A DNA stretch of 64,000 bases from Brenneria salicis ATCC 15712 = DSM 30166. GTDB lineage: Bacteria; Pseudomonadota; Gammaproteobacteria; Enterobacterales; Enterobacteriaceae. Positions 1 to 64,000 of this stretch are shown here, one piece after another. The stretch covers positions 1 through 64,000 of the forward strand of contig NZ_QNRY01000017.1 of NCBI RefSeq assembly GCF_003315515.1. Reading direction: 5' to 3'. A program made the position numbers and the translations under genes. The stretch's first letter is position 1. Each line of letters starts with the position of its first letter. The notes below the pieces were generated by a model. That model ran no database searches. It worked only from the letters and a program-made list of their open reading frames with translations, and was not told the origin of the DNA.

Positions 1-115
1 TATCGTGGGATATTACAGCACGATCAGACCACACGACTATAACGGTGGATTACCCCCAAACGAATCGGAAAATCGATTCTGGAAAAACTCTAAACCCGTG
101 GCCAGTTTTAGTTGA
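1..115 (+). CDS. IS3-family transposase OrfB, C-terminal fragment (5' end outside window)
   Basis: The frame starting at base 2 reads 37 codons to a TGA at 113-115. It contains the run YYSTIRPHDYNGGLPP followed by a WKNSK-type tail. That is the typical C-terminus of IS3-family DDE (rve integrase) transposases, lying after the last catalytic glutamate. The catalytic residues themselves are upstream of the window. The stop lies 8 bases before the apparent IS end, as usual for IS3 orfB. The frame is clear; the exact subgroup is not determined. Confidence 0.7.
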   Translation, partial: IVGYYSTIRPHDYNGGLPPNESENRFWKNSKPVASFS

Positions 116-123
116 CCACTACA
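1..123 (+). mobile_element. 3' end of an IS3-family insertion sequence
   Basis: Only the last 123 bases of the element lie in the window. They hold the end of a transposase frame (stop at 113-115) followed directly by a terminus ending CCACTACA at 116-123. The terminal CA fits the TG...CA ends of IS3-family elements. From 124 the sequence becomes recognisable hspQ coding sequence, so the junction is sharp. The left end and the target duplication are outside the window, so the exact IS cannot be named. Family assignment rests on the transposase C-terminus and the terminus, with moderate confidence. Confidence 0.7.
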
Positions 124-373
124 AGGTGTCGTTGTTGATATCGATCCTGAATATTCATTGGAGTCCCCCACGTGGGAGGAGATCAATGCTCATGACACAC
201 TGCGTACCGCCCCCTGGTATCACGTAGTGATGGAAGATGATAACGGGAAGCCGATTCATACTTATCTGGCAGAGGCTCAGTTGATGCAGGAAGAAGCTAA
301 CCCGAATGTCCATCCTTCGTTAAATGAGCTAGCAGAAGTGATTCAGCGCAAAGTCCCACAACTTCGTCACTAA
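124..373 (+). pseudogene. hspQ: hspQ, 5'-truncated by IS insertion
   Basis: From base 125 an open frame reads [13 protein letters not shown] and continues through [15 protein letters not shown] and HTYLAEAQL to a TAA at 371-373. These are signature stretches of HspQ (YccV-like domain), the heat-shock-induced hemimethylated-DNA-binding/Lon-specificity factor. About 82 codons remain of a protein normally near 105, so roughly the first 23 codons and the native promoter are missing. The sequence before 124 is IS DNA and runs into a stop at 113-115. An internal TTG at 158 could theoretically start translation but would omit the conserved N-terminus. I infer loss of function. Confidence 0.8.
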
Positions 374-454
374 GTTGAGTTCGGCTGAGAGACGCCATCC
401 ATTAACGACCATTCGCAGCGTTTACCGGTACAAATAACCAAACCGGTAAACGAC

Positions 455-877
455 TCATGGCTTTTTCTCTAATCTTAAACGCGGAATTTCAATTTTTGGG
501 CATCGATCCATCACCACCGCCAATCCTGCCTCTCTTGCCAGAATAGCCGCCGGTTCATTAATGACGCCGATCTGTAACCATAGAACTTGTGCACCGATGG
601 CTATTGCCTGCTGAGCAATTTCATAAGCCGCCTCCGGTTGACGGAATAAATCAACCATATCAATGCGTTGCGGGATATCTTTCAGGCTGGCATAAACCTG
701 TTGTCCCAGTAGCTCTTGTCCAGCCAACTTTGGACTGACCGGTATAACGTCATAACCCTGCTCAAGCAAGTACGCCATCACACCATAACTTGGGCGAGTT
801 GTCTTCTCGCTGGCACCGACAAGTGCAATGGTTTTTACCGTTTTTAGTACAGTTTCGATTTCGTGATCTTTGATCAT
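455..877 (-). CDS. yccU: CoA-binding protein YccU
   Basis: 140-residue protein of the CoA_binding (Rossmann-like) family. The glycine-rich turn VGASEKTTRPSYG lies near residues 20-32, followed by LLEQGYDVIPVSP. Both are hallmarks of the succinyl-CoA synthetase-like nucleotide/CoA-binding fold. I chose the ATG at 875-877, which is preceded by a good GAGGCAGG ribosome site, over an upstream in-frame start that would add 31 unrelated residues. It lies between hspQ and mgsA as in E. coli, but yccT, normally its neighbour, is missing. The biological role is not established; CoA or acyl-CoA binding is inferred from the fold. Confidence 0.9.
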   Translation of the reverse strand: MIKDHEIETVLKTVKTIALVGASEKTTRPSYGVMAYLLEQGYDVIPVSPKLAGQELLGQQVYASLKDIPQRIDMVDLFRQPEAAYEIAQQAIAIGAQVLWLQIGVINEPAAILAREAGLAVVMDRCPKIEIPRLRLEKKP

Positions 878-1093
878 GACCTGCCTCTCTTTATATCGCG
901 TTTTAGCACATCGTATTTTAGCGTAAGCGACAATGATCACATGGCACCATTGCGGCGATTTTCCATGCACTCATGTTAGATTTTTGACGACGGTTCGCAT
1001 TTTTCCCTTTTTATCGCTTTGCACTGAAACCCTGTTTCCGTAATCTGTTGGCACAATCCATTAGCTTTAGCATACCGACTGAAGGATTTAACC

Positions 1094-1552
1094 ATGGAGT
1101 TCACCACCCGCACCATTGCCTCACACAAACATATCGCTTTGGTTGCCCACGATCATTGTAAACAAGCTCTTCTTGAGTGGGTTACGACCAACATGACGCA
1201 ACTAGCCGACCATAAGCTTTATGCTACAGGAACCACCGGTAATTTGATTCAGTTACATACCGGGCTGCCCGTGAAAAGTATGCTGAGTGGCCCAATGGGA
1301 GGAGACCAGCAGGTTGGTGCCCTGATCTCCGAGGGCAAAATTGATATGATGATTTTCTTTTGGGACCCACTCAATGCCGTCCCTCACGATCCAGACGTCA
1401 AGGCGCTGCTGAGATTGGCCACCGTCTGGAATATCCCGGTCGCCACCAATCGCTCAACTGCCGATTTTATGATCAACTCAGAACTGTTTAGAAATCCGGT
1501 ACAAATTTCTATCCCTGATTATCAGCGTTATTTGCAGGATCGCTTGAAATAA
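1094..1552 (+). CDS. mgsA: Methylglyoxal synthase
   Basis: Cytoplasmic 152-residue enzyme converting dihydroxyacetone phosphate to methylglyoxal and phosphate. This is a bypass of lower glycolysis when phosphate is limiting. The length equals the E. coli enzyme. The catalytic set is present: His19 in VAHDHCKQ, Asp71 in [10 protein letters not shown], and His98/Asp101 in [12 protein letters not shown]. The phosphate-binding YATGTTGN loop is also there. It has its own promoter region (878-1093 is non-coding) and is followed by a strong terminator at 1568-1593, so it is probably monocistronic. Convergent with helD. Confidence 0.97.
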
Positions 1553-1567
1553 CACCCCGATGTGAAG

Positions 1568-1593
1568 GCCGACAAGACCAAGTCGGCTTTTTT
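1568..1593 (+). terminator. Rho-independent terminator of mgsA
   Basis: Inverted repeat GCCGAC (1568-1573) / GTCGGC (1582-1587) with an 8-base loop is followed by six T residues at 1588-1593, 16 bases after the mgsA stop. It ends just before the helD stop codon on the other strand. Confidence 0.85.
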
Positions 1594-1600
1594 CATCGGT

Positions 1601-3658
1601 TTATCCCGGTTTTCGCTGTATCGGCACACCCAACTGGTGAAGCTGTGAAATAAATACTGATGGATTTTTTGGATCCTGTAATAACCAAACCCGATTCCTG
1701 GCTCTGGTCAACGCGACATAGAGTAAACGCCGCTCTTCAGCATCCGGGAAATCCTCTGCTTCAGGCAACAATACCGCTTCAAGCACCGATTCCCGCGCCG
1801 GTGCGGGAAAACCGTCTTTACCATCATGCATACCCATAATAATCACATACTCAGCCTGTTGACCTTTACTGGCATGCACAGTCATAAAGTCGATAGACAA
1901 ATTCGGCCATTTTGTCGCGGCTTTCTGCAATATATCGGGCCGCAAATGGTGATATCGCGCCAATATCAAAATACGCTCATCTGGTTTCACAAAGCCGCTT
2001 AATTTATCCAGCAAGGCCTCCAGTTGCTCAAGCGGCAAGATGGTTACCGCTTTTTTATCTCCTTTGGTAAGGCTGTTCAGCGGCTTTTTGAGTTGATGAG
2101 GATTCTGCTGAATAAACTGATTCGCCACTTCACCGATGCGTTCATTAAAGCGATAGGTAGTGTCCAGTGCGCACTGCTCGCTAATGCCGAAATTTTGCTC
2201 GAACGCCGTTGTCAGCGTCAGCTCGGCCCCGCTGAAACGGTAGATGGCCTGCCAGTCATCACCGACGGCAAACAGACTGGTTCTGCTGTTCTGGCGCCGT
2301 AATGCCGCCAGCAGGCGGGCTCGCTGAGGGGAAATGTCCTGAAACTCATCAACCAGAATATGTTTCCACGGGCTGACAAAGCGGCCTCTATCCAATAGAT
2401 TAACAGCCTGGTGAATCAAACCGGAAAAATCGACGGCATTTTCATCTTTTAACGCTTTTTTCCAGGCTTTTAACAACGGCGCCATCAGCCGGACCCGCTG
2501 TTGAAACAATGGCCGAATGTCGTCTGAAGCCTGTTCAATCATTTCAGCCTGACTGCCGCCATGCATGCGCATCAATCCCAGCCAGCGCTCCAGGCGCCCC
2601 GCAAGCCGTTCAGTCAATGCGCGATCATGCCAGAAATCACCGTCGGGCAGTTCCCACGCCAGTTCTTCCGTGAGCCATTGCCTCCAGCCCTTCGCCTGTG
2701 TTTTTTTCTCCGTACACTGTTGTTGCCAGTTTTTTATCAGCAACTCACGCCGCTTTTTACTGTCGCTTTCCAGTTGACTGATCATCGGTGCTTTACGGCT
2801 GTTCTGCTGGATAATATGCAACGCCAGCGCATGGAAGGTTTTGGCTTGAATCTCTTCCGTATGCAAACGTGACTGAATACGTTCATTCATTTCTTCCGCG
2901 GCTTTGCGGCCAAATGCCAACAGCAAAATTTGATCGGGCGTTGCTTCCCCACGATGCAGCAACCAGGCGGCACGAGCGACCAGCACGGAGGTTTTGCCAC
3001 TACCGGCGCCAGCAAGCACCAACACGGCCTCTTCACCATTGATGACCGCCATACTCTGGGCGCGATTCAACGGCGTGGTTTCCACAGACTGGAAGAATGC
3101 CTGTTGCTCCACCAGCACTCGCGCCATCCACGCCTGATTACATTTCGTCCGCTCCTGGCTCCCGTGATCCAACCATTGCAGGCAAAGCTGGTAGTTATCG
3201 CGACAATCATCAAATTCGTCCAACCGGACGACGGGAAGCGGCAACGCGGCAAACGTGCTGTGAATATCTTCCTGTAAACGGGCAAGCGCCTTGCGGCTGA
3301 ACCAGGCATCCTGCCGGGCCAGCACATGAATATCATGCGCCTGCTTTTGCAGCACGCCTGCGCTTACCTGGCTCATTTCCCTGCTCCAGTCTTGCCAGGA
3401 TTTCAATAAATAACGATAGAACGCCTGTGTTTCCTGCCACTCCGTTCCGTGCAATCGCACTACTTTATGCTCGGGCAGTTCAAACTCCAGTTCTCCCCAT
3501 ACCAACCCGCGTTTACAGTGAATGTTAATAAGTTGATTGAAAGGGATAATGTATTCATGCCTGTCACCACTCACCTCGACGCCGGCATTAAGCAGCCGCA
3601 CCCGGTTATAAGGGTGCTGCGCCAAATGTTTACCTAAAGAGGTAGATTTAAGTTCCAT
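1601..3658 (-). CDS. helD: DNA helicase IV
   Basis: 685-residue UvrD/Rep-type SF1 3'-5' helicase. An N-terminal HelD-specific region (about 1-195) precedes the motor. Walker A LAGAGSGKT lies at about residues 215-223, Walker B appears as ILVDEFQDISPQ near 430, a GDDWQAIYRFSGA motif III and the C-terminal LLYVALTRAR motif VI follow. All helicase motifs are intact. The ATG at 3656-3658 gives the conserved MELKSTSLGK N-terminus; the longer frame from 3700 adds 14 non-conserved residues. Involved in recombination and repair. Neighbours mgsA and yccF are as in E. coli. Confidence 0.96.
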   Translation of the reverse strand: MELKSTSLGKHLAQHPYNRVRLLNAGVEVSGDRHEYIIPFNQLINIHCKRGLVWGELEFELPEHKVVRLHGTEWQETQAFYRYLLKSWQDWSREMSQVSAGVLQKQAHDIHVLARQDAWFSRKALARLQEDIHSTFAALPLPVVRLDEFDDCRDNYQLCLQWLDHGSQERTKCNQAWMARVLVEQQAFFQSVETTPLNRAQSMAVINGEEAVLVLAGAGSGKTSVLVARAAWLLHRGEATPDQILLLAFGRKAAEEMNERIQSRLHTEEIQAKTFHALALHIIQQNSRKAPMISQLESDSKKRRELLIKNWQQQCTEKKTQAKGWRQWLTEELAWELPDGDFWHDRALTERLAGRLERWLGLMRMHGGSQAEMIEQASDDIRPLFQQRVRLMAPLLKAWKKALKDENAVDFSGLIHQAVNLLDRGRFVSPWKHILVDEFQDISPQRARLLAALRRQNSRTSLFAVGDDWQAIYRFSGAELTLTTAFEQNFGISEQCALDTTYRFNERIGEVANQFIQQNPHQLKKPLNSLTKGDKKAVTILPLEQLEALLDKLSGFVKPDERILILARYHHLRPDILQKAATKWPNLSIDFMTVHASKGQQAEYVIIMGMHDGKDGFPAPARESVLEAVLLPEAEDFPDAEERRLLYVALTRARNRVWLLQDPKNPSVFISQLHQLGVPIQRKPG

Positions 3659-3825
3659 TATGTTTGCGCCATGAAATTGTGAGATGTTGCTCGCTATCAC
3701 CGTAGTCTACCTGTTATCGGTATTTACGCTCTACCCTTAAAAACAGGTTAGGATATCCTGACACTTGATGTGATAATTCTTTTATCATCATAGGCTTTGG
3801 TTACCCTGGAAATACAGGAGAGATT

Positions 3826-4272
3826 ATGCGCACGGTATTGAACATTTTAAATTTCGTACTGGGAGGTTTTTTCACCACACTGTGTTGGCTGCTAGCGACT
3901 GTGGTGAGTGTTCTGTTGATCTTTACGCTGCCGCTGAGCCGCTCGTGCTGGGAAATCACTAAACTATCATTGCTGCCGTACGGCAATGAAGCCATTCACA
4001 TCAACGAATTGCGCCCGGAAGAGAAAAACCCGGTTCTGAATGCGGGCGGTTCGTTGCTGAACATTTTCTGGTTTATTTTCTTTGGCTGGTGGCTGAGTCT
4101 GTCACATATCGTTACGGGCATTACGCAATGTATCACTATCATTGGCATTCCTGTGGGCATCGCCAATTTTAAAATCGCCGCCATCGCGCTATGGCCCGTT
4201 GGACGTCGCGTGGTGTCCGTTGAAGTAGCGCAGGCGGCGCGTGAAGAAAACGCGCGGCGCCAGTTTCGTTAA
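3826..4272 (+). CDS. yccF: Inner-membrane protein YccF
   Basis: 148-residue YccF/DUF307 membrane protein. Two hydrophobic blocks are visible, one near residues 10-38 and one near 70-115, with the conserved stretch GIPVGIANFKIAAIALWPVGR. A GGAGA ribosome site lies just before the ATG. It is followed after only 20 bases by yccS, so the two probably form an operon, as in E. coli. The function is unknown; the conserved pairing with the FUSC-family protein YccS suggests a joint role in the envelope, which is an inference only. Confidence 0.92.
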   Translation: MRTVLNILNFVLGGFFTTLCWLLATVVSVLLIFTLPLSRSCWEITKLSLLPYGNEAIHINELRPEEKNPVLNAGGSLLNIFWFIFFGWWLSLSHIVTGITQCITIIGIPVGIANFKIAAIALWPVGRRVVSVEVAQAAREENARRQFR

Positions 4273-4292
4273 TCGCACCAGAGGATAGACCG

Positions 4293-6437
4293 TTGCTCTC
4301 TTTTTCGTCTAGTATCCGCCGCTATACCTATAACAGCAATTGGCTATATAACATCCGCCTTTTTATCGCCTTTACCGGTGCGGCCGCCGTTCCCTGGTGG
4401 TTTGATCAACCAACCGCCACCATCCCATTAACGCTGGGCGTGGTGGCAGCGGCCCTGGCGGACCTGGACGATCGTCTGACAGGACGTCTGCGTAATCTGT
4501 TTATTACGCTGACCTGTTTTTTTATTGCCTCGGTTTCCATAGAGCTTCTCTTCCCTTACCCCTGGCTATTTGGGCTGGGGCTGGCATTATCAACCTGTGG
4601 TTTTATTTTGCTTGGGGCATTAGGGCAACGTTATGCCACCATCGCCTTTGGCGCGCTACTTATCGCGGTCTATACCATGCTGGGGATATCACTCTACAGC
4701 ACCTGGTATCAGCAACCCATTATGCTGCTGATCGGCGCTTCCTGGTATAATCTGCTTACTCTGCTTGGGCATCTGATTTTTCCTATCCGCCCCTTGCAAG
4801 ACAATCTGGCGCAGTGCTATCAACAACTGGCCCGATATCTGGACGCGAAAGCCAATTTGTTCGATCCAGATATCGAGGACGAAACCGATCAGCCGCTCAT
4901 CGACGTCACCATGGTCAACAGTCAGTTGGTCGCCACGCTTAATCAAACCAAATCATCATTACTCACCCGGCTGCGCGGAGACCGCGGTCAGCGAGGGACG
5001 CGACGGACGTTACATTATTATTTCGTGGCTCAGGACATCCATGAGCGCGCCAGTTCATCCCATGTGTACTATCCGCAACTGCGAGAAAAATTTCGCTACA
5101 GCGATCTCCTGTTCCGCTTCCAACGCCTGCTTTCCATGCTGGCCCGCGCCTGCCAGCAATTGGCGCAATCCATTTTGTTACGCCAGAAGTATCAACATGA
5201 TAGCCGGATCGAACGGGCTTTCGTGCATCTTGAGTCTGCGGTTAAGCGCGCCTCGGAAAGCCAAAGTACCGATACATCGCAAATAAAGGCTTTGCAGTAC
5301 CTACTGAACAATCTACGGGCGATTGATGCACAGCTTTCAACGATTGAATCAGAACAGGCGATCGAACAGGAAAATAATCCTGACAATACCTTGGCGGATG
5401 ACAAAATCACCGGCTGGAGCGATATTCGTTTGAGGATCAGCCGCCATCTGACACCACAGTCAGCACTGTTTCGTCATGCCATCCGCATGTCGGTGTTACT
5501 CTGTAGCGGTTATGCGTTTATCCAGGTCACCGGTATGGAGCATGGTTACTGGATCCTGCTGACCAGCCTGTTTGTCTGCCAACCTAACTACAATGCGACA
5601 CGGCGCAGGCTGGCGTTGAGAATCATCGGTACTTTGACAGGTATTCTGCTCGGCTTGCCCATTTTGTACTTTGTGCCTTCGCTGGAGGGACAACTGATCT
5701 TGATCGTTATCAGTGGCGTGCTGTTTTTTGCCTTCCGAAACGTACAATATGCACATGCCACCATGTTTATTACCCTGTTGGTGTTGTTGTGTTTTAACCT
5801 GTTGGGTGAAGGATTTGAAGTCGCCGCGCCGCGTGTCATCGATACGTTGCTGGGCTGCGCCATTGCCTGGGCAGCGGTCAGTTTTATCTGGCCGGATTGG
5901 TGTTTTCGCGGGCTTCCTGCGGTTATCTATAAAACGCTGGTTGCTAATGGCCGCTATCTTAATGCCATTATGCTGCAATACCGTGAGGGGAAAGATAATA
6001 GCCTGGACTACCGTATTACGCGCCGAGATGCCCACAACTGTGATGCAGAATTAGCCTCGGTGGTTTCCAATATGTCATCAGAACCCCACGCCATCAGAAA
6101 CAAATTGGATAGCGCTTTTCGCTTTATGTGTCTGAATCATACGTTACTGAGTTATATCTCTACGCTGGGCGCGCACCGGGAAAAAATCACCTCTCCTGAA
6201 ATTCTACAATTACTGGATGATGTGGTTCGCTATGTGGATGACGCATTGCATCATGATGAGATAGAGATTCCGCGCATAAACCAGGGATTGAATGCCATGA
6301 TGAGCCGCATCCAATCCCTGTCCGCAGAACCTGGTAGTAAAGAATTATTGATTCTTCAACAGGTTGGGCTACTTATTGAACTATTACCCGAACTTACTCA
6401 ACTAAAAAACAGCATGGTTGATTTGCAAAATAGTTAG
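4293..6437 (+). CDS. yccS: FUSC-family inner-membrane protein YccS
   Basis: 714-residue protein of the FUSC/aromatic-acid-exporter-like family. It has two similar membrane halves (about residues 10-160 and 390-530), each followed by a soluble helical region. Matches to YccS include DLDDRLTGRLRN, GERGQ-like RLRGDRGQRGTRRTLHYYF and FVCQPNYNATRRRL. The start is a TTG at 4293 preceded by GAGGATAG; no better ATG is available upstream. Probably cotranscribed with yccF. An export role is inferred from the family; the substrate is unknown. Confidence 0.92.
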   Translation: MLSFSSSIRRYTYNSNWLYNIRLFIAFTGAAAVPWWFDQPTATIPLTLGVVAAALADLDDRLTGRLRNLFITLTCFFIASVSIELLFPYPWLFGLGLALSTCGFILLGALGQRYATIAFGALLIAVYTMLGISLYSTWYQQPIMLLIGASWYNLLTLLGHLIFPIRPLQDNLAQCYQQLARYLDAKANLFDPDIEDETDQPLIDVTMVNSQLVATLNQTKSSLLTRLRGDRGQRGTRRTLHYYFVAQDIHERASSSHVYYPQLREKFRYSDLLFRFQRLLSMLARACQQLAQSILLRQKYQHDSRIERAFVHLESAVKRASESQSTDTSQIKALQYLLNNLRAIDAQLSTIESEQAIEQENNPDNTLADDKITGWSDIRLRISRHLTPQSALFRHAIRMSVLLCSGYAFIQVTGMEHGYWILLTSLFVCQPNYNATRRRLALRIIGTLTGILLGLPILYFVPSLEGQLILIVISGVLFFAFRNVQYAHATMFITLLVLLCFNLLGEGFEVAAPRVIDTLLGCAIAWAAVSFIWPDWCFRGLPAVIYKTLVANGRYLNAIMLQYREGKDNSLDYRITRRDAHNCDAELASVVSNMSSEPHAIRNKLDSAFRFMCLNHTLLSYISTLGAHREKITSPEILQLLDDVVRYVDDALHHDEIEIPRINQGLNAMMSRIQSLSAEPGSKELLILQQVGLLIELLPELTQLKNSMVDLQNS

Positions 6438-6455
6438 CATAAAAATGCCACTTGC

Positions 6456-7082
6456 TCAGTGCTTATGCCCTTTCAAAAAAGACTCGGCATTGCGCTCATA
6501 CCATTCGAGTAATTCATTACGTATCCTGTTCGGGAGAGCGGCCTGATGCGTACCACATATCGTCCCGGCCAGCGCCAGGAGTATATTTACGCTGAGATTG
6601 GCGCTGACAGCACGCAGTTTCAGATAACTTGTTTTGGCGCCGCACTGCTGTAGTTCATCAACATTCCTGATGCCGGCCTTCCATAGTAAGCGCTCAAGAT
6701 CGTGGTTCAAATTAGGTAAATCCTTTAAACGTCCACTGCTGTTTTTAGCGGCTTTATCATACTGGGCGCCTGCCAGCGACATTCTGGCAAACTGCAAAAG
6801 TTGCAAATGATTTTTCCAGAGCGATTCATCAACCAGATAGTAATTCAGCGGAATGGGTATGCCGCGCTTGGTATACACAAGATGCGGCATATTGCGTTCA
6901 TGGAAAAGTGCTATATCTTTTTCACTGGCTCGCAGGTAAAGCTCACCTGCCAACACAACCCCAAAGATTATTTTGTTTGCTGCAATGCTGTAGCCACCAA
7001 ACTGAGAACGGGAAGTTATATCTCCTAAAGACGCAAAATAACGCTTAGATTGCAAAATCCTTTTTTCGCATAAATGTTTCAT
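6456..7082 (-). CDS. sxy: Competence regulator Sxy/TfoX
   Basis: 208-residue Sxy (TfoX) with the N-terminal TfoX domain (FGGYSIAANKIIFGVVLAGELYLR near residues 28-51) and the C-terminal helix-hairpin-helix-like domain (LPNLNHDLERLLWKAGI near 122-138). In gamma-proteobacteria Sxy acts with CRP at CRP-S promoters of DNA-uptake genes. The gene ends 18 bases after yccS, converging with it, and diverges from sulA across 222 bases. Length and domain order are normal. Confidence 0.93.
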   Translation of the reverse strand: MKHLCEKRILQSKRYFASLGDITSRSQFGGYSIAANKIIFGVVLAGELYLRASEKDIALFHERNMPHLVYTKRGIPIPLNYYLVDESLWKNHLQLLQFARMSLAGAQYDKAAKNSSGRLKDLPNLNHDLERLLWKAGIRNVDELQQCGAKTSYLKLRAVSANLSVNILLALAGTICGTHQAALPNRIRNELLEWYERNAESFLKGHKH

Positions 7083-7263
7083 TACTGTAACCCTTAGTAT
7101 TGAAATAACCTATCCCTGCTAAATTGTAATATCAATAACAGGAACAAGTAATTAAACACAGGGTACACGTGGCTTCAAACACAAAATGAACTTGCCGGGT
7201 ATTGCATTTGGAATATGCGAAGCGCTTTGAAAAAATCAGGTTGATTTTCATTCACGTCGCAGT

Positions 7264-7283
7264 TACTGTATATGCATACAGTA
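7264..7283 (+). promoter_or_regulatory. LexA box (SOS operator) of sulA
   Basis: The 20-base site is an almost perfect match to the E. coli consensus TACTGTATATATATACAGTA, with CTGT and ACAG arms at 7266-7269 and 7278-7281 and one change in the core. It lies 21 bases before the sulA ATG at 7305, covering the promoter, so LexA should repress sulA tightly and SOS induction should release it. Confidence 0.93.
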
Positions 7284-7304
7284 ACACTATGGGTAGAACT
7301 CATT

Positions 7305-7811
7305 ATGCGTACTCAACCACTCAGCGTTTACAAAGCACAACAATCAAGGCCTGCGAATAACCCTCGCTCTGCGGACTCATCTGCATTCTGTGGGGGAATA
7401 ATCAGCGAAATCGTTTACAACGCCGAACAGCCAATCGTTACGCATTTGTTACTACCTTTGTTACGGCAGTTAGGCGCACAGTCACGTTGGCTACTTTGGC
7501 TATCCCCACAACAAAAACTGAGTCATCCCTGGTTACAACAATCGGGGTTGCCGCTGGATAAAATCGTTCAATTGCACCATATCAGTCCTATACTGACGGT
7601 AAATGCAATGGAAAAAGCGTTGCTGACAGGCAATTATAGCGCCGTACTATGCTGGTTAGCAGATGATTTGACAGAAGAAGAAAGGGTCAGGTTGCGTCAG
7701 GCGGCACAAGTTGGCGATACATATGGCTTCATTATGCGACCGGAAAACACTAATTGCGGGCCCTATAGACTCTTTCCAAGCCTAAAAATTCACTCAACAT
7801 TGTATCATTAA
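7305..7811 (+). CDS. sulA: SOS cell-division inhibitor SulA
   Basis: 168-residue SulA, which binds FtsZ and blocks septation during the SOS response until degraded by Lon. The ATG at 7305 gives the conserved start MRTQPLSVYK; a longer in-frame start at 7272 lies inside the LexA box and is not credible. The central RWLLWLSPQQKLSHPWLQQSGLP region matches the FtsZ-binding core. The C-terminal HSTLYH resembles the tail recognised by Lon in E. coli SulA (…HY). It sits immediately upstream of ompA, as in E. coli. Confidence 0.94.
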   Translation: MRTQPLSVYKAQQSRPANNPRSADSSAFCGGIISEIVYNAEQPIVTHLLLPLLRQLGAQSRWLLWLSPQQKLSHPWLQQSGLPLDKIVQLHHISPILTVNAMEKALLTGNYSAVLCWLADDLTEEERVRLRQAAQVGDTYGFIMRPENTNCGPYRLFPSLKIHSTLYH

Positions 7812-8178
7812 GTAAATTAAGAATTTTCTCAGTCATTTTCAGGGATAGATGCCATTTATCCCGGCACAGCCTTATTCCAGCGGCTTTGGCACGGATTAAA
7901 CAAAACAAAAAATTCATATTATCTGTCAAAATCATCTACTATTTGTTAGCAAGTGTGAATGAATTGCTCGTTTTTACATGATGCGAATCACATCATACTT
8001 GTAACTTTTCCATCACGTTGTAGACTTTAACTCGCTGGAGATGCTCTTTTATAACGTCAGTTGACTGACATTGAGTCATAAAATAAGAGCAAAAAATTCC
8101 CATTAAAAAATTTTAACCAAAGGTCAATTAGCTTAACCGAGTTAATAACCGATTTGGATGATAAATGAGGCGTACAAA
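7812..8178 (+). promoter_or_regulatory. ompA promoter and long 5' leader
   Basis: This 367-base gap has no gene. A block at 7997-8030 closely matches the E. coli ompA promoter: TTGTAA at 7999-8004, a 16-base spacer and TAGACT at 8021-8026. Transcription would start near 8033, giving a leader of about 145 bases. A long structured leader is what stabilises ompA mRNA in E. coli and is the target of the small RNA MicA. The leader here differs considerably in sequence, so the regulatory details are inference. Confidence 0.7.
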
Positions 8179-9255
8179 ATGAAAAAAACAGCTATCGCAA
8201 TTGCAGTGGCACTGGCTGGCTTCGCTACCGCAGCGCAGGCCGCTCCGAAAGATAATACCTGGTATGTAGGTGGTAAGCTGGGTGTATCTCAATTCCACGA
8301 CACCGGTTTCTACGGAAACGGTTATGAAGGCATTAACAATAACCCTCTCAAAAGCAAATTAGGCGCAGGTGCTTTCGTTGGTTATCAGGCCAATCCTTAC
8401 CTGGGTTTTGAAATGGGCTATGATTGGCTAGGCCGTCTGAAATATGCCGGTTCCTCAACTTCAAACACTGACAGCGCAAGCTTCAAAGCACAGGGTATTC
8501 AACTGGCTGCTAAACTGAGCTACCCGGTTATGTCTGATCTGGACGTTTATACTCGTTTAGGTGGTATGGTGTGGCGTACTGACAGCCATGCTGCACAAGG
8601 CGGCTTTGACCGTAACAACGACGACACCGGCGTTTCTCCGTTGGCCGCAATTGGTGTTGAATACGCGTTCGACAGAGACTGGGCTGCCCGTGTGGATTAC
8701 CAGTGGGTCAGCAACATCGGTGACGCAGGTACAGTCGGCGCTCGTCCTGACAACCTGCTGATGAGCGTTGGCATTTCTTACCGTTTCGGTCAGGGTGACG
8801 CTTATGTCGCTCCGGCGCCAGCCCCGGCTCCAGCTCCAGTTGTTGAAACCAAACGTTTCACGCTGAAATCTGACGTTCTGTTCAACTTCAACAAAGCAAC
8901 GCTGAAACCAGAAGGCCAGCAATCTCTGGATCAACTGTATTCTCAGCTGAGCTCTATGGATCCTAAAGATGGTTCCGTTGTGGTCCTGGGCTTTACTGAC
9001 CGTTTAGGTTCAGAACAATACAACCAGGGTCTGTCTGAAAAACGCGCTCAGAGCGTGGTTGATTACCTGATCGCTAAAGGTATCCCAGCGAATAAAATCT
9101 CTGCTCGTGGTCAAGGTGAATCCAACCCGGTTACCGGTTCTACCTGTGACAACGTGAAACCGCGTGCTGCACTGATCGAGTGTCTGGCCCCGGACCGTCG
9201 CGTAGAGATTGAAGTTAAAGGCATCAAAGACGTTGTAACTCAGCCTCAGGCTTAA
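8179..9255 (+). CDS. ompA: Outer-membrane protein A
   Basis: 358-residue porin-like protein linking the outer membrane to peptidoglycan. Signal peptide [21 protein letters not shown] at 1-21, then an eight-strand beta-barrel (about 22-190). A proline/alanine linker lies near residue 215, followed by an OmpA-C peptidoglycan-binding domain containing [12 protein letters not shown] and [13 protein letters not shown]. Two cysteines in the last third ([16 protein letters not shown]) form the usual disulphide. Start chosen at the ATG that gives the intact signal peptide; an upstream in-frame ATG at 8158 is rejected. Codon use looks highly optimised, as expected for an abundant protein. Confidence 0.98.
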
Positions 9256-9270
9256 GTTATTGACGAAAAA

Positions 9271-9295
9271 AACCTCGCTTCGGCGAGGTTTTTTT
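9271..9295 (+). terminator. Rho-independent terminator of ompA
   Basis: AACCTCGC/GCGAGGTT stem (9271-9278 and 9283-9290) closed by a TTCG tetraloop-type turn and followed by a T-run to 9295. It starts 15 bases after the ompA stop; the A-rich flank makes it usable for matP on the other strand as well. Confidence 0.92.
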
Positions 9296-9330
9296 GTTTA
9301 ACATCCAATGAACATCAATACGACTAAAGA

Positions 9331-9786
9331 TTATCTTTCTTTATTAAGCATGGCTTCAAGCCCTTGCTTCAATGATGACATCAGACTGGCATATTTTTCT
9401 TTATGCTCTGCGTCTTCTATCAGTTGAACTATCGTTTCCGATAACGTATTACCACGTCGCTGTGCTAATCCCGCCAGGCGCTGCCAGACCAGATACTCCA
9501 GATCAATTGATTTCTTGCGGGTATACTGATGTTCGGCATTGAAATGGCGTTTACGCCTCGCACGAATCGTTTGCTTCATGCGGTTTTCCAATACCGGATT
9601 CATACACTGCTCAATCCACTCCTGCACCTTCACAGGTTGATTTTCCATTTTCAGCAGTAGATTTACCGCCTCATCTGCGGCGCTCTGTTCAAGAAAACGG
9701 GTGATTTCCTCACCTTCGCGGTGTTTTTTCACCAGATATTTCCATTTCCACCCACACTCAAGATTTTCTAATTGTTGATATTTCAT
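9331..9786 (-). CDS. matP: Macrodomain Ter protein MatP
   Basis: 151-residue MatP, which binds matS sites and compacts the Ter region of the chromosome. The C-terminal ribbon-helix-helix DNA-binding part is seen in [37 protein letters not shown]. The ATG at 9784-9786 gives [15 protein letters not shown], the conserved N-terminus; the 76 codons upstream in the same frame overlap the ycbZ start and are not coding. The gene diverges from ycbZ and converges on ompA, as in E. coli. Its presence is common to Enterobacterales, and it does not show that this locus lies in Ter. Confidence 0.96.
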
Positions 9787-9984
9787 ATTAAATTCTTCAG
9801 TGACCGTGTAACATTCTACGTAGAATAACAGTTTTTTGACAAAGTAGGCCTTCTTCACCCTCTTTTTAAGGCTATTTCTTATACAACTCAAGCCTTCATT
9901 TTTTATAGGGCTACTCTCCTTCTGTGCAGCCCGCATTATTCTTGTATAATCACGCTTTTCCTTCAGACGACTAAATTTGATACT

Positions 9985-11712
9985 TTGACCAGTAACCGAC
10001 TTGCATGGCAGCATTTACTGCCCGACCATACGCCTTATCAAACATTGTTCACTCAGGCCGCACAGCTTGCGCCTGCTGAATTCTCCGCCATTCAACCTCG
10101 TCTGGCCGACAGTTTGACGCTTTTTTGCCATTCTCGTGCGCCCTCCCGCTTCATGCTGTTAAAAGCACAGGAAAATAGCGAGTATATGGCGCTGATAGCC
10201 AACGCCGTGAATGACATCAGGCCGGAGGCCAGCGAATTGTACGGCAATCGATACGTGGTAGAAGGTCGCCACGTCCATGTTGAACCAGCAACGCAAGCCG
10301 ATGACAATTTCGCCGCACAGCACGCCTGCAGTTATCAGGAATGGATTGAGCCAGAGCAGTTGTTTGGTTGTGTTCGGTATTTTCAGAATGAGATCACACT
10401 TCATCCTGGATTGATTCATCAGGTCAATGGCGGCACGCTGATACTGTCTGCCAGATCATTGCTGGCTCAGCCGTTAATGTGGTTGCGTCTGAAACAAACC
10501 ATTACCGAAGGAATATACCGTTGGCAATCGCCGGATGAGCGAAAACCGTTGCCTGTCGATATTCCGCCGATGCCATTGAATGTTCGTTTGATTATCCTGG
10601 GCGATCGGGAAAGCCTGGGTGACATCCACGACATGGAACCAGAACTAGGCGGCTTAGCGGTTTATGGCGAGTTTGAAGCGCAGTTGCAGCTTATTGATAC
10701 CGATGATATGGAACGTTGGTGTGCCTACATCAACTCACTGTGTCTGGAAAATCAACTGCCCTTGTTGTCGGTCGATGCATGGCCTGAATTCGTCAATTTA
10801 TCCGTACGTTATAGTGGTGACCAGGGTGGCCTGCCATTGTGTCCGCTATGGCTGACGCATCAGCTAAAATATGTCGCACTCTACGCTCAAAATCAGGAAA
10901 TCAGCGTTCAGACGCTGATTGACGCGGTAACCGCCCGTCGCTGGCGCGAGGGTTATCTCTACGAGCGTATGCAGGATGATATAGAGCTGGGCCAGATTTT
11001 GATCGAAACCGAAGGATATGTTGTCGGACAGGTTAACGGCCTTTCCGTACTGGAATATCCCGGTTATCCCATTATGTTTGGTGAACCAACTCGCATTAGT
11101 TGTGTGGTTCATCCTGGCGACGGTGAATTTACCGACGTTGAGCGAAAAGCAGAGCTTGGCGGCAATCTGCATGCCAAAGGCATGATGATTATGCAGGCAT
11201 TTTTGATTGCCGAACTTCAACTTGATCAGCAATTCCCTTTATCCGCATCCATGGTGTTTGAACAATCCTATGGTGAAGTTGATGGAGACAGCGCTTCGCT
11301 GGCCGAACTCAGCGCTTTTATCAGTGCGCTTTCCTTGCAACCGATTAATCAACAGATTGCCGTAACTGGTTCAGTCGATCAGTTTGGTCATGTACAAGCG
11401 ATTGGCGGGATAAATGAAAAAATCGAAGGTTTCTTTGAAGTTTGTCAACGCCGTGGTCTGACGGGTCAACAGGGTGTAATCTTGCCTGCGGCGAACCGGC
11501 GTCATTTGTGTTTGCAGCAGGATGTGGTTGCCGCCGTTCGCGATGGGCATTTCCACCTTTACCCGGTAGAAATGGCATCAGAAGCGATATCGTTACTGAC
11601 CAATGTCGCTTACGATGACGAACACCAGCCAAGTTTACTGGCAGCCATTCGGGAGCGAATCGGTCAGTTAAATCCGCAGGAACGGCGACGCTTCCCCTGG
11701 TTTTTCCGCTAA
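9985..11712 (+). CDS. ycbZ: Lon-related protease YcbZ (LonH)
   Basis: 575-residue Lon-like protein with a degenerate ATPase-like N-terminal part and a C-terminal Lon proteolytic domain. Serine of the catalytic dyad lies in [13 protein letters not shown] and lysine in [14 protein letters not shown], so the protease centre is intact. A canonical Walker A is not apparent, as in E. coli YcbZ. The start is a TTG at 9985 giving [14 protein letters not shown], which aligns with the known N-terminus; no ATG fits. Compared with E. coli, the C-terminus stops soon after RRFPW, about ten residues early. Substrates are unknown. Confidence 0.92.
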
Positions 11713-11715
11713 CTG

Positions 11716-11732
11716 AACTGGTTTAACCAGAC
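11716..11732. promoter_or_regulatory. Probable FadR operator upstream of fabA
   Basis: The odd-length palindrome CTGGTTTAACCAG (11718-11730), with flanking AA and AC, closely matches the FadR consensus CTGGTCNGACCAG. FadR activates fabA in E. coli from a site in this position. It begins just after the ycbZ stop codon and 72 bases before the fabA ATG. The match is by eye; DNA binding is inferred. Confidence 0.6.
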
Positions 11733-11747
11733 GTAACGGACTTGCTC

Positions 11748-11765
11748 AGCGTACAGGTGTACGCT
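11748..11765. promoter_or_regulatory. Probable FabR operator of fabA
   Basis: The 18-base palindrome AGCGTACA-GG-TGTACGCT matches the FabR consensus of E. coli fabA and fabB (AGCGTACAnnTGTTCGCT), with perfect symmetry here. It lies between the FadR-like site and the fabA start, so fabA expression would be set by both long-chain acyl-CoA (FadR) and unsaturated acyl-ACP (FabR). Confidence 0.75.
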
Positions 11766-11803
11766 AACCTGCGTGCTTCAATAAAACAAGGCTTATAGAG
11801 AAC

Positions 11804-12322
11804 ATGGTAGATAAACGCGAATCCTATACGAAAGAAGATCTTCTTGCCTCCAGCCGCGGTGAACTGTTTGGCCCACAAGGACCGCAGTTGCCAGCCCCCA
11901 ACATGTTGATGATGGATCGGGTGGTAAAAATGACCGAAGATGGCGGTCACCATGGCAAAGGCTATGTGGAAGCCGAACTGGATATCAATCCTGATCTGTG
12001 GTTTTTTGGCTGTCATTTCATTGGCGATCCCGTTATGCCGGGCTGTCTGGGTCTGGATGCCATGTGGCAGTTGGTCGGCTTCTATTTGGGCTGGCTGGGC
12101 GGCGAAGGTAAAGGACGCGCGCTGGGTGTAGGTGAAGTGAAGTTCACCGGGCAAGTATTGCCGACAGCGAAAAAAGTGACTTATCGTATCCACTTCAAAC
12201 GTGTTATTAATCGTCGTCTAGTCATGGGGATTGCTGATGGCGAAGTCCTGGTAGATGATCAGTTAATCTATACCGCGAATGAACTCAAAGTTGGGTTATT
12301 CAAAGATACCAGCGCCTTCTGA
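11804..12322 (+). CDS. fabA: 3-hydroxydecanoyl-ACP dehydratase/isomerase
   Basis: 172-residue FabA, which dehydrates 3-hydroxydecanoyl-ACP and isomerises trans-2- to cis-3-decenoyl-ACP. This is the committed step of anaerobic unsaturated fatty-acid synthesis. Catalytic His71 ([13 protein letters not shown]) and Asp85 ([10 protein letters not shown]) of the hot-dog fold are present, and the length equals the E. coli protein. Transcribed alone behind a FadR/FabR-controlled promoter and followed by a hairpin at 12330-12359. Confidence 0.98.
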
Positions 12323-12329
12323 TCGCCAT

Positions 12330-12364
12330 AACGGGCGAAACATTACTGCTTCGCCCGTTGTCTT
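12330..12364 (+). terminator. Hairpin after fabA, likely terminator
   Basis: Ten-base perfect inverted repeat AACGGGCGAA (12330-12339) / TTCGCCCGTT (12350-12359), followed by a short mixed T tract. It lies 8 bases after the fabA stop and between the convergent genes fabA and yebE, so it may serve both. Confidence 0.7.
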
Positions 12365-12391
12365 ATTCTCGCCATCTTGTGGCAAATCCGC

Positions 12392-13057
12392 TCATCTCTG
12401 GTTGTTTATTTGATTGTTCATTTCATTGGCGATGGACTGACGCACATCATTAGGGATCTTCAGCGATGTTGCCAGCGCATCCAGATAGCTTTTCTCCATG
12501 AAATGATCAACATCGATCACCGCACTGCTGAGGAAATACACTTCCAGCGCTTCTTCCTCATTTTTCACGTCCCTGGCTAACAACTCAGGGTCCAACGGCT
12601 GCGCGATAGCCTCCTGTACCCATTGCTGCGCCTCTCTGCCCAGTTGCAGTTGCTGGATATTTTCATCAATCCGCTGTTTCTCGACATCGTCGATGTGGCC
12701 ATCGCTCTTGGCAGCGAAAACTAATGCCTGAACCAGACGACGCGCACGCACATTTTCGGGCGATGCCTGTACGCCAAATTGCGGATCATCCTGATGCGTA
12801 TCGCGAACACGCTTCTTATATTGATTCCACAGCACGACGCCTGCCGCGGCGCTGCCGCCGATAATCAACGCATTTTTTCCCAGCGACCCCATCATTTTCC
12901 GGGCCGATTTATTCGATAACAGAACGCCTGCCAGCCCACCAAATGCGGCGGGTTTCAACATATCGCCCAAATTACCATTGCTGCCACCTTGAAGGCCGCC
13001 TTTCTTATTGCTACCGGAGTTCAATAAATTTTGAATCTGTTGCATCCAGTTGTTCAT
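12392..13057 (-). CDS. yebE: DUF533/TerB-like inner-membrane protein YebE
   Basis: 221-residue protein of the DUF533 (TerB-like) family. A glycine-rich N-terminal region with one or two hydrophobic helices (about 35-80) precedes a C-terminal alpha-helical TerB-like domain. That domain contains RRLVQALVFAAKSDGHIDDVEKQRI and NEEEALEVYFLSSAVIDVDHFMEKSYL. Closely resembles E. coli YebE, an envelope-stress (Cpx)-responsive protein of unknown function. In E. coli it lies elsewhere on the chromosome, so synteny with the ompA-fabA block ends here. Confidence 0.9.
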   Translation of the reverse strand: MNNWMQQIQNLLNSGSNKKGGLQGGSNGNLGDMLKPAAFGGLAGVLLSNKSARKMMGSLGKNALIIGGSAAAGVVLWNQYKKRVRDTHQDDPQFGVQASPENVRARRLVQALVFAAKSDGHIDDVEKQRIDENIQQLQLGREAQQWVQEAIAQPLDPELLARDVKNEEEALEVYFLSSAVIDVDHFMEKSYLDALATSLKIPNDVRQSIANEMNNQINNQR

Positions 13058-13190
13058 TTTTCTACCTCAGGGAATGGGGGCTGGTTTTATACCTACCCCA
13101 TAGTAATAGTCCTGAAGACATTTTTTGTCAGGTTGTGTATATCAATGAAAAGTATAAGCGCACATTAGCAATCCAGTTGGCGCCGCATGA

Positions 13191-14858
13191 CTAAAGGCGT
13201 CTTACCGGCGCCTCACCCGCGACATAATAAGCAACCTGACTACGGGGTAAAGGCTGACGGCCACGGATATGATCGGCAATCTTTTCCGCTATTATGATGG
13301 TCGTTGCATTCAAATTGCCGGTGATAATTTGCGGCATGATGGATGCGTCAACCACCCGCAATGCTTCGACGCCATGGACGCGGCCTTGTCCATCCACCAC
13401 CGCCATCTCATCTTCTCCCATCTTGCACGAGCAGGATGGATGGAATGCTGTTTCGGCATGAGCACGAATGAACGCATCAAGCTCTTCATCCGTTTGCACG
13501 TTGTCGCCGGGACTGATTTCACGACCACGGTATTTATCTAATGCAGGTTGCGACATGATTTCGCGCGTAATGCGGATCCCATCGCGGAACTCACGCCAGT
13601 CCTGCTCAGTCGACATATAATTGAACAAAATACTCGGGTGGTCATGTGCATCTCTGGATTTCACCCGAATGCGCCCGCGGCTCGGAGAACGCATCGATCC
13701 AACATGCGCCTGAAAGCCATGTTCTTTCACCGCATTGCTGCCGTTGTAATTAATGCCGACCGGTAGAAAATGATATTGAATATTCGGCCAGGCGAACGCT
13801 TCGCTGCTACGAATAAAGCCCCCCGCCTCAAACTGGTTACTGGCGCCAATTCCCGTTCCTTTGAACAACCATTCAGCGCCAATCATCGGTTGGTTGAACC
13901 ACTGGAGCGCCGGAAAAAGCGATACCGGTTCTTTACAGGCGTATTGCAGATACATCTCCAGATGATCTTGCAGATTCTCACCCACGCCAGGTAAATCATG
14001 CACGACCGGAATAGCCAGTCTGTTCAGCCATTCCGCCGGCCCCACGCCCGAACGTTGCAGGATTTGTGGTGACGCGATCGCTCCCGCACACAGTAATACC
14101 TCGCGACGCGCATGCGCTGTCTGAACATCGCTACCATTACCTTTAAAGTAATTGACGCCCACGGCCCGTTTACCTTCAAAGATAATGATATCGGTTAGCG
14201 CATGTGTCACGATCGCCAGATTCTGACGATCACGAGCATGATCAAGATAGCCTCTGGCGGTACTCGCTCGACGCCCATTGGGTATGACGGTGCGATCCAT
14301 CGGGCCAAATCCTTCCTGCTGGTAGCCATTGAGATCATCGGTTTTCGGGTAACCCGCCTGAACCCCCGCCTCCACCATCGCGTGAAACAATTCATTATTG
14401 CCGGTTCTTGGCGTGGTGACGCTGACAGGCCCTTCTCCGCCATGATACTCATTCGCGCCAATGTCCCGCGTTTCTGCTTTACGGAAATAAGGCAGGCAAT
14501 CCAGATAGCTCCAGTCGGTCAAACCAGGCATCGTCGCCCAATTATCGAAATCCATCGCATTTCCCCGGATATAACACATGCCGTTAATCAGCGACGATCC
14601 GCCCAATCCTTTTCCGCGGCCGCACTCCATACGACGATTATTCATATACGGTTCGGGATCGGTTTCATAGGCACAGTTATACCGACGGCCCTGTAGCGGG
14701 TAAGCCAGCGCAGCCGGCATCTGTGTGCGAAAATCCAGCCGATAATCAGGCCCGCCGGCCTCAAGCAGTAATACGGTGATATCGCGATCTTCCGATAAAC
14801 GGGTTGCCAGGACATTACCCGCCGATCCCGCCCCGATAATAATGTAATCATATTCCAT
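13191..14858 (-). CDS. betA: Choline dehydrogenase
   Basis: 555-residue GMC-family FAD flavoenzyme oxidising choline to betaine aldehyde at the inner membrane. The FAD dinucleotide-binding motif [13 protein letters not shown] lies at residues 9-21. The GMC signature [15 protein letters not shown] is near residue 80, and the C-terminal [12 protein letters not shown]...[17 protein letters not shown] segment contains the active-site region. The ATG at 14856-14858 follows AGGGGAGAG; the longer frame to 15074 overlaps betB and is not used. Last gene of the betIBA operon, 19 bases after betB. Confidence 0.96.
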
Positions 14859-14877
14859 TGGCTCTCCCCTTCTACGC

Positions 14878-16344
14878 TTAAAATACCGAGCTAAATTCAG
14901 CCAGTTCAACCTGTATTGATTTGATTTGCGTATAGTGTTCCAACGTTGTGACGCCGTTTTCACGTCCGACACCGGAATGTTTGTAACCGCCCAAAGGCAT
15001 TTCAGCCGGTGACTCGCCCCAGGTATTAATCCAGCAGATGCCGGCTTGTAGTTGATGGATGCTCCGATGAGCACGATTCAGATCGCGGGTCACTATCCCC
15101 GCCGCCAGACCATATTCAGACGCATTGGCCCGCCGAATGACCTCATCTTCATTGCCGTAGCTCAAAATGCTCATGACAGGGCCGAAGATTTCCTCGCGGA
15201 CGATCTGCATATCATCCTGACAATCGGTAAACACAGTGGGTGCGACATACGCGCCTTTCGCATAGGCGGTTTCGCCAAGAGCGTATCCACCTGTCAGCAC
15301 CCGCGCGCCCTCGCGCTTACCTGCCTCGATATAACGCAGAACGGACTCCCGATGGGCAAAGCTGACCAACGGACCAAAATTCACCGTGTTATCGGTTGGA
15401 TCGCCAACCCGAATACGCTGCACGCGCGCCAGGATTTTTTGTTCGAAAGACGCTTTTAACGCATGAGGGATAAATACTCGCGTACCGTTGGTGCACACCT
15501 GTCCTGAACTGAAAAAGTTCGCCATCATTGCTATATCCGCCGCTTTATCCAGATCGGCATCATCAAAAATAATCAGCGGTGATTTTCCGCCAAGCTCCAT
15601 CGTCACCGCTTTTAGCGTCGAGCCTGCCGCATCCGCCATCACGCGTTTTCCGCTGGCAACGCCGCCGGTGAACGAAACTTTGGCAATACCGGGATGAGTA
15701 GTCAGCGCTTGCCCGACGGATTTTCCGGTTCCTGTCAGTACGTTGAAGACACCATCCGGCAACCCGGTTTGGGTATATATTTCCGCCAGCCTCAACGCCG
15801 TCAGCGAGGTGACTTCACTTGGTTTGAATATCATAGCGTTGCCCGCCGCCGGCGCCGATTTCCACAGCGCTATCTGGATGGGATAATTCCATGCGCCAAT
15901 GCCGGCCACTACGCCCAGAGGTTCTCGACGGGTGTAGACAAATGCGCTTTCACGCAGCGGGATTTGCTGGCCTTCGAGCATGGGGATTAATCCGGCGTAA
16001 TACTCCAGCACGTCCGCGCCGGTCACGATATCGACAGCACGAGTTTCCGATAGCGGCTTGCCCGTATCATGCATTTCAATCAATGCCAGTTCATTGTTAC
16101 GTTCGCGCAAAATATCTACCGCACGCCTTAAAATGCGTGAACGCGCCATTGCCGTCATCGCGCCCCAGACTTTTTGCCCTGCGGTAGCCGCTTTGACCGC
16201 CCGATCCACATCTTCGCTTGTCGCGGCCTGAATCTGAGCGATAACTTCGCCGTTGGCGGGATTGATTGCATCAAACCGATCACTGCCGGTGCTATCGACA
16301 TAGACCCCATTGATATAGAGCCGCTGTAAACCATAATGTGACAT
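14878..16344 (-). CDS. betB: Betaine aldehyde dehydrogenase
   Basis: 488-residue NAD(P)-dependent aldehyde dehydrogenase making glycine betaine from betaine aldehyde, the second step of osmoprotectant synthesis. The catalytic glutamate is in [17 protein letters not shown] and the catalytic cysteine in [14 protein letters not shown]; the cofactor loop [15 protein letters not shown] is intact. Start taken at the ATG at 16342-16344 ([15 protein letters not shown]); an upstream extension would overlap betI. It lies between betI and betA with short spacers, so it is part of one operon. Confidence 0.96.
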
Positions 16345-16381
16345 AACTACTCCCGTCTGATTGCTGTCCTGGCCGCAGGGT

Positions 16382-16969
16382 TCAAGCGCCAGCCAGTTGT
16401 TGTTCGATATATTGATAAGTAATGTGCAATGCCTCATCCCGGTTGAATTTCTCGCCACTGAGCGCGCTACGTAACCATAGTCCATCAATCAACCCAGCCA
16501 GGCCTTTAGCTGCTATACGCGCCCTCTCCCGCGCCATACAACGGCCAAATTCGACGCACAAGTTGGAATACAGTCGCCGACTGTTCACCTGTTGTAAACG
16601 ATAAAGCATCGGGGAATGCATGCTGCAGGCCCAAAACGACAGCCAGGTTTTCATGGCCGCGCTATTGGTTTGGCTGTCATCAAAATTACCTGCGGCAATG
16701 GCCCGTAAACGTTCGCGTGGTGTGTGCTGCTCAAGTGCCTGCATTCTCCGTTTGACCGCCAATCCCAGGTGATTAATCAGATAGCGCATAGTGGCTTCCA
16801 GCAGGCCGTTCTTGTCACGGAAGTAATGGCTGATGATGCCGTTCGATACGCCAGCGCGACGGGCTATCTGCGCGATGGACGCATCATGCATCCCGACTTC
16901 ATTGATCGCGGCCAGCGTCGCCTCAATAAGTTGTCGTCGTCGGATAGGCTGCATTCCAATTTTAGGCAT
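16382..16969 (-). CDS. betI: TetR-family repressor BetI
   Basis: 195-residue TetR-type regulator, choline-responsive repressor of the bet genes. The N-terminal helix-turn-helix is [20 protein letters not shown] (residues 31-50), and the BetI-type C-terminal ligand domain follows ([19 protein letters not shown]). First gene of betIBA, transcribed away from betT. A 26-bp perfect palindrome at 17049-17074, 80 bases upstream of its start, is the evident operator. Confidence 0.95.
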
Positions 16970-17306
16970 GACACGACTCCTGGATTTTTGTGTCGCAAAT
17001 CATCATCAGAGACTATTTTTTATGATCCATCGCCATTCATTAAACTTATTTTTGATTGAACGTTCAATCAAAAATGAATATATTTTATTGTCAAAACGTT
17101 AAATGTTTGTATTAATTACAGTCAAAAGCATTTGATTTGCAGGTAATAAATCTCATTTTAAGTCAAAAATTGCTTTTTATTCTGCCGTCATTTTCACTGT
17201 AAGCGTTCTCAGCGGATGTCCTGCGCAAGCTATCTTGATATGCGCTAAGCACACTTTGCTGAAGAAATTGACTGGAAGTTCGTAAAGCGTAACGCAGGGG
17301 ATAACC
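16970..17306. promoter_or_regulatory. betI-betT divergent regulatory region
   Basis: 337 AT-rich bases with no gene. They separate two diverging units and must carry both promoters. The single outstanding element is the palindrome at 17049-17074; no second copy of it is visible nearer betT. The GGGGATAACC before the betT ATG serves as its ribosome site. I could not place -10/-35 boxes with confidence. Confidence 0.6.
17049..17074. promoter_or_regulatory. BetI operator
   Basis: Perfect 26-bp palindrome with half-sites TTTTTGATTGAAC and GTTCAATCAAAAA, centred between 17061 and 17062. The core TTGATTGAACGTTCAATCAA matches the BetI motif known in enterobacteria and the size expected for a TetR-family dimer pair. 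It lies between betI and betT. Confidence 0.85.
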
Positions 17307-19356
17307 ATGCCAGCATCCGATATCACGACCAAATCCGCTCAGGATCGCCTGAATCCTGTCGTGTTCTATACATCAGCGGGATTAATCCTTACCTTCTCGC
17401 TGATGACCATTTTTTTTAACGACATCGCCAATATATGGATTACCCGCGCCCTCAACTGGGTATCCGCCACATTCGGGTGGTACTATCTGCTGGCCACTAC
17501 GCTCTATATCGTCTTTGTGATTTTTATTGCGTCATCCCGTTTTGGTTCGATCAAACTTGGGCCGGAACAGTCCAAACCTGAATTTAGTCTGTTAAGCTGG
17601 GCCGCCATGTTGTTCGCGGCGGGGATCGGCATTGACCTGATGTTTTTTTCCGTCGCCGAACCCATCACCCAGTACATGATGCCGCCAGAAGGACAGGGAC
17701 AAACGCTGGAAGCCGCTCGTCAGGCGATGGTATGGACGCTATTTCACTACGGACTGACCGGTTGGTCGATGTATGCGCTGATGGGCATCGCGCTGGGTTA
17801 CTTCAGCTATCGCTATAATCTACCGCTGACGATCCGCTCGGCGCTCTACCCCATTTTCGGCAAACGCATTAACGGCCCGATCGGACACAGCGTGGATATC
17901 GCGGCCGTGCTCGGCACCATTTTCGGTATTGCCACCACCCTGGGCATTGGCGTGGTACAGCTTAATTATGGTTTGAAGGTACTATTCCAGATCCCGGAAA
18001 ACCTCACGGTTCAGGCGTCGTTGATCCTACTTTCGGTTATCATGGCGACGGTCTCCGTTACCTCCGGGGTTAACCGCGGCATTCGCTTTCTGTCGGAATT
18101 GAATGTGCTTCTCGCGCTGGGGTTAATACTTTTTCTGCTGTTCTGGGGAGATACCGCGTTCTTGCTCAATGCGCTGGTACTGAACGTGGGTGACTATATC
18201 AACCGCTTCACCGGAATGACGTTGAACAGTTTTGCGTTTGATCGTCCAACGAAATGGATGAATAGCTGGACGCTGTTTTTCTGGGCCTGGTGAGTCGCCT
18301 GGGCGCCGTTCGTCGGTCTGTTTCTGGCGCGTATTTCACGTGGCCGCACCATTCGACAGTTCGTTGTCGGCACCCTGATTATCCCGTTCGTGCTCACCTT
18401 ATTGTGGTTATCCATTTTTGGCAACAGCGCGCTGTATCAGGTCATTCATGGCAATCTCGATTTTGCCAACGAGGTGATGCAATACCCTGAACGTGGATTT
18501 TACAGCCTGCTGGCACAGTATCCCGGTTTTAGCCTGAGCGCTTCCGTCGCAACCATAACCGGGTTATTGTTTTATGTTACGTCGGCAGATTCCGGTTCAC
18601 TGGTGTTGGGCAACTTTACTTCTCGTCTGGCCGATATCAATAACGACGCACCGAACTGGCTGCGTATTTTCTGGTCTGTCGCTATCGGTCTGCTGACTCT
18701 TGCCATGCTGATGACCAATGGCGTATCCGCGTTACAGAATACCACCGTGATTATGGGGCTACCTTTCAGCTTCGTTATTTTCTTCATCATGGCGGGTTTA
18801 TACAAATCGCTGCGGGTGGAAGATTATCGCAAAGCCAGTGCCCTGCAATCCTCCGCACCGATGCCTATATCGGGCGATGACCGCCTGATCTGGAAACAGC
18901 GAATTTCACGCGTGATGAATTTTCCCGGTAAGACCTATACCCAGAAAATGCTGGATAACATCTGTGCTCCCGCTATCTCCCGCTATGCAGGATGTTGCTC
19001 GTGAATTGACGTTGCGCGGCGCCCAGGTGCAGGTTAACGAGCTTCCTCCGGTTGAAGACGAACGGCTTAACCATCTTGAACTTCTGGTCGATTTGGGCGA
19101 TGAGCAGAACTTCCTGTATCAAATCTGGCCTCAACGCTATAGCATCCCGGCGTTCACCTATCGGGCACGCTCTGGAAAATCACATTACTATCGTCTGGAA
19201 ACGTTCTTGCTGGAAGGAAGTCAAGGGAATGATTTGATGGACTACAGCAAAGAGCAGATTATCAATGACATTCTGGATCAGTACGAACGTCACCTGAACT
19301 TCCTGCATATCAACCGGGAATCGCCCGGCAACACCCTAACGTTCCCCGACGCCTGA
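17307..19356 (+). pseudogene. betT: betT, choline transporter, inactivated by two lesions
   Basis: Intact BetT (BCCT family, proton-driven high-affinity choline uptake) is about 677 residues with 12 membrane helices. Here the frame from ATG 17307 meets TGA at 18291-18293, codon 329. That codon falls in LFFWAW*VAWAPFVGLFLAR, where relatives have Trp, so it is a TGG-to-TGA change. The same frame then continues with perfect BetT homology to 18960. A tandem 10-bp duplication (CTCCCGCTAT at 18967-18976 and 18977-18986) then shifts the frame by +1; the rest (MQDVARELTLRGAQ...GSQGNDLMDYSKEQ) is read in the next frame to 19356. Without the two changes the product would be 679 residues. The truncated product keeps roughly half of the membrane helices and is unlikely to work. 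Confidence 0.92.
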
Positions 19357-19366
19357 CCGTTGCTGG

Positions 19367-19391
19367 TATGGCGCTGTGATCCAGCGCCATA
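19367..19391 (+). terminator. Hairpin after betT
   Basis: Ten-base perfect inverted repeat TATGGCGCTG (19367-19376) / CAGCGCCATA (19382-19391) with a 5-base loop, 10 bases after the betT stop. There is no T-run, so it may be a weak terminator or a 3'-end stabiliser. Confidence 0.55.
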
Positions 19392-19593
19392 AGTAAAATA
19401 TTATCAATTAATCACTTCGACGGTTTCCTTCTCTTTTTATTCTCGCTGACAGCAATTTCATCGCATTCTACGCGTCACGACTCATTCTTTGACGAGACGG
19501 TTTGCGCTTTATTTTTGAAACGGTATACTACTTAAATTAAATTGAAACATAGTTTTAAAAAATTCAGTAGCCTGTCACAAAAAAGGAACGAAC

Positions 19594-20232
19594 ATGAAAA
19601 TTGCATTGATTAATGAGAATAGTCAAGCCGCTAAAAACGCGATTATTGCCGCAGCACTGAGCAAAGCCGTTGAACCTCTGGACCATACTGTATACAACTA
19701 CGGTCAATACACGGTAGAAGACGCAGCCCAGCTTACCTATATTCAGAACGGTATTCTGGCCGCCATCCTGCTCAACGCCGGCGCCGCTGATTTCGTGGTA
19801 ACCGGTTGTGGTACTGGTCAGGGCGCAATGTTGGCCTGTAACGCTTTCCCTGGCGTGCTTTGCGGACTGGCTGTTGATCCGTCTGATGCTTACCTGTTCT
19901 CCCAGATCAACAACGGCAACGCGCTATCGCTGCCGTATGCCAAAGGCTTCGGCTGGGGCGCGGAATTGAATCTGGAAAACCTGTTCACCCAGTTGTTCAA
20001 AGAAGAAGGCGGTAAAGGCTACCCAAGCGATCGCGTTGCGCCGCAACAGCGCAACAAGAAGATTCTTGATGCTGTGAAAGCCGTCACCTTTAACGATTTG
20101 ATTACTATCCTGAAAAACTTAGATCAGAATCTGGTAAAAGGCGCCATCGCAGGCCCTAAATTTCAGGCGTATTTCTTCGCAAACAGTAAGGATGAAGTCC
20201 TTACCCGCTTCATCAAAAGTCTGTTGGCTTAA
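19594..20232 (+). CDS. RpiB/LacA/LacB-family sugar-phosphate isomerase
   Basis: 212-residue protein of the RpiB/LacAB family. The N-terminal Rossmann-like sheet MKIALINENSQAAKN leads to the family signature VVTGCGTGQGAMLACNAFPGV near residues 69-89. This holds the catalytic cysteine region and the loop that binds the open sugar. The C-terminal 70 residues are longer than in classical RpiB (about 150 aa), so it belongs to the extended subgroup, and the substrate is uncertain. A GGAACG ribosome site precedes the ATG; 237 non-coding bases separate it from betT and a strong terminator follows. Probably monocistronic. Confidence 0.85.
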   Translation: MKIALINENSQAAKNAIIAAALSKAVEPLDHTVYNYGQYTVEDAAQLTYIQNGILAAILLNAGAADFVVTGCGTGQGAMLACNAFPGVLCGLAVDPSDAYLFSQINNGNALSLPYAKGFGWGAELNLENLFTQLFKEEGGKGYPSDRVAPQQRNKKILDAVKAVTFNDLITILKNLDQNLVKGAIAGPKFQAYFFANSKDEVLTRFIKSLLA

Positions 20233-20251
20233 TTAAGCTCACTCAGCATGT

Positions 20252-20285
20252 AAAAAGTCACAAACAAGAGAGCTTGTGACTTTTT
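20252..20285 (+). terminator. Rho-independent terminator of the isomerase gene
   Basis: Twelve-base inverted repeat AAAAAGTCACAA (20252-20263) / TTGTGACTTTTT (20274-20285), with the T-run built into the 3' arm. It begins 20 bases after the stop. Confidence 0.9.
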
Positions 20286-20455
20286 ATTGCCTTCTTTCCG
20301 GTATTTTCATAGTGACTTTTCCTACCTCCTGGCTATCACCCTCTCTTCAACGTTCAATGCTTAACCAGATGTTCCAAAACAGATAAATACTACTTGACCG
20401 AAGTAGAGCGACTCACTATAGTAGCGCCCCGTTGCCGTCTATACGGCAACAATCC

Positions 20456-20545
20456 GGTGAGGTGTCCGAGAGGCTGAAGGAGCACGCCTGGAAAGTGTGT
20501 ATACGTGAAAACGTATCGAGGGTTCGAATCCCTCCCTCACCGCCA
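20456..20545 (+). tRNA. tRNA-Ser(GGA)
   Basis: 90-base class II tRNA. Acceptor stem GGTGAGG (20456-20462) pairs with CCTCACC before the GCCA end, which includes an encoded CCA (20543-20545). Anticodon GGA lies in CCTGGAAAG, decoding UCC/UCU. The long variable arm TGTATACGTGAAAACGTATC is characteristic of serine tRNAs, and the T-loop GGTTCGAATCC is canonical. It resembles E. coli serW/serX. A strong terminator follows. Confidence 0.97.
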
Positions 20546-20553
20546 TATAGATT

Positions 20554-20588
20554 AAAAACGCCCCTGACGCAAGTCAGGGGCGTTTTTT
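20554..20588 (+). terminator. Rho-independent terminator of tRNA-Ser
   Basis: GC-rich stem CGCCCCTGAC / GTCAGGGGCG with a GCAA loop (20559-20582), A-rich before and seven T residues after. It starts 9 bases past the tRNA end. Confidence 0.95.
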
Positions 20589-20589
20589 T

Positions 20590-20617
20590 GTCATCCCCAC
20601 CTGTGCGGGGATACCGC
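20590..20617. repeat. Solitary CRISPR-repeat-like hairpin
   Basis: The stretch reads GTCATCCCCACCTGTGCGGGGATACC, an ATCCCC/GGGGAT hairpin. It strongly resembles the reverse strand of enterobacterial type I-E CRISPR repeats (…TTCATCCCC-N7-GGGGAATAC). No second copy, spacer or cas gene is visible around it, so it is not an array. It lies between the tRNA-Ser terminator and the phoH stop (20624), and could simply act as a phoH terminator hairpin. Confidence 0.45.
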
Positions 20618-20623
20618 TAGTGG

Positions 20624-21412
20624 TTAATCATAGGCATTAAGCGTCCGCTGACACAGTTCAGAGCGAACACAGTCCTGCTTACCAAAAGAGACGATACCGA
20701 TTAAATCATCTTCGGCAAACCGCTCAAGGGCGTCACGTAACCCGGATTTAACCCCTGAGGGCAAATCACATTGTGTAACATCGCCATTCACAATTACCGT
20801 CACATTCTCTCCCAAACGCGTCAGGAACATTTTCATTTGGTTCACCGTCACGTTTTGCGCTTCATCCAGAATAACCACTGCATTCTCAAAAGTCCGTCCG
20901 CGCATATAGGCAAACGGCGCAATCTCAACTTTGGCTATTTCCGGTCGTAAACAATACTGTATGAATGACGCTCCCAATCTCCGCAACAATATGTCATATA
21001 CCGGGCGGAAATAAGGGGCGAATTTTTCGGCAATATCGCCCGGTAAAAAACCGAGATCCTCATCAGCCTGTAATACCGGTCTTGTTACAATAATGCGTTC
21101 AACCTCTTTATGAATAAGTGCTTCGGCAGCCTTGGCCGCACTCAGAAACGTTTTGCCACACCCTGCTTCTCCTGTGGCGAAAATCAACTGTTTATTCTCT
21201 ATTGCAGACAAGTAATGCTCCTGGGCTGTTGTACGGGCTTCAATCATAGACGTGTCGCGGTTCTCCCGCGCCATACCTATTGATTCAATCCCACCCATAT
21301 GAACCAGAGAAGTGACCGACTCTTCCTCACGTTGACGGTGACTACGTGATTCACGACGTATAACGCGTTTCGCTTCACGACGAGCTTTGATCACTGCTTT
21401 TTGTCTTCCCAT
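20624..21412 (-). CDS. phoH: PhoH ATPase
   Basis: 262-residue PhoH-family P-loop ATPase, phosphate-starvation-inducible in E. coli and possibly acting on RNA. Walker A GEAGCGKT is at residues 81-88 and Walker B VVILDEAQN near 175-183; the basic N-terminus RQKAVIKARREAKR is typical. The long conserved segment TRPVLQADEDLGFLPGDIAEKFAPYFRPVY is intact in order. Preceded by 550 non-coding bases and followed by tRNA-Ser on the other strand. Confidence 0.95.
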   Translation of the reverse strand: MGRQKAVIKARREAKRVIRRESRSHRQREEESVTSLVHMGGIESIGMARENRDTSMIEARTTAQEHYLSAIENKQLIFATGEAGCGKTFLSAAKAAEALIHKEVERIIVTRPVLQADEDLGFLPGDIAEKFAPYFRPVYDILLRRLGASFIQYCLRPEIAKVEIAPFAYMRGRTFENAVVILDEAQNVTVNQMKMFLTRLGENVTVIVNGDVTQCDLPSGVKSGLRDALERFAEDDLIGIVSFGKQDCVRSELCQRTLNAYD

Positions 21413-21965
21413 AGCGGCACCTTACAGTTTGTTTCACTTACCGCGCTGCTGAACAGCGCGTGACGCTTCACTCACAAACGAGGTTGGCTTCCTTATTAAG
21501 CCGATAAAGAACCATTGTGGATTAATAAAGTAGATTGCGTTCCCCTTCGCGCCAAACGAAAACACGCTGAAGGGTATAACCGATGAGAAACGTTCGGACA
21601 GAAAAGAAAAGTTGGAAAAGGAAGAGAACGACAACAAACACAGAGCAGGAAATAAGTGGGAAAGTAACCCCTCGCATCGGCGAGTCAGAAGGCCAGAATA
21701 TTGGTTTCGACTATTTAGTCCCGATAAGGACATTACCATTCGCGTTCCTCACTGTGACAACAACTATTCCGATGAATAATGATTGACCATATTAAGAACC
21801 ACTGTTAATCATCAACCAGAAATTAGGACCAAATGATTTCAGTAGTATGACAGTGCAATAGTTTGCCTCTACTTTGCAAGCTTTTTTTACACTGTCATAA
21901 CATTTACGTATAGTCGTCACTCGACAATTTTACAACATGCATTATCGAAAAACGGATAAATCTGG
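21413..21965. other. 553-base gap between phoH and fliZ without a supported gene
   Basis: The stretch carries phoH's upstream region and the 3' flank of fliZ. Short frames exist (for example 21583-21786), but they have no recognisable protein signature, a charged low-complexity start and no ribosome site I trust. The part from 21790 is clearly AT-rich, and AGCTTTTTTTACA near 21880 is a T-run with little stem. I see no RNA gene or repeat here. Confidence 0.5.
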
Positions 21966-22475
21966 TCAGTAATGTTTCTGCCAGGCCAAATACTGATCAT
22001 ATTTTCTCAATGCGCTGCGATAAATGTTTTGTTCAAGATCGGGAAAAAAATCACAAATACACTGTTGTACAGTGTCTTTGGAGAATGTTTCGATTGGATA
22101 ATTTTTCGCCGCCAGCAACTCATCCAAACGGCGCAGGCGAATGACATATTCACGCATAGTGCTATGTCTAACTTCCGTTTGCTCAATAAGATATTGGGTG
22201 AAGGCTTGAATCTTGAAATAGTTAGCCTGCGTATTACATAATACATCGCTGCAAAAACGACAGAGAGAAATTAGCTCCTGTTGCAGATCTGCCCATACTT
22301 CGTCATCAATAAATCGATCAATACCGCCAATAGATTTTTTATTAATCAACTGATTACGATAAACCAATGAAACGCGATCGAGTGCTTTATTACAGTGAGA
22401 ACAGTGTGTTTGTTTATGTTTGAAATCTTTCAGATAACGGCTGAGAAGCTGTTTCTTCCGAATTGATTGAGGCAT
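21966..22475 (-). CDS. fliZ: Flagellar regulator FliZ
   Basis: 169-residue FliZ, a DNA-binding regulator that in enterobacteria tunes FlhDC activity and antagonises sigma-S promoters. Signature LSRYLKDFKHKQTHCSHCNKALDR lies at residues 11-34 and the recombinase-like SAM-type segment EQTEVRHSTMREYVIRLRRLDEL near 110-132. The C-terminus is shorter than in E. coli (183 aa). Preceded by a GGAATGG ribosome site, it lies 52 bases after fliA and is cotranscribed with it. The fliY/tcyJ gene that follows in E. coli is absent. Confidence 0.9.
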   Translation of the reverse strand: MPQSIRKKQLLSRYLKDFKHKQTHCSHCNKALDRVSLVYRNQLINKKSIGGIDRFIDDEVWADLQQELISLCRFCSDVLCNTQANYFKIQAFTQYLIEQTEVRHSTMREYVIRLRRLDELLAAKNYPIETFSKDTVQQCICDFFPDLEQNIYRSALRKYDQYLAWQKHY

Positions 22476-22527
22476 GAATCCATTCCATGAAAATATATTG
22501 TGATAACAATATTCCTACGCAGCGAAA

Positions 22528-23250
22528 TTAAACATCATTCATTAATTTTACGCGCAGGCGCTTTATCGCCTGGCTATGCAACTGACTCACGCGTGACTCC
22601 CCTACTTCCAGAACCGCGCCGATCTCTTTCAAGTTCAGTTCTTCCTGGTAGTAAAGCGTCAGCACCAACTTTTCGCGTTCAGGCAGGTTTTCTATCGCTT
22701 CCATAACGCGATGACGCAAATTACCTTCCATCAGTTGGTGCAGCGGATTGGCATCTTCATTCCCTTCCAGCAGGGCTTCCGCGCTATCGCCGTGTTCTTC
22801 ACGCCATTCATCGTAAGAAAAGAGTTGGCTATTGTTCGTATCCAACAAAATCTGACGATATTCTTCTAACGTGATATCCAAAGACTGCGCCACTTCCTGC
22901 TCGGTAGGCGTTCTGCCAAGCTGCTGTTCAGCCCGTTGCATCGCCTGTGCCACTTCCCGCGCATTACGCCGCACGCTCCGTGGAGCCCAGTCGCGACTAC
23001 GCAATTCATCCAACATTGAGCCACGAATTCGTTGCACCGCATACGTCGTAAACGCCGTACCCTGTAAGGAATCGTAACGCTCAACGGCGCTGAGCAAGCC
23101 GATACTGCCAGCCTGAAGTAAATCATCCAACTCAACGCTCGCGGGGAGACGAACCTGTAAACGCAATGCCTCATGGCGCACTAATGGAACATAGCGCTTC
23201 CAAAGGGAGTTGTTATCCATTGTGCCTTCGGCGGTATACAGATCGCTCAC
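22528..23250 (-). CDS. fliA: Flagellar sigma factor FliA (sigma-28)
   Basis: 240-residue sigma-28, which directs RNA polymerase to class III flagellar promoters. Region 2 has LVRHEALRLQVRLPASVELDDLLQAGSIGLL and FTTYAVQRIRGSMLDELRSRDW. Region 4 has the helix-turn-helix NLKEIGAVLEVGESRVSQLHSQAIKRL. Start is a GTG at 23250, giving SDLYTAEGTMDNN as in relatives. FlgM, its anti-sigma factor, is encoded at 58801. Class III promoters matching its consensus are visible before fliC, fliD, flgK and flgM. Confidence 0.97.
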   Translation of the reverse strand: MSDLYTAEGTMDNNSLWKRYVPLVRHEALRLQVRLPASVELDDLLQAGSIGLLSAVERYDSLQGTAFTTYAVQRIRGSMLDELRSRDWAPRSVRRNAREVAQAMQRAEQQLGRTPTEQEVAQSLDITLEEYRQILLDTNNSQLFSYDEWREEHGDSAEALLEGNEDANPLHQLMEGNLRHRVMEAIENLPEREKLVLTLYYQEELNLKEIGAVLEVGESRVSQLHSQAIKRLRVKLMNDV

Positions 23251-23276
23251 AGTGACAAATACCTACGATAATAATG

Positions 23277-23303
23277 TTATCGACACTATTATGCTTTTGC
23301 GTA
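23277..23303 (-). promoter_or_regulatory. Possible weak sigma-28 promoter of fliAZ
   Basis: On the minus strand TACGCAAA, an 11-base spacer and GTCGATAA lie 27 bases before the fliA start. The -10-like part matches GCCGATAA at 7 of 8 positions and the spacer is right, but the -35-like part is poor. An autoregulated promoter here is known in E. coli; this call is tentative. Confidence 0.35.
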
Positions 23304-23464
23304 GAGTTACCAATTGCATGAATAGGGACGTAAAAGGGGGGTTATTTAGGATACGGGAAGCCTGTCAGATTTAAAAGACAGTATCGATTGCTCATCCTGT
23401 TTGTCGTGAGGTTACTACACGCCGCTTCTTAGTGGTGATACCTTAGGCTCAAAGCGGCGTGGTT

Positions 23465-23494
23465 AAAAGTGTGGCAGTGCCGCGCAGAAAATTA
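23465..23494. repeat. Direct repeat flanking the Rpn gene, copy 1
   Basis: 30 bases running from AAAAGTGTGG to AGAAAATTA; identical to copy 2 (24478-24507) at 25 of 30 positions by eye. It overlaps the rpn stop codon (23492-23494), so it sits immediately at the 3' end of the gene. Confidence 0.65.
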
Positions 23495-24406
23495 CTCTTT
23501 TACCGAGGATATCACTGTCTGCATATCATCATCAGACAGGTCTGTCATCTGCTGTACCTGTTGTTGCGTCATCCCATTTTTCAGTAACTGACGGGCAATG
23601 CGTAACGCACTGGCTTTCATGCCTTGCTCCAGGCCTTCAGCCAACCACTTTTCTTTTCCGTGTCGCATGCCTTTCTCAAATAACTCCTGTGCAATAGTTG
23701 CCATCTGCTCCCCTCCCGGATACGTTTCCAGCGTGTCAATAAACGACGATAAATCGGATGTCTGCCCTGCCTGCATGATATAAAACATCAACGCCCGTTG
23801 TTGCTTCAAGGGCAGCGACCACAATTCCATCAACATCCCGATATTCCGCGCCAATTCCAACATATCACGCGTGCGAATATGCTTTTGCACCAGTTCCAGC
23901 AGCGCTACCCGGCGATGAGTTTTGATTTCCTCATCCGGGATCACGGTTAAATCCACTAAGGGGAACGCGGTGGTATACAGTTGTCGCGCCAGCGCCGGAT
24001 CGCTGAAACTTTCCAGCCAGTTCAGACTGTAAGGATACGGACTACGCTCGCCATGATAAAACAGCAGCGGCACGACCAGCGGCAGGGTTCCGTTTCCCTG
24101 CGAAAGATGTTGCTGCATCGCCGCCAGCGCATAACGCAACAACCGGAACGCCATTAATTTGTCCGGTTTGCTCTGATGTTCGATTACGCAATAAATATAG
24201 CCTTTCCCCTGCGTGGTATGCAGCGAATAAAGTATATCCGATACGCGGGAACGTAACTTTTCATCCACAAACGAAGCGGATTCCCGTTTCAGCGTGTTGA
24301 AATCACAGTGCGCCAGAATATCCGGCGGCAGATGGATGGAGAGAAAATTCCGTGCGATAGCAATATCGCTGAGGAATTGTTTGAAGATCGCATCGTGCGA
24401 TTGCAT
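23492..24406 (-). CDS. Rpn-family recombination-promoting nuclease / putative transposase
   Basis: 304-residue protein of the Rpn/YhgA-like (transposase_31, PD-(D/E)XK) family. It starts MQSHDAIFKQFLSDIAIARNF and has the nuclease-core run DILYSLHTTQGKGYIYCVIEHQSKPD (about residues 57-82). Asp57 and the EHQSK motif are the expected catalytic residues. The helical C-terminus with EGLEQGMKASALRIARQLLKNGMT is typical. E. coli Rpn proteins promote RecA-independent recombination. ATG at 24404-24406 preferred over an upstream in-frame start. Flanked by 30-bp imperfect direct repeats and set between fliA and the flagellins, so it looks like an insertion into the flagellar locus. Confidence 0.88.
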   Translation of the reverse strand: MQSHDAIFKQFLSDIAIARNFLSIHLPPDILAHCDFNTLKRESASFVDEKLRSRVSDILYSLHTTQGKGYIYCVIEHQSKPDKLMAFRLLRYALAAMQQHLSQGNGTLPLVVPLLFYHGERSPYPYSLNWLESFSDPALARQLYTTAFPLVDLTVIPDEEIKTHRRVALLELVQKHIRTRDMLELARNIGMLMELWSLPLKQQRALMFYIMQAGQTSDLSSFIDTLETYPGGEQMATIAQELFEKGMRHGKEKWLAEGLEQGMKASALRIARQLLKNGMTQQQVQQMTDLSDDDMQTVISSVKE

Positions 24407-24699
24407 GGCCCGCTTCCCTGTGGTGATAGTCGTCAACTACCTTAGCGGACTGGCAATATCAGGGAAGCGGTAGGATGAAAAGTGTGGAAGCGTCTCGAAG
24501 AAAATTATGTATATTAATGAAAGTCCATCGCATTACGCGAAATATTATCATCTAAAAATTCAATTTTATTGTAGAACTTAAGATTATGTAGAATTTATGA
24601 TGATTGCTCGCCGTCTCCTGCCAAACCAAATTTAACGCCTATTACAATGCATTTATCCTTGGAAAACTTATTTTTAGTGTTTTTTATTATAATATTTTA
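24407..24699. other. 293-base AT-rich spacer between rpn and the second flagellin
   Basis: Apart from the direct-repeat copy at 24478-24507 and a T/A-rich tract near 24670-24700 that could help end flagellin transcription, I see no gene or structured element here. Confidence 0.5.
24478..24507. repeat. Direct repeat flanking the Rpn gene, copy 2
   Basis: 30 bases in the same orientation as copy 1, lying 72 bases upstream of the rpn start. On the gene's strand it reads like the stop-codon-proximal 3' flank of a vanished rpn copy, although no coding sequence precedes it. Confidence 0.65.
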
Positions 24700-26166
24700 T
24701 CACCGCTGCAATAACGCTAACACAGTCTTCGACACCTGATTTGCCTGTACCAGCACCGATGACGACGCCTGTTGTAATATTTGCTGCTTCGTCATGGCAG
24801 AAACTTCTTGCGCATAATCCGCATCCAGAATACGTGAACGTGCAGTGGAAGTGGCTAATGATATCTGCGCCAGAGTTGATCGGATCGATTCAAAGCGGTT
24901 CACCTGGCTGCCATACTCGCTGCGATAACCGTTTATTTTTTCTAATGCCTGATCAAAAGAAGCTAAGGCTTCATGAACCTGCTCAATCAGATCCAACCTC
25001 ACCTCTTTAAGCCCCAGAGACTCACTATCCGATGGTGTTGGGTTGATAGTAACCGCTTGTGCATCCTCACCATAATCGGCGCTAACCATAAGCGCGGCAG
25101 GAGTACTGACCGGCGGCAAAACCGATTCTGATGAGGGTAATTGCGACGAATCAGGCAATTCATCCCAGGTCGCCTCACCGATAAATACGCCTTGGCCGAT
25201 CACCATCACGATTAAATCTTCTGTCGTCTCATTAATATGAACACGCTCCTTGAATTTCATAACATTGATTCCATCGTTAAATTTTCTCGTGGATTTATCC
25301 TCATAACGGTCTCCATCACCACTATAAGTCATGGTCATTCCGTTATAAGAAACCAATGCACTACCGTTCAAATTAAAACTTTCACCTCCTTGAGCCAGAT
25401 TTTCGGCAGAATAATTCGCCGTGGGTAAAAAACCGTTATCTTCGGTTAAAACCAATGAATCCGCCAATGCCGCATCTGTTATGCCATTTTGTCGCCAGAC
25501 AATATCAGCATCAGTACCTTCCAATGGCGTTCCGACTACATGCCTTCCTTCACGATTAAAGATCTGAATATCATCGTCATAACTATATGAATTTATAGTA
25601 ATGGTTTAATTTTTAGCACCCGCAGGAATATAAGCCAATGAGACAGTACCGGAAATAAAGGAGCGGCTGGTTCCACTGGTAGGAAATTTTTCCGAAAGCG
25701 GCGGTGTATTTCCCAGATTAGGGGACACTTCTCGCTGAATGGAAGGCGCCAGCGGGTGTTTACCAAACGCGTTGGTGGAATAGGCAATGCGATCAATTTC
25801 ATCACGCAATTGCAGATATTCGGCATTTAGATTAGTACGGTCTGCATCCGACAGCATTCCGTTCGCCGCCTGAACCGCTAATACTCTTGAACGCTGTACC
25901 AGATTGTTAATTTCATCCAACCCGCCTTCCGCGGTTTGTATCAGACCGATACCGTCATTTAGCCCACGCGCGATAACATCATTGGCGTTCAGGTTGGCGG
26001 TCATACGATTGGCTATCGCCTGCCCCGCTGCATCATCCTTGGCGCTATTAATACGCATGCCGGAGGACAGGCGCTCGATAGCCTGGCTCAATGATGATAA
26101 ACCCATCTTTTGATTTTGCGCAGTAAAAGAGAGAAAATTTGTATTATTTGTATTAATAGAAGTCAT
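24700..26166 (-). pseudogene. Second flagellin gene, interrupted by an in-frame stop
   Basis: A single frame from ATG 26166 to the stop at 24700 spans 489 codons, but codon 187 (25606-25608) is TAA. The N-terminal part (MTSINTNNTNFLSF, IERLSSGMRINSAKDDAAGQAIANR) is a standard flagellin D0/D1 domain. After the stop the frame continues TITINSYSYDDDIQIFNREG, a central variable domain, and ends with the C-terminal D1/D0 (ARSRILDADYAQEVSAMTKQQILQQASSSVLVQANQ). Both ends needed for filament assembly are therefore present but separated. The change is one base from AAA, CAA or GAA. It differs strongly from fliC at 32382 and has no convincing sigma-28 promoter. Confidence 0.85.
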
Positions 26167-26333
26167 GATATGCCTGTTTAATATCATTATGCTGTCAGAC
26201 TCCACTAACAGCATCTGAATAATTTGCATACTAAGGACAAATAAAAATCACTTATAAAAAAACAGCGATTTTAGTTAGAAAGGACTACGGAGTAATTCAA
26301 ATCAAGAATAGCATTCTTGCCAGAATTTACGAT

Positions 26334-27536
26334 ATGATGAATACGTTAAGCCCGGGTGATTCGCTTGCTAATAGTATGCAGCAGCTTATGCGTAGGCTGC
26401 TTTTCCAACATCAATCTAATCGTATGGTTATGCCTGATATGCAAAATTCTAAAAATACCGACGACAATAACGCGCCTCTAATGATATCCGTCTGTATGAT
26501 CGTTAAAGACGAAGCGCAGCACCTGGAGAATACGCTCCGCTCCCTTGCTCAATATTTCGATGACATCGTCGTCGTTGATACCGGCTCAAACGACAACTCA
26601 AAGGAAATCGCTAGCTGTTTCACCAATAAAATTTATGATTTTCAATGGATAGCCGATTTCTCCGCAGCCAGAAATTATTCTTTGCAATTTGCAAAATATG
26701 ATTGGGTATTGGTTGTTGATGCGGATGAGGAACTCTCTTTTATCGATTTAACAGCTTTATCATCACTTATCGCTGCTCATCCAACAAGTATAGGAAGAGT
26801 CGAAAGAGTCGATTATATTGATGATCCAAACGGCGGCGATATTATTAGAGAGCGGATAAGCCGACTATTCAGAAAAGAACTTTATGTATATCGGGGCATC
26901 ATCCATGAACAAGTTTCCGCCCGAAGCACTGCAATACCGGTCAACCACTTTCAAGTGCCTATCAGACTGAACCATATTGGCTATCAAAAAAATATCCTGC
27001 ATAACAAAGATAAAATCGTTAGAAATATTACGATGCTAAAAACGGCAATCGATGAGAATCCCTCCGATCCCTATTTACACTATCAATTAGGCAAAAGTTA
27101 CTATCTGGCAAAAGACTATTTATTAGCCTCGGAAACTTTTAGCACGGCACTTGGCTATCAGACGGATTTTTCTTATGAATATAATGAGCAATTAATAGAA
27201 AGTTACGGCTATACACTTATTAATCTTGGTGAATATAAACAGGCTTTAAGCATTCTTGAGTATGAACAATACTGCCATTCAACAGATTTTACCTTCCTGA
27301 AAGCGCTGATATTAATGAATAATGGCGATCTCCAACAAGCAGTCAATATTTTCTTATCATGCACTCAGCTGCCGCCGGGACGCAGTGATGGCGTAAATAC
27401 TTATAAAGCCAATTATAATGTTGGCGTAATTCTGGAGTGCTCTGGGATGCTAAAGGAAGCCGTGAGTTTTTACCAGAAATGCGATAATTATAAGCCTGCG
27501 GTTGACGGCATTTTAAGGATTGGCAAACAAGTATAA
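26334..27536 (+). CDS. Family 2 glycosyltransferase with TPR-like C-terminal half
   Basis: 400-residue protein. A GT2 (GT-A) domain starts near residue 50: ISVCMIVKDEAQHLENTLRS, then FDDIVVVDTGSNDNS and the metal-binding WVLVVDADEELS near 121-132. The rest (about 240-395) is a run of TPR-like helical pairs such as YLHYQLGKSYYLAKDYLLASETF. This SunS-like GT2-TPR architecture occurs in enzymes that glycosylate peptides and in LPS transferases. The position next to flagellin genes suggests flagellin glycosylation, which is an inference. It diverges from the second flagellin; the coding sequence is clearly AT-rich. The start is uncertain because no strong ribosome site precedes 26334. Confidence 0.72.
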   Translation: MMNTLSPGDSLANSMQQLMRRLLFQHQSNRMVMPDMQNSKNTDDNNAPLMISVCMIVKDEAQHLENTLRSLAQYFDDIVVVDTGSNDNSKEIASCFTNKIYDFQWIADFSAARNYSLQFAKYDWVLVVDADEELSFIDLTALSSLIAAHPTSIGRVERVDYIDDPNGGDIIRERISRLFRKELYVYRGIIHEQVSARSTAIPVNHFQVPIRLNHIGYQKNILHNKDKIVRNITMLKTAIDENPSDPYLHYQLGKSYYLAKDYLLASETFSTALGYQTDFSYEYNEQLIESYGYTLINLGEYKQALSILEYEQYCHSTDFTFLKALILMNNGDLQQAVNIFLSCTQLPPGRSDGVNTYKANYNVGVILECSGMLKEAVSFYQKCDNYKPAVDGILRIGKQV

Positions 27537-27621
27537 ATATTATAGTTGTTTTGCAATATTTGGGAATTCGCCAGATTAGCCCGAAGAATTGAGAGGTTTG
27601 TGTGTTAATTTTTAAAATTTG

Positions 27622-27641
27622 GTGACCGTTTAAACGGTCAC
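27622..27641. terminator. 20-bp perfect palindrome between convergent glycosyltransferase genes
   Basis: GTGACCGTTT/AAACGGTCAC is a perfect palindrome without a loop. It lies 86 bases after the upstream gene and 50 bases before the stop of the downstream one. A bidirectional terminator is the simplest reading, but no T-run follows and a protein-binding site is possible. Confidence 0.4.
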
Positions 27642-27690
27642 TAAGCAATCTTATATTATGTTCTTGTGATAACAAAAAAAATAAAATCCT

Positions 27691-28512
27691 TTAGCGTTTA
27701 TAAGCAAATAAATTTACTTTAGCATATTTCCCTTTTATGGTCTTAAGCATCGCGATAACCTTTATCTGGTCCTGTTCCATAAAATCAATTGGCGGACAGC
27801 CGTGCTTTTTTATAAAATGGTCAATGGCCGCGCTTTTTATATTTTCATAGTTATCTTTGCTGCATATCGTTGACTGTTTTTCACTCCAATCATCATCACC
27901 CAAATATTTTTCAGAATCAGGGATATCAGCAAAATAACCAAAAGGCGGATGCATTCCCGCTTTATAGGCTAAAACAGTATGATCGACATGCTCCATTGCA
28001 TTGTAATAGTTTTCATCCATCAAGCCAATTTTTTTAAGGCATTGAAGTGAATAGTAGGAGAATGCCCCGACACAAAAACCAAACAGCGGCAATTTAAACT
28101 CTTTATATGTTGCCACCAGATTGGGTGTCGGCATGTAACTCTCATCATGATTGCTATGACCATGCTGACTAAAGTTAAGATGCTGAATGCCCGTCACTTT
28201 GGAAATAAAGATATATTGCTCAAACACACGTTTATCTTTTATGTAGATATCATCTTCTATGATAAAGAAGTGATCCACTTTTCTATCAAGTAAGTACTGC
28301 AACGCTTTATTTTTACTTTTTCCCACACCCAGATTGACTTCATTCTTGATAATAGTGTGCGATATTGCATCGAATTGGGAAAAATCGTTTCCATCATTTA
28401 TAATGACAAATTCATCGATCACATCGAACGGCAAAGATTGATACAACCGCAGCAGACCATCTGGTCTGTTATAGGTTACAATGCCAACGCCTATTTTCTT
28501 TCCATTAATCAT
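27691..28512 (-). CDS. Glycosyltransferase, GT2-like
   Basis: 273-residue protein starting IGVGIVTYNRPDGLLRLYQSL, a GT-A nucleotide-sugar fold start. VIINDGND follows near residue 36 and the acidic FFIIEDDIYIKD near 82-93 takes the place of the DXD metal site. A later segment, MDENYYNAMEHVDHTVLAYKAG, resembles the acceptor side of capsule/O-antigen GT2 enzymes. The ATG follows GGGGGAATT, a good ribosome site. It is 24 bases downstream of the 1228-residue transferase on the same strand, so the two form an operon. AT-rich compared with the flagellar genes. Sugar and acceptor are unknown. Confidence 0.72.
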   Translation of the reverse strand: MINGKKIGVGIVTYNRPDGLLRLYQSLPFDVIDEFVIINDGNDFSQFDAISHTIIKNEVNLGVGKSKNKALQYLLDRKVDHFFIIEDDIYIKDKRVFEQYIFISKVTGIQHLNFSQHGHSNHDESYMPTPNLVATYKEFKLPLFGFCVGAFSYYSLQCLKKIGLMDENYYNAMEHVDHTVLAYKAGMHPPFGYFADIPDSEKYLGDDDWSEKQSTICSKDNYENIKSAAIDHFIKKHGCPPIDFMEQDQIKVIAMLKTIKGKYAKVNLFAYKR

Positions 28513-28536
28513 AAGAATTCCCCCCTTACGCCAATA

Positions 28537-31500
28537 TCATGCTGGCAACCAAGCCTTCTGCCAATCCGCCAGTCCATCCCCTTCCAGCATCCAGTCGCGG
28601 TAAACCTCTGCGCGCAACTGATCACCCATTTTTTCACTCTCATCCATATCCGCCAGATGCATGCGAATAGCTTCCATCCAGTCTTTAAATCGATTATTTA
28701 CCCGTGTAACGGGCAAACCACAACGATAAGGTTCGATATCGGTACAAATCACTGGAATGCCGCAGGCTCCCAATTCCAGCAGACGCAAATTGCTTTTACA
28801 TTCGTTGAATTGGTTATATTCCAGCGGCACCAGCGCTAAATCTAAATTAAGGCTGGCGGTTTTTTGCGGGTAGTATTCGATGGGTACGCCGGCATGAAAC
28901 TCGCATTGAATACCTTCCGGTTTCATCCCCATAAATACCCATTCCACCTCATTTTCCAATTCTTTAATCACCGAACGCAGCAACATTAAGTCTCCCCGGT
29001 GGCTGCTGCCCCCGGCCCAACCGATACGGGGTTTACGCCCCTGCCGCCGCAGGCTGTTCAATCCTTTCCACCATGAAACAGGCAACCGATTACAGGCCAC
29101 ACGAATATCCGAATGATAAGCAGAATACGCGTCCGCCAACGCCGGAGTGGAAACCACCACCCAGTCAACAGACTCTAATGCGCGACGAAAATTCTTAATC
29201 CGCTCCTGCAAAAAGTTTTTTCTATTACCACTATTAATTGGAATGTTCAGGATGTAATCATCAAATTCCGCCACGATATGCGCATGAGTATATTGGCGGT
29301 ATCTTTTTACAATCTGTGGCATATGCGGCCCATAAGCTAACTGCGCAATAATCACGTCCGGCGAGAGGCGTTCCACATCCAGCACATCCGCCATACCATG
29401 TTTTAAACCGCCTTCTATATGCATTTCCTGCTCCAACGCCTGAAACGGGAACATGACCCGATAATGACCGCAACCATACCAGTCCGAGTGATTCGCCAAC
29501 ACTACCGGCAAAGGGCGACCAGGCAAAGGAAGCTGGCAACGCGCCATATCCGGCGCCAGACCAAACCCCGGCGCATTGCGGCCAAAATCCGGGTGATAAT
29601 GCGGGTCGTCGACTAACTGTGCAAACCATCGCTGATACAAGGGTTCGATATCCTGAATCCGGGGCATGGCGGATACCCCAAAGCGCGCCAGCAGACGAGA
29701 GGCGCCGCCCATATGACGGAGATGCGCATCCGGTGTCCATACCGTCAGATAGCCCTGTTGCTGTGCTTTCAAGGACAGATCGACATCGCCGAAATAGGCA
29801 GGAAATTGCTCCGCATCAAAGCCGCCTAATTCATTGAACACGTCGCGACGCATCATCATGCAGGCAGCGCTGACAGCGCCGGAATCATGTGTCACCTGCA
29901 AAAGCCGCATATATCCAGGCGCCTCTGCGTCCAATCCTTGAAAGGCGATTCCGGCGCTGCCGTTCAGTCCCAACACCATCCCCCCATGCTGAATGCGCCC
30001 ATCCTCAAAGGTCATTTTAGCGCCGACAATGCCGACCTCCGGGCGCAAAGCATGTTGCAGCAACGCTTGCAACCACTCGCCGTTCAATATCACCGTATCA
30101 TTGTTCAAAAATAGCAACACATCGCCATGAGCGTGCGTCGCTGCATAATTGTTGATGGCGGAAAAATTGAATTCCTCATGCCATTGCAGCACCCGTATCT
30201 GCGCCAACCCCATCTCAGCCAGACGTTGCAAAAACTGGCAGGCCCCCGGTTCAGTAGAACCATTATCCACCAGCAGCAGCTCGTAGCGGGAATACTGCGT
30301 TTTTTCCATCAAGCTTTCTACGCATTCGCTAAGCAACACCAGATGGTCACGCGTTGGAATGATGATAGAAACCAACGGTTGCAAGTCATGCTGATACTGA
30401 ATGCGCCACGTCCCTGCGCTGTTTCCCGGCACAATCGTTCCCTGGATCTGGCAGCGGGCCAGGTGACGGGCCAATATTTGAGGATAAGCAAGGGACAATT
30501 CGGCGCCGGATAAGCAGTCATACAGACTGTCACTGGTGTAGATCAGGACATCAGGGATATGCGCCACCGCCTGCGGACCGACCTGCTCGATTACTTGCCA
30601 CACCGTGTCGAACACTCCAAATATGCCCAACTGCACATCCATCCCCTGAGAGCGGCGCAGACTGTCAACACTCAGTGCCAGGTTACGTCCGATGTAAGGA
30701 TAACTACGCAACAAATCGATATTGCAGGCAGGTTTCAGTACCGGATTCACAACCTCGCCTTTCTGCCAGTGCGCCTCGTCCATATAGAACACCAGCGCCT
30801 GTTCATGACGTAGCCGATATTCGGCCAGCAACAGCAATGTTTGGGGCAAAAGCCGATCGCCGGCATGTAAGATCAAAAGAAATGAAGCAACGGTCTGCTC
30901 CACCAACCGGTTTATCTGAGAAATACCGCTATTATCCGCTGGCAGCCAGTTCACATCGCCCGGAATCTCCGCCGGACACTGCGCCGCGATCAAATAAACC
31001 TCACTGGCGGGTTGCCAGAGTTCTTGCACACTTTGCCAGGAGTTGACGATCGCCGCGGAAGATTCATCATCTCCCGCCACTATCGCGATCGCAGTCTGTC
31101 CGAGTTCCGGCTGATTATGGATATAAGCTTGTAAAAGTGCGCGTCGGGCCGGCGTGATCTGACGTTCGTCCAACCATTTGCCGACGGAATAAGCTGGTTT
31201 GGTTTTATCGCGTAACGTCTGGTTATGCAGCGTTAAACGCTGCCATTCCTGATCGGAAATCGTCTTTAGCGATGGCGCGGCAAGATTTTCAAGCAGTGTA
31301 GAAAGTTGCTCCGAAAGACGATAATTAACGGCATATTCTCCGCATGATCGCCGTGCCGACGCCAACGCGTTTGCATACCCGTCGACGATCTCACGCGCCG
31401 CATCATCAACGGATAAATCACGTGCCTGATGGTACGCGCGAAACAGATCAGGCTCCCATCGCCCCGTCCCCAAATACCCCAGAACCCCGTGACCGCGATA

Positions 31501-32223
31501 CAAATACACCGGAATGCCCGCGCACACGGCATATTGCGCAATCCGTCCGTTGGCGATAACGGCATCGTATTCATTCCATAACGCGGGCAGGTCGGGCATT
31601 ACCTGCTCACGCCTTTTTATATCGCATTGTACTCCCAGCGCCTGTAGCGCTTGCGCCAGCATAACGAAATGGTTATCCAGACGATCCACTACCAGCAGCA
31701 ATTTCTTTAATGCCACCGGTTTTTCATCAGGCCGCCACGGAACGAAATAACGTTCAGGCACCGGGTTGGCGAAGACGTTTATCAGCGCTTCGTTAATACC
31801 GCTGTCGCGCAAAAGATCTTTCATACCTGACACGCTGACCAGCACATTATCAGCCAACCGGTTTTCACACTGTATATCCGGCGGCATCTCTTCCCGTGTT
31901 TGCATCGCCAGGTGATGAAACAGGATCCGGCCAGATATACCACCATTCAGCAAGCGTGTCAGCAGCGCCGGACTGAGCGCGCCGTATTGCAACCAGAGCA
32001 GGTCGTACTCCCCGGCGTACTGGTACTCCTCATCATCGCTAATCCATAAAGGCGCATCGCCGAACTGCTGTTCAAAATCGTCTTTGAGCAGAGAAGTGTA
32101 GCGATGCGTATAGACATCCACTTGCCAGCCCCGCGCCAGAAACGCATCAATGACGTCACGCGTCGCCAACGCCTCATCGGAATAATCGGTCAACTGCAAC
32201 GTGGAAAGATAAACATGCGGCAT
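28537..32223 (-). CDS. Large multidomain glycosyltransferase (probable flagellin glycosylation)
   Basis: 1228-residue cytoplasmic protein with several transferase-like modules. Residues 1-320 look like a degenerate GT-B module and 370-600 a degenerate GT2-like module. Residues 616-850 are a clear GT2 domain (LVSIIIPTRDHLVLLSECVES, LLVDNGSTEPG, LLFLNNDTVILNGEW near 703-717, GGFDAEQFPAYFGDVDLSLK). Residues 905-1225 form a GT-B domain of glycosyltransferase family 1/4 type (RKPRIGWAGGSSHRGDL, PVICTDIEPYRCGLPVTR). Encoded directly beside fliC and followed by another transferase gene. Flagellin O-glycosylation is the likely role by position; the sugar is unknown. Base composition here is not AT-rich, unlike the two smaller transferases. 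Confidence 0.75.
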   Translation of the reverse strand: MPHVYLSTLQLTDYSDEALATRDVIDAFLARGWQVDVYTHRYTSLLKDDFEQQFGDAPLWISDDEEYQYAGEYDLLWLQYGALSPALLTRLLNGGISGRILFHHLAMQTREEMPPDIQCENRLADNVLVSVSGMKDLLRDSGINEALINVFANPVPERYFVPWRPDEKPVALKKLLLVVDRLDNHFVMLAQALQALGVQCDIKRREQVMPDLPALWNEYDAVIANGRIAQYAVCAGIPVYLYRGHGVLGYLGTGRWEPDLFRAYHQARDLSVDDAAREIVDGYANALASARRSCGEYAVNYRLSEQLSTLLENLAAPSLKTISDQEWQRLTLHNQTLRDKTKPAYSVGKWLDERQITPARRALLQAYIHNQPELGQTAIAIVAGDDESSAAIVNSWQSVQELWQPASEVYLIAAQCPAEIPGDVNWLPADNSGISQINRLVEQTVASFLLILHAGDRLLPQTLLLLAEYRLRHEQALVFYMDEAHWQKGEVVNPVLKPACNIDLLRSYPYIGRNLALSVDSLRRSQGMDVQLGIFGVFDTVWQVIEQVGPQAVAHIPDVLIYTSDSLYDCLSGAELSLAYPQILARHLARCQIQGTIVPGNSAGTWRIQYQHDLQPLVSIIIPTRDHLVLLSECVESLMEKTQYSRYELLLVDNGSTEPGACQFLQRLAEMGLAQIRVLQWHEEFNFSAINNYAATHAHGDVLLFLNNDTVILNGEWLQALLQHALRPEVGIVGAKMTFEDGRIQHGGMVLGLNGSAGIAFQGLDAEAPGYMRLLQVTHDSGAVSAACMMMRRDVFNELGGFDAEQFPAYFGDVDLSLKAQQQGYLTVWTPDAHLRHMGGASRLLARFGVSAMPRIQDIEPLYQRWFAQLVDDPHYHPDFGRNAPGFGLAPDMARCQLPLPGRPLPVVLANHSDWYGCGHYRVMFPFQALEQEMHIEGGLKHGMADVLDVERLSPDVIIAQLAYGPHMPQIVKRYRQYTHAHIVAEFDDYILNIPINSGNRKNFLQERIKNFRRALESVDWVVVSTPALADAYSAYHSDIRVACNRLPVSWWKGLNSLRRQGRKPRIGWAGGSSHRGDLMLLRSVIKELENEVEWVFMGMKPEGIQCEFHAGVPIEYYPQKTASLNLDLALVPLEYNQFNECKSNLRLLELGACGIPVICTDIEPYRCGLPVTRVNNRFKDWMEAIRMHLADMDESEKMGDQLRAEVYRDWMLEGDGLADWQKAWLPA

Positions 32224-32333
32224 AACGCCATTCCTTCGGGTGGATTAACGGCAATATTGTAGTTAGTATGCAAGAAACGCGGGTTATTCGATGCGCGGAG
32301 AACCGGATAAAAATCGGCGCTAATAACAGAATT

Positions 32334-32357
32334 AAAAAACCCGGCGTTGCCGGGTTT
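32334..32357 (-). terminator. Rho-independent terminator of fliC
   Basis: On the minus strand AAACCCGGC/GCCGGGTTT with a short AAC loop is followed by six T residues, 25 bases after the fliC stop. It insulates the glycosyltransferase operon from the very strong fliC transcription. Confidence 0.92.
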
Positions 32358-32381
32358 GAAGAAAAATCAGACAGGTATTGA

Positions 32382-33257
32382 TTATTGCAGCAGAGACAGA
32401 ACAGTCTGCGGAACCTGGTTGGCCTGAGACAGTACAGAAGTACCAGCCTGTTGCAGAATCTGCGCCCGACTCATGTTGGACACTTCCGTCGCGTAGTCTG
32501 CGTCTTGAATACGGCTGCGAGCGGCAGACAGGTTGTTAATGGAGTTGTTCAGGTTAGTGATGGTGGATTCGAAACGGTTCTGAATCGCACCCAGGTTGCT
32601 ACGTGCGGTATCCACGCTTTGCAGAGCGGTATCAACCGCGTCAACGATAGTCTGAGCCAAGCCACCGCTACCACCAACAGCACCGCTTAAATCAGCTGCA
32701 AGAGCAGTTACAGCGGCAGCGACACCACTTGCCAGGCCGCCACCTGTGGTAGCATTGACCAGTGCGCCTGAGTCAATGGTGATAACTTCGTCAGAACCGG
32801 TATTAGCGCCAACCTGAATGCTGATGCCGCCGGAAGCGGAACCGTCCAGCAGTTTGGTGCTGTTGAAAGTTGCAGAGCTGGCTACACGGTTGATTTCGTC
32901 CAGACGCTGTTGCATTTCAGTCGCGATTGATTCACGGTCAGTTGAACTGTTGGTATCGTTAGCCGCCTGAACCGCCAATTCACGGATACGTTGCAGGTTG
33001 TTGTTGATTTCGTTCAGGTTGCCTTCGGCAGTTTGCGTCAGAGAGATACCATCGTTGGCGTTACGGGCAGCCTGAGTCAGACCTTTAACCTGAGCGGTCA
33101 TACGGTTGATAATCGACTGGCCGGTAGCGTCGTCTTTGGCGCTGTTGATACGCTGGCCGGAAGACAGACGTTCGATGGCGGTACCCAGAGAAGACTGAGA
33201 TTTGTTCAGGTTGTTCTGAGTCGTCAGAGACATGATGTTAGTATTGATTACTGCCAT
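32382..33257 (-). CDS. fliC: Flagellin FliC
   Basis: 291-residue flagellin, the filament subunit. N-terminal D0/D1: AVINTNIMSLTTQNNLNKSQ and IERLSSGQRINSAKDDATGQ. C-terminal D1/D0: ARSRIQDADYATEVSNMSRAQILQQAGTSVLSQANQ. The middle (about 135-200) is only a short Ala/Gly/Ser/Thr-rich stretch, so the outer D2/D3 domains of longer flagellins are missing. Many Ser/Thr there could be glycosylation targets. A consensus sigma-28 promoter lies at 33328-33354 and a strong terminator follows. It diverges from fliD. Confidence 0.97.
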   Translation of the reverse strand: MAVINTNIMSLTTQNNLNKSQSSLGTAIERLSSGQRINSAKDDATGQSIINRMTAQVKGLTQAARNANDGISLTQTAEGNLNEINNNLQRIRELAVQAANDTNSSTDRESIATEMQQRLDEINRVASSATFNSTKLLDGSASGGISIQVGANTGSDEVITIDSGALVNATTGGGLASGVAAAVTALAADLSGAVGGSGGLAQTIVDAVDTALQSVDTARSNLGAIQNRFESTITNLNNSINNLSAARSRIQDADYATEVSNMSRAQILQQAGTSVLSQANQVPQTVLSLLQ

Positions 33258-33327
33258 AATAGCGATTCCTTAATCAGTAAGTGTAGATTTCGGGTTAGAC
33301 CCACGGGTTCATCCCCGTCGCTAACAT

Positions 33328-33354
33328 TTATCGGAATGCTTTTGGGAAGCTTTA
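33328..33354 (-). promoter_or_regulatory. Sigma-28 promoter of fliC
   Basis: On the minus strand TAAAGCTT, an 11-base spacer and TCCGATAA, against the consensus TAAAGTTT-N11-GCCGATAA. It ends 71 bases before the fliC start. Confidence 0.9.
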
Positions 33355-33490
33355 ATTTTTTTTATCCAAAACTGCAACATTCTTCTTATAGCCTGCCTTT
33401 TTATCCGCTTATTCGGACGATTGCGCGGCATGCCAATGCGGTATGGTATAAATCTCTATTTATCATTCCCGATTTACCGAATAATTATTC

Positions 33491-33517
33491 TAAACTTCAG
33501 AAACAATCAGCCGATAA
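33491..33517 (+). promoter_or_regulatory. Sigma-28 promoter of fliDST
   Basis: TAAACTTC at 33491-33498, an 11-base spacer and a perfect GCCGATAA at 33510-33517, 42 bases before the fliD ATG. It is divergent from the fliC promoter within the same 302-base gap, which holds nothing else I can identify. Confidence 0.92.
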
Positions 33518-33559
33518 TCTGTCTTGTAACTTTCTCGCTAACAGGATAAGGATCTTGTC

Positions 33560-34960
33560 ATGGCAAATATTTCATCTTTGGGGGTCGGTTCCGGCCTGGA
33601 CTTAAGTACGCTGATCACCAAGATTCAGACGGTGGAAGAACAAACGCGCCTGACGCCTATCACCACTCAGCAAACCAGTTATAAAGCGCAACTTAGCGGC
33701 GTCAGCGCGCTCAAAAGCGCCCTTGATAAACTGAACACCGCCACCAATGCGTTGGCCAAGTCGGAATCCTTCGGCATTACCGCAGGTTCAATCGATGCTA
33801 TCAATAATACTTCGGTTACAAGCACCAACACCGCGTTCACCGCCACCACGGACAGTAAAGCGGTAGCGGGTAACTATAGCGTCAGCGTCAGTCAACTCGC
33901 TCAGGCCCATTCCATTCTTTCAGCCACGCACAACAGCGCAACCGACGCGCTGGGAAGCGCCGACGGCACGCTGACCATCACTCAGGCCAATGGCGAGAAG
34001 CTCGAAATCGCCCTTACTGGCGGTGAAACATCGTTGAATGATGTGCGCGACGCCATCAATAAGTCAGAAGGCGGGGTGAGCGCCAGCGTAATCAAGGCAA
34101 ACGACAATAACTACTATTTGATGCTAACGGCGAAAGATACCGGCACCGAGTCAGCGATCACCGTAGAAGACAGCAGCGGAACGTTGGGTAATTTCACGCA
34201 GCAGGTGGCGGCGCAAAACGCCTTAATCTCCATCAACGGCATTGAGGTCGAACGCCAGAGCAACACCATCGACGACGCGCTGGAAGGCGTTACGCTGACG
34301 TTGAAGGCCACCACCACAGAAGGCAAGCCGGAAACGCTGGATATTTCCCAGGACATCACCGGCATGAAAGATGCCATTACCGCCTGGGTAAACGCCTATA
34401 ACTCGGTGTTGGACGTCATCTCCGCCCAAACCAAATACACGGCGGTTGAAGCCGGGGAAGAACAGAGCAGTAGTAACGGTTCGTTGATTGGCGATAGCAC
34501 GGTGCGCGGCATTCAGAGTCAACTGAGAAGCTACCTGACCACCATTCAAAGCGAAAGCGGCGATTTCAGCATTATGGCGGATCTGGGGATCACTCAGAAT
34601 TATAAAACCGGCAAGCTGGAAATTGACAATGCCACGCTGGAAAAAGCGCTGAAGGAAGAACCGGGCAACGTCAAAGCGTTTTTCGTCGGCGACAGTAAGG
34701 AAACCGGCCTGGCCACACAAGTCCGCAGCTATCTGCAAGATGTGCTGGATACGACGGATGGGGTGCTGAAAACCAAAGAAGATGGCATCAATACCACGTT
34801 GAAAAAGCTGGATACGCAATATACTCAGGCCGAAGCCGCCATTGAAGCCTTGATCACCCGCTATCAGACCCAATTCACCAAGCTGGACTCGCTTTTGTCG
34901 CAGAACAACAATACCTTAAGCTATCTGACGCGGCAGTTCAGTTCAACCAGCAGCAGCTAA
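33560..34960 (+). CDS. fliD: Flagellar filament cap FliD
   Basis: 466-residue hook-associated protein 2, the pentameric cap under which flagellin folds at the filament tip. The FliD N-terminal domain starts NISSLGVGSGLDLSTLITKIQ; the C-terminal coiled coil (about 400-460) includes LDTQYTQAEAAIEALITRYQTQFTKLDSLLSQ. The usual FliD ending LSYLTRQFSS is present. Read from its own sigma-28 promoter, with fliS 16 bases downstream and then fliT. Confidence 0.96.
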   Translation: MANISSLGVGSGLDLSTLITKIQTVEEQTRLTPITTQQTSYKAQLSGVSALKSALDKLNTATNALAKSESFGITAGSIDAINNTSVTSTNTAFTATTDSKAVAGNYSVSVSQLAQAHSILSATHNSATDALGSADGTLTITQANGEKLEIALTGGETSLNDVRDAINKSEGGVSASVIKANDNNYYLMLTAKDTGTESAITVEDSSGTLGNFTQQVAAQNALISINGIEVERQSNTIDDALEGVTLTLKATTTEGKPETLDISQDITGMKDAITAWVNAYNSVLDVISAQTKYTAVEAGEEQSSSNGSLIGDSTVRGIQSQLRSYLTTIQSESGDFSIMADLGITQNYKTGKLEIDNATLEKALKEEPGNVKAFFVGDSKETGLATQVRSYLQDVLDTTDGVLKTKEDGINTTLKKLDTQYTQAEAAIEALITRYQTQFTKLDSLLSQNNNTLSYLTRQFSSTSSS

Positions 34961-34976
34961 ATGAAAAGGAGCATTG

Positions 34977-35390
34977 ATGTATAACATGAAAGGCAGCCAG
35001 GCCTATGCCCGCGTGGGTCTGGAAAGCGCGGTAATGAGCGCCAGTCCGCATCAGTTAATCGTCATGCTGTTCGATGGCGCGCGTAGCGCAATGGTGCGCG
35101 CGCGTATCCTTATGCAGCAAGGGGATATTCAAGGTAAAGGCGCGGCCTTGTCAAAAGCCATCGACATTATCTCAAATGGCCTGAAAACCGGATTGGATAT
35201 GGAGAAAGGCGGTGAATTGACGGAGAATCTCGCGGCGCTTTACGACTATATGACGCAGCGCCTGATGCTCGCCAACCTTCATAACAACATCGGGTTTATT
35301 GAAGAAGTTGAAGCGCTTCTGGAAAATATTGCCGACGCCTGGCGCCAGATCGGTCCCAAATATCAATTGCAATCGGCTCAGGAAGTATAG
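34977..35390 (+). CDS. fliS: Flagellin export chaperone FliS
   Basis: 137-residue helical chaperone that binds the C-terminal D0 of flagellin in the cytoplasm and prevents early polymerisation. Family hallmarks YARVGLESAVMSASPHQLIVMLFDGA and KGAALSKAIDIISNGL are present. An AAAAGGAG ribosome site precedes ATG 34977; a TTG three bases earlier is less likely. Second gene of fliDST, 2 bases before fliT. Confidence 0.96.
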   Translation: MYNMKGSQAYARVGLESAVMSASPHQLIVMLFDGARSAMVRARILMQQGDIQGKGAALSKAIDIISNGLKTGLDMEKGGELTENLAALYDYMTQRLMLANLHNNIGFIEEVEALLENIADAWRQIGPKYQLQSAQEV

Positions 35391-35392
35391 CA

Positions 35393-35761
35393 ATGGACAA
35401 TCTCCATCAGCTTGTAAAAGATTATCAGCAACTTCAGTCTCTTAGCCGCAAGATTCTGGGATTGGCGTCAAACGGTTTATGGGACGAGTTGGTCGAGTTG
35501 GAGATTGTCTATATTCAGACGGTGGAAAATCTGACTAAATACCCTATTCCAGATAACATCGACAGTGTGATGCGATTACACTTTCGAGAGATTTTACAGG
35601 AAATCATTGATACCGAATCGAAAGTAAAAGAACTACTGCAAAAAAGAATGGATGAATTGAGCACATTGATGAAGCAAACCGTCGCACAACAAAATGCCAA
35701 CATCGCCTACAATGAATTTGCCACACGCAATTGGCATCCCGATGGTACGAATGGCAATTAA
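35393..35761 (+). CDS. fliT: Flagellar chaperone FliT
   Basis: 122-residue helical protein, export chaperone for FliD and, in Salmonella, an antagonist of FlhDC. The segment LSRKILGLASNGLWDELVELEIVYIQTVENL (about 17-47) matches FliT helix 1-2. Last gene of fliDST; two bases separate it from fliS, so translation is probably coupled. An imperfect terminator follows at 35818-35856. Confidence 0.9.
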   Translation: MDNLHQLVKDYQQLQSLSRKILGLASNGLWDELVELEIVYIQTVENLTKYPIPDNIDSVMRLHFREILQEIIDTESKVKELLQKRMDELSTLMKQTVAQQNANIAYNEFATRNWHPDGTNGN

Positions 35762-35817
35762 TGCGTACCGATAACCCCGTCCTCAGTAGCGGTTGTTTAC
35801 TCCCTGTTTATTACACG

Positions 35818-35856
35818 AAAAACCAGAGGCCATTATCAGCCACTGGCTTTTCGTTT
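35818..35856. terminator. Imperfect hairpin between fliT and fliE
   Basis: AAAACCAG...GGC pairs with GCC...CTGG...TTTT (35819-35851) with one mismatch and one bulge, then TCGTTTTT. It lies 57 bases after fliT and before the convergent fliE end, so it could serve both genes. Confidence 0.6.
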
Positions 35857-35964
35857 TTACTGTCCGAAAAAATATCGTCGATCTGTAAAAACGACGAATG
35901 ACGAATAATGACAGTAACGGAATAAATTTACAGGCAAAATCGATATATAGATGTCAGCGGCCCA

Positions 35965-36282
35965 TCACACCGACATATTCATCACTTCCTGATAGGCTGA
36001 CACCAGCTTGTTTCTAACCTGAATCCCCATTTGCATGGAGATGGATGATTTTTGCAGATCCACCATCACATCATTCAACGCCACGCCGGGAACGCCCAGC
36101 GTGAAATTCTGGGCCTGCGCCCGCGCCGACTGTTGCGTGTCGCTGATCTTATCGATGGCGGATTTCAACTCGCTCGCAAACCCCGGCTCGATAGTGGGTC
36201 TGGCGCTGGGTGTATTATTAGAAGCTTGCAGCGCGGTAACCTGCATCTGCTGTAATACGCCTTCAATACCTTGAACTGACAT
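35965..36282 (-). CDS. fliE: Flagellar basal-body protein FliE
   Basis: 105-residue rod-base protein joining the MS ring to the proximal rod and needed for export gating. Start [21 protein letters not shown]; the C-terminus [44 protein letters not shown] is the conserved D0-like part. Single gene, transcribed away from fliF across 301 bases, as in other enterobacteria. Confidence 0.96.
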
Positions 36283-36583
36283 AACACCTCACTTATTCGT
36301 CATAACCCTTGGCCACGACAATCATTCCCACAACAATCATTCCCACAACAACGTCACAGTATGCCTATTACACGGCAATAACCCTACCATACCCAGGCGC
36401 AACTAAATGGCGTAATTAGCGTTAAAAATGTCACCTTATCGACCCATCGATTTTTCGTTTACGGAAAATAATGTCATGCCGATAAATATGGGCGAATGTT
36501 TTATTGATTGCGCAATGAGGGAGTTCTGTTTTGTCACGTCACAACGTTAAGTCTATCGTTCAACAATCAAGCAGAGATCGAGT
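36283..36583. promoter_or_regulatory. fliE-fliF divergent regulatory region
   Basis: 301 non-coding bases that must hold the class II (FlhDC-dependent) promoters of fliE and of the fliF operon. I cannot place an FlhDC site with confidence. A perfect 15-bp tandem duplication lies at 36318-36347. Confidence 0.6.
36318..36347. repeat. 15-bp perfect tandem duplication upstream of fliE
   Basis: ACAATCATTCCCACA occurs twice in a row (36318-36332, 36333-36347), followed by a further partial ACAAC. It lies 36 bases upstream of the fliE start, inside the likely promoter/leader. Confidence 0.85.
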
Positions 36584-38302
36584 ATGAGCGCCTCGTTAAC
36601 CGGCACTGCTACCGGTAAGAACAGTTTTGGCGAAATACTCAACCGATTACGCGCCAACCCTAAAATTCCTCTATTAATCGCGGCTGCAGCTACCATTGCC
36701 ATTGTCGTCGCTTTGGCGTTATGGGCCAGAGGCCCGGATTACCGTGTACTTTATAGCAATATCAATGATCGCGATGGTGGGGCAATCGTCAGTGAACTGA
36801 CCAAGCTTAACATTCCTTACCGTTTTTCCGACAGCGGCGGCGCGTTAATGATCCCCGCGGAGAACGTTTACGAGACGCGTTTACGCCTTGCACAACTGGG
36901 CTTGCCAAAAGGGGGCGCGGTTGGTTTTGAATTGCTCGATCAGGAAAAATTCGGCATTAGCCAGTTCAGCGAGCAGATTAATTATCAACGCGCGCTCGAA
37001 GGCGAACTGTCAAGAACCATTGAAACCTTAGGCCCGGTGCAAAATGCGCGGGTGCATTTAGCGATCCCAAAACCGTCTCTCTTTGTTCGTGAGCAGAAAT
37101 CCCCTTCCGCTTCCGTCACATTAGCGTTACAGCCGGGTCGCGCCTTGGATGAAGGGCAAATCAACTCCATTGTTTACATGGTGTCGAGCAGCGTTTCAGG
37201 GTTACCGCCCGATAACGTCACCGTCGTTGACCAAACTGGCCGCCTGCTGACGCAGGCGGGCGGCAGCGGTCGTGATCTGAATGCCGCCCAACTCAAATAC
37301 AGCAATGAAGTTGAGGCCATGTATCAACGCCGTATTGAGGCCATCATTGCACCTATCGTCGGCATGGGAAATGTACATGCTCAGGTAACCGCGCAAATTG
37401 ATTTCTCGGCGCGTGAGCAAACCGATGAGCAGTATCAGCCCAACCAACCGCCAGACAAGGCGGCGGTGCGTTCTCAACAAACCAGCCGGAGTGAACAACG
37501 TGGCGGCCAGAATGTCGGCGGCGTGCCTGGCGCATTGTCCAATCAGCCCGCGCCCGCGCCTAATGCGCCGATTGAGACGCAACCGAATAACAACGCCAAT
37601 GCCAATAATCAGGCCGGTCAACAAAATAATAATGCGGCGGGTACGCAGGCAAATGCCAATGCGAATACCGCTGTCCAGACATCCAACATCCGTGACGATG
37701 CCACGACAAACTACGAAGTAGACAAAACCATACTGCACACCAGGCACAGCACTGGTGGCGTAAAACGCTTGTCTGCGGCGATCATCGTAAATTATTTACC
37801 GCCGGGTGAAGACGGCAAGCCCGTTGCACTGACGGAAGATCAAATTAAACAGATTGAAACCGTGGCTCGCGAAGCAATGGGGTTCTCTGCCGAACGTGGT
37901 GATTCATTAAACGTGGTCAACACGCCGTTTATGGAATCCACTGAAGGCACAGGCGAACTCCCCTTCTGGCAGCAACAAGCGTTTTTCGATTTGCTGATAG
38001 AAGCGGGCCGCTGGTTGCTGGTATTGATCGTCGCCTGGATCCTCTGGCGTAAACTTGTTCGTCCTCAGTTGCAGAGAAAAACCCAGCAACAGGAAGCGGC
38101 ATTGGCGGCTGCGGCCAGCCTGAATAAAGGTAGTGATGATGATGTTGTTGTTAACCTCAGCGCGTCTGAAGCCGAACAACAGCGGAAATCTCAGCAACGG
38201 GTCAGCGCTGAAATGCAGAGCAACCGGATACGTGAACTGGCGGAGAATGACCCGCGCGTGGTCGCATTGGTCATTCGTCAATGGATGAGTACTGAACTAT
38301 GA
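36584..38302 (+). CDS. fliF: Flagellar MS-ring protein FliF
   Basis: 572-residue MS-ring subunit on which the basal body is built. The first membrane helix is [19 protein letters not shown] (about 31-49). Periplasmic ring-building motifs follow ([23 protein letters not shown], and [24 protein letters not shown]), then a second helix [12 protein letters not shown] (about 476-487). The cytoplasmic FliG-binding tail ends in [18 protein letters not shown]. Between about residues 320 and 370 a linker unusually rich in Asn, Ala and Gln is inserted. Overlaps fliG by 4 bases (ATGA). Confidence 0.97.
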
Positions 38303-39291
38303 ACCTGACGGGAACAGAAAAAAGCGCCATCTTATTGATGACCATCGGCGAGGATCGGGCAGCGGAAGTTTTTACTCACCTTTCCACCAAAGAGGTGCAA
38401 CATCTCAGTTCCGCTATGGCTAACCTTCGCCAGGTATCGCAGCAGCAGTTGATTGAGATACTCAAAGAGTTTGAGGCGGACTCAGAGCAATATGCGGCTC
38501 TCAGCGTCAATGCCGGTGATTACCTGCGCTCAGTGCTGGTGAAAGCGCTTGGCGAAGAGCGCGCATCCAGCCTGCTGGAAGATATTCTGGAAAGCCGTGA
38601 AACATCCAGTGGCATGGAAACCCTGAACTTTATGGAGCCGCAGACCGCCGCAGACCTTATTCGCGACGAGCATCCACAGATTATCGCCACTATATTAGTG
38701 CACCTGAAACGGGCGCAGGCCGCCGACATCCTGGCGTTGTTCGACGAGCGTTTACGTAATGACGTCATGCTGCGTATCGCCACCTTCGGCGGCGTGCAGC
38801 CATCGGCGTTGGCCGAATTGACCGATGTGCTCAACGGTTTGCTGGATGGACAAAACCTCAAACGCAGCAAGATGGGCGGTATCCGTACTGCTGCTGAAAT
38901 CATCAACCTGATGAAAACACAGCAGGAAGAGGCCGTCATTGAAGCGGTACGCGAATTCGATGGCGAACTGGCGCAAAAGATCATCGACGAAATGTTCCTG
39001 TTCGAAAACCTGGTGGATGTGGACGATCGCAGTATTCAGCGTCTGCTTCAGGAAGTGGAATCCGAGTCGCTGCTGCTGGCATTGAAAGGCGCCGAAGAGC
39101 CGTTGCGCGAAAAATTCCTGCGCAATATGTCCCAGCGTGCGGCGGAAATTCTGCGCGACGACCTGGCGACACGCGGTCCGGTACGTATGTCTCAGGTCGA
39201 AAACGAACAGAAAGCGATTTTGCTCATCGTTCGTCGTCTGGCGGACAGCGGCGAAATGATTATCGGCGGCGGCGAGGATGCTTATGTCTGA
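38299..39291 (+). CDS. fliG: Flagellar motor switch protein FliG
   Basis: 330-residue rotor protein converting stator action to torque. The N-terminal FliF-binding domain starts [23 protein letters not shown]. The middle domain has the [13 protein letters not shown] motif, and the C-terminal torque helix includes the charged residues in [32 protein letters not shown]. Domains and length match E. coli (331). Its start overlaps the fliF end and fliH starts within its last codons. Confidence 0.98.
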
Positions 39292-39991
39292 TGCCTCTAA
39301 CAATCTTGCCTGGCAGCCCTGGCAACTGAACGACCTGGCCTCACCGACCAAGTTTGAAACCGTGGCGGATGAACCGGAAACGTCAGCGCCCGAAAACAGT
39401 GGCGAGGCGCAAGCGCCGTCATTGGAAGACAAGTTGATGACGCTTCGGGAGAAGACGCAACAGCAAGCGCGGGAGAGCGGGTTTGCGCAAGGTCATCAAC
39501 AAGGTTATGACGCCGGTTATCAGGAAGGGTTGAGCAAAGGGCAACAAGCAGGCATGAAAGCGGCGTTGCAGCAACAGCAACCGATGATTGAACAGATGCA
39601 GCAGATGGTGACGGAATTCCAGCAGACGCTGGATGCGCTGGATAGCGTGATACCGGCTCGTCTGATGCAACTGGCATTAACCGCCGCCAAACAGATTATC
39701 GGGCAACCTCCGGTCTGTGACGGCACGGCGCTGCTCGGTCAGATTCAGCAATTGATCCAACAGGAACCGATGTTTTCCGGGAAAACACAGTTGCGTGTGC
39801 ATCCTTCTGATTTGGAGCGAGTCGAACAACATCTGGGCCCGACGCTCAGCCTGCATGGTTGGCGGTTACTGGCCGATAATCAGCTTCATCCCGGCGGCTG
39901 CAAGGTCAGTGCGGAAGAAGGCGATCTTGACGCCAGCCTCGCGACGCGCTGGCATGAACTCTGCCGCCTGGCGGCGCCGGGAGAGTTATGA
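39284..39991 (+). CDS. fliH: Flagellar export ATPase regulator FliH
   Basis: 235-residue FliH, which binds FliI and links the ATPase to the C ring (FliN). N-terminal FliN-binding segment [16 protein letters not shown]; glycine-repeat helix [34 protein letters not shown] (about 68-100) with the typical GxxxG spacing; C-terminal FliI-binding domain ending [26 protein letters not shown] 39284 gives the conserved MSD start; an ATG two codons earlier is possible. Overlaps fliG by 8 and fliI by 4 bases. Confidence 0.94.
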
Positions 39992-41373
39992 TGACCTCTC
40001 GCCTTGGCCATTGGCTTTCCTTGCTGGACGCCTTCGAAGAGCGTATCGCCGATACGCCCCTGGTGCGTCGCTATGGCCGGTTAACCAGGGCGACAGGTTT
40101 GGTTTTGGAAGCCACGGGATTGCACATGCCCTTAGGCGCAACCTGTTTTATCGAGCGTCAAAACGGAAATCAGGTGACGGAAGTTGAAAGCGAGGTTGTC
40201 GGCTTTAATGGCCAAAAACTCTTTCTCATGGCATTGGAAGAAGTTGAGGGGATCACGCCAGGCGCCAGAGTCTATGCGCGCGCCGGGCAGGAAGGCAGCA
40301 CCCAGAGTAAACAATTGCCGCTGGGCCCAGAGCTTCTGGGCCGCGTGCTGGATGGCGGCGGCAAGCCATTAGACGGCCTGCCTTCGCCCGACACCGGTTA
40401 TCGCGCGGCGCTGATTACCGCCCCGTTCAATCCATTACAGCGTACGCCGATAGAAAACATACTGGATGTCGGGGTGCGCGCCATTAATGCGCTTCTGACC
40501 GTTGGCCGCGGACAGCGTATGGGGTTGTTTGCCGGTTCAGGCGTAGGGAAAAGCGTTCTGCTGGGGATGATGGCCCGTTATACGCAGGCGGATGTCATCG
40601 TCGTCGGCCTGATTGGTGAACGTGGACGCGAAGTTAAAGATTTTATTGAAAATATTCTCGGCACTGAAGGCCGGGCGCGTTCGGTTGTCATTGCTGCGCC
40701 AGCCGATGTGTCACCGTTATTAAGAATGCAGGGCGCCGCTTATGCGACCCGTATTGCAGAAGATTTTCGTGACCGAGGTCATCATGTTCTGCTGATCATG
40801 GACTCCCTGACTCGCTATGCCATGGCCCAGCGTGAAATTGCGCTGGCTATCGGTGAGCCGCCCGCAACCAAAGGTTATCCGCCTTCGGTTTTCGCCAAAT
40901 TGCCGGCGTTGGTGGAGCGCGCGGGGAATGGCATTCATGGCGGCGGATCGATTACCGCTTTCTATACCGTACTGACGGAAGGCGACGATCAGCAAGATCC
41001 CATTGCAGACTCAGCGCGCGCCATTCTGGATGGACATATCGTTCTATCGCGCCAATTGGCTGAATCGGGACATTACCCGGCCATTGATATTGAAGCTTCA
41101 ATCAGTCGTGCGATGACAGCATTGATTGATGAAAATCATTACGCCGCGGTGCGGCAATTCAAACAATTATTATCCAGCTATCAACGTAACCGGGATTTGG
41201 TCAGTGTCGGCGCGTATGCCGCAGGTAGCGATCCGATGTTAGATAAGGCAATTCGTCTGTATCCGCAGTTAGAGGCTTTTCTGCAACAGGGAATGTTTGA
41301 ACGGAGCAGCTATGAAGGGGCTTGCCAGGCTTTAAACACGATCTTCCCTCATAACGGGCAGGAGAATAGATGA
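39988..41373 (+). CDS. fliI: Flagellum-specific ATPase FliI
   Basis: 461-residue F1-beta-like ATPase energising flagellar type III export. Walker A AGSGVGKS at about 182-189, catalytic glutamate in [13 protein letters not shown], Walker B in [12 protein letters not shown] and the T3SS-ATPase signature [16 protein letters not shown]. Two adjacent ATGs (39988, 39991) could start it. Overlaps fliH by ATGA and fliJ by ATGA, so translation is coupled along the operon. Confidence 0.97.
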
Positions 41374-41816
41374 AGACGCAGTCACCTTTAGTCACATTAC
41401 GTGAACTGGCGCAAAAAGAGGTTGAAAAAGCCGCTGGACAGCTAGGTCAGGTGCGTAAAGCATTTCAGCAAGCTGAACAGCAGTTGAATATGCTGTTAAA
41501 CTATCAGGATGACTATCGTCAAAAATTAAATACCACCATGACCGATGGTATGGCTAATAATAGCTGGCAGAATTATCAGCAATTTATTCAAACGTTGGAC
41601 AACGCGATTGAACAACATCAGCAACAGCTTTTACAGTGGACTTCGCGTCTGGATCTGGCGATGAAGACCTGGCAGGAAAAGCAGCAGCGCTTGAACGCCT
41701 TCGAAAAGTTGCAAGACCGGGAAACGATAAGGCAATTGCTCAAAAATAACCGTATAGAACAAAAACAGATGGATGAATTCGCCCAGCGGGCCTCACTGAG
41801 GAAAACAGAACAATGA
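41370..41816 (+). CDS. fliJ: Flagellar export protein FliJ
   Basis: 148-residue alpha-helical coiled-coil protein, the central stalk of the FliI ring and escort for chaperones. Nearly the whole chain is helical and Gln/Glu-rich, for example [39 protein letters not shown]. Overlaps its neighbours by 4 bases on both sides. Identification rests on position, length and the FliJ N-terminal pattern. Confidence 0.93.
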
Positions 41817-43099
41817 AACTGTCTGCATTACCTATCACGACAAGTACTGGCGATGCCAGCAGTTCAGTAGATTCTCTGTTGAACCAGGGGACGTTGCCGA
41901 AAGATTTTGTGGAACTACTGAGCAAGCATTTATCGTTGTCCTCCGATTCATCGGGCGATCCCGCCATCGTTGGCGCCGAGGCGGATAAAGAAGCATTGCT
42001 GAACACGTTGCGCAAAGATATCAGCGCATTGGATGGCGATGATTTGAATGCTGTTCTTGCTTCCTTTCGCTCATTATCCGGCGCGCTGACGCCATCAGGT
42101 GAACAGGCGGCAGAAAATACCCTCCCCTCAGATAAAGTAGAAAAATCAGCCGCCAAAGAAGATGAAGAAAATAGCGTTACTGAGGCGACAACGGCCATGC
42201 AAGCATTATTTGCCATGTTGCCAACGATATCAGGAACCAGCACCGTCGTGGATGGCGCTATTTCAGGCAAAGGGCTTAATCTGTCTGAACTTGCGGGAAG
42301 CAAGCGTCAGGACTTAACAACAGCGTTAGCCGGTGCGGACGACGCCGCTGGTGATATTGAAGATGCGTTATCCCAACTGTCAGGCGCTTCGGCTTCAACC
42401 TCGTCCGCCAAAGTTACTGGCGAGAAACATGCCGCCCAGCAATCAGTGACGGGCGAGACTGCTGATGACCTTGCCAAATTTTCAGCGATAACCGCACAAA
42501 TAAGTAACGACAGTGGTAATCAGGAGTCAGCGCCGACAGCGAGCAATAACCTGCAAACGCCGCAGGTTTCTCTCGCTTCGAATGTGCAACCCACATTGTC
42601 CAGCGCCCCCGCCACGCCACAGACGCCGGTAAATACTCAGCTAAACGCGCCGTTCGGTTCTCCGCAATGGCAGGATGCTTTAGGCCAGCAAATCATGATG
42701 TTCAGCCGTAACGGACAACAAAGTGCGGAATTACGCCTTAATCCTCAGGAGTTAGGCTCAATCCAAATCAGTCTGAAAATTGATGATAATCAGGCGCAGA
42801 TTCATTTGGTATCGGCGAATAGCCAGGTTCGCTCCGCACTGGAGGCGGCATTGCCTCATTTACGTAATGCCATGGCGGAGAGCGGGATAAACCTTGGGCA
42901 AAGCAGCGTGGGAAGCGATGCTTCCGGCTGGCAGCAAACACAACAACAGACGGCCAGTCATGGCGATACCAGTGGCAACAACGCCTCTTACCGACAGCAG
43001 TTTGGCAATACGTCCGAAAATGTGGGTGATGCACTTGAAGTCCCAGCGCATTTGCAATCAATGGCCACTTCAGTCAATGGCGTTGATATTTTCGCCTGA
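41813..43099 (+). CDS. fliK: Flagellar hook-length control protein FliK
   Basis: 428-residue secreted ruler that ends hook growth at the right length and switches export to filament substrates. The first 290 residues are variable, Ser/Ala/Thr-rich and probably disordered. The conserved C-terminal Flg_hook domain (about 285-375) has [51 protein letters not shown], which binds FlhB. The very end is Gln/Ser-rich. Last gene of the fliFGHIJK operon; the fliL operon starts 155 bases on. Confidence 0.95.
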
Positions 43100-43254
43100 T
43101 GTTGAAGTAAACGAATAAGTTAACGCGGTTTTCCTGGTCTATTCTCTGTATTGAACAGTTGAATAGACGGGATAATCATTAACATTATGCATTTGTTTAT
43201 TGTTGGCGTAACTCCGCAATAAATATTAATAAATGACAGGAATTATCTTTGGCT

Positions 43255-43734
43255 ATGTCTGATATGCAAGTCCGTCCAGGACGAAAGCGCTCTGTTTGGC
43301 TCATATTACTGATTATTGTTGCTCTCGCCGCCATTGGCGCGGCGGGCGTCGCCTGGTGGATGTTGAATCAGCAAAACGCCGCTACCGCAGAGCAAAAAGC
43401 ACCGCCTCCGCCAGAACCTGTTTTCATGCCATTGGACACGTTTACTGTCAATCTGGTTAACGCAGACAACGATCCTGATCGCGTATTGTACGTCGGTTTC
43501 ACATTGCGCTTACAGGATGAAGAAACCCGCGCTCGCCTGACCAACTATCTGCCGGAAGTGCGCAGCCGTTTATTGCTGCTGCTCTCTCGCCAGGACGCCC
43601 TTGAGCTTGCCAATGAGCAGGGAAAACAAAAATTGGTGGAACAAATCAAACAAGTGTTAAGTCCGCCATTGGTTCCTGGTCAGCCGGAGCAAATCATTAC
43701 CGATGTTTTGTTCACTGCTTTTATACTGCGGTAA
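43255..43734 (+). CDS. fliL: Flagellar basal-body-associated protein FliL
   Basis: 159-residue single-pass inner-membrane protein around the stator, needed for swarming in many species. Membrane helix [24 protein letters not shown] (about 14-37), then the periplasmic domain with [13 protein letters not shown] and [33 protein letters not shown] chose ATG 43255; an in-frame TTG lies 6 bases earlier. An 8-base inverted repeat (GTCTATTC/GAATAGAC, 43137-43168) in the leader may end fliK transcription. First gene of fliLMNOPQR. Confidence 0.94.
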
Positions 43735-43740
43735 TTGATT

Positions 43741-44754
43741 ATGGGCGATAGCATTCTTTCACAAGCGGAAATTGACGCGCTCTTAAATGGCGACAGTGGC
43801 GATAGCGCCGACGATGCCAATGCATCAGCGAAAACGGATGGCGACGTCAAGCCATATGACCCCAATACGCAACGTCGTGTTATTCGTGAACGTTTGCATG
43901 CACTTGAAATCATCAATGAGCGCTTTGGCCGTCAGTTTCGTATGGGGCTGTTCAACCTTCTGCGTCGTAGTCCTGACATTACGGTGGGACCTATTAAAAT
44001 TCAGCCCTACCATGACTTTGCGCGAAACTTGCCTGTTCCGACCAACCTGAACCTGGTGCACTTGAAGCCACTGCGCGGCACGGCGCTCTTCGTGTTTTCG
44101 CCCAGTCTGGTTTTTATCGCCGTCGATAACCTTTTTGGCGGCGATGGCAGATTTCCGACCAAAGTTGAAGGCCGTGAGTTCACTCACACTGAACAGCGAG
44201 TCGTCAAACGTATGCTGAAACTGGCGCTGGAAGCCTACAGCGACGCGTGGAATGCAATATACAAGATAGACGTTGAGTATGTTCGTTCAGAAATGCAGGT
44301 TAAATTCACCAATATCACCACCTCCCCCAATGATATTGTGGTCACTACGCCATTCCATGTTGAGATTGGTTCACTGACCGGTGAGTTTAATATCTGTATC
44401 CCCTTCTCCATGATCGAACCCCTGCGCGAGTTGTTAGCCAACCCGCCGTTGGAGAACTCCCGACAGGAAGATCAAAGTTGGCGTGAAACCCTGGCCAAAC
44501 AAGTTCAACATTCCGAACTTGAGTTAGTGGCGAATTTTGTTGATATTCCTTTACGGTTATCTAAAGTATTGAAATTAAAGCCGGGTGATGTTTTACCGAT
44601 CGATAAACCTGACCGGCTGATTGCGCACGTCGATGGCGTACCGGTTCTTACCAGCCAGTACGGAACATTGAATGGGCAACATGCATTACGTGTTGAACAC
44701 TTGATTAACCCTATTTTGAATTCTCTGGATAATGAGGAACAGCCCAATGAGTGA
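43741..44754 (+). CDS. fliM: Flagellar motor switch protein FliM
   Basis: 337-residue C-ring protein receiving the chemotaxis signal. The CheY-P-binding N-terminus DSILSQAEIDALLNG is at residues 3-17. The middle domain includes NERFGRQFRMGLFNLLRRSPDI, and the C-terminal SpoA-like domain resembles FliN (LKPGDVLPIDKPDRLIAHVDG). ATG 43741 follows the fliL stop by 6 bases. Its end overlaps the fliN start by 8 bases. Confidence 0.97.
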   Translation: MGDSILSQAEIDALLNGDSGDSADDANASAKTDGDVKPYDPNTQRRVIRERLHALEIINERFGRQFRMGLFNLLRRSPDITVGPIKIQPYHDFARNLPVPTNLNLVHLKPLRGTALFVFSPSLVFIAVDNLFGGDGRFPTKVEGREFTHTEQRVVKRMLKLALEAYSDAWNAIYKIDVEYVRSEMQVKFTNITTSPNDIVVTTPFHVEIGSLTGEFNICIPFSMIEPLRELLANPPLENSRQEDQSWRETLAKQVQHSELELVANFVDIPLRLSKVLKLKPGDVLPIDKPDRLIAHVDGVPVLTSQYGTLNGQHALRVEHLINPILNSLDNEEQPNE

Positions 44755-45160
44755 CACCAAGAAACCGTCCGACGACAAGGAATCTGTGGACGATCTGTGG
44801 GCTGATGCATTTAACGAGCAACAGACCGCGGAAAAAAGCGCCGCTACCACAGAAGGCGTCTTTAAAAATCTTGATGGCGCAGACGCCGTAGGCTCGTTAC
44901 AGGATATTGACTTAATTCTTGATATTCCTGTGAAACTGACCGTGGAACTGGGTCGCACCAAGATGACGATCAAAGAGTTGTTGCGCTTGTCGCAAGGCTC
45001 AGTCGTTGCGTTGGACGGACTTGCCGGTGAACCGCTGGATATTTTGATCAATGGCTATCTGATCGCTCAGGGCGAAGTCGTGGTGGTTGCCGATAAATAT
45101 GGTGTGCGCATCACCGATATCATTACCCCGTCCGAACGCATGCGTCGTCTGGGGCGCTGA
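44747..45160 (+). CDS. fliN: Flagellar motor switch protein FliN
   Basis: 137-residue C-ring protein, the same length as in E. coli. Acidic N-terminal FliH-docking region, then the SpoA domain: LDIPVKLTVELGRTKMTIKELLRLSQGSVVALDGLAGEPLDILING with the conserved hydrophobic patch, ending ITDIITPSERMRRLGR. The ATG at 44747 is preceded by GAGGAACAG inside fliM. Stop and fliO start overlap as TGATG. Confidence 0.97.
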   Translation: MSDTKKPSDDKESVDDLWADAFNEQQTAEKSAATTEGVFKNLDGADAVGSLQDIDLILDIPVKLTVELGRTKMTIKELLRLSQGSVVALDGLAGEPLDILINGYLIAQGEVVVVADKYGVRITDIITPSERMRRLGR

Positions 45161-45585
45161 TGCCAACGACTCCCTCCTCCACGGTAACAACCACAACCAC
45201 GGGTCAGGCTTCAACACTGGCGGCTGACCCGCCGATTACCGGCGGCATGCTATTAACCCAGGTCAGTAGCGTGCTCGGCGGTATTCTGTTATTGATTCTT
45301 TTTATTGCCTGGCTGGTGCGAAAACTCGGTTTTGCACCACAGATCAAGCAGAATAAGCTATTAAAAGTGGTGTCGAACTGTTCCGTGGGACAGCGGGAGC
45401 GGGTAGTGATTGTCGAAGTTGACAATACCTGGCTGGTTCTGGGCGTCACGGCACAGCAGATTACGGCGTTGCATACGCTTCCTGCACAACCAATTAACGA
45501 CAGTTCATCAACCACAGACGCCAAGCCTGTGGACTTTAATCAGCTGTTAAAGAAAGTTTTAAAGCGCCCGGAAAAATCGGAATGA
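45160..45585 (+). CDS. fliO: Flagellar export protein FliO
   Basis: 141-residue membrane protein that helps assemble the FliP ring of the export gate. A Thr/Ser-rich periplasmic N-terminus precedes one membrane helix [21 protein letters not shown] (about 38-58). The cytoplasmic domain follows ([33 protein letters not shown]). Weakly conserved in general, but identified by these residues and by lying between fliN and fliP with overlaps. Confidence 0.93.
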
Positions 45586-46358
45586 GTCTCCTGCCTAGCC
45601 TGTCGTTCGCCCTTACTCGCCTTCGCTCCCTGCGCTATGTTGTCGTGTTCGGTTTACTGTTGCTTTCGCCATCGGTATCGGCTCAGTTGCCCGGCATCGT
45701 CACACAACCGCTGCCAAATGGCGGTCAAAGCTGGACATTACCGATTCAGACCCTGGTTTTCCTGACGTCGCTGACCTTTCTCCCTGCCGCGTTACTGATG
45801 ATGACCAGCTTTACCCGCATCATTATCGTGCTCAGTTTATTGCGTAACGCGCTGGGTACGCCAACGGCGCCGCCGAACCAGGTCTTGTTGGGGCTAACCC
45901 TGTTTCTGACCTTCTTCGTCATGTCGCCGGTATTAAACCGGGTGTACGAAGAAGCATATCTGCCATTCAGTCAGGATCAAATCAGCATGGAAGTGGCTAT
46001 CGAGCGGGGAGCAGAGCCATTACGTGAATTTATGCTGCGCCAGACACGAGAAACCGATCTGGCGCTATTTACCCGGCTTGCCGAAATACCTGAAATTCAA
46101 GGCCCGGAAGCGGTTCCTATGCGTGTGCTCCTGCCCGCCTTTGTGACCAGCGAGCTTAAGACAGCTTTTCAAATCGGCTTTACCGTATTCATTCCTTTCC
46201 TGATCATCGATTTGGTGGTGGCGAGCGTCCTGATGGCATTAGGGATGATGATGGTGCCGCCGGCCACAATATCGTTACCGTTCAAGCTCATGTTGTTTGT
46301 ATTGGTTGATGGCTGGCAATTGTTGCTCGGCTCGCTGGCGCAAAGTTTTTACAGCTAG
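45582..46358 (+). CDS. fliP: Flagellar export gate protein FliP
   Basis: 258-residue core of the type III export gate. An N-terminal cleavable signal (about 1-34, ending PSVSA) is followed by the FliP family body with four membrane helices and the signatures [37 protein letters not shown] and [32 protein letters not shown]. Forms the FliP5Q4R1 pore. Overlaps fliO by ATGA; 79 bases separate it from fliQ. Confidence 0.97.
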
Positions 46359-46437
46359 TCCGCGCTCCAGCCTTTACCCAGTGATTTTTTAGTATGCTGT
46401 CAGTGATATTTATCGCGCTTCACAGAGGAATACCGAT

Positions 46438-46707
46438 ATGACGCCAGAATCAGTTATGGCGCTGGGCTACGAAGCAATGAAAGTTGCGTTGGCGCTGGCG
46501 GCGCCGCCATTATTAGCCGCTCTGTTAAGTGGATTAATCATCAGCTTATTGCAAGCCGCGACACAGGTAAACGAAATGACCTTGTCATTCATTCCGAAAA
46601 TCCTGACCGTATTTTTTACCTTGGTTATCGCCGGCCCCTGGATGTTAAACCTGATGCTGGATTATATGCGCACGCTGTTTGGCCAGCTTCCACAGATTAT
46701 TGGTTAA
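46438..46707 (+). CDS. fliQ: Flagellar export gate protein FliQ
   Basis: 89-residue two-helix export-gate protein. [39 protein letters not shown] holds helix 1 and the conserved loop, and [21 protein letters not shown] is helix 2. Length equals that in E. coli. It has a GAGGAATACC ribosome site and is followed by fliR after 2 bases. Confidence 0.97.
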
Positions 46708-46709
46708 CC

Positions 46710-47495
46710 ATGCTGACGTTTAGCAGCGGGGAGATGATTAATTGGGTCAATCAGTTTCTGTGGCCTTTTGTCAGAATTCTCGCCCTCATCAGCACCGCGC
46801 CGGTTTTTAACGAACGGGCGATCAGTAATCGGGTAAAGATTGGTCTGGCGCTGCTTATCACGATGCTGGTCGCGCCCTATCTACCGTTGAACTCAACCCC
46901 TGTTTTTTCTGTAGCCGGCGTATGGCTTTTGATCCAACAGATCCTGATCGGTATCGCACTAGGTATTTCCATGCAGTTGGCGTTTGCCGCCATCCGTTAT
47001 GCGGGAGAAATGATCGGGCTACAGATGGGTCTGGCGTTCGCCACCTTTTTCGATCAGACCGGCGGCCCGAATATGCCGGTGCTTGCCCGCTTTCTCAATA
47101 TCCTGGCGATGTTGCTTTTTCTCTCTTTTGATGGGCACCTCTGGTTAATCTCCCTGCTGGCGGATAGTTTTCATACTTTACCGGTCAGCGCCAATCCGAT
47201 TAACAGTTACGCTTTTTTAGCCATTGCGCGCGCCGGAGGATTAATTTTCCTCAACGGTCTTATGCTGGCCCTCCCTATCGTCACGCTATTACTGACCATC
47301 AACCTGTCGTTAGGATTATTGAATCGCGTTGCGCCGCAGCTATCCATTTTCGTCGTGGGTTTCCCGGTTACGTTAACCATCGGTATCATGACCGTCGGCT
47401 TTTTGATCCCGTTACTTGCCCCCTTTGCGGAGCATCTCTTCAGTGAGTTCTTCAACTTGCTGGCCGATATCCTGACTCAGTTGCCCGGTTCCTGA
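46710..47495 (+). CDS. fliR: Flagellar export gate protein FliR
   Basis: 261-residue polytopic protein closing the FliPQR gate. Several hydrophobic helices and the family motifs [42 protein letters not shown] and [42 protein letters not shown] are seen. Last gene of fliLMNOPQR, converging with flgL over a 196-base gap that holds three hairpins. Confidence 0.96.
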
Positions 47496-47578
47496 AAATA
47501 GTCGTGCAGTTAGCATTTAATGAAGGGTGATATAAAGAGGAAAATAAAGATAATTTGTGGGCGGGATAAAAAACGGCA

Positions 47579-47678
47579 TGTCACCTTAACAATATGATGC
47601 AAACAGGTGACACGCCTAAAGAATACGCCCGGTTTAAGCGTATTCAAACCTGAGCCCCTGTTTTAACAATCTCAGGGG
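47579..47678. terminator. Three hairpins between convergent fliR and flgL
   Basis: Perfect inverted repeats occur in series: TGTCACCT/AGGTGACA (47579-47612), GAATACGC/GCGTATTC (47621-47645, 9-base loop) and CCCCTG/CAGGGG (47655-47678). None has a classic long T-run, but together they probably terminate both convergent operons. Confidence 0.55.
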
Positions 47679-47691
47679 ACTAATTACGGCG

Positions 47692-48645
47692 CTATTTAAG
47701 TTGGAACAGGGACATGCTCTGCATATTTTGAAAAGTGGTATAAGACGCCTGTAATGAAGCCTGCTGCATCGTATAAGATGAAATCGCATCATACCAGTCC
47801 GTATCCTGTAACTGACTGAGCGCTTGTTTATTTGTCACGTTACGATCCGCGCCAATCGCATCCAGATTATCTATTTCATTAAGCTGCACGCCCAATTCAG
47901 CCCGCACAGAGGACACATTGTTCAATGAATTGGTTAAGCCCCGGTTCGCTTTTTCCAGCGCCGCGGCAACATCCGCTTTTGTGGCGTCATCCGCACCCGA
48001 CAGTGGGGTTTTAAGGGCGGCTATCGCAATATCCAGCGTCTCAAATAAATCCGACTGAATACTGCCATCGGCCTCTTTTTGCGCATCGCCGGTACTTGCA
48101 TTAAATACCGAAGTACCAATGTGACTTACGGTCATTGATCGCGAGGAGTCAACTTGTTGCGAAATCGGTTGGTATCCGCCGACATATTCCACACCGTCAG
48201 CACCTTCAACATAGGGTGCGCTGTCTGTTGCATAACCCGCAAAGATAAACTTGCCATTGCCATCCGTGCTATTGGCCATATTCAGCAGTTGCGCCTTGAT
48301 GCCACGCAATTCTGTCGCTACCGACTGGCGATCATCGTCGCTTTTGACACCGCCGCCGCTGATAACCTGGGTGCTCGCCACGATAACGGTGTCAGCTACC
48401 TTCGACAGTATCGACTCCTCCAGCGACATGCTCTGCGCGGCAAAAGTACGCGCCAGAGTATATTGGCTGTTTTCAGACTGGGCCTGACTCAACATTACGA
48501 CCTGTGCGGCAGCGATCGGATCATCCGATGGGTTGACAACACGTTTTCCAGAAGAAAGCTGTTCTCCCGTTTTTTGCCAGTTCACCTGTCCGTTCAAAAC
48601 ACCCTGCATATTCTGCTGGTATATCATGCTGGTACTCAGACGCAT
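47692..48645 (-). CDS. flgL: Hook-filament junction protein FlgL (HAP3)
   Basis: 317-residue flagellin-like junction protein. N-terminus RLSTSMIYQQNMQGVLNGQVNWQKTGEQLSSGKRVVNPSDDPIAAAQ is the FlgL form of the flagellin D0/D1. The C-terminus has ALSQLQDTDWYDAISSYTMQQASLQASYTTFQNMQSMSLFQL. Cotranscribed with flgK, 30 bases downstream of it, from a sigma-28 promoter. Confidence 0.96.
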   Translation of the reverse strand: MRLSTSMIYQQNMQGVLNGQVNWQKTGEQLSSGKRVVNPSDDPIAAAQVVMLSQAQSENSQYTLARTFAAQSMSLEESILSKVADTVIVASTQVISGGGVKSDDDRQSVATELRGIKAQLLNMANSTDGNGKFIFAGYATDSAPYVEGADGVEYVGGYQPISQQVDSSRSMTVSHIGTSVFNASTGDAQKEADGSIQSDLFETLDIAIAALKTPLSGADDATKADVAAALEKANRGLTNSLNNVSSVRAELGVQLNEIDNLDAIGADRNVTNKQALSQLQDTDWYDAISSYTMQQASLQASYTTFQNMQSMSLFQLK

Positions 48646-48675
48646 GGTATAAATTCCTCTTTCTAAACGGTGGGA

Positions 48676-50370
48676 TTAACTACGAATCGATAGCAATGCA
48701 TCAAAGATGGTCGATGCTGTCTGAATGACGGCGGCATTTGCCTGGTAATACTGTTGGTAACGCATCAGTTCACCATACTCTTCATCCAGATTGACGCCAG
48801 ATACAGACTGCTGTTCCGCGGTAAGCTGAGTAACGACACTCTCTTGCGACGTACTATTGATTTTCATCGTATTCGTCTGGTTGCCTACGGTACTGACCAG
48901 GCTGGCGTAGGCGCCGGTTATGGTGGACTTGCCTTCGACGACTTTTTCACTCTGCAAGGCCACCAACGCCTTCGCGTTGGTGTTATCGCTCACGCCGCCG
49001 AATACCGGGTTCCCGCTGTCATCCAGCACCGTATCGCCGTTTTCATCCAGCTTGACGGAAGCCGCGGCGATATTACTCGAATCAGTAATCGCAACCGACA
49101 TATCCGCGATAACATTCGCGACCGGCTTCAGCGTAAAAGTATCATTCGCTGCGGGCGTTCCCGCAACGCTCAGCTTCAGTCCATCAAAATTCAAACTGCC
49201 ATCGGATGAATCCACCTCCGCGGTGAATTTCGCATTGTCGGAGAGGCGGGTGACCTGCCAGTTAGCTCCATCATATTTAAGCGTATAATCCGAAGCTTTA
49301 ACTTCATTGGTAGCGGTGTAGCTGGCCGTGAGTTCCGCACTACCCGCATTATTGGTGTTTTTCAGCACCGACGGCGAACCAAACGTGAAGAAGTCTTCGC
49401 CTTTGACGCCGTTGAGATCATACCCTTCTTTATGCTGGGTATTAAACGCATCGGCAAAGGCTAACGCCATTTGGCCCAATTGGTTGCTGACGTCATCCAG
49501 CGTGTCGGAGCGGAAAGAAAGTAAGCCGCTGAGAGATCCGCCGGTGATTGAACTTTCCTTCATTTCACTGAGTCCGGCAATACTGTCGTTATAGCCAACG
49601 GTAATACGGGAAGGATCGCTGCTGGAACTGACCGCGACCAGTTCATTGGTACGCGTGCCCTGCACCAGACTCTGACCGTTTTTCAGCGCAATGTTGTAGA
49701 CAATGCCATCCTGAACGGTGACATCAACGCCAACCAGCTTATTCAATTCATTGACTAACTGATCGCGCTGATCAAGCAGATCGTTCGGCGCCGCCCCTTG
49801 ATTGGCGCCCATCAGACGGGTGATCTGGTTGTTAAGATCGGCAATCTGACTGGTATAGGTGTTAATCTGCCCAACCGTACTCTGAATCTGCGTATTCAGC
49901 CCTTGCGCGGTATCAGTCAGGTATTTATTTGTTACCTTGAACTGATTAACCAGACCTTCGGCTTTGCCCAGCACCGTCTGCCGAGTCGATGAATCACTGG
50001 AATTACTGGTCAGGTTTTGCAAGTTGGTAAAAAATTCCTGCAAGGTCGCGGAAAGACTTGTCGTGCTATCCGCCAACAGATTGTCAATCTTGGAAAGTTG
50101 TTCGTAAGACGTCGTGACTGAACTGCTCTGTGTTTGTGCGGCGCGCAGTTGCGTCGAAATAAAATCATTATATTCGCGGTTAATACCCACGACATTAACG
50201 CCATTACCAATATAACCAGCTGAAGTACTGGTGGTTACCGCCTGTGAAAGCAACACATTCTGTCGGCTATACCCTGCCACAGCCTGATTACTTATATTAT
50301 TACTCACCGTGCTCAGTGCCGCCTGCGCGCCACTCAGACCACTCATCGCAGTATTAATCAAATTGGACAT
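48676..50370 (-). CDS. flgK: Hook-filament junction protein FlgK (HAP1)
   Basis: 564-residue junction protein placed on the hook tip before FlgL. N-terminal SNLINTAMSGLSGAQAALSTVSNNISNQAVAGYSRQ has the rod/hook D0 motif; the C-terminal part has SGVNLDEEYGELMRYQQYYQANAAVIQTASTIFDALL. Long Asp/Ser-rich middle. The promoter at 50467-50493 fits class III timing. In this locus flgKL lie directly downstream of flgJ, on the same strand. Confidence 0.97.
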   Translation of the reverse strand: MSNLINTAMSGLSGAQAALSTVSNNISNQAVAGYSRQNVLLSQAVTTSTSAGYIGNGVNVVGINREYNDFISTQLRAAQTQSSSVTTSYEQLSKIDNLLADSTTSLSATLQEFFTNLQNLTSNSSDSSTRQTVLGKAEGLVNQFKVTNKYLTDTAQGLNTQIQSTVGQINTYTSQIADLNNQITRLMGANQGAAPNDLLDQRDQLVNELNKLVGVDVTVQDGIVYNIALKNGQSLVQGTRTNELVAVSSSSDPSRITVGYNDSIAGLSEMKESSITGGSLSGLLSFRSDTLDDVSNQLGQMALAFADAFNTQHKEGYDLNGVKGEDFFTFGSPSVLKNTNNAGSAELTASYTATNEVKASDYTLKYDGANWQVTRLSDNAKFTAEVDSSDGSLNFDGLKLSVAGTPAANDTFTLKPVANVIADMSVAITDSSNIAAASVKLDENGDTVLDDSGNPVFGGVSDNTNAKALVALQSEKVVEGKSTITGAYASLVSTVGNQTNTMKINSTSQESVVTQLTAEQQSVSGVNLDEEYGELMRYQQYYQANAAVIQTASTIFDALLSIRS

Positions 50371-50466
50371 GTGGAAGTTCCTTGTGCGCAGGCTTTGGAC
50401 AATGTTCCATGCGCGTATTAATGAGTATGCTGCAAGTGAAAATACCGCTCGCTTTGCCTGAATAGG

Positions 50467-50493
50467 TTATCGACCCTGAAACGTAAAACTTGA
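50467..50493 (-). promoter_or_regulatory. Sigma-28 promoter of flgKL
   Basis: On the minus strand TCAAGTTT, an 11-base spacer and GTCGATAA, 97 bases before flgK. Each box differs from the consensus by one base. It lies across the flgK side of the flgJ stop region. Confidence 0.8.
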
Positions 50494-50501
50494 AAGAAAA
50501 A

Positions 50502-51476
50502 TTAAAACAACTGACTCAAATCATGGGTGTAAGCTTTCACCGCTTTCTCACCCTCACTTTTCATTTGTTGGATCATATTCACCAACTTTTTAGCGTATTG
50601 CGGATCGGTAGCGTAACCGGCATTTTGCAAAGCATAAGCGGCTTGTTCAGCGTTGTCGGCATTGGCGACATTGGCGTAACGGGGATTTTGCGTCAGCAGT
50701 TTCACATAATCGCTGATGGCTTCCACATAAGAGTCATACACCCGGAAACTGGCCTTGACCTTCTTCGCAACGCCTTGTTCAAATTCCGTGGTGGTTATCT
50801 CGGTAACCGGCCCTTCCCAACTTCTGCCCGCTTTGATACCAAAAATATTATGACTCGGACGGCCATCTTCCGTTGGGATTTCACGCCGTCCCCAGCCGGA
50901 TTCCAGCGCGGCCTGGGCAATAATCAAATGGTGGGGAATACCACTCTGCTGACTGGCCATTTGCGCCGGAACGGAAAGCCTGGCGACAAAGTTGTCACTG
51001 GACAGCGGTAACGTCTCGCCATCATTGGAGAGCGGTAATACCGAACCCTCAACCGGCAACTTAGGCACGGCGCGGCGCACGATACTTTCGACCGCCTCAG
51101 AAGGCCTATTCTGCGCCATGACGCCATCAAAGGTAAATGGCGCCGACGCTTTAGGCTCAGCCGCCGTCACGTTGCCAGCGGAAAGTTGTTTGACCATCAC
51201 ATCCGCCAGTCCCAGCCCTTTGCCGGATAATTGCTGAGACAATTGCTGGTCATACATCGAGGTATACAGACGCGTTTGCTCACTGCTGAAAATGCCATCC
51301 TGCGGTAGAGCGGCACGCATACTTTTCATCATCATCTGGACAAAAACGCCTTCCATCTGTTGAGCAACCGCCCGGATACCCGCCTTACTCTGCGGATTGC
51401 CTGATACTTCTCTTTTCAGGGCGTTCAGCGATTGCGCGTCATAAGCCGCATTGCTCTGCATCTGTATGTCTTTCAT
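50502..51476 (-). CDS. flgJ: Flagellar rod-cap/peptidoglycan hydrolase FlgJ
   Basis: 324-residue two-domain protein. The N-terminal rod-capping domain (about 1-150) has AVAQQMEGVFVQMMMKSMRAALPQDG. The C-terminal N-acetylglucosaminidase domain (about 160-310) has SGIPHHLIIAQAALESGWGRREIPTEDGRPSHNIFGIKAG, containing the catalytic glutamate in ALESGWG. It opens the cell wall for the rod. The ATG at 51474-51476 overlaps the flgI stop as ATGA; a longer frame upstream is rejected. Confidence 0.96.
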   Translation of the reverse strand: MKDIQMQSNAAYDAQSLNALKREVSGNPQSKAGIRAVAQQMEGVFVQMMMKSMRAALPQDGIFSSEQTRLYTSMYDQQLSQQLSGKGLGLADVMVKQLSAGNVTAAEPKASAPFTFDGVMAQNRPSEAVESIVRRAVPKLPVEGSVLPLSNDGETLPLSSDNFVARLSVPAQMASQQSGIPHHLIIAQAALESGWGRREIPTEDGRPSHNIFGIKAGRSWEGPVTEITTTEFEQGVAKKVKASFRVYDSYVEAISDYVKLLTQNPRYANVANADNAEQAAYALQNAGYATDPQYAKKLVNMIQQMKSEGEKAVKAYTHDLSQLF

Positions 51477-52585
51477 CAGATAATTTCCAACTTGGCGCGC
51501 AAGCAACCCGCGCTTTGCATTGCCTGCAGGATAGACATCAACTCCATCGGCGTCGCGCCCAAGGAATTCAGCGTTCGCACCACATTGTTCAGATTCGCGC
51601 TGGCGTTAACGCGCTGTAACGCCCCGCCACTCTGCTGAACCGCAATCTCGGTCTGTGGGGTGACGACAGTCTGTCCGCCGGCGAAAGGCGTATCAGGCTG
51701 ATTAACGTTGGCTTGCTGGTTAATCGTCACTGACAGGTTACCCTGCGCCACGGCACAGCTATCCAGCATGACATCCCGGTTCATCACGACTGAACCAGTA
51801 CGTGAGTTAATAATCACTTTGGCGTCCTGCATGCCAACATTGATTTCAATATTTTGAATATCCGCCAGAAAACGAACCTGCGAACTATTGCCTTGCGGCA
51901 CCATGACCTGAACGGTACGTGAATCCAGCGGCGTTGCGGTACCGCTGCGCCCGGAACGATTAATGGCGTCGCTGATGCGCTGCGCCATGGTAAAATCATC
52001 CTGGTTCAGTTGCAGCATGATAATATTCGAAGAACCGAAGGTGCTCGGCAGTTCGCGTTCAATAATCGCACCGTTGCTGATCCGCCCGCCGGCAAGCTGG
52101 TTAACCTGCACGCTGCTGCCGCCGGCCGCCGCGCCAGCGCCGCCAACCAACACGTTACCCTGAGCCATCGCATACACCTGATTATCAACGCCTTTTAACG
52201 GCGTCATCAGCAGCGTGCCGCCGCGCAAGCTCTTGGCGTTCCCCAGTGAAGAGACAACGACATCAATATTTTGCCCGGCGCGGGCAAAAGGCGGAAGCTT
52301 CGCGGTGACCATCACCGCGGCGACGTTCTTAAGCTGCATGTTGGTTCCGGTAGGAACCGTGATACCCATCTGGGAAAGCATATTATTCAGGCTTTGCGTG
52401 GTAAACGGGGTTTGCATCGTCTGATCGCCTGAACCATCAAGCCCGACAACCAGCCCGTAACCAATCAATGCATTATCGCGCACGCCTTGAACACTCACCA
52501 GATCGCGGATCCGTTCAGCAAACGCCGAGGTACACGTCAATGTCAGCAGAGCAAACAGTACGGTAAAAAATGAAGTAATCCGCAT
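51476..52585 (-). CDS. flgI: Flagellar P-ring protein FlgI
   Basis: 369-residue periplasmic P-ring subunit. Signal peptide [22 protein letters not shown] (about 2-23), then the conserved mature start [32 protein letters not shown]. The C-terminus ends [35 protein letters not shown]. Start at the ATG 52583-52585 that gives the signal peptide. Lies between flgH and flgJ in the flg operon; FlgA (57987) is its chaperone. Confidence 0.97.
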
Positions 52586-52601
52586 CAAACGCCTCTTTGA
52601 C

Positions 52602-53321
52602 TTAGAACGGAGAGAGATTAAGGAAGAGCCGTTGTAGCCAGCCCATGTTTTGCGCCTCATTAATATAGCCGTTACCGACATATTCGATGCGTGCATCCGC
52701 AACCTGGGTTGAAGGAACCGAGTTGCTTCCACTGATCGTCCTTGGGTTCACCACGCCAGAGAAACGGATAAATTCGGTTCCCTGATTAATCGCTATCTGT
52801 TTTTCACCCACAACGTGCAAGTTGCCATTGGCCAACACCTGCCCCACCGTCACCGTAATTGTTCCACTGAAGGTGTTGTTGGCGTTAGCGCCGCCCTGAC
52901 CGGTGAAATCATTGGTTCCCGTCGCATCCAACGCGGCGCGGTTGTTCCCCAACGGACCTTCAAGATAACGAGGCGTCGTCGCCAACCCAAAGGTTGACGA
53001 TCCGTTACGGCTGGCATTCGCGGATGAGCTTTTGCTGGCGCTCACGTTTTCCTGCAACACAATGGTCAGCGTGTCGCCGACGTTACGCGGACGGCGATCC
53101 TCAAACATCGGTTGATAACCGTAGTTCATCGGTTGAGCCGTCTGAAAAATAGAACCGTTCGGACCGGCCAGCGATGGCGCGGCCGGCTGAGCCGTGGTCG
53201 GCCCGGTTACAACTTTATCATGTGGAATATAGGCGCAGCCGTTGATGGTTATCATCGCGATCAATACCAACAGACGAGGTCGGCGGAGTTGGTGGGTAAC
53301 AACCGACTTTGCATTCATCAT
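52602..53321 (-). CDS. flgH: Flagellar L-ring lipoprotein FlgH
   Basis: About 239-residue outer-membrane lipoprotein forming the L ring. A basic N-terminus and hydrophobic stretch end in ITINGC, so Cys at about residue 29 is lipidated (signal peptidase II site). Mature hallmarks [43 protein letters not shown] and [35 protein letters not shown] are present. Two adjacent ATGs (53321, 53318) could start it; upstream in-frame codons to 53432 lack conservation and overlap flgG. Confidence 0.93.
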
Positions 53322-53438
53322 CACTACGGATATCGCCTTAAATTGAAGATATTTCACTCTATTCAGGAGCAACGGCAGCACCCTATCTTGACGCAGGTGA
53401 CTTTTACAGGTTCTGCCATTCTCCTTAACCACGATAGA

Positions 53439-54221
53439 TTACAGCTGAGTCAATTTCTGCAACATCTGATCAGAAGAAGAGATTGCTTTGCTGTTGATTT
53501 CATAGGCACGCTGAGTCTGGATCATTGATACCAACTCTTCGGCCACGTTAACGTTCGAGGTTTCCACATACTTCTGGTACAGCAAACCCGCGCCATTCAA
53601 ACCAGGGTTGCTTTCATTCGGCGCGCCGGAACTTGCCGTTTCCAGATATAAATTCTCGCCGATGCTTTCCAGTCCACTGTCATTGATAAAGGTCGTCAGC
53701 GTCAACTGACCCACCTGCGTCGTGGCGGTCTGTCCTTGCTGGGTGACGCTGACAATACCGTCGCGGCCAATGGTCATTTCGATGGCGTTGGCCGGGATGG
53801 TTATCGCCGGTTGCACCTGAAAGCCGCTGGACGTGACCAACTGACCATTGCCATCCAACTGAAAAGCCCCGTCACGGGTATAGGCGGCGGTACCATCCGG
53901 TAACTGAACCTGGAAAAAACCCTGCCCTTTAATCGCCACATCTTTGGAGTTTCCCGTTTCAGAGAACGTCCCTTGAGTATGTATGCGCTCGGTTGATACC
54001 GGGCGAACACCGGTTCCCAGTTGCAACCCTGACGGCAACATGGTCTGTTCCGATGACTGGGCGCCGGGCTGACGAACAGTCTGATACATCAGATCTTCAA
54101 ACACCGCACGCTGACGCTTGAAACCATTGGTACTGACGTTTGCCAGATTATTGGAAATAACGTCCATATTGGTTTGCTGGGCATTCAGACCAGTTTTTGC
54201 AATCCACAAAGAACGGATCAT
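53439..54221 (-). CDS. flgG: Distal rod protein FlgG
   Basis: 260-residue distal rod subunit, the length of its E. coli counterpart. D0 start [46 protein letters not shown] with the rod-specific insert; middle [27 protein letters not shown]-terminal [36 protein letters not shown]. Lies between flgF and flgH on the same strand. Confidence 0.98.
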
Positions 54222-54249
54222 CTCGTCACTCCTGTGCGCTCATTAGCGC

Positions 54250-55005
54250 TTAACTCATTGCTAATATCTGATTAGCACGTTGGGCATTATCATCAACGCT
54301 GCTGATCACTTTCATCTGCATTTCAAAGCGTCGGGCGTTGGCGATCATATCCACCATGGTATCAACCGGATTCACATTGCTGCCTTCCAATACGCCCGGC
54401 ATAACGCGCACCGTAGGATCGTTGGGCAGGACATTACCGCGCTGCTGCTGCGCTTCTGGCGTAAGCCGGAATAAGCCATCATCGGATCGCGCCACTTCCT
54501 GACCGGTTGCCTGAACCAGTTTCAGCCGGCCTAACTGCGCGATGGTGTTTGGCGGATCACCCGCGTTCAGCGCGGAAATCGTTCCGTCCGGCGCAATGGT
54601 GATCTGAGACTGAGGCGGGATCTCAATGGGGCCGCCATCGCCTTGCACCAGGTTTCCCTGGATCATCAACTGACCATCGGCGTTAATCTCGATATTACCG
54701 TTGCGGGTATACGCTTCACTGCCATCCGCCGCCTGAACCGCCAGCCAGCCATCTTTCGATACGGCAACGTCCATCGCACGCCCTGTGTAGTCCATGACGC
54801 CCTGCGTCATATCCGCACCGGGCGTGGACGCCACGACCAGTGTCCGGGTGGGTAATGACAACCCGTTCACCGGTACTGCGCGCAGCGCCGAAAGTTGCGC
54901 CCGAAACCCAGGCGTCGATGCGTTAGCCAGATTGCTGGCGGTAACGGCCTGCTGATCCAGCGTCTGACTTGCCGCGCCCATCGCGGTGTAAATAGCATGA
55001 TCCAT
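54250..55005 (-). CDS. flgF: Proximal rod protein FlgF
   Basis: 251-residue rod protein. N-terminus DHAIYTAMGAASQTLDQQAVTASNLANASTPGFRAQLSALRAVPV and C-terminus SNVNPVDTMVDMIANARRFEMQMKVISSVDDNAQRANQIL are the D0 helices of the FlgF subgroup. Twenty-one bases separate it from flgE and 28 from flgG. Confidence 0.97.
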   Translation of the reverse strand: MDHAIYTAMGAASQTLDQQAVTASNLANASTPGFRAQLSALRAVPVNGLSLPTRTLVVASTPGADMTQGVMDYTGRAMDVAVSKDGWLAVQAADGSEAYTRNGNIEINADGQLMIQGNLVQGDGGPIEIPPQSQITIAPDGTISALNAGDPPNTIAQLGRLKLVQATGQEVARSDDGLFRLTPEAQQQRGNVLPNDPTVRVMPGVLEGSNVNPVDTMVDMIANARRFEMQMKVISSVDDNAQRANQILAMS

Positions 55006-55026
55006 GCAATATCCCCGTTAAAACAA

Positions 55027-56217
55027 TTAACGCAGGCTGACCAGCGTTTGCAGAATGGCATCCTGCGTTTTGATGGTCTGCGAGTTGGCCTGATAGTTGC
55101 GCTGAGCCACAATCATATTGACCAGTTCTTTACTCATATCGACGTTGGAGCTTTCCGTCGCCTGACCAATTAGCTTACCCAGATTACCGGTGCCGGCCAG
55201 GTTAACCACCGCCTGCCCTGAGTTATCGGTCGCGGACCAGACGTTATCGCCCTCTGGCGACAAGCCTTCAGGGTTAGCGAAGCTGGCGAGCACAATTTGC
55301 CCCAGAACCTGTTGCTTCTGGTTGGAATAGGTGCCGACCACCGTGCCGTCGTCATTGATGCTATAACCCGTCAATTCACCCGGCGCATAGCCGTTCTGAG
55401 TCGGGGTCTTGGTGCTGCTGTCGCTGTTCTGTTGCACACTGCCGGCAAAGTTCAACGTAAAGTTGCTGGCTTCCGAACCATTTAAAGAAGCCATAGCGAT
55501 GGTAATTGGCGTAGTGGTCGTCAAGGCGCCATTCGAATCAAAACTTAAACTGTAATTCTGGAATGCCGCACCAGTGCTGGTATCTTGTACATGGACATCC
55601 CACTCGTTGGCGGCCGTCTTAACAAAATACATCGCAAAATCATGGGCGTTGCCCAGACTGTCATACGTGGTGATAGACCCTTTGTAATTCGAGGTATCCG
55701 CCGGATTTGCCGCATCCCAGGTCATTGCATCATCAGAAGAATTGAGGTTGGCGATAATGGAAGCCACCGTGGTCGCCTGGGCTGACATGGCATCCTCAGG
55801 GATTGTCAGCGCGACTGGATCGGCCCCCTGCTGAATGGTCGGCGGCGTACCGGTGGCCGGATAGCCGGTCAACTGCATGCCTTGCATATTGACGATATTG
55901 CGGGAGCCATCAAGCGTAAACTGACCGTTACGGCTGTAATAGATGGAACCATTGGTATCCTGAACGCGGAAAAAGCCATTGCCGCTGATGGCGATATCCA
56001 GATCGCGCGAACTGCTGGTAACGGTGCCGTTGCTGAAATCCTGCAGAACCGCCGCTACCTGCGTTCCCATCCCGACTTTGGAACCCGCGAACATATCAGC
56101 AAAAGATATTGTACCGGCCTTGAAGCCGACGGTTGCCGAGTTAGCGATGTTGTTGCCGATCACATCCAGATTATTGGATGCTGCGTTTAAACCACTGACC
56201 GCCTGAGAAAAACCCAT
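55027..56217 (-). CDS. flgE: Flagellar hook protein FlgE
   Basis: 396-residue hook subunit. N-terminal GFSQAVSGLNAASNNLDVIGNNIANSATVGFKAGTISFADMFAG, then AISGNGFFRVQDTNGSIYYSRNGQFTLDGS; C-terminal ATESSNVDMSKELVNMIVAQRNYQANSQTIKTQDAILQTLVSL. The surface D1/D2 segments in between are Ser/Asn/Asp-rich. Follows flgD, whose product is its assembly scaffold. Confidence 0.98.
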   Translation of the reverse strand: MGFSQAVSGLNAASNNLDVIGNNIANSATVGFKAGTISFADMFAGSKVGMGTQVAAVLQDFSNGTVTSSSRDLDIAISGNGFFRVQDTNGSIYYSRNGQFTLDGSRNIVNMQGMQLTGYPATGTPPTIQQGADPVALTIPEDAMSAQATTVASIIANLNSSDDAMTWDAANPADTSNYKGSITTYDSLGNAHDFAMYFVKTAANEWDVHVQDTSTGAAFQNYSLSFDSNGALTTTTPITIAMASLNGSEASNFTLNFAGSVQQNSDSSTKTPTQNGYAPGELTGYSINDDGTVVGTYSNQKQQVLGQIVLASFANPEGLSPEGDNVWSATDNSGQAVVNLAGTGNLGKLIGQATESSNVDMSKELVNMIVAQRNYQANSQTIKTQDAILQTLVSLR

Positions 56218-56294
56218 GTTACTTTCTCCAGATAAATTGATTAACCAACACGCCAGTCACTCAACAGCGCTGGAATGGTGAAATTGGATGACGA

Positions 56295-56966
56295 CTACAG
56301 GATCTGCCGCACATCTTCCAGCGTAGCTTTACCGCGCAGTCCAAGATCCAACTGCGCCCCGGAATCAATACTGGTCACGCTATTGACCAATGCATAATTC
56401 AGCGGTTGTACCACTTGTTGAGCGCCATTGGTGCTGGCGGCGATAGCCACGGTGTAGGAGCCATCCGGCGCTACCGTACCGTCGGACATCTTGGCGTCCC
56501 AGTTAAAGGAGTGGACGCCGGCGGACAAGGCGCCCAGTTCCAGCGTCTGAACCACTTTGCCTGTGCTGTCGCTGATCGTCGCCGTGACGGTGTCCGCGGC
56601 TTGTTCCAGTTCTAATCCGAAAGGCGTGGTGGTTTCATTGCCGACCAACACCTCTTTTCCTGGCACCATCACGCCACGGCCAATCAGAGTTGTCGCCTGC
56701 AACGACTGATTGTCGTTAATCTGACCGGAAATAGAACCCAGCGTGGTATTCAGTTTCTCAATACCGCTGACGGTATTGATTTGCGCCAACTGACTTAATA
56801 ACTGATTGTTATCCATTGGGTTGGTGGGATCTTGATTCTGCAACTGAGCTACCAGCAGCGTCAGAAATTGATTTTGTAGATCGACACTGGAAGTGCCGTC
56901 TGTGGTCGTCGACGCCGTGCTGCTAGTCTGCGTTGCCGAACTTGTATCATTAATGGTAATTGCCAT
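56295..56966 (-). CDS. flgD: Hook assembly scaffold FlgD
   Basis: 223-residue hook cap removed after hook completion. Conserved N-terminus VDLQNQFLTLLVAQLQNQDPTNPMDNNQLLSQLAQINTVSGIEKLN (about 29-75) and C-terminal FlgD Tudor/Ig-like domains with GVHSFNWDAKMSDGTVAPDGSYTVAIAA. Sits 12 bases after flgC and 77 bases before flgE. Confidence 0.97.
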   Translation of the reverse strand: MAITINDTSSATQTSSTASTTTDGTSSVDLQNQFLTLLVAQLQNQDPTNPMDNNQLLSQLAQINTVSGIEKLNTTLGSISGQINDNQSLQATTLIGRGVMVPGKEVLVGNETTTPFGLELEQAADTVTATISDSTGKVVQTLELGALSAGVHSFNWDAKMSDGTVAPDGSYTVAIAASTNGAQQVVQPLNYALVNSVTSIDSGAQLDLGLRGKATLEDVRQIL

Positions 56967-56978
56967 GCCAACCCCCGA

Positions 56979-57383
56979 TTACTGTCCCATCGTCAGCGTT
57001 TTTAACATCATCGCTTTCGTCGTGTTCAATACTTCTACGTTTGCCTGATAGCTGCGCGAGGCGGAAATGGTGTTGACCATTTCCGCTACCGGATCGACAT
57101 TCGGCATACGAACATAGCCTTGCTCATTCGCTAACGGGTTGCCTGGCTCATAGACCAAGCGCTCCGGCGACGGATCATCAACAACGCCGGCGACCCGCAC
57201 ACCGCCGGTGGATTGACCGGGCGCGGCATTCACCTCAAACACCACTTGCTTGGCGCGATAAGGTTCTCCATCCGGGCCGGTGACGCTGTCGGCATTCGCC
57301 AGGTTACTGGCGCTGACGTTCAGACGCTGAGATTGCGCGGAAAGTGCGGAACCAGAAATCTCGAATATATTTAATAACGACAT
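56979..57383 (-). CDS. flgC: Proximal rod protein FlgC
   Basis: 134-residue rod subunit. N-terminal [44 protein letters not shown] and C-terminal [41 protein letters not shown] match FlgC exactly in layout and length. Confidence 0.98.
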
Positions 57384-57410
57384 AAAACCTTACCTTTCAT
57401 CACGCTACTA

Positions 57411-57827
57411 TCATGAACCCGACTGCAATACCGTCATCATGCCTTTGATCTGACCGCTAAGAAGTGTCAGACTGGATTGGTATTTCAGGCTATTATCAGC
57501 AAAATTGGTGCGTTCGCGGTCCATATCGACGGTGTTGCCATCCAGCGCCGGTTGATCGGGAACGCGGTATAACAGGTCAAGCTCCGGCGGTTGCATGTTC
57601 TGCGCAGGTATATGCCGAACCGACGTGGTTTTCAGCGCAATGCCCGTGCCGCTTGTCCGGCCTTGCTCCATCACTTTATTAAGCTGGCTGGCGAAATCGA
57701 TATCCCGCGCCTGATAACCTGGGGTATCCGCATTCGCTATATTCGCGGCCAGAATTTCCTGCCGCTGGGCACGCAAGTTCAACGCTTCCTGCTGAAACCG
57801 TAACGAGGCGTCTAATTTATCGAGCAT
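57411..57827 (-). CDS. flgB: Proximal rod protein FlgB
   Basis: 138-residue rod subunit and first gene of the flgBCDEFGHIJ operon. [41 protein letters not shown] and the C-terminal [26 protein letters not shown] are FlgB signatures. A strong GGAGGT ribosome site precedes the ATG at 57825-57827. Diverges from flgA; the 159-base gap should hold back-to-back class II promoters. Confidence 0.97.
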
Positions 57828-57986
57828 GCTACCTCCGCAATTTAGAATTTAGAGCAGATAGGATAATTCTCATTATGACGATGTCATCGAATGAATAGAC
57901 ACAAAATGCAGCGCTATTTGTTGCCTTAACCTTGAGCTTTAGCCATTAAACTAGCGCACAGATTTACTGTTGACTGGAGACCGCCG
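57828..57986. promoter_or_regulatory. flgA-flgB divergent promoter region
   Basis: 159 non-coding bases between divergent flagellar operons, where enterobacteria have overlapping FlhDC-dependent class II promoters. I could not define the FlhDC boxes by eye. Confidence 0.55.
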
Positions 57987-58655
57987 ATGAAGAGACGAAG
58001 TAGCATCATGGGGCTACTGATCTGTCTGGCAGCATTACTCAATGGTTATGCTGCGGCAGGCGATCTTCCGACGCAGATAAATCAGTTTTTTTCCGCTCGT
58101 TATCAGGGAAGTTCTCATAGCGTCAATGTCGTGGTGAAGTCGCCGGAATCACAATGGCCGCAGTGCGAAAAGCCGCAAATATCCTTACCGGGAAATACCC
58201 GAACCTGGGGCAATATCAGCGTCTCGGTGCGGTGCGATCAGCAACGCAGATTTATCCAGACCGAGGTACAGGTAATCGGAAACTATGTGATCAGTTCGCG
58301 TGTCGTCAACCGCGGCGCAAAATTGGAAGCCAGGGATCTGCGCCTGAATAAAGGCCGCCTTGACCAATTGCCGCCACGTACCATACTCACATTGCAAGAC
58401 GCGCAAGGTGCAATCGCGCTGCGCTATCTGACGCCGGGCCAGCCGATCACCACATCCATGTTGCGCAGATCATGGGTGATAAAGGCAGGTCAAAATGTTC
58501 AGGTTCATGCGCAAGGCGAAGGTTTTACGGTCAATAGCGAAGGTAAAGCCATGAATAATGCCGCGGCGGGTCAGTCGGTCAGAGTCAGAACGCCATCGGG
58601 ACAGATTGTCAGCGGCATTGCCTCCGAGGATGGGATTATTCTTATCTTACCGTAA
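57987..58655 (+). CDS. flgA: P-ring assembly chaperone FlgA
   Basis: 222-residue periplasmic chaperone for FlgI. Signal peptide RSSIMGLLICLAALLNGYAAAG (about 4-25); the SAF-type domain follows with GNYVISSRVVNRGAKLEARDLRLNKGRLDQLPPRTI and the C-terminal SVRVRTPSGQIVSGIASEDG. Diverges from flgB. flgM follows after 145 bases with its own sigma-28 promoter. Confidence 0.96.
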   Translation: MKRRSSIMGLLICLAALLNGYAAAGDLPTQINQFFSARYQGSSHSVNVVVKSPESQWPQCEKPQISLPGNTRTWGNISVSVRCDQQRRFIQTEVQVIGNYVISSRVVNRGAKLEARDLRLNKGRLDQLPPRTILTLQDAQGAIALRYLTPGQPITTSMLRRSWVIKAGQNVQVHAQGEGFTVNSEGKAMNNAAAGQSVRVRTPSGQIVSGIASEDGIILILP

Positions 58656-58660
58656 TTTAT

Positions 58661-58687
58661 TAAAGGTTTTTTGACCTTTGCCGATGA
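58661..58687 (+). promoter_or_regulatory. Sigma-28 promoter of flgMN
   Basis: TAAAGGTT at 58661-58668, an 11-base spacer and GCCGATGA at 58680-58687; one or two changes from the consensus. It begins just after the flgA stop and 113 bases before flgM, giving FliA-dependent synthesis of its own inhibitor. Confidence 0.85.
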
Positions 58688-58800
58688 TATAGACAAGATA
58701 GTTGACGGCCATATTTTCTTTCAACTGGACTGTAGCAAATGTCTACATGTATCGGCTTGATAATTAACCTATTTTATCCTCAAAATTAGAGGGACTGATA

Positions 58801-59097
58801 ATGAGTATAGATCGTACCCAGCCGCTTAAACCGGTTAGTCAGGTGCAGCAGCGTGAATCCGGCGAGATAGCCAAACCGCAACGCAAACAGACTGAAGCGC
58901 AGGCTGAAATCAGCGCCACCCAGGTTAAACTCAGCGATGCGCAAGCCAAGTTGATGCAACCGGGCACCAATGATATCGATATGAACCGGGTTGAAACCTT
59001 GAAGCAGGCTATTCGTGATGGTTCATTGAAAATCGATGTCGAGAAAATCGCTGATGGATTAATTAAAGACACTCAGGACTTCTTAGCGAGTAATTAA
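58801..59097 (+). CDS. flgM: Anti-sigma-28 factor FlgM
   Basis: 98-residue FlgM, which holds FliA inactive until the hook is finished and is then exported. N-terminal half disordered and Gln/Lys-rich; C-terminal FliA-binding helices include VKLSDAQAKLMQ and NRVETLKQAIRDGSLKIDVEKIADGLIKDTQDFL. A GAGGGA ribosome site precedes the ATG. Five bases before flgN, with which it is cotranscribed. Confidence 0.97.
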   Translation: MSIDRTQPLKPVSQVQQRESGEIAKPQRKQTEAQAEISATQVKLSDAQAKLMQPGTNDIDMNRVETLKQAIRDGSLKIDVEKIADGLIKDTQDFLASN

Positions 59098-59102
59098 TCA
59101 TA

Positions 59103-59540
59103 ATGGAAAAGTTACAGACGATTCTGGATCAATTGTTGCAGAACCTGGATGAACTTCAGAAAGTCATGTCTGATGAGCAGATGCAGCTTTGTGCCGGAAG
59201 CATTAACAGTAGCGCGCTGCAAAAAATCACGGAAAAGAAAAGTTCGCTACTCGCAACAATGCAATATCTGGAACAGTGCCGTCATGAAGAAGAGTTGGCA
59301 AACCATCTGCAAGCGCCTTATGACAATATTGACGCATTGGCTGAGCGGTGGCAAAAAGTCCTGTTGCTGACGAAAAATCTACGCGATAAAAATCAGCACA
59401 ACGGACTACTGTTAAACCAGCACGTCGCCCACACGGATAAAGCCCTGCAAATACTGAAGCCACGTCACGGGCAAGGTTTATACGGCCCGGACGGTCAGGC
59501 CAAAGGCACCAGCATTTCTGGTCGAAAAATTAGCATCTAA
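59103..59540 (+). CDS. flgN: FlgK/FlgL export chaperone FlgN
   Basis: 145-residue helical chaperone for the hook-associated proteins. EKLQTILDQLLQNLDELQKVMSDEQMQL at the start and TEKKSSLLATMQYLEQCRHEE near 40-60 are typical. The tail with GQGLYGPDGQAKGTSISGRKISI matches the FlgN C-terminus that binds FlgK/FlgL. The stop codon lies inside the first copy of a 21-bp tandem duplication. Confidence 0.95.
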   Translation: MEKLQTILDQLLQNLDELQKVMSDEQMQLCAGSINSSALQKITEKKSSLLATMQYLEQCRHEEELANHLQAPYDNIDALAERWQKVLLLTKNLRDKNQHNGLLLNQHVAHTDKALQILKPRHGQGLYGPDGQAKGTSISGRKISI

Positions 59541-59574
59541 CCTAATACCTCGGGCATCTAACCTAATACCTCGG
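59533..59574. repeat. 21-bp perfect tandem duplication at the flgN stop
   Basis: The 21 bases from GCATCTAACC to ACCTCGG occur twice head to tail (59533-59553, 59554-59574). The first copy carries the last residue and stop codon of flgN; the second is non-coding. No mismatch is visible, so the duplication looks recent. Confidence 0.92.
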
Positions 59575-59638
59575 ATTGGCGCGAGAATATTTAATGCTGC
59601 CGGGGTTTATTCTTATTAGCAACATCCTGAAATATTTA

Positions 59639-60049
59639 TCATTTATAGTTGACCGACAGGCTGTTGCTTATCACATTCAACGCCCGATGCAACCTGCCGC
59701 CGCCCTCAATGTAGTATATGAAGCGAAACTCACTATCGGCTGGCAGCCCACCGAAGCTTCGTGTCCGCCCGCTTCCCCCGTCAAGCGCTACACACCGCTG
59801 AGGCGTACAAAGCTTTACCTGTAACCCTGCCGGTTGAGGCGACGTTGTTTGATACTCCCAATAGACCACCGAAATGGTACTCTCACCGCCGACTTGCAGA
59901 GTAGGCGAAGGCAACAACGCCGCAGACGCCGCAGTAACGCCACGTTGCTCCAGCACTACCCCGCTTTTACTTGCATTCCATGCGCCGGGAGTGGCGATAG
60001 CCAGATCCGGAACAAGCAAAAGCAGACAAAATCTCAGCGCGAGCGTCAT
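59639..60049 (-). CDS. flhE: Flagellar periplasmic protein FlhE
   Basis: 136-residue secreted protein. Signal peptide TLALRFCLLLLVPDLAIA (about 2-19), mature start TPGAWNASKSGVVLEQRGV; Cys pair in LCTPQRCVALDGG near residue 83. FlhE is proposed to control proton leakage through the export gate. The start overlaps the flhA stop by ATGA, so it is the third gene of flhBAE. Confidence 0.93.
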   Translation of the reverse strand: MTLALRFCLLLLVPDLAIATPGAWNASKSGVVLEQRGVTAASAALLPSPTLQVGGESTISVVYWEYQTTSPQPAGLQVKLCTPQRCVALDGGSGRTRSFGGLPADSEFRFIYYIEGGGRLHRALNVISNSLSVNYK

Positions 60050-62127
60050 TGCGCCTCACCTATGATTGACGTCATACGAATTTGCCGACTATCACTGATT
60101 TCAAGATTAGAAAGTACCGCAATATTCGGTAAGCTGCGGTGCAGGAAACGAGCCAGTAAACCACGTAACGCATGGTTTACCAGCAGAACCGGTGGCGCGC
60201 CCAACATTTCCTGGCGCTGCAGCGCCTGCTTAGCCTGAGACAACAAGCGATCAGCCAGACCGGGTTCCAATCCGCCGCCCCCCTGAAGCGCTTGTAATAA
60301 TAGACGCTCAAGCGAGCCTTCAAGCCCAATCACCTGCAACTCGGCGTTGCCTGGGAACCACTGCTGGGTGATCGCCCGTCCTAACGCCACGCGCACCACA
60401 GTCGTCAATTCATAGGGATCGGGCTGCACCGGCGCATGTTCAGCCAATGTTTCGATGATGGTGCGCATATCACGGATAGAGACACGCTCGCTTAACAGAT
60501 TCTGCAAAACTTTATGCAACGTCGTCAGCGTCACGACACCCGGAATAAAATCTTCCGCCAATTTGGGCATTTCTTGCGTCACGCGATCCATCAATTGTTG
60601 AGCTTCCTGTCGACCAAACAGTTCACTCGCATTCACGCTGATTAAGTGATTAAGATGCGTGGCAACCACGGTGCTCGCTTCTACCACGGTATATCCCTGG
60701 GTCTGGGCCTGCTCTTTCAACGCGTTTTCTATCCAAACCGCTGGCAGACCAAAGGCAGGATCCTGAGTGACCTCGCCAGGCAAGTCGCCTACCGCATTAC
60801 CAGGATTGATCGCCATCCAACGACCGGGGTGCGCTTCACCACGGCCAATTTCCACCCCTTTCATCAAAATGCAATAGCCGGCAGGTTGAAGTTCGAGGTT
60901 GTCGCGAATGTGCACCACCGGGGGCAAATAACCCATTTCCTGCGCGAACTTTTTCCTGATACTGCGAATACGGCCCAATAACTCGCCATCCTGTTGGGCA
61001 TCAACCATGGGAATAAGCCGATATCCCACTTCCATGCCCAGCGGATCTTCCAGTTGCACATCAGACCAGCTGGCTTCAATAGCCTGCTGTTTTTCAGGCA
61101 TCACCGGCGCCATGGAAGCGGCTGGCGCTTTCTGCTGTTCGCCGCGCATCCACCAGGCCATGCCAAGTAATGTTGCGGTAAAAAGCAGAAAGACAAAGTT
61201 AGGCATGCCGGGTACTAAACCAATCAACCCCAGAACCCCGGCGCTCAAGACCATGACGCGCGGATTATTAAACAGCTGGGTCACCATTTGCTGTCCAACA
61301 TCCTGATCGGTACTTACCCGCGTCACGATCACACCGGCGGCGGTGGAGATAACCAGCGCGGGGATCTGAGCCACCAGGCCATCGCCAATGGTCAACAACG
61401 TATAACTTTCAGCCGCTTGTCCGACCGGCATATCATGTTGAATGACGCCAACCAGCAGCCCGCCAACGATGTTAATCACCATAATCATCAAACCGGCGAT
61501 GGCATCGCCGCGCACAAATTTGCTGGCGCCATCCATCGAACCATAAAAATCCGCTTCTTGTGTGACTTCCGAACGTCTTTTTTTCGCCTCTTCTTCACCA
61601 ATCAATCCGGCGTTAAGATCGGCGTCAATGGCCATTTGTTTACCCGGCATTCCATCCAATACAAAGCGCGCGCCCACTTCAGCAATACGCCCCGCGCCTT
61701 TGGTGATAACCATAAAGTTAATTAAAACCAGGATGATGAAGACCACGATACCGATGGCAAAATTACCGCCGACCAGAAAATGACCAAATGCTTCAACTAC
61801 CTTCCCTGCCGCCGCCGTGCCGGTATGCCCTTCCAGCAAAATAATACGGGTGGACGCGACGTTAAGCGACAAACGCAATAAGGTCGAGAACAGAAGAATG
61901 GTGGGGAATGCGGCGAATTCCAGAGTGCGCTGGGTAAACATTGCCACCAGCAATACCATAATGGAGAGTGCAATATTAAACGTGAACAGCAAATCCAGAA
62001 CAAAAGGCGGCAGCGGCAATACCATCATGGACAAGATCAGCAGGATCAATACTGGTCCGGCCAAAATTTGCCACTGAGAGCCTTTAAAGTTAGTCGGTAA
62101 ACGCAGCATAGAGGCCAGATTAGCCAT
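60046..62127 (-). CDS. flhA: Flagellar export gate protein FlhA
   Basis: 693-residue export-gate protein. N-terminal membrane domain with about eight helices (to residue 330) containing the FHIPEP-type loop: INFMVITKGAGRIAEVGARFVLDGMPGKQMAIDADLNAGLI. The cytoplasmic nonamer-forming domain follows (GYRLIPMVDAQQDGELLGRIRSIRKKFAQEMG, VHIRDNL) and ends with chaperone-binding sequences. The frame is intact. Overlaps flhB by 8 bases. Confidence 0.98.
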   Translation of the reverse strand: MANLASMLRLPTNFKGSQWQILAGPVLILLILSMMVLPLPPFVLDLLFTFNIALSIMVLLVAMFTQRTLEFAAFPTILLFSTLLRLSLNVASTRIILLEGHTGTAAAGKVVEAFGHFLVGGNFAIGIVVFIILVLINFMVITKGAGRIAEVGARFVLDGMPGKQMAIDADLNAGLIGEEEAKKRRSEVTQEADFYGSMDGASKFVRGDAIAGLMIMVINIVGGLLVGVIQHDMPVGQAAESYTLLTIGDGLVAQIPALVISTAAGVIVTRVSTDQDVGQQMVTQLFNNPRVMVLSAGVLGLIGLVPGMPNFVFLLFTATLLGMAWWMRGEQQKAPAASMAPVMPEKQQAIEASWSDVQLEDPLGMEVGYRLIPMVDAQQDGELLGRIRSIRKKFAQEMGYLPPVVHIRDNLELQPAGYCILMKGVEIGRGEAHPGRWMAINPGNAVGDLPGEVTQDPAFGLPAVWIENALKEQAQTQGYTVVEASTVVATHLNHLISVNASELFGRQEAQQLMDRVTQEMPKLAEDFIPGVVTLTTLHKVLQNLLSERVSIRDMRTIIETLAEHAPVQPDPYELTTVVRVALGRAITQQWFPGNAELQVIGLEGSLERLLLQALQGGGGLEPGLADRLLSQAKQALQRQEMLGAPPVLLVNHALRGLLARFLHRSLPNIAVLSNLEISDSRQIRMTSIIGEAQ

Positions 62128-63271
62128 CAGTTAGATTCTCTTTAGCAAAATCCAGTGCGTCTGGCACCGGTAAATGTTCAGGTTTTCTCGGAATCAATCC
62201 CCCTTCACGCTTCCAGCGTTTCAGTTGATAAACCCAAGCTAAGACCTCTGCAACCGCAGCATACAACGCAGCCGGAATATGATGACCGACTTCCGAATGA
62301 CGATATAACGCACGCGCCAACGGCGGCGCTTCAAGGATAGGGATCCGATGTTCCGCGCCTAACTCACGAATACGCAACGCAATCTCACCCGCGCCTTTTG
62401 CCAGTACTTTCGGCGCGTTCATCTTTTTCTCGTCATATTGCAGCGCAACGGAATAATGGGTTGGGTTAGTGACAATCACATCGGCTTTGGGGACATCCGC
62501 CATCATTCGCCGCTGCGCCATTGCTCGCTGTTGCTGACGAATTCGACCTTTAACATGCGGATCGCCTTCATTCTCTTTATGCTCGTCACGGATTTCCTGC
62601 TTAGTCATGCGTAATTTTTTGATGTGACTCCAAATTTGCCAGAACACATCGAAAGCCACCATCGGGACAAGACCGAGAATTACCAGGAAGCCGCAAAACA
62701 CTGCCAAGTTTAATGCATTTCCCAGTGCCGCCAACGGCGGCTCTGAGATCAAATGCAACATCTTCGGCCAATTATGTATTAAAAAACAAGTCGTTATGAT
62801 GCCAACCATTGTTGACTTCAAGATAGCCTTAAACAGTTCCGCTAATGCCTGAGAAGAAAACAGGCGCTTTAATCCTGAAATTGGATCCAATTTCTTCAAA
62901 TCGACTTTTAACGACTTGGTGCTGAATAAGATCCCGCCCAATAACATTGGCGCCGATAATGCGACCAGAATACATCCCAGCATAATGGGAATAAGCGCTG
63001 ATACCGCCTGTCGCAATAATACCCCGACGTGACGCAGCATTTGGCTATCGTCACCGATTGTCTCGTAATCAAAAGACATTCCCAGACTAACCATTCCCGC
63101 CAGTTGACGAGCCATTGATTGTCCGCTCATCCAGAGAATGGCCAATCCCGCCATCATCATCAAAATTGAAGTTAATTCACGGGAACGGGGGATCTGACCT
63201 TCTTCACGCGCCTTCTCCTCTTTATGAGGAGTGGGGGATTCTGTTTTTTCCAGATCACTATCTTCAGCCAC
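62120..63271 (-). CDS. flhB: Flagellar export switch protein FlhB
   Basis: 383-residue protein that switches export specificity. Four membrane helices between about 35 and 215. The autocleavage motif NPTH is at residues 269-272 in VIVTNPTHYSVALQYD, followed by KGAGEIALRIRELGAEHRIPILEAPPLARALYRH. Acidic N-terminus starting AEDSDLEKTESPTPHK. Start is GTG at 63271. First gene of flhBAE; its promoter must lie in 63272-63576. Confidence 0.97.
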   Translation of the reverse strand: MAEDSDLEKTESPTPHKEEKAREEGQIPRSRELTSILMMMAGLAILWMSGQSMARQLAGMVSLGMSFDYETIGDDSQMLRHVGVLLRQAVSALIPIMLGCILVALSAPMLLGGILFSTKSLKVDLKKLDPISGLKRLFSSQALAELFKAILKSTMVGIITTCFLIHNWPKMLHLISEPPLAALGNALNLAVFCGFLVILGLVPMVAFDVFWQIWSHIKKLRMTKQEIRDEHKENEGDPHVKGRIRQQQRAMAQRRMMADVPKADVIVTNPTHYSVALQYDEKKMNAPKVLAKGAGEIALRIRELGAEHRIPILEAPPLARALYRHSEVGHHIPAALYAAVAEVLAWVYQLKRWKREGGLIPRKPEHLPVPDALDFAKENLTDG

Positions 63272-63375
63272 TACGACGTTCCTGTTATTACTCTTGGGAT
63301 AGAGATTTGCTGCCTAGCATGACAAATATGGAAGGATTTTATGGCTGGAACAACGAGAGAAACCTGCGTTTCTTT

Positions 63376-63443
63376 AACGGATAGTTACTAAGAACGGATA
63401 GTTACTAAAAACAGATAGTCATTGAAAACAAATAGTCACTGAG
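63376..63443. repeat. 17-bp tandem repeat, four units
   Basis: Units of 17 bases start at 63376, 63393, 63410 and 63427. Units 1 and 2 (AACGGATAGTTACTAAG/A) differ at one base; units 3 and 4 are more diverged (AACAGATAGTCATTGAA, AACAAATAGTCACTGAG). It lies about 105 bases upstream of the flhB start, within or beside the promoter. Confidence 0.88.
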
Positions 63444-63464
63444 CAGGAAGGGAAATCTGATTTA

Positions 63465-63500
63465 GGCTATTTATGGTCATAGGATTGACCATAAATAGCC
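63465..63500. terminator. 15-bp perfect inverted repeat downstream of cheZ
   Basis: GGCTATTTATGGTCA (63465-63479) and its exact complement (63486-63500) flank a 6-base loop. It is 76 bases past the cheZ stop on the minus strand. No T-run follows, so it may be a weak terminator or an mRNA processing/stability element between the che and flhB units. Confidence 0.5.
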
Positions 63501-63576
63501 AGAGCAACGTTATGTTCCATGAACACGACACAAGAGAGTGAATGGCGCGTCTTTCTTTCGCAATGCCCTGGTAAAC

Positions 63577-64000
63577 CTAGAAACCGAGACTATCCAGAAG
63601 ATCATCTACCTGATCCTGACTCGATACCACGCCAGCCGCATTTTTATCCAATTGAGGACCGTTTAACAGACTGTCGTTGGCACGTTTAGGCGCATCAGGT
63701 TTTTCGGGGATATTTTCCAATAATACCATCAGGAGTTGTTTCTCGATTTCCTGAATAACATCCATCATGCGCTTGATGACCTGACCGGTCAGATCCTGGA
63801 AGTCCTGAGCCATCATGATTTCCAGCAGTTGCGCATTGGTAAACGAAGTATGCTCAGGAACCCCCTCAAGATAGCTGCGCGTATCAGTCACCAGTTCACG
63901 GGCATCAGCCAATTCAATCGGATTTTCAAACCACTGATCCCAGCGCACTTTCAACGACTTGGCTTCAGACTCCAATTGGCTCTGACGCGGTTGCGCCGCT
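63577..64000 (-). CDS. cheZ: Chemotaxis phosphatase CheZ, C-terminal part (continues beyond window)
   Basis: The frame runs from the stop at 63577 to the window edge without a start codon that fits, so the 5' end is outside. The seen 141 codons include [26 protein letters not shown], then [33 protein letters not shown], which carries the active-site Gln (DFQDLTGQ). The C-terminal CheY-P-binding peptide [14 protein letters not shown] is intact. CheZ dephosphorylates CheY-P. Full length should be near 214 residues. Confidence 0.96.

Follow-up and report, generated by a model that had tools for sequence, protein, structure and literature searches.

A Brenneria salicis protein with four predicted glycosyltransferase folds combines an FgtA-type core with an N-terminal GT-B beside fliC

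A 1228-residue protein encoded next to the flagellin gene fliC in Brenneria salicis is, with a probability that we put at roughly 0.8, a cytoplasmic flagellin O-glycosyltransferase of a fliC-fliA island, in which an FgtA-type core carries a GT4-like GT-B in its N-terminal slot. The observations behind this explanation are the predicted folds, motif conservation, synteny, homology to the FgtA-type core and the presence of two dTDP-rhamnose genes; from these we infer the cellular location, the substrate, the sugars and the order of steps. The three-module core is already known; what differs is the module in its N-terminal slot. The gene lies in the window, which is the whole 64,000-nucleotide stretch of contig NZ_QNRY01000017.1 that was analysed (Table 1).

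Table 1. Features of the fliC-fliA region in the window
Feature	Coordinates	Strand	Basis or remark
Multidomain glycosyltransferase gene, 1228 residues	28537..32223	-	residue n starts at 32223-3(n-1)
Module 1, residues 1-318: predicted GT-B fold, GT4-like, without EX7E motif; exchangeable N-terminal slot	31270..32223	-	model, fold match, motif scan, slot survey
Module 2, residues 345-600: predicted GT-A fold, degenerate, H453-A-G455 at the expected metal-binding D-x-D	30424..31191	-	model, fold match, alignment
Module 3, residues 612-882: GT-A/GT2; N707-N-D709, D813-V-D815, H837	29578..30390	-	Pfam, model, alignment
Module 4, residues 903-1228: GT-B/GT4 fold; K1143, R1147, E1150	28540..29517	-	phrog_7162, model, alignment
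fliC, 291-residue flagellin, presumed substrate, directly upstream of the large glycosyltransferase gene	32382..33257	-	
Sigma-28-like site with one mismatch to the consensus, upstream of fliC	33328..33354	-	motif scan
Terminator-like stem of 9 pairs, separating fliC from the glycosyltransferase gene	32337..32357	-	stem scan
GT2-like protein, 273 residues	27691..28512	-	
GT2 + TPR protein, 400 residues, weakly SunS-like	26334..27536	+	
Second flagellin frame, in-frame TAA at 25606-25608	24700..26229	-	
fliA (sigma-28), far border of island	22528..23250	-	
fliD, near border of island	33560..34960	+	

The gene in its fliC-fliA island

The original prediction of a 1228-residue glycosyltransferase beside fliC holds: the gene is a single ATG-initiated frame on the minus strand, without an internal stop and 158 bases from fliC. 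A sequence search of the organism's own genome at E<=0.001 returned only the protein itself, with no second copy. It lies between fliC and a second flagellin frame, and two further glycosyltransferase genes separate it from the latter. Because of the in-frame TAA in this second frame, its full-length product is probably not made. Two points here count against our explanation: the scan for sigma-28 sites found none directly upstream of the large glycosyltransferase gene itself, and a terminator-like stem separates this gene from fliC. In the region, 11 terminator-like sites were found, compared with 9.2 in shuffles.

Three glycosyltransferase genes lie between 32382 and 23250, so that the region has the glycosyltransferase-bearing insert of a fliC-fliA island. 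According to the available text of De Maayer and Cowan (2016, PMC4875605), these islands are an established class in enterobacteria, their genera include Brenneria, Lonsdalea, Pectobacterium, Pantoea and Kosakonia, and they too are fliC-fliA inserts with GT2-class enzymes. The present insert differs: it has glycosyltransferases and a second flagellin, and none of its six main frames is a recognised sugar-biosynthesis gene. Elsewhere in the genome, the dTDP-rhamnose genes rmlC and rmlD were found above cut-off. Three congeners carry a GT41 protein at the same site. SPINDLY-type GT41 flagellin glycosyltransferases share the island site and the presumed job, whereas their TPR + GT41 architecture is unrelated. 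In Dickeya dadantii, island-encoded flagellin glycosylation was shown by mass and involves different genes, as stated in the accessible part of that report (PMC6637903). The flagellin glycosyltransferases Fgt1 and Fgt2 of Pseudomonas syringae are likewise described as encoded upstream of fliC; Fgt1 transfers rhamnose to serine, according to the portion of the source available (PMC3927599).

Flagellin genes accompany the relatives of this protein. A flagellin gene lies within 819 bases in 24 of the 27 full-length relatives, a count that was made before merging, excludes the B. salicis copy and includes near-duplicates. The three loci in which no flagellin was seen offer at most 510 bases of upstream sequence, and wherever a full-length locus extends further upstream than this, a flagellin is present. 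Of 29 class-level loci fetched (L048-L076), 26 passed the coverage filter (L063, L071 and L076 failed), and 17 of these 26 core relatives from outside the family are flagellin-adjacent, with the core gene always upstream of the flagellin on the same strand. The flanks of the class-level loci are short (1.5 kb), and in the other nine they showed no flagellin; one lying further out would escape notice, and many N-termini are truncated. In three Castellaniella loci, gene and flagellin are convergent, 140-163 bases apart. The flagellin-adjacent relatives span Enterobacterales, Alcaligenaceae and other class-level members. The proposed flagellar role of the large protein is therefore well supported by gene order.

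A core shared with an FgtA-type protein and an exchangeable N-terminal slot

Residues 350-1227 align with a 1694-residue Pseudomonas aeruginosa protein at 41% identity (358 of 883 columns, E 1e-172). This protein is encoded at positions 5520-10604 of locus L102, where the order methyltransferase, HAD phosphatase, NTP transferase, CDP-glycerol phosphotransferase family protein and B-type fliC fits PA1088-PA1091 as given in the available text of PMC11833859. On the basis of gene order and annotation, we presume that it is PA1091 (FgtA), the glycosyltransferase-phosphotransferase that acts on b-type flagellin. The same text reports that the flagellin peptide of a pa1091 mutant is predominantly unglycosylated, that pa1088-1090 mutants retain deoxyhexose on flagellin, and that the two activities of PA1091 are hard to separate independently (PMC11833859).

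The two proteins have in common the three-module core of GT-A, GT2 and C-terminal GT-B, as well as a neighbouring fliC. They differ at the N-terminus, where the FgtA-type protein has PF04464 at 263-496 and the B. salicis protein has a GT-B module in the same slot. PF04464 was not found at E<=0.01 in residues 1-615 of the latter, which sets it apart from a bifunctional FgtA (glycosyltransferase and CDP-linked phosphotransferase). In module 3, the FgtA-type protein reads GAG in place of N707-N-D709. Its stretch at about 497-827 contains 'VEDDG' and could, judging from this motif, be another transferase. The idea that the C-terminal GT-B is its sole intact transferase is weakened by this stretch.

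The slot itself is variable. In 35 of the 46 available pieces, namely 34 of 45 plus the P. aeruginosa protein, the N-terminus was scanned, and these relatives carry GT2, GT4, GT9, methyltransferase or phosphotransferase modules there. In several flagellin-adjacent relatives whose GT2 is degenerate, an additional GT2 module sits at the N-terminus. Castellaniella (GT2-type) and Prodigiosinella (GT-B-type) have close cores and different N-terminal modules. When the 46 N-terminal pieces or proteins were searched with a profile of module 1, L040 (E 1.7e-42) was the sole match at E below 0.07, so its homology to the N-terminal modules of the other core relatives is unsupported. The relatives with a scanned N-terminus were placed in a quick tree of 59 of the 72 rows, which has several long branches. 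The available text of PMC4875605 attributes methyltransferase domains to GT41 enzymes and to a single GT2 enzyme and makes no mention of a chain of four glycosyltransferase modules. Among the titles and abstract openings found in an open-access library, none describes the four-module layout. The earlier statement that no characterised enzyme has exactly this layout was thus not contradicted, although the three-module core is already known from the FgtA-type protein.

TPR-carrying glycosyltransferases, such as FlmG, are among the known flagellin-modifying enzymes. One of the two neighbouring glycosyltransferases could accordingly start the glycan, which the large protein would then extend without ever touching flagellin, and the recurrence of the GT2-TPR gene in Pectobacterium and Samsonia loci speaks for this. 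The 273-residue GT2-like protein has an orthologue directly after the large glycosyltransferase in Erwinia, Tatumella, Mixta and P. fontis loci. However, 17 of the full-length loci extend 7.3 kb or more downstream, and 9 of these (L022, L023, L030, L031, L033, L034, L035, L043 and L044) show neither neighbour, while flagellin is never missing from a full-length locus with enough upstream sequence. Considering also the phenotype reported for loss of the presumed homologue pa1091, we regard a start by a neighbouring enzyme as unlikely.

Predicted folds and retained motifs

Structure prediction and fold search of each module gave the order GT-B, GT-A, GT-A, GT-B. The model of residues 1-615 has a mean pLDDT of 87.9 and a pTM of 0.67, and that of residues 335-1228 a pLDDT of 92.0 and a pTM of 0.88. 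Comparison by VIA-align was limited to the chains ranked highest by Foldseek, so that absence from it is meaningless. Residues 1-318 match the GT-B enzymes TarM (Z 18.3), BshA (18.2), PimA (18.0) and HepE (17.6), and residues 345-614 match the GT-A enzymes K4CP (Z 19.9), heparosan synthase 2 (18.4) and WrtF (17.9). Residues from about 600 to 889 match GT-A polypeptide GalNAc-transferases (Z 23.6), and residues 903-1228 match GT-B/GT4 enzymes (BA1558, Z 25.3, rmsd 2.8 A over 300 residues). Since models and matches were obtained for all four regions, the presence of four glycosyltransferase folds in one chain is supported as a prediction. No solved relative of module 1 or module 4 was found by sequence profile, as the best PDB matches (E 0.19 and 0.18, respectively) were weak and unconvincing.

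The clear GT2 and GT-B domains called at about 616-850 and 905-1225 were both recovered. PF00535 matches residues 619-799 (E 3.8e-18; 66.4 bits against a cut-off of 23.3) and, together with the DxD-type motif in module 3, places this module in CAZy GT2. The phrog_7162 profile matches residues 913-1210 (E 8.1e-39), and Pfam adds only PF13524 below its cut-off. The 14 control genomes for this profile include no Pseudomonas. An NCBIfam search of the protein returned GT2 matches, all far under every cut-off. No Pfam family matched residues 1-615 at E<=0.01; PF13439 (Glyco_transf_4) showed up there in two rows out of 24, the better at E 9.2e-4, and in the whole protein at E 0.0026, under its cut-off. 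Profiles therefore barely see modules 1 and 2, which is the outcome of the suggested HMM search of residues 1-600.

Motif conservation was read from alignments in which 28 full-length ORFs, including the B. salicis copy, were merged to 23 distinct relatives; alignment A2 omits fragment L027, and alignment A4 holds 29 of the 71 rows of A2. Module 4 is the most conserved part, with 89 of its 326 positions invariant in 24 rows. Where an EX7E-type motif would lie, 69 of 72 rows keep E1150, and the first E is replaced by C in 36 and by A in 23. Both the GT2 and the GT-B motif sets are present in 44 of the 72 rows, only the GT-B set in 18, only the GT2 set in six, and neither in four. Module 1 matches a GT-B fold, but the EX7E motif of a GT4-type enzyme occurs in none of 24 rows. 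Both metal-binding aspartates, D453 and D455, are missing from module 2 in all 72 rows, which leaves it without the DxD of CAZy GT2. Judged by motif, catalytic signatures are kept in modules 3 and 4 only.

The claim of four transferase modules thus stands for the folds and fails for four working transferases. Were all four modules catalytic, the protein alone could build a tri- or tetrasaccharide on flagellin. The four folds with good model confidence would suit this, as would the retention of Y480 (71 of 72 rows) and D482 (72 of 72) in module 2 and of H104, E120, G236, P238, G249 and Y250 (23-24 of 24 rows) in module 1. Against it stand the missing motifs, since no more than 6 of 72 rows have a DD or DxD anywhere in 447-461, and the density of invariant positions (24 rows), which is 2.5 and 6.2 per 100 in modules 1 and 2 versus 10.0 and 27.3 in modules 3 and 4. 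We consider this unlikely.

GT2 and GT4 folds are typical of polysaccharide synthesis, and K4 chondroitin polymerase (K4CP) and heparosan synthase 2, which likewise have two GT-A modules per chain, are among the leading Foldseek matches; both points would suit an LPS, capsule or exopolysaccharide transferase whose place near fliC is a coincidence. Over the whole chain, however, the TM-scores of these matches are low (0.19-0.34 where listed), which means that the likeness is one of single modules and not of the chain; both enzymes make polysaccharides and are not known to carry such GT-B modules. We regard a polysaccharide transferase of this sort as very improbable, given the flagellin adjacency across Enterobacterales, Alcaligenaceae and other class-level relatives and the GT41 protein at the same site in congeners.

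Possible glycan assembly

If the large protein is a flagellin O-glycosyltransferase, module 4 would link the first sugar to Ser/Thr of FliC, with a deoxyhexose, for instance rhamnose, as the likeliest choice, and module 3 would attach a second sugar. Module 2 may serve as a GT-A scaffold or acceptor groove without catalysis. Module 1 could be a recognition module, or could add a terminal group via a non-canonical site. The products of the neighbouring GT2 and GT2-TPR genes may lengthen the glycan or make it variable. The choice of rhamnose is a guess that draws on FgtA and Fgt1, since the insert lacks a recognised sugar-biosynthesis gene. Stretch 497-827 of the FgtA-type protein and the further N-terminal GT2 in relatives with a degenerate GT2 count against module 4 as the initiator, as do the six rows that keep the GT2 motif without the GT-B set. 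From its motifs, it is possible that the large protein alone builds a glycan of two sugars, although two more glycosyltransferase genes adjoin it.

At a little under even odds, we further suggest a modular flagellin glycan synthase, in which a conserved chassis of three modules would attach the linking sugar and lengthen the chain from it, and an exchangeable N-terminal cassette (GT-B, GT2, GT4, GT9, methyltransferase or CDP-type phosphotransferase) would set the outer group of the flagellar glycan. If so, the attaching module would be the C-terminal GT-B and not the GT2 by which FgtA is classified, and glycan size would follow from how many modules are intact, with one sugar and a phospho group predicted for FgtA and two sugars and a possible cap for the B. 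salicis protein. The latter offers a direct test of which FgtA-type module places the first sugar on flagellin. Flagellar glycans shape host recognition and vary strongly across strains. If a conserved core carries an exchangeable N-terminal module, part of this variety would be readable from the gene alone.

Architecture of the large glycosyltransferase

The gene for the large glycosyltransferase (P0001) begins 158 bases behind fliC and is a single frame of 1228 residues without interruption. Profile searches placed a strong GT2 domain at residues 619-799 and a C-terminal GT-B domain at 913-1210, confirming the gene of the original prediction together with both domains. The profiles were nearly blind to residues 1-600, a region first judged by eye. 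No Pfam family matched residues 1-615 at E-values up to 0.01, and a weak GT4 match to this piece was obtained in two of 24 rows. AlphaFold2 models built from alignments of the fetched relatives were confident (pLDDT 87.9 and 92.0), and fold comparison of these models gave GT-B at residues 1-318, GT-A at 345-614, GT-A at about 600-889 and GT-B at 903-1228. The predicted four-module layout is thus right as architecture. Its reading as four transferases shrinks to four folds, with two canonical catalytic modules among them.

Among plasmid records, a protein search found one from P. aeruginosa with a flagellar locus that agrees with the published gene order of PA1088-PA1091. It encodes a protein of 1694 residues that is 41% identical to the P0001 core (modules 2 to 4) over 883 columns but has an N-terminal CDP-glycerol-type phosphotransferase (PF04464, residues 263-496) that P0001 lacks. 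From gene order and annotation rather than an identifier, we infer that this protein is PA1091 (FgtA) itself. The PAO1 study reports that flagellin peptide is predominantly unglycosylated in a pa1091 mutant and that pa1088-pa1090 mutants retain the deoxyhexose, which it describes as probably rhamnose; its authors class FgtA as GT2 and call its two activities hard to separate (PMC11833859). P0001 is very probably an FgtA-core flagellin glycosyltransferase in an enterobacterial island.

Flagellar locus and distribution

The gene sits between fliC and fliA, an interval in which flagellin glycosylation islands are known to insert (PMC4875605). The second flagellin is possibly decaying; its congener homologue (L099 7896-9350, 77-80% identity) is uninterrupted, with 484 residues. 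The GT2 and TPR protein could be a second flagellin glycosyltransferase. The BCCT-type transporter is apparently split over several ORFs, and its gene may be broken. A sigma-28-like site was found upstream of fliC and none directly upstream of the large glycosyltransferase gene, with a terminator-like stem in the interval that separates them, so expression by read-through is only assumed.

Features of the flagellar island and the surrounding window
Feature	Positions	Strand	Details
Large glycosyltransferase (P0001)	28537-32223	-	
Second flagellin frame	24700-26229	-	In-frame TAA at 25606-25608
YhgA-like putative transposase	23492-24436	-	Within the insert between fliC and fliA; PF04754, E 7.9e-80
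GT2 and TPR protein	26334-27536	+	SunS-family match TIGR04195 (68.8 bits; cut-off 350)
BCCT-type transporter	17307-19356	+	First ORF covers PF02028 positions 1-311 (of 485)

Of 27 full-length relatives, 24 have a flagellin gene next to the large glycosyltransferase, a count that includes near-duplicates of 23 distinct relatives; in the three exceptions the upstream stretch is no longer than 510 bases. Of 26 class-level core relatives, 17 have the gene upstream of a flagellin gene, on its strand and 34-946 bases away, and the short flanks of nine contain no flagellin. The gene converges on flagellin in three Castellaniella loci (Alcaligenaceae). Together with the position between fliC and fliA, these adjacencies support the flagellar role originally proposed.

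P0001 has matches at E-values up to 1e-30 in 62 of the 369 genomes sampled at class level, its own included, and many of these matches span only the two GT-A modules (about residues 430-890). At family level, 43 of 198 genomes match at E-values up to 0.001, many by weak GT2 similarity alone. Within the genus, three of nine genomes, including its own, have a full-length copy, and one more has a relative of residues 343-1227 only. The gene was not found in the other five, one of which gives a weak match in the GT2 range. In three of these five, the site is occupied instead by a GT41 protein (1108-1151 residues), and a fourth has frames there of matching length; the fetched stretch of the fifth contains no fliC. 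The alternation of GT41 and large glycosyltransferase indicates swapping of the site between species, which is also what has been described for islands of this kind.

The orthologue in genome G184 (L012 338-4152) falls into two separate frames around residue 840 and so looks broken. In congener G566 (L084 2838-4176), a UDP-glucose-dehydrogenase gene adjoins a small remnant upstream of a core-type glycosyltransferase. This remnant matches the C-terminus of the large glycosyltransferase (62%, residues 1177-1224), and the pair resembles a trace left by the replacement of an island.

Catalytic motifs and a proposed mechanism

Motifs were compared in 72 rows, comprising the 71-row alignment of core relatives and the P. 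aeruginosa protein. In module 2, the place of the metal-binding aspartates reads H453-A-G455 in P0001; no row has both aspartates, and six have any DD or DxD within 447-461. The [ND]xD motif of the GT2 module is present in 50 rows and the [KR]-R-E set of the C-terminal GT-B in 62. Both occur together in 44 rows, the GT-B set alone in 18, the GT2 motif alone in six (five rows that are an island's second copy, and one with a conservative change) and neither in four. In the alignment of P0001 with 23 relatives, 8/318 positions are invariant in module 1, 16/256 in module 2, 27/271 in module 3 and 89/326 in module 4. GT4 enzymes often carry a histidine at the place corresponding to H104 of module 1, which is kept in 23 of these 24 rows; none has an EX7E motif in this module. 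We take modules 3 and 4 to be the likely catalysts and regard the first two modules as either degenerate or non-canonical.

Many islands have a second, diverged core copy (L022, L023, L025, L026, L031, L033, L037, L044). Both GT2 and GT-B motifs are altered in those of L031, L033 and L037, which suggests a non-catalytic partner.

In the mechanism we propose, module 4 would act on FliC in the cytoplasm, before export, and join the linking sugar to Ser/Thr; module 3 would add a second sugar, module 2 would be a scaffold, and module 1 would cap or recognise. Module 4 is the candidate initiator because its conservation far exceeds that of the other modules, and because the FgtA-type core has GAG in place of the GT2 motif, yet the PAO1 deoxyhexose depends on pa1091. 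Two points call for caution: residues 497-827 of the FgtA-type protein, a region with no assigned domain, contain VEDDG, and several relatives that adjoin flagellin and have a degenerate GT2 (L048, L064, L067, L073) carry an extra GT2-type module. Our guess for the linking sugar is rhamnose, since Fgt1 transfers rhamnose (PMC3927599), the PAO1 sugar is probably the same, and the genome has rmlC and rmlD (the two of rmlA, rmlB, rmlC and rmlD that the search covered). The fliC-fliA insert itself contains no recognised sugar genes.

The N-terminal slot

We scanned 35 of 46 available N-terminal pieces, in some of which the recognised domain is not directly beside the core. They contained GT2-type modules (21), GT4/GT1-type GT-B modules (six), a GT9, a methyltransferase, a CDP-type phosphotransferase and one P0001-type module (L040, by profile); four had none. 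On a quick tree of the GT2 and GT-B part (59 rows), the seven slot labels, counting "none" as one, need at least 13 changes, the minimum possible being six. The labels are nevertheless clustered, since none of 200 shuffles needed so few changes (mean 28.1), except GT4, which clusters no more strongly than the shuffles. On the best supported branches, the GT2 label must have been gained or lost at least eight times and the GT4 label at least four times, and the Castellaniella GT2-type N-termini fall inside the P0001-type group. This supports the view that the N-terminal module has been exchanged repeatedly while the chassis stayed conserved. That island glycosyltransferases can be fused to modification domains is already known, since methyltransferase domains are reported in GT41 enzymes and one GT2 enzyme of islands (PMC4875605). 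The sharper, testable idea to come from P0001 is that of an exchangeable N-terminal slot.
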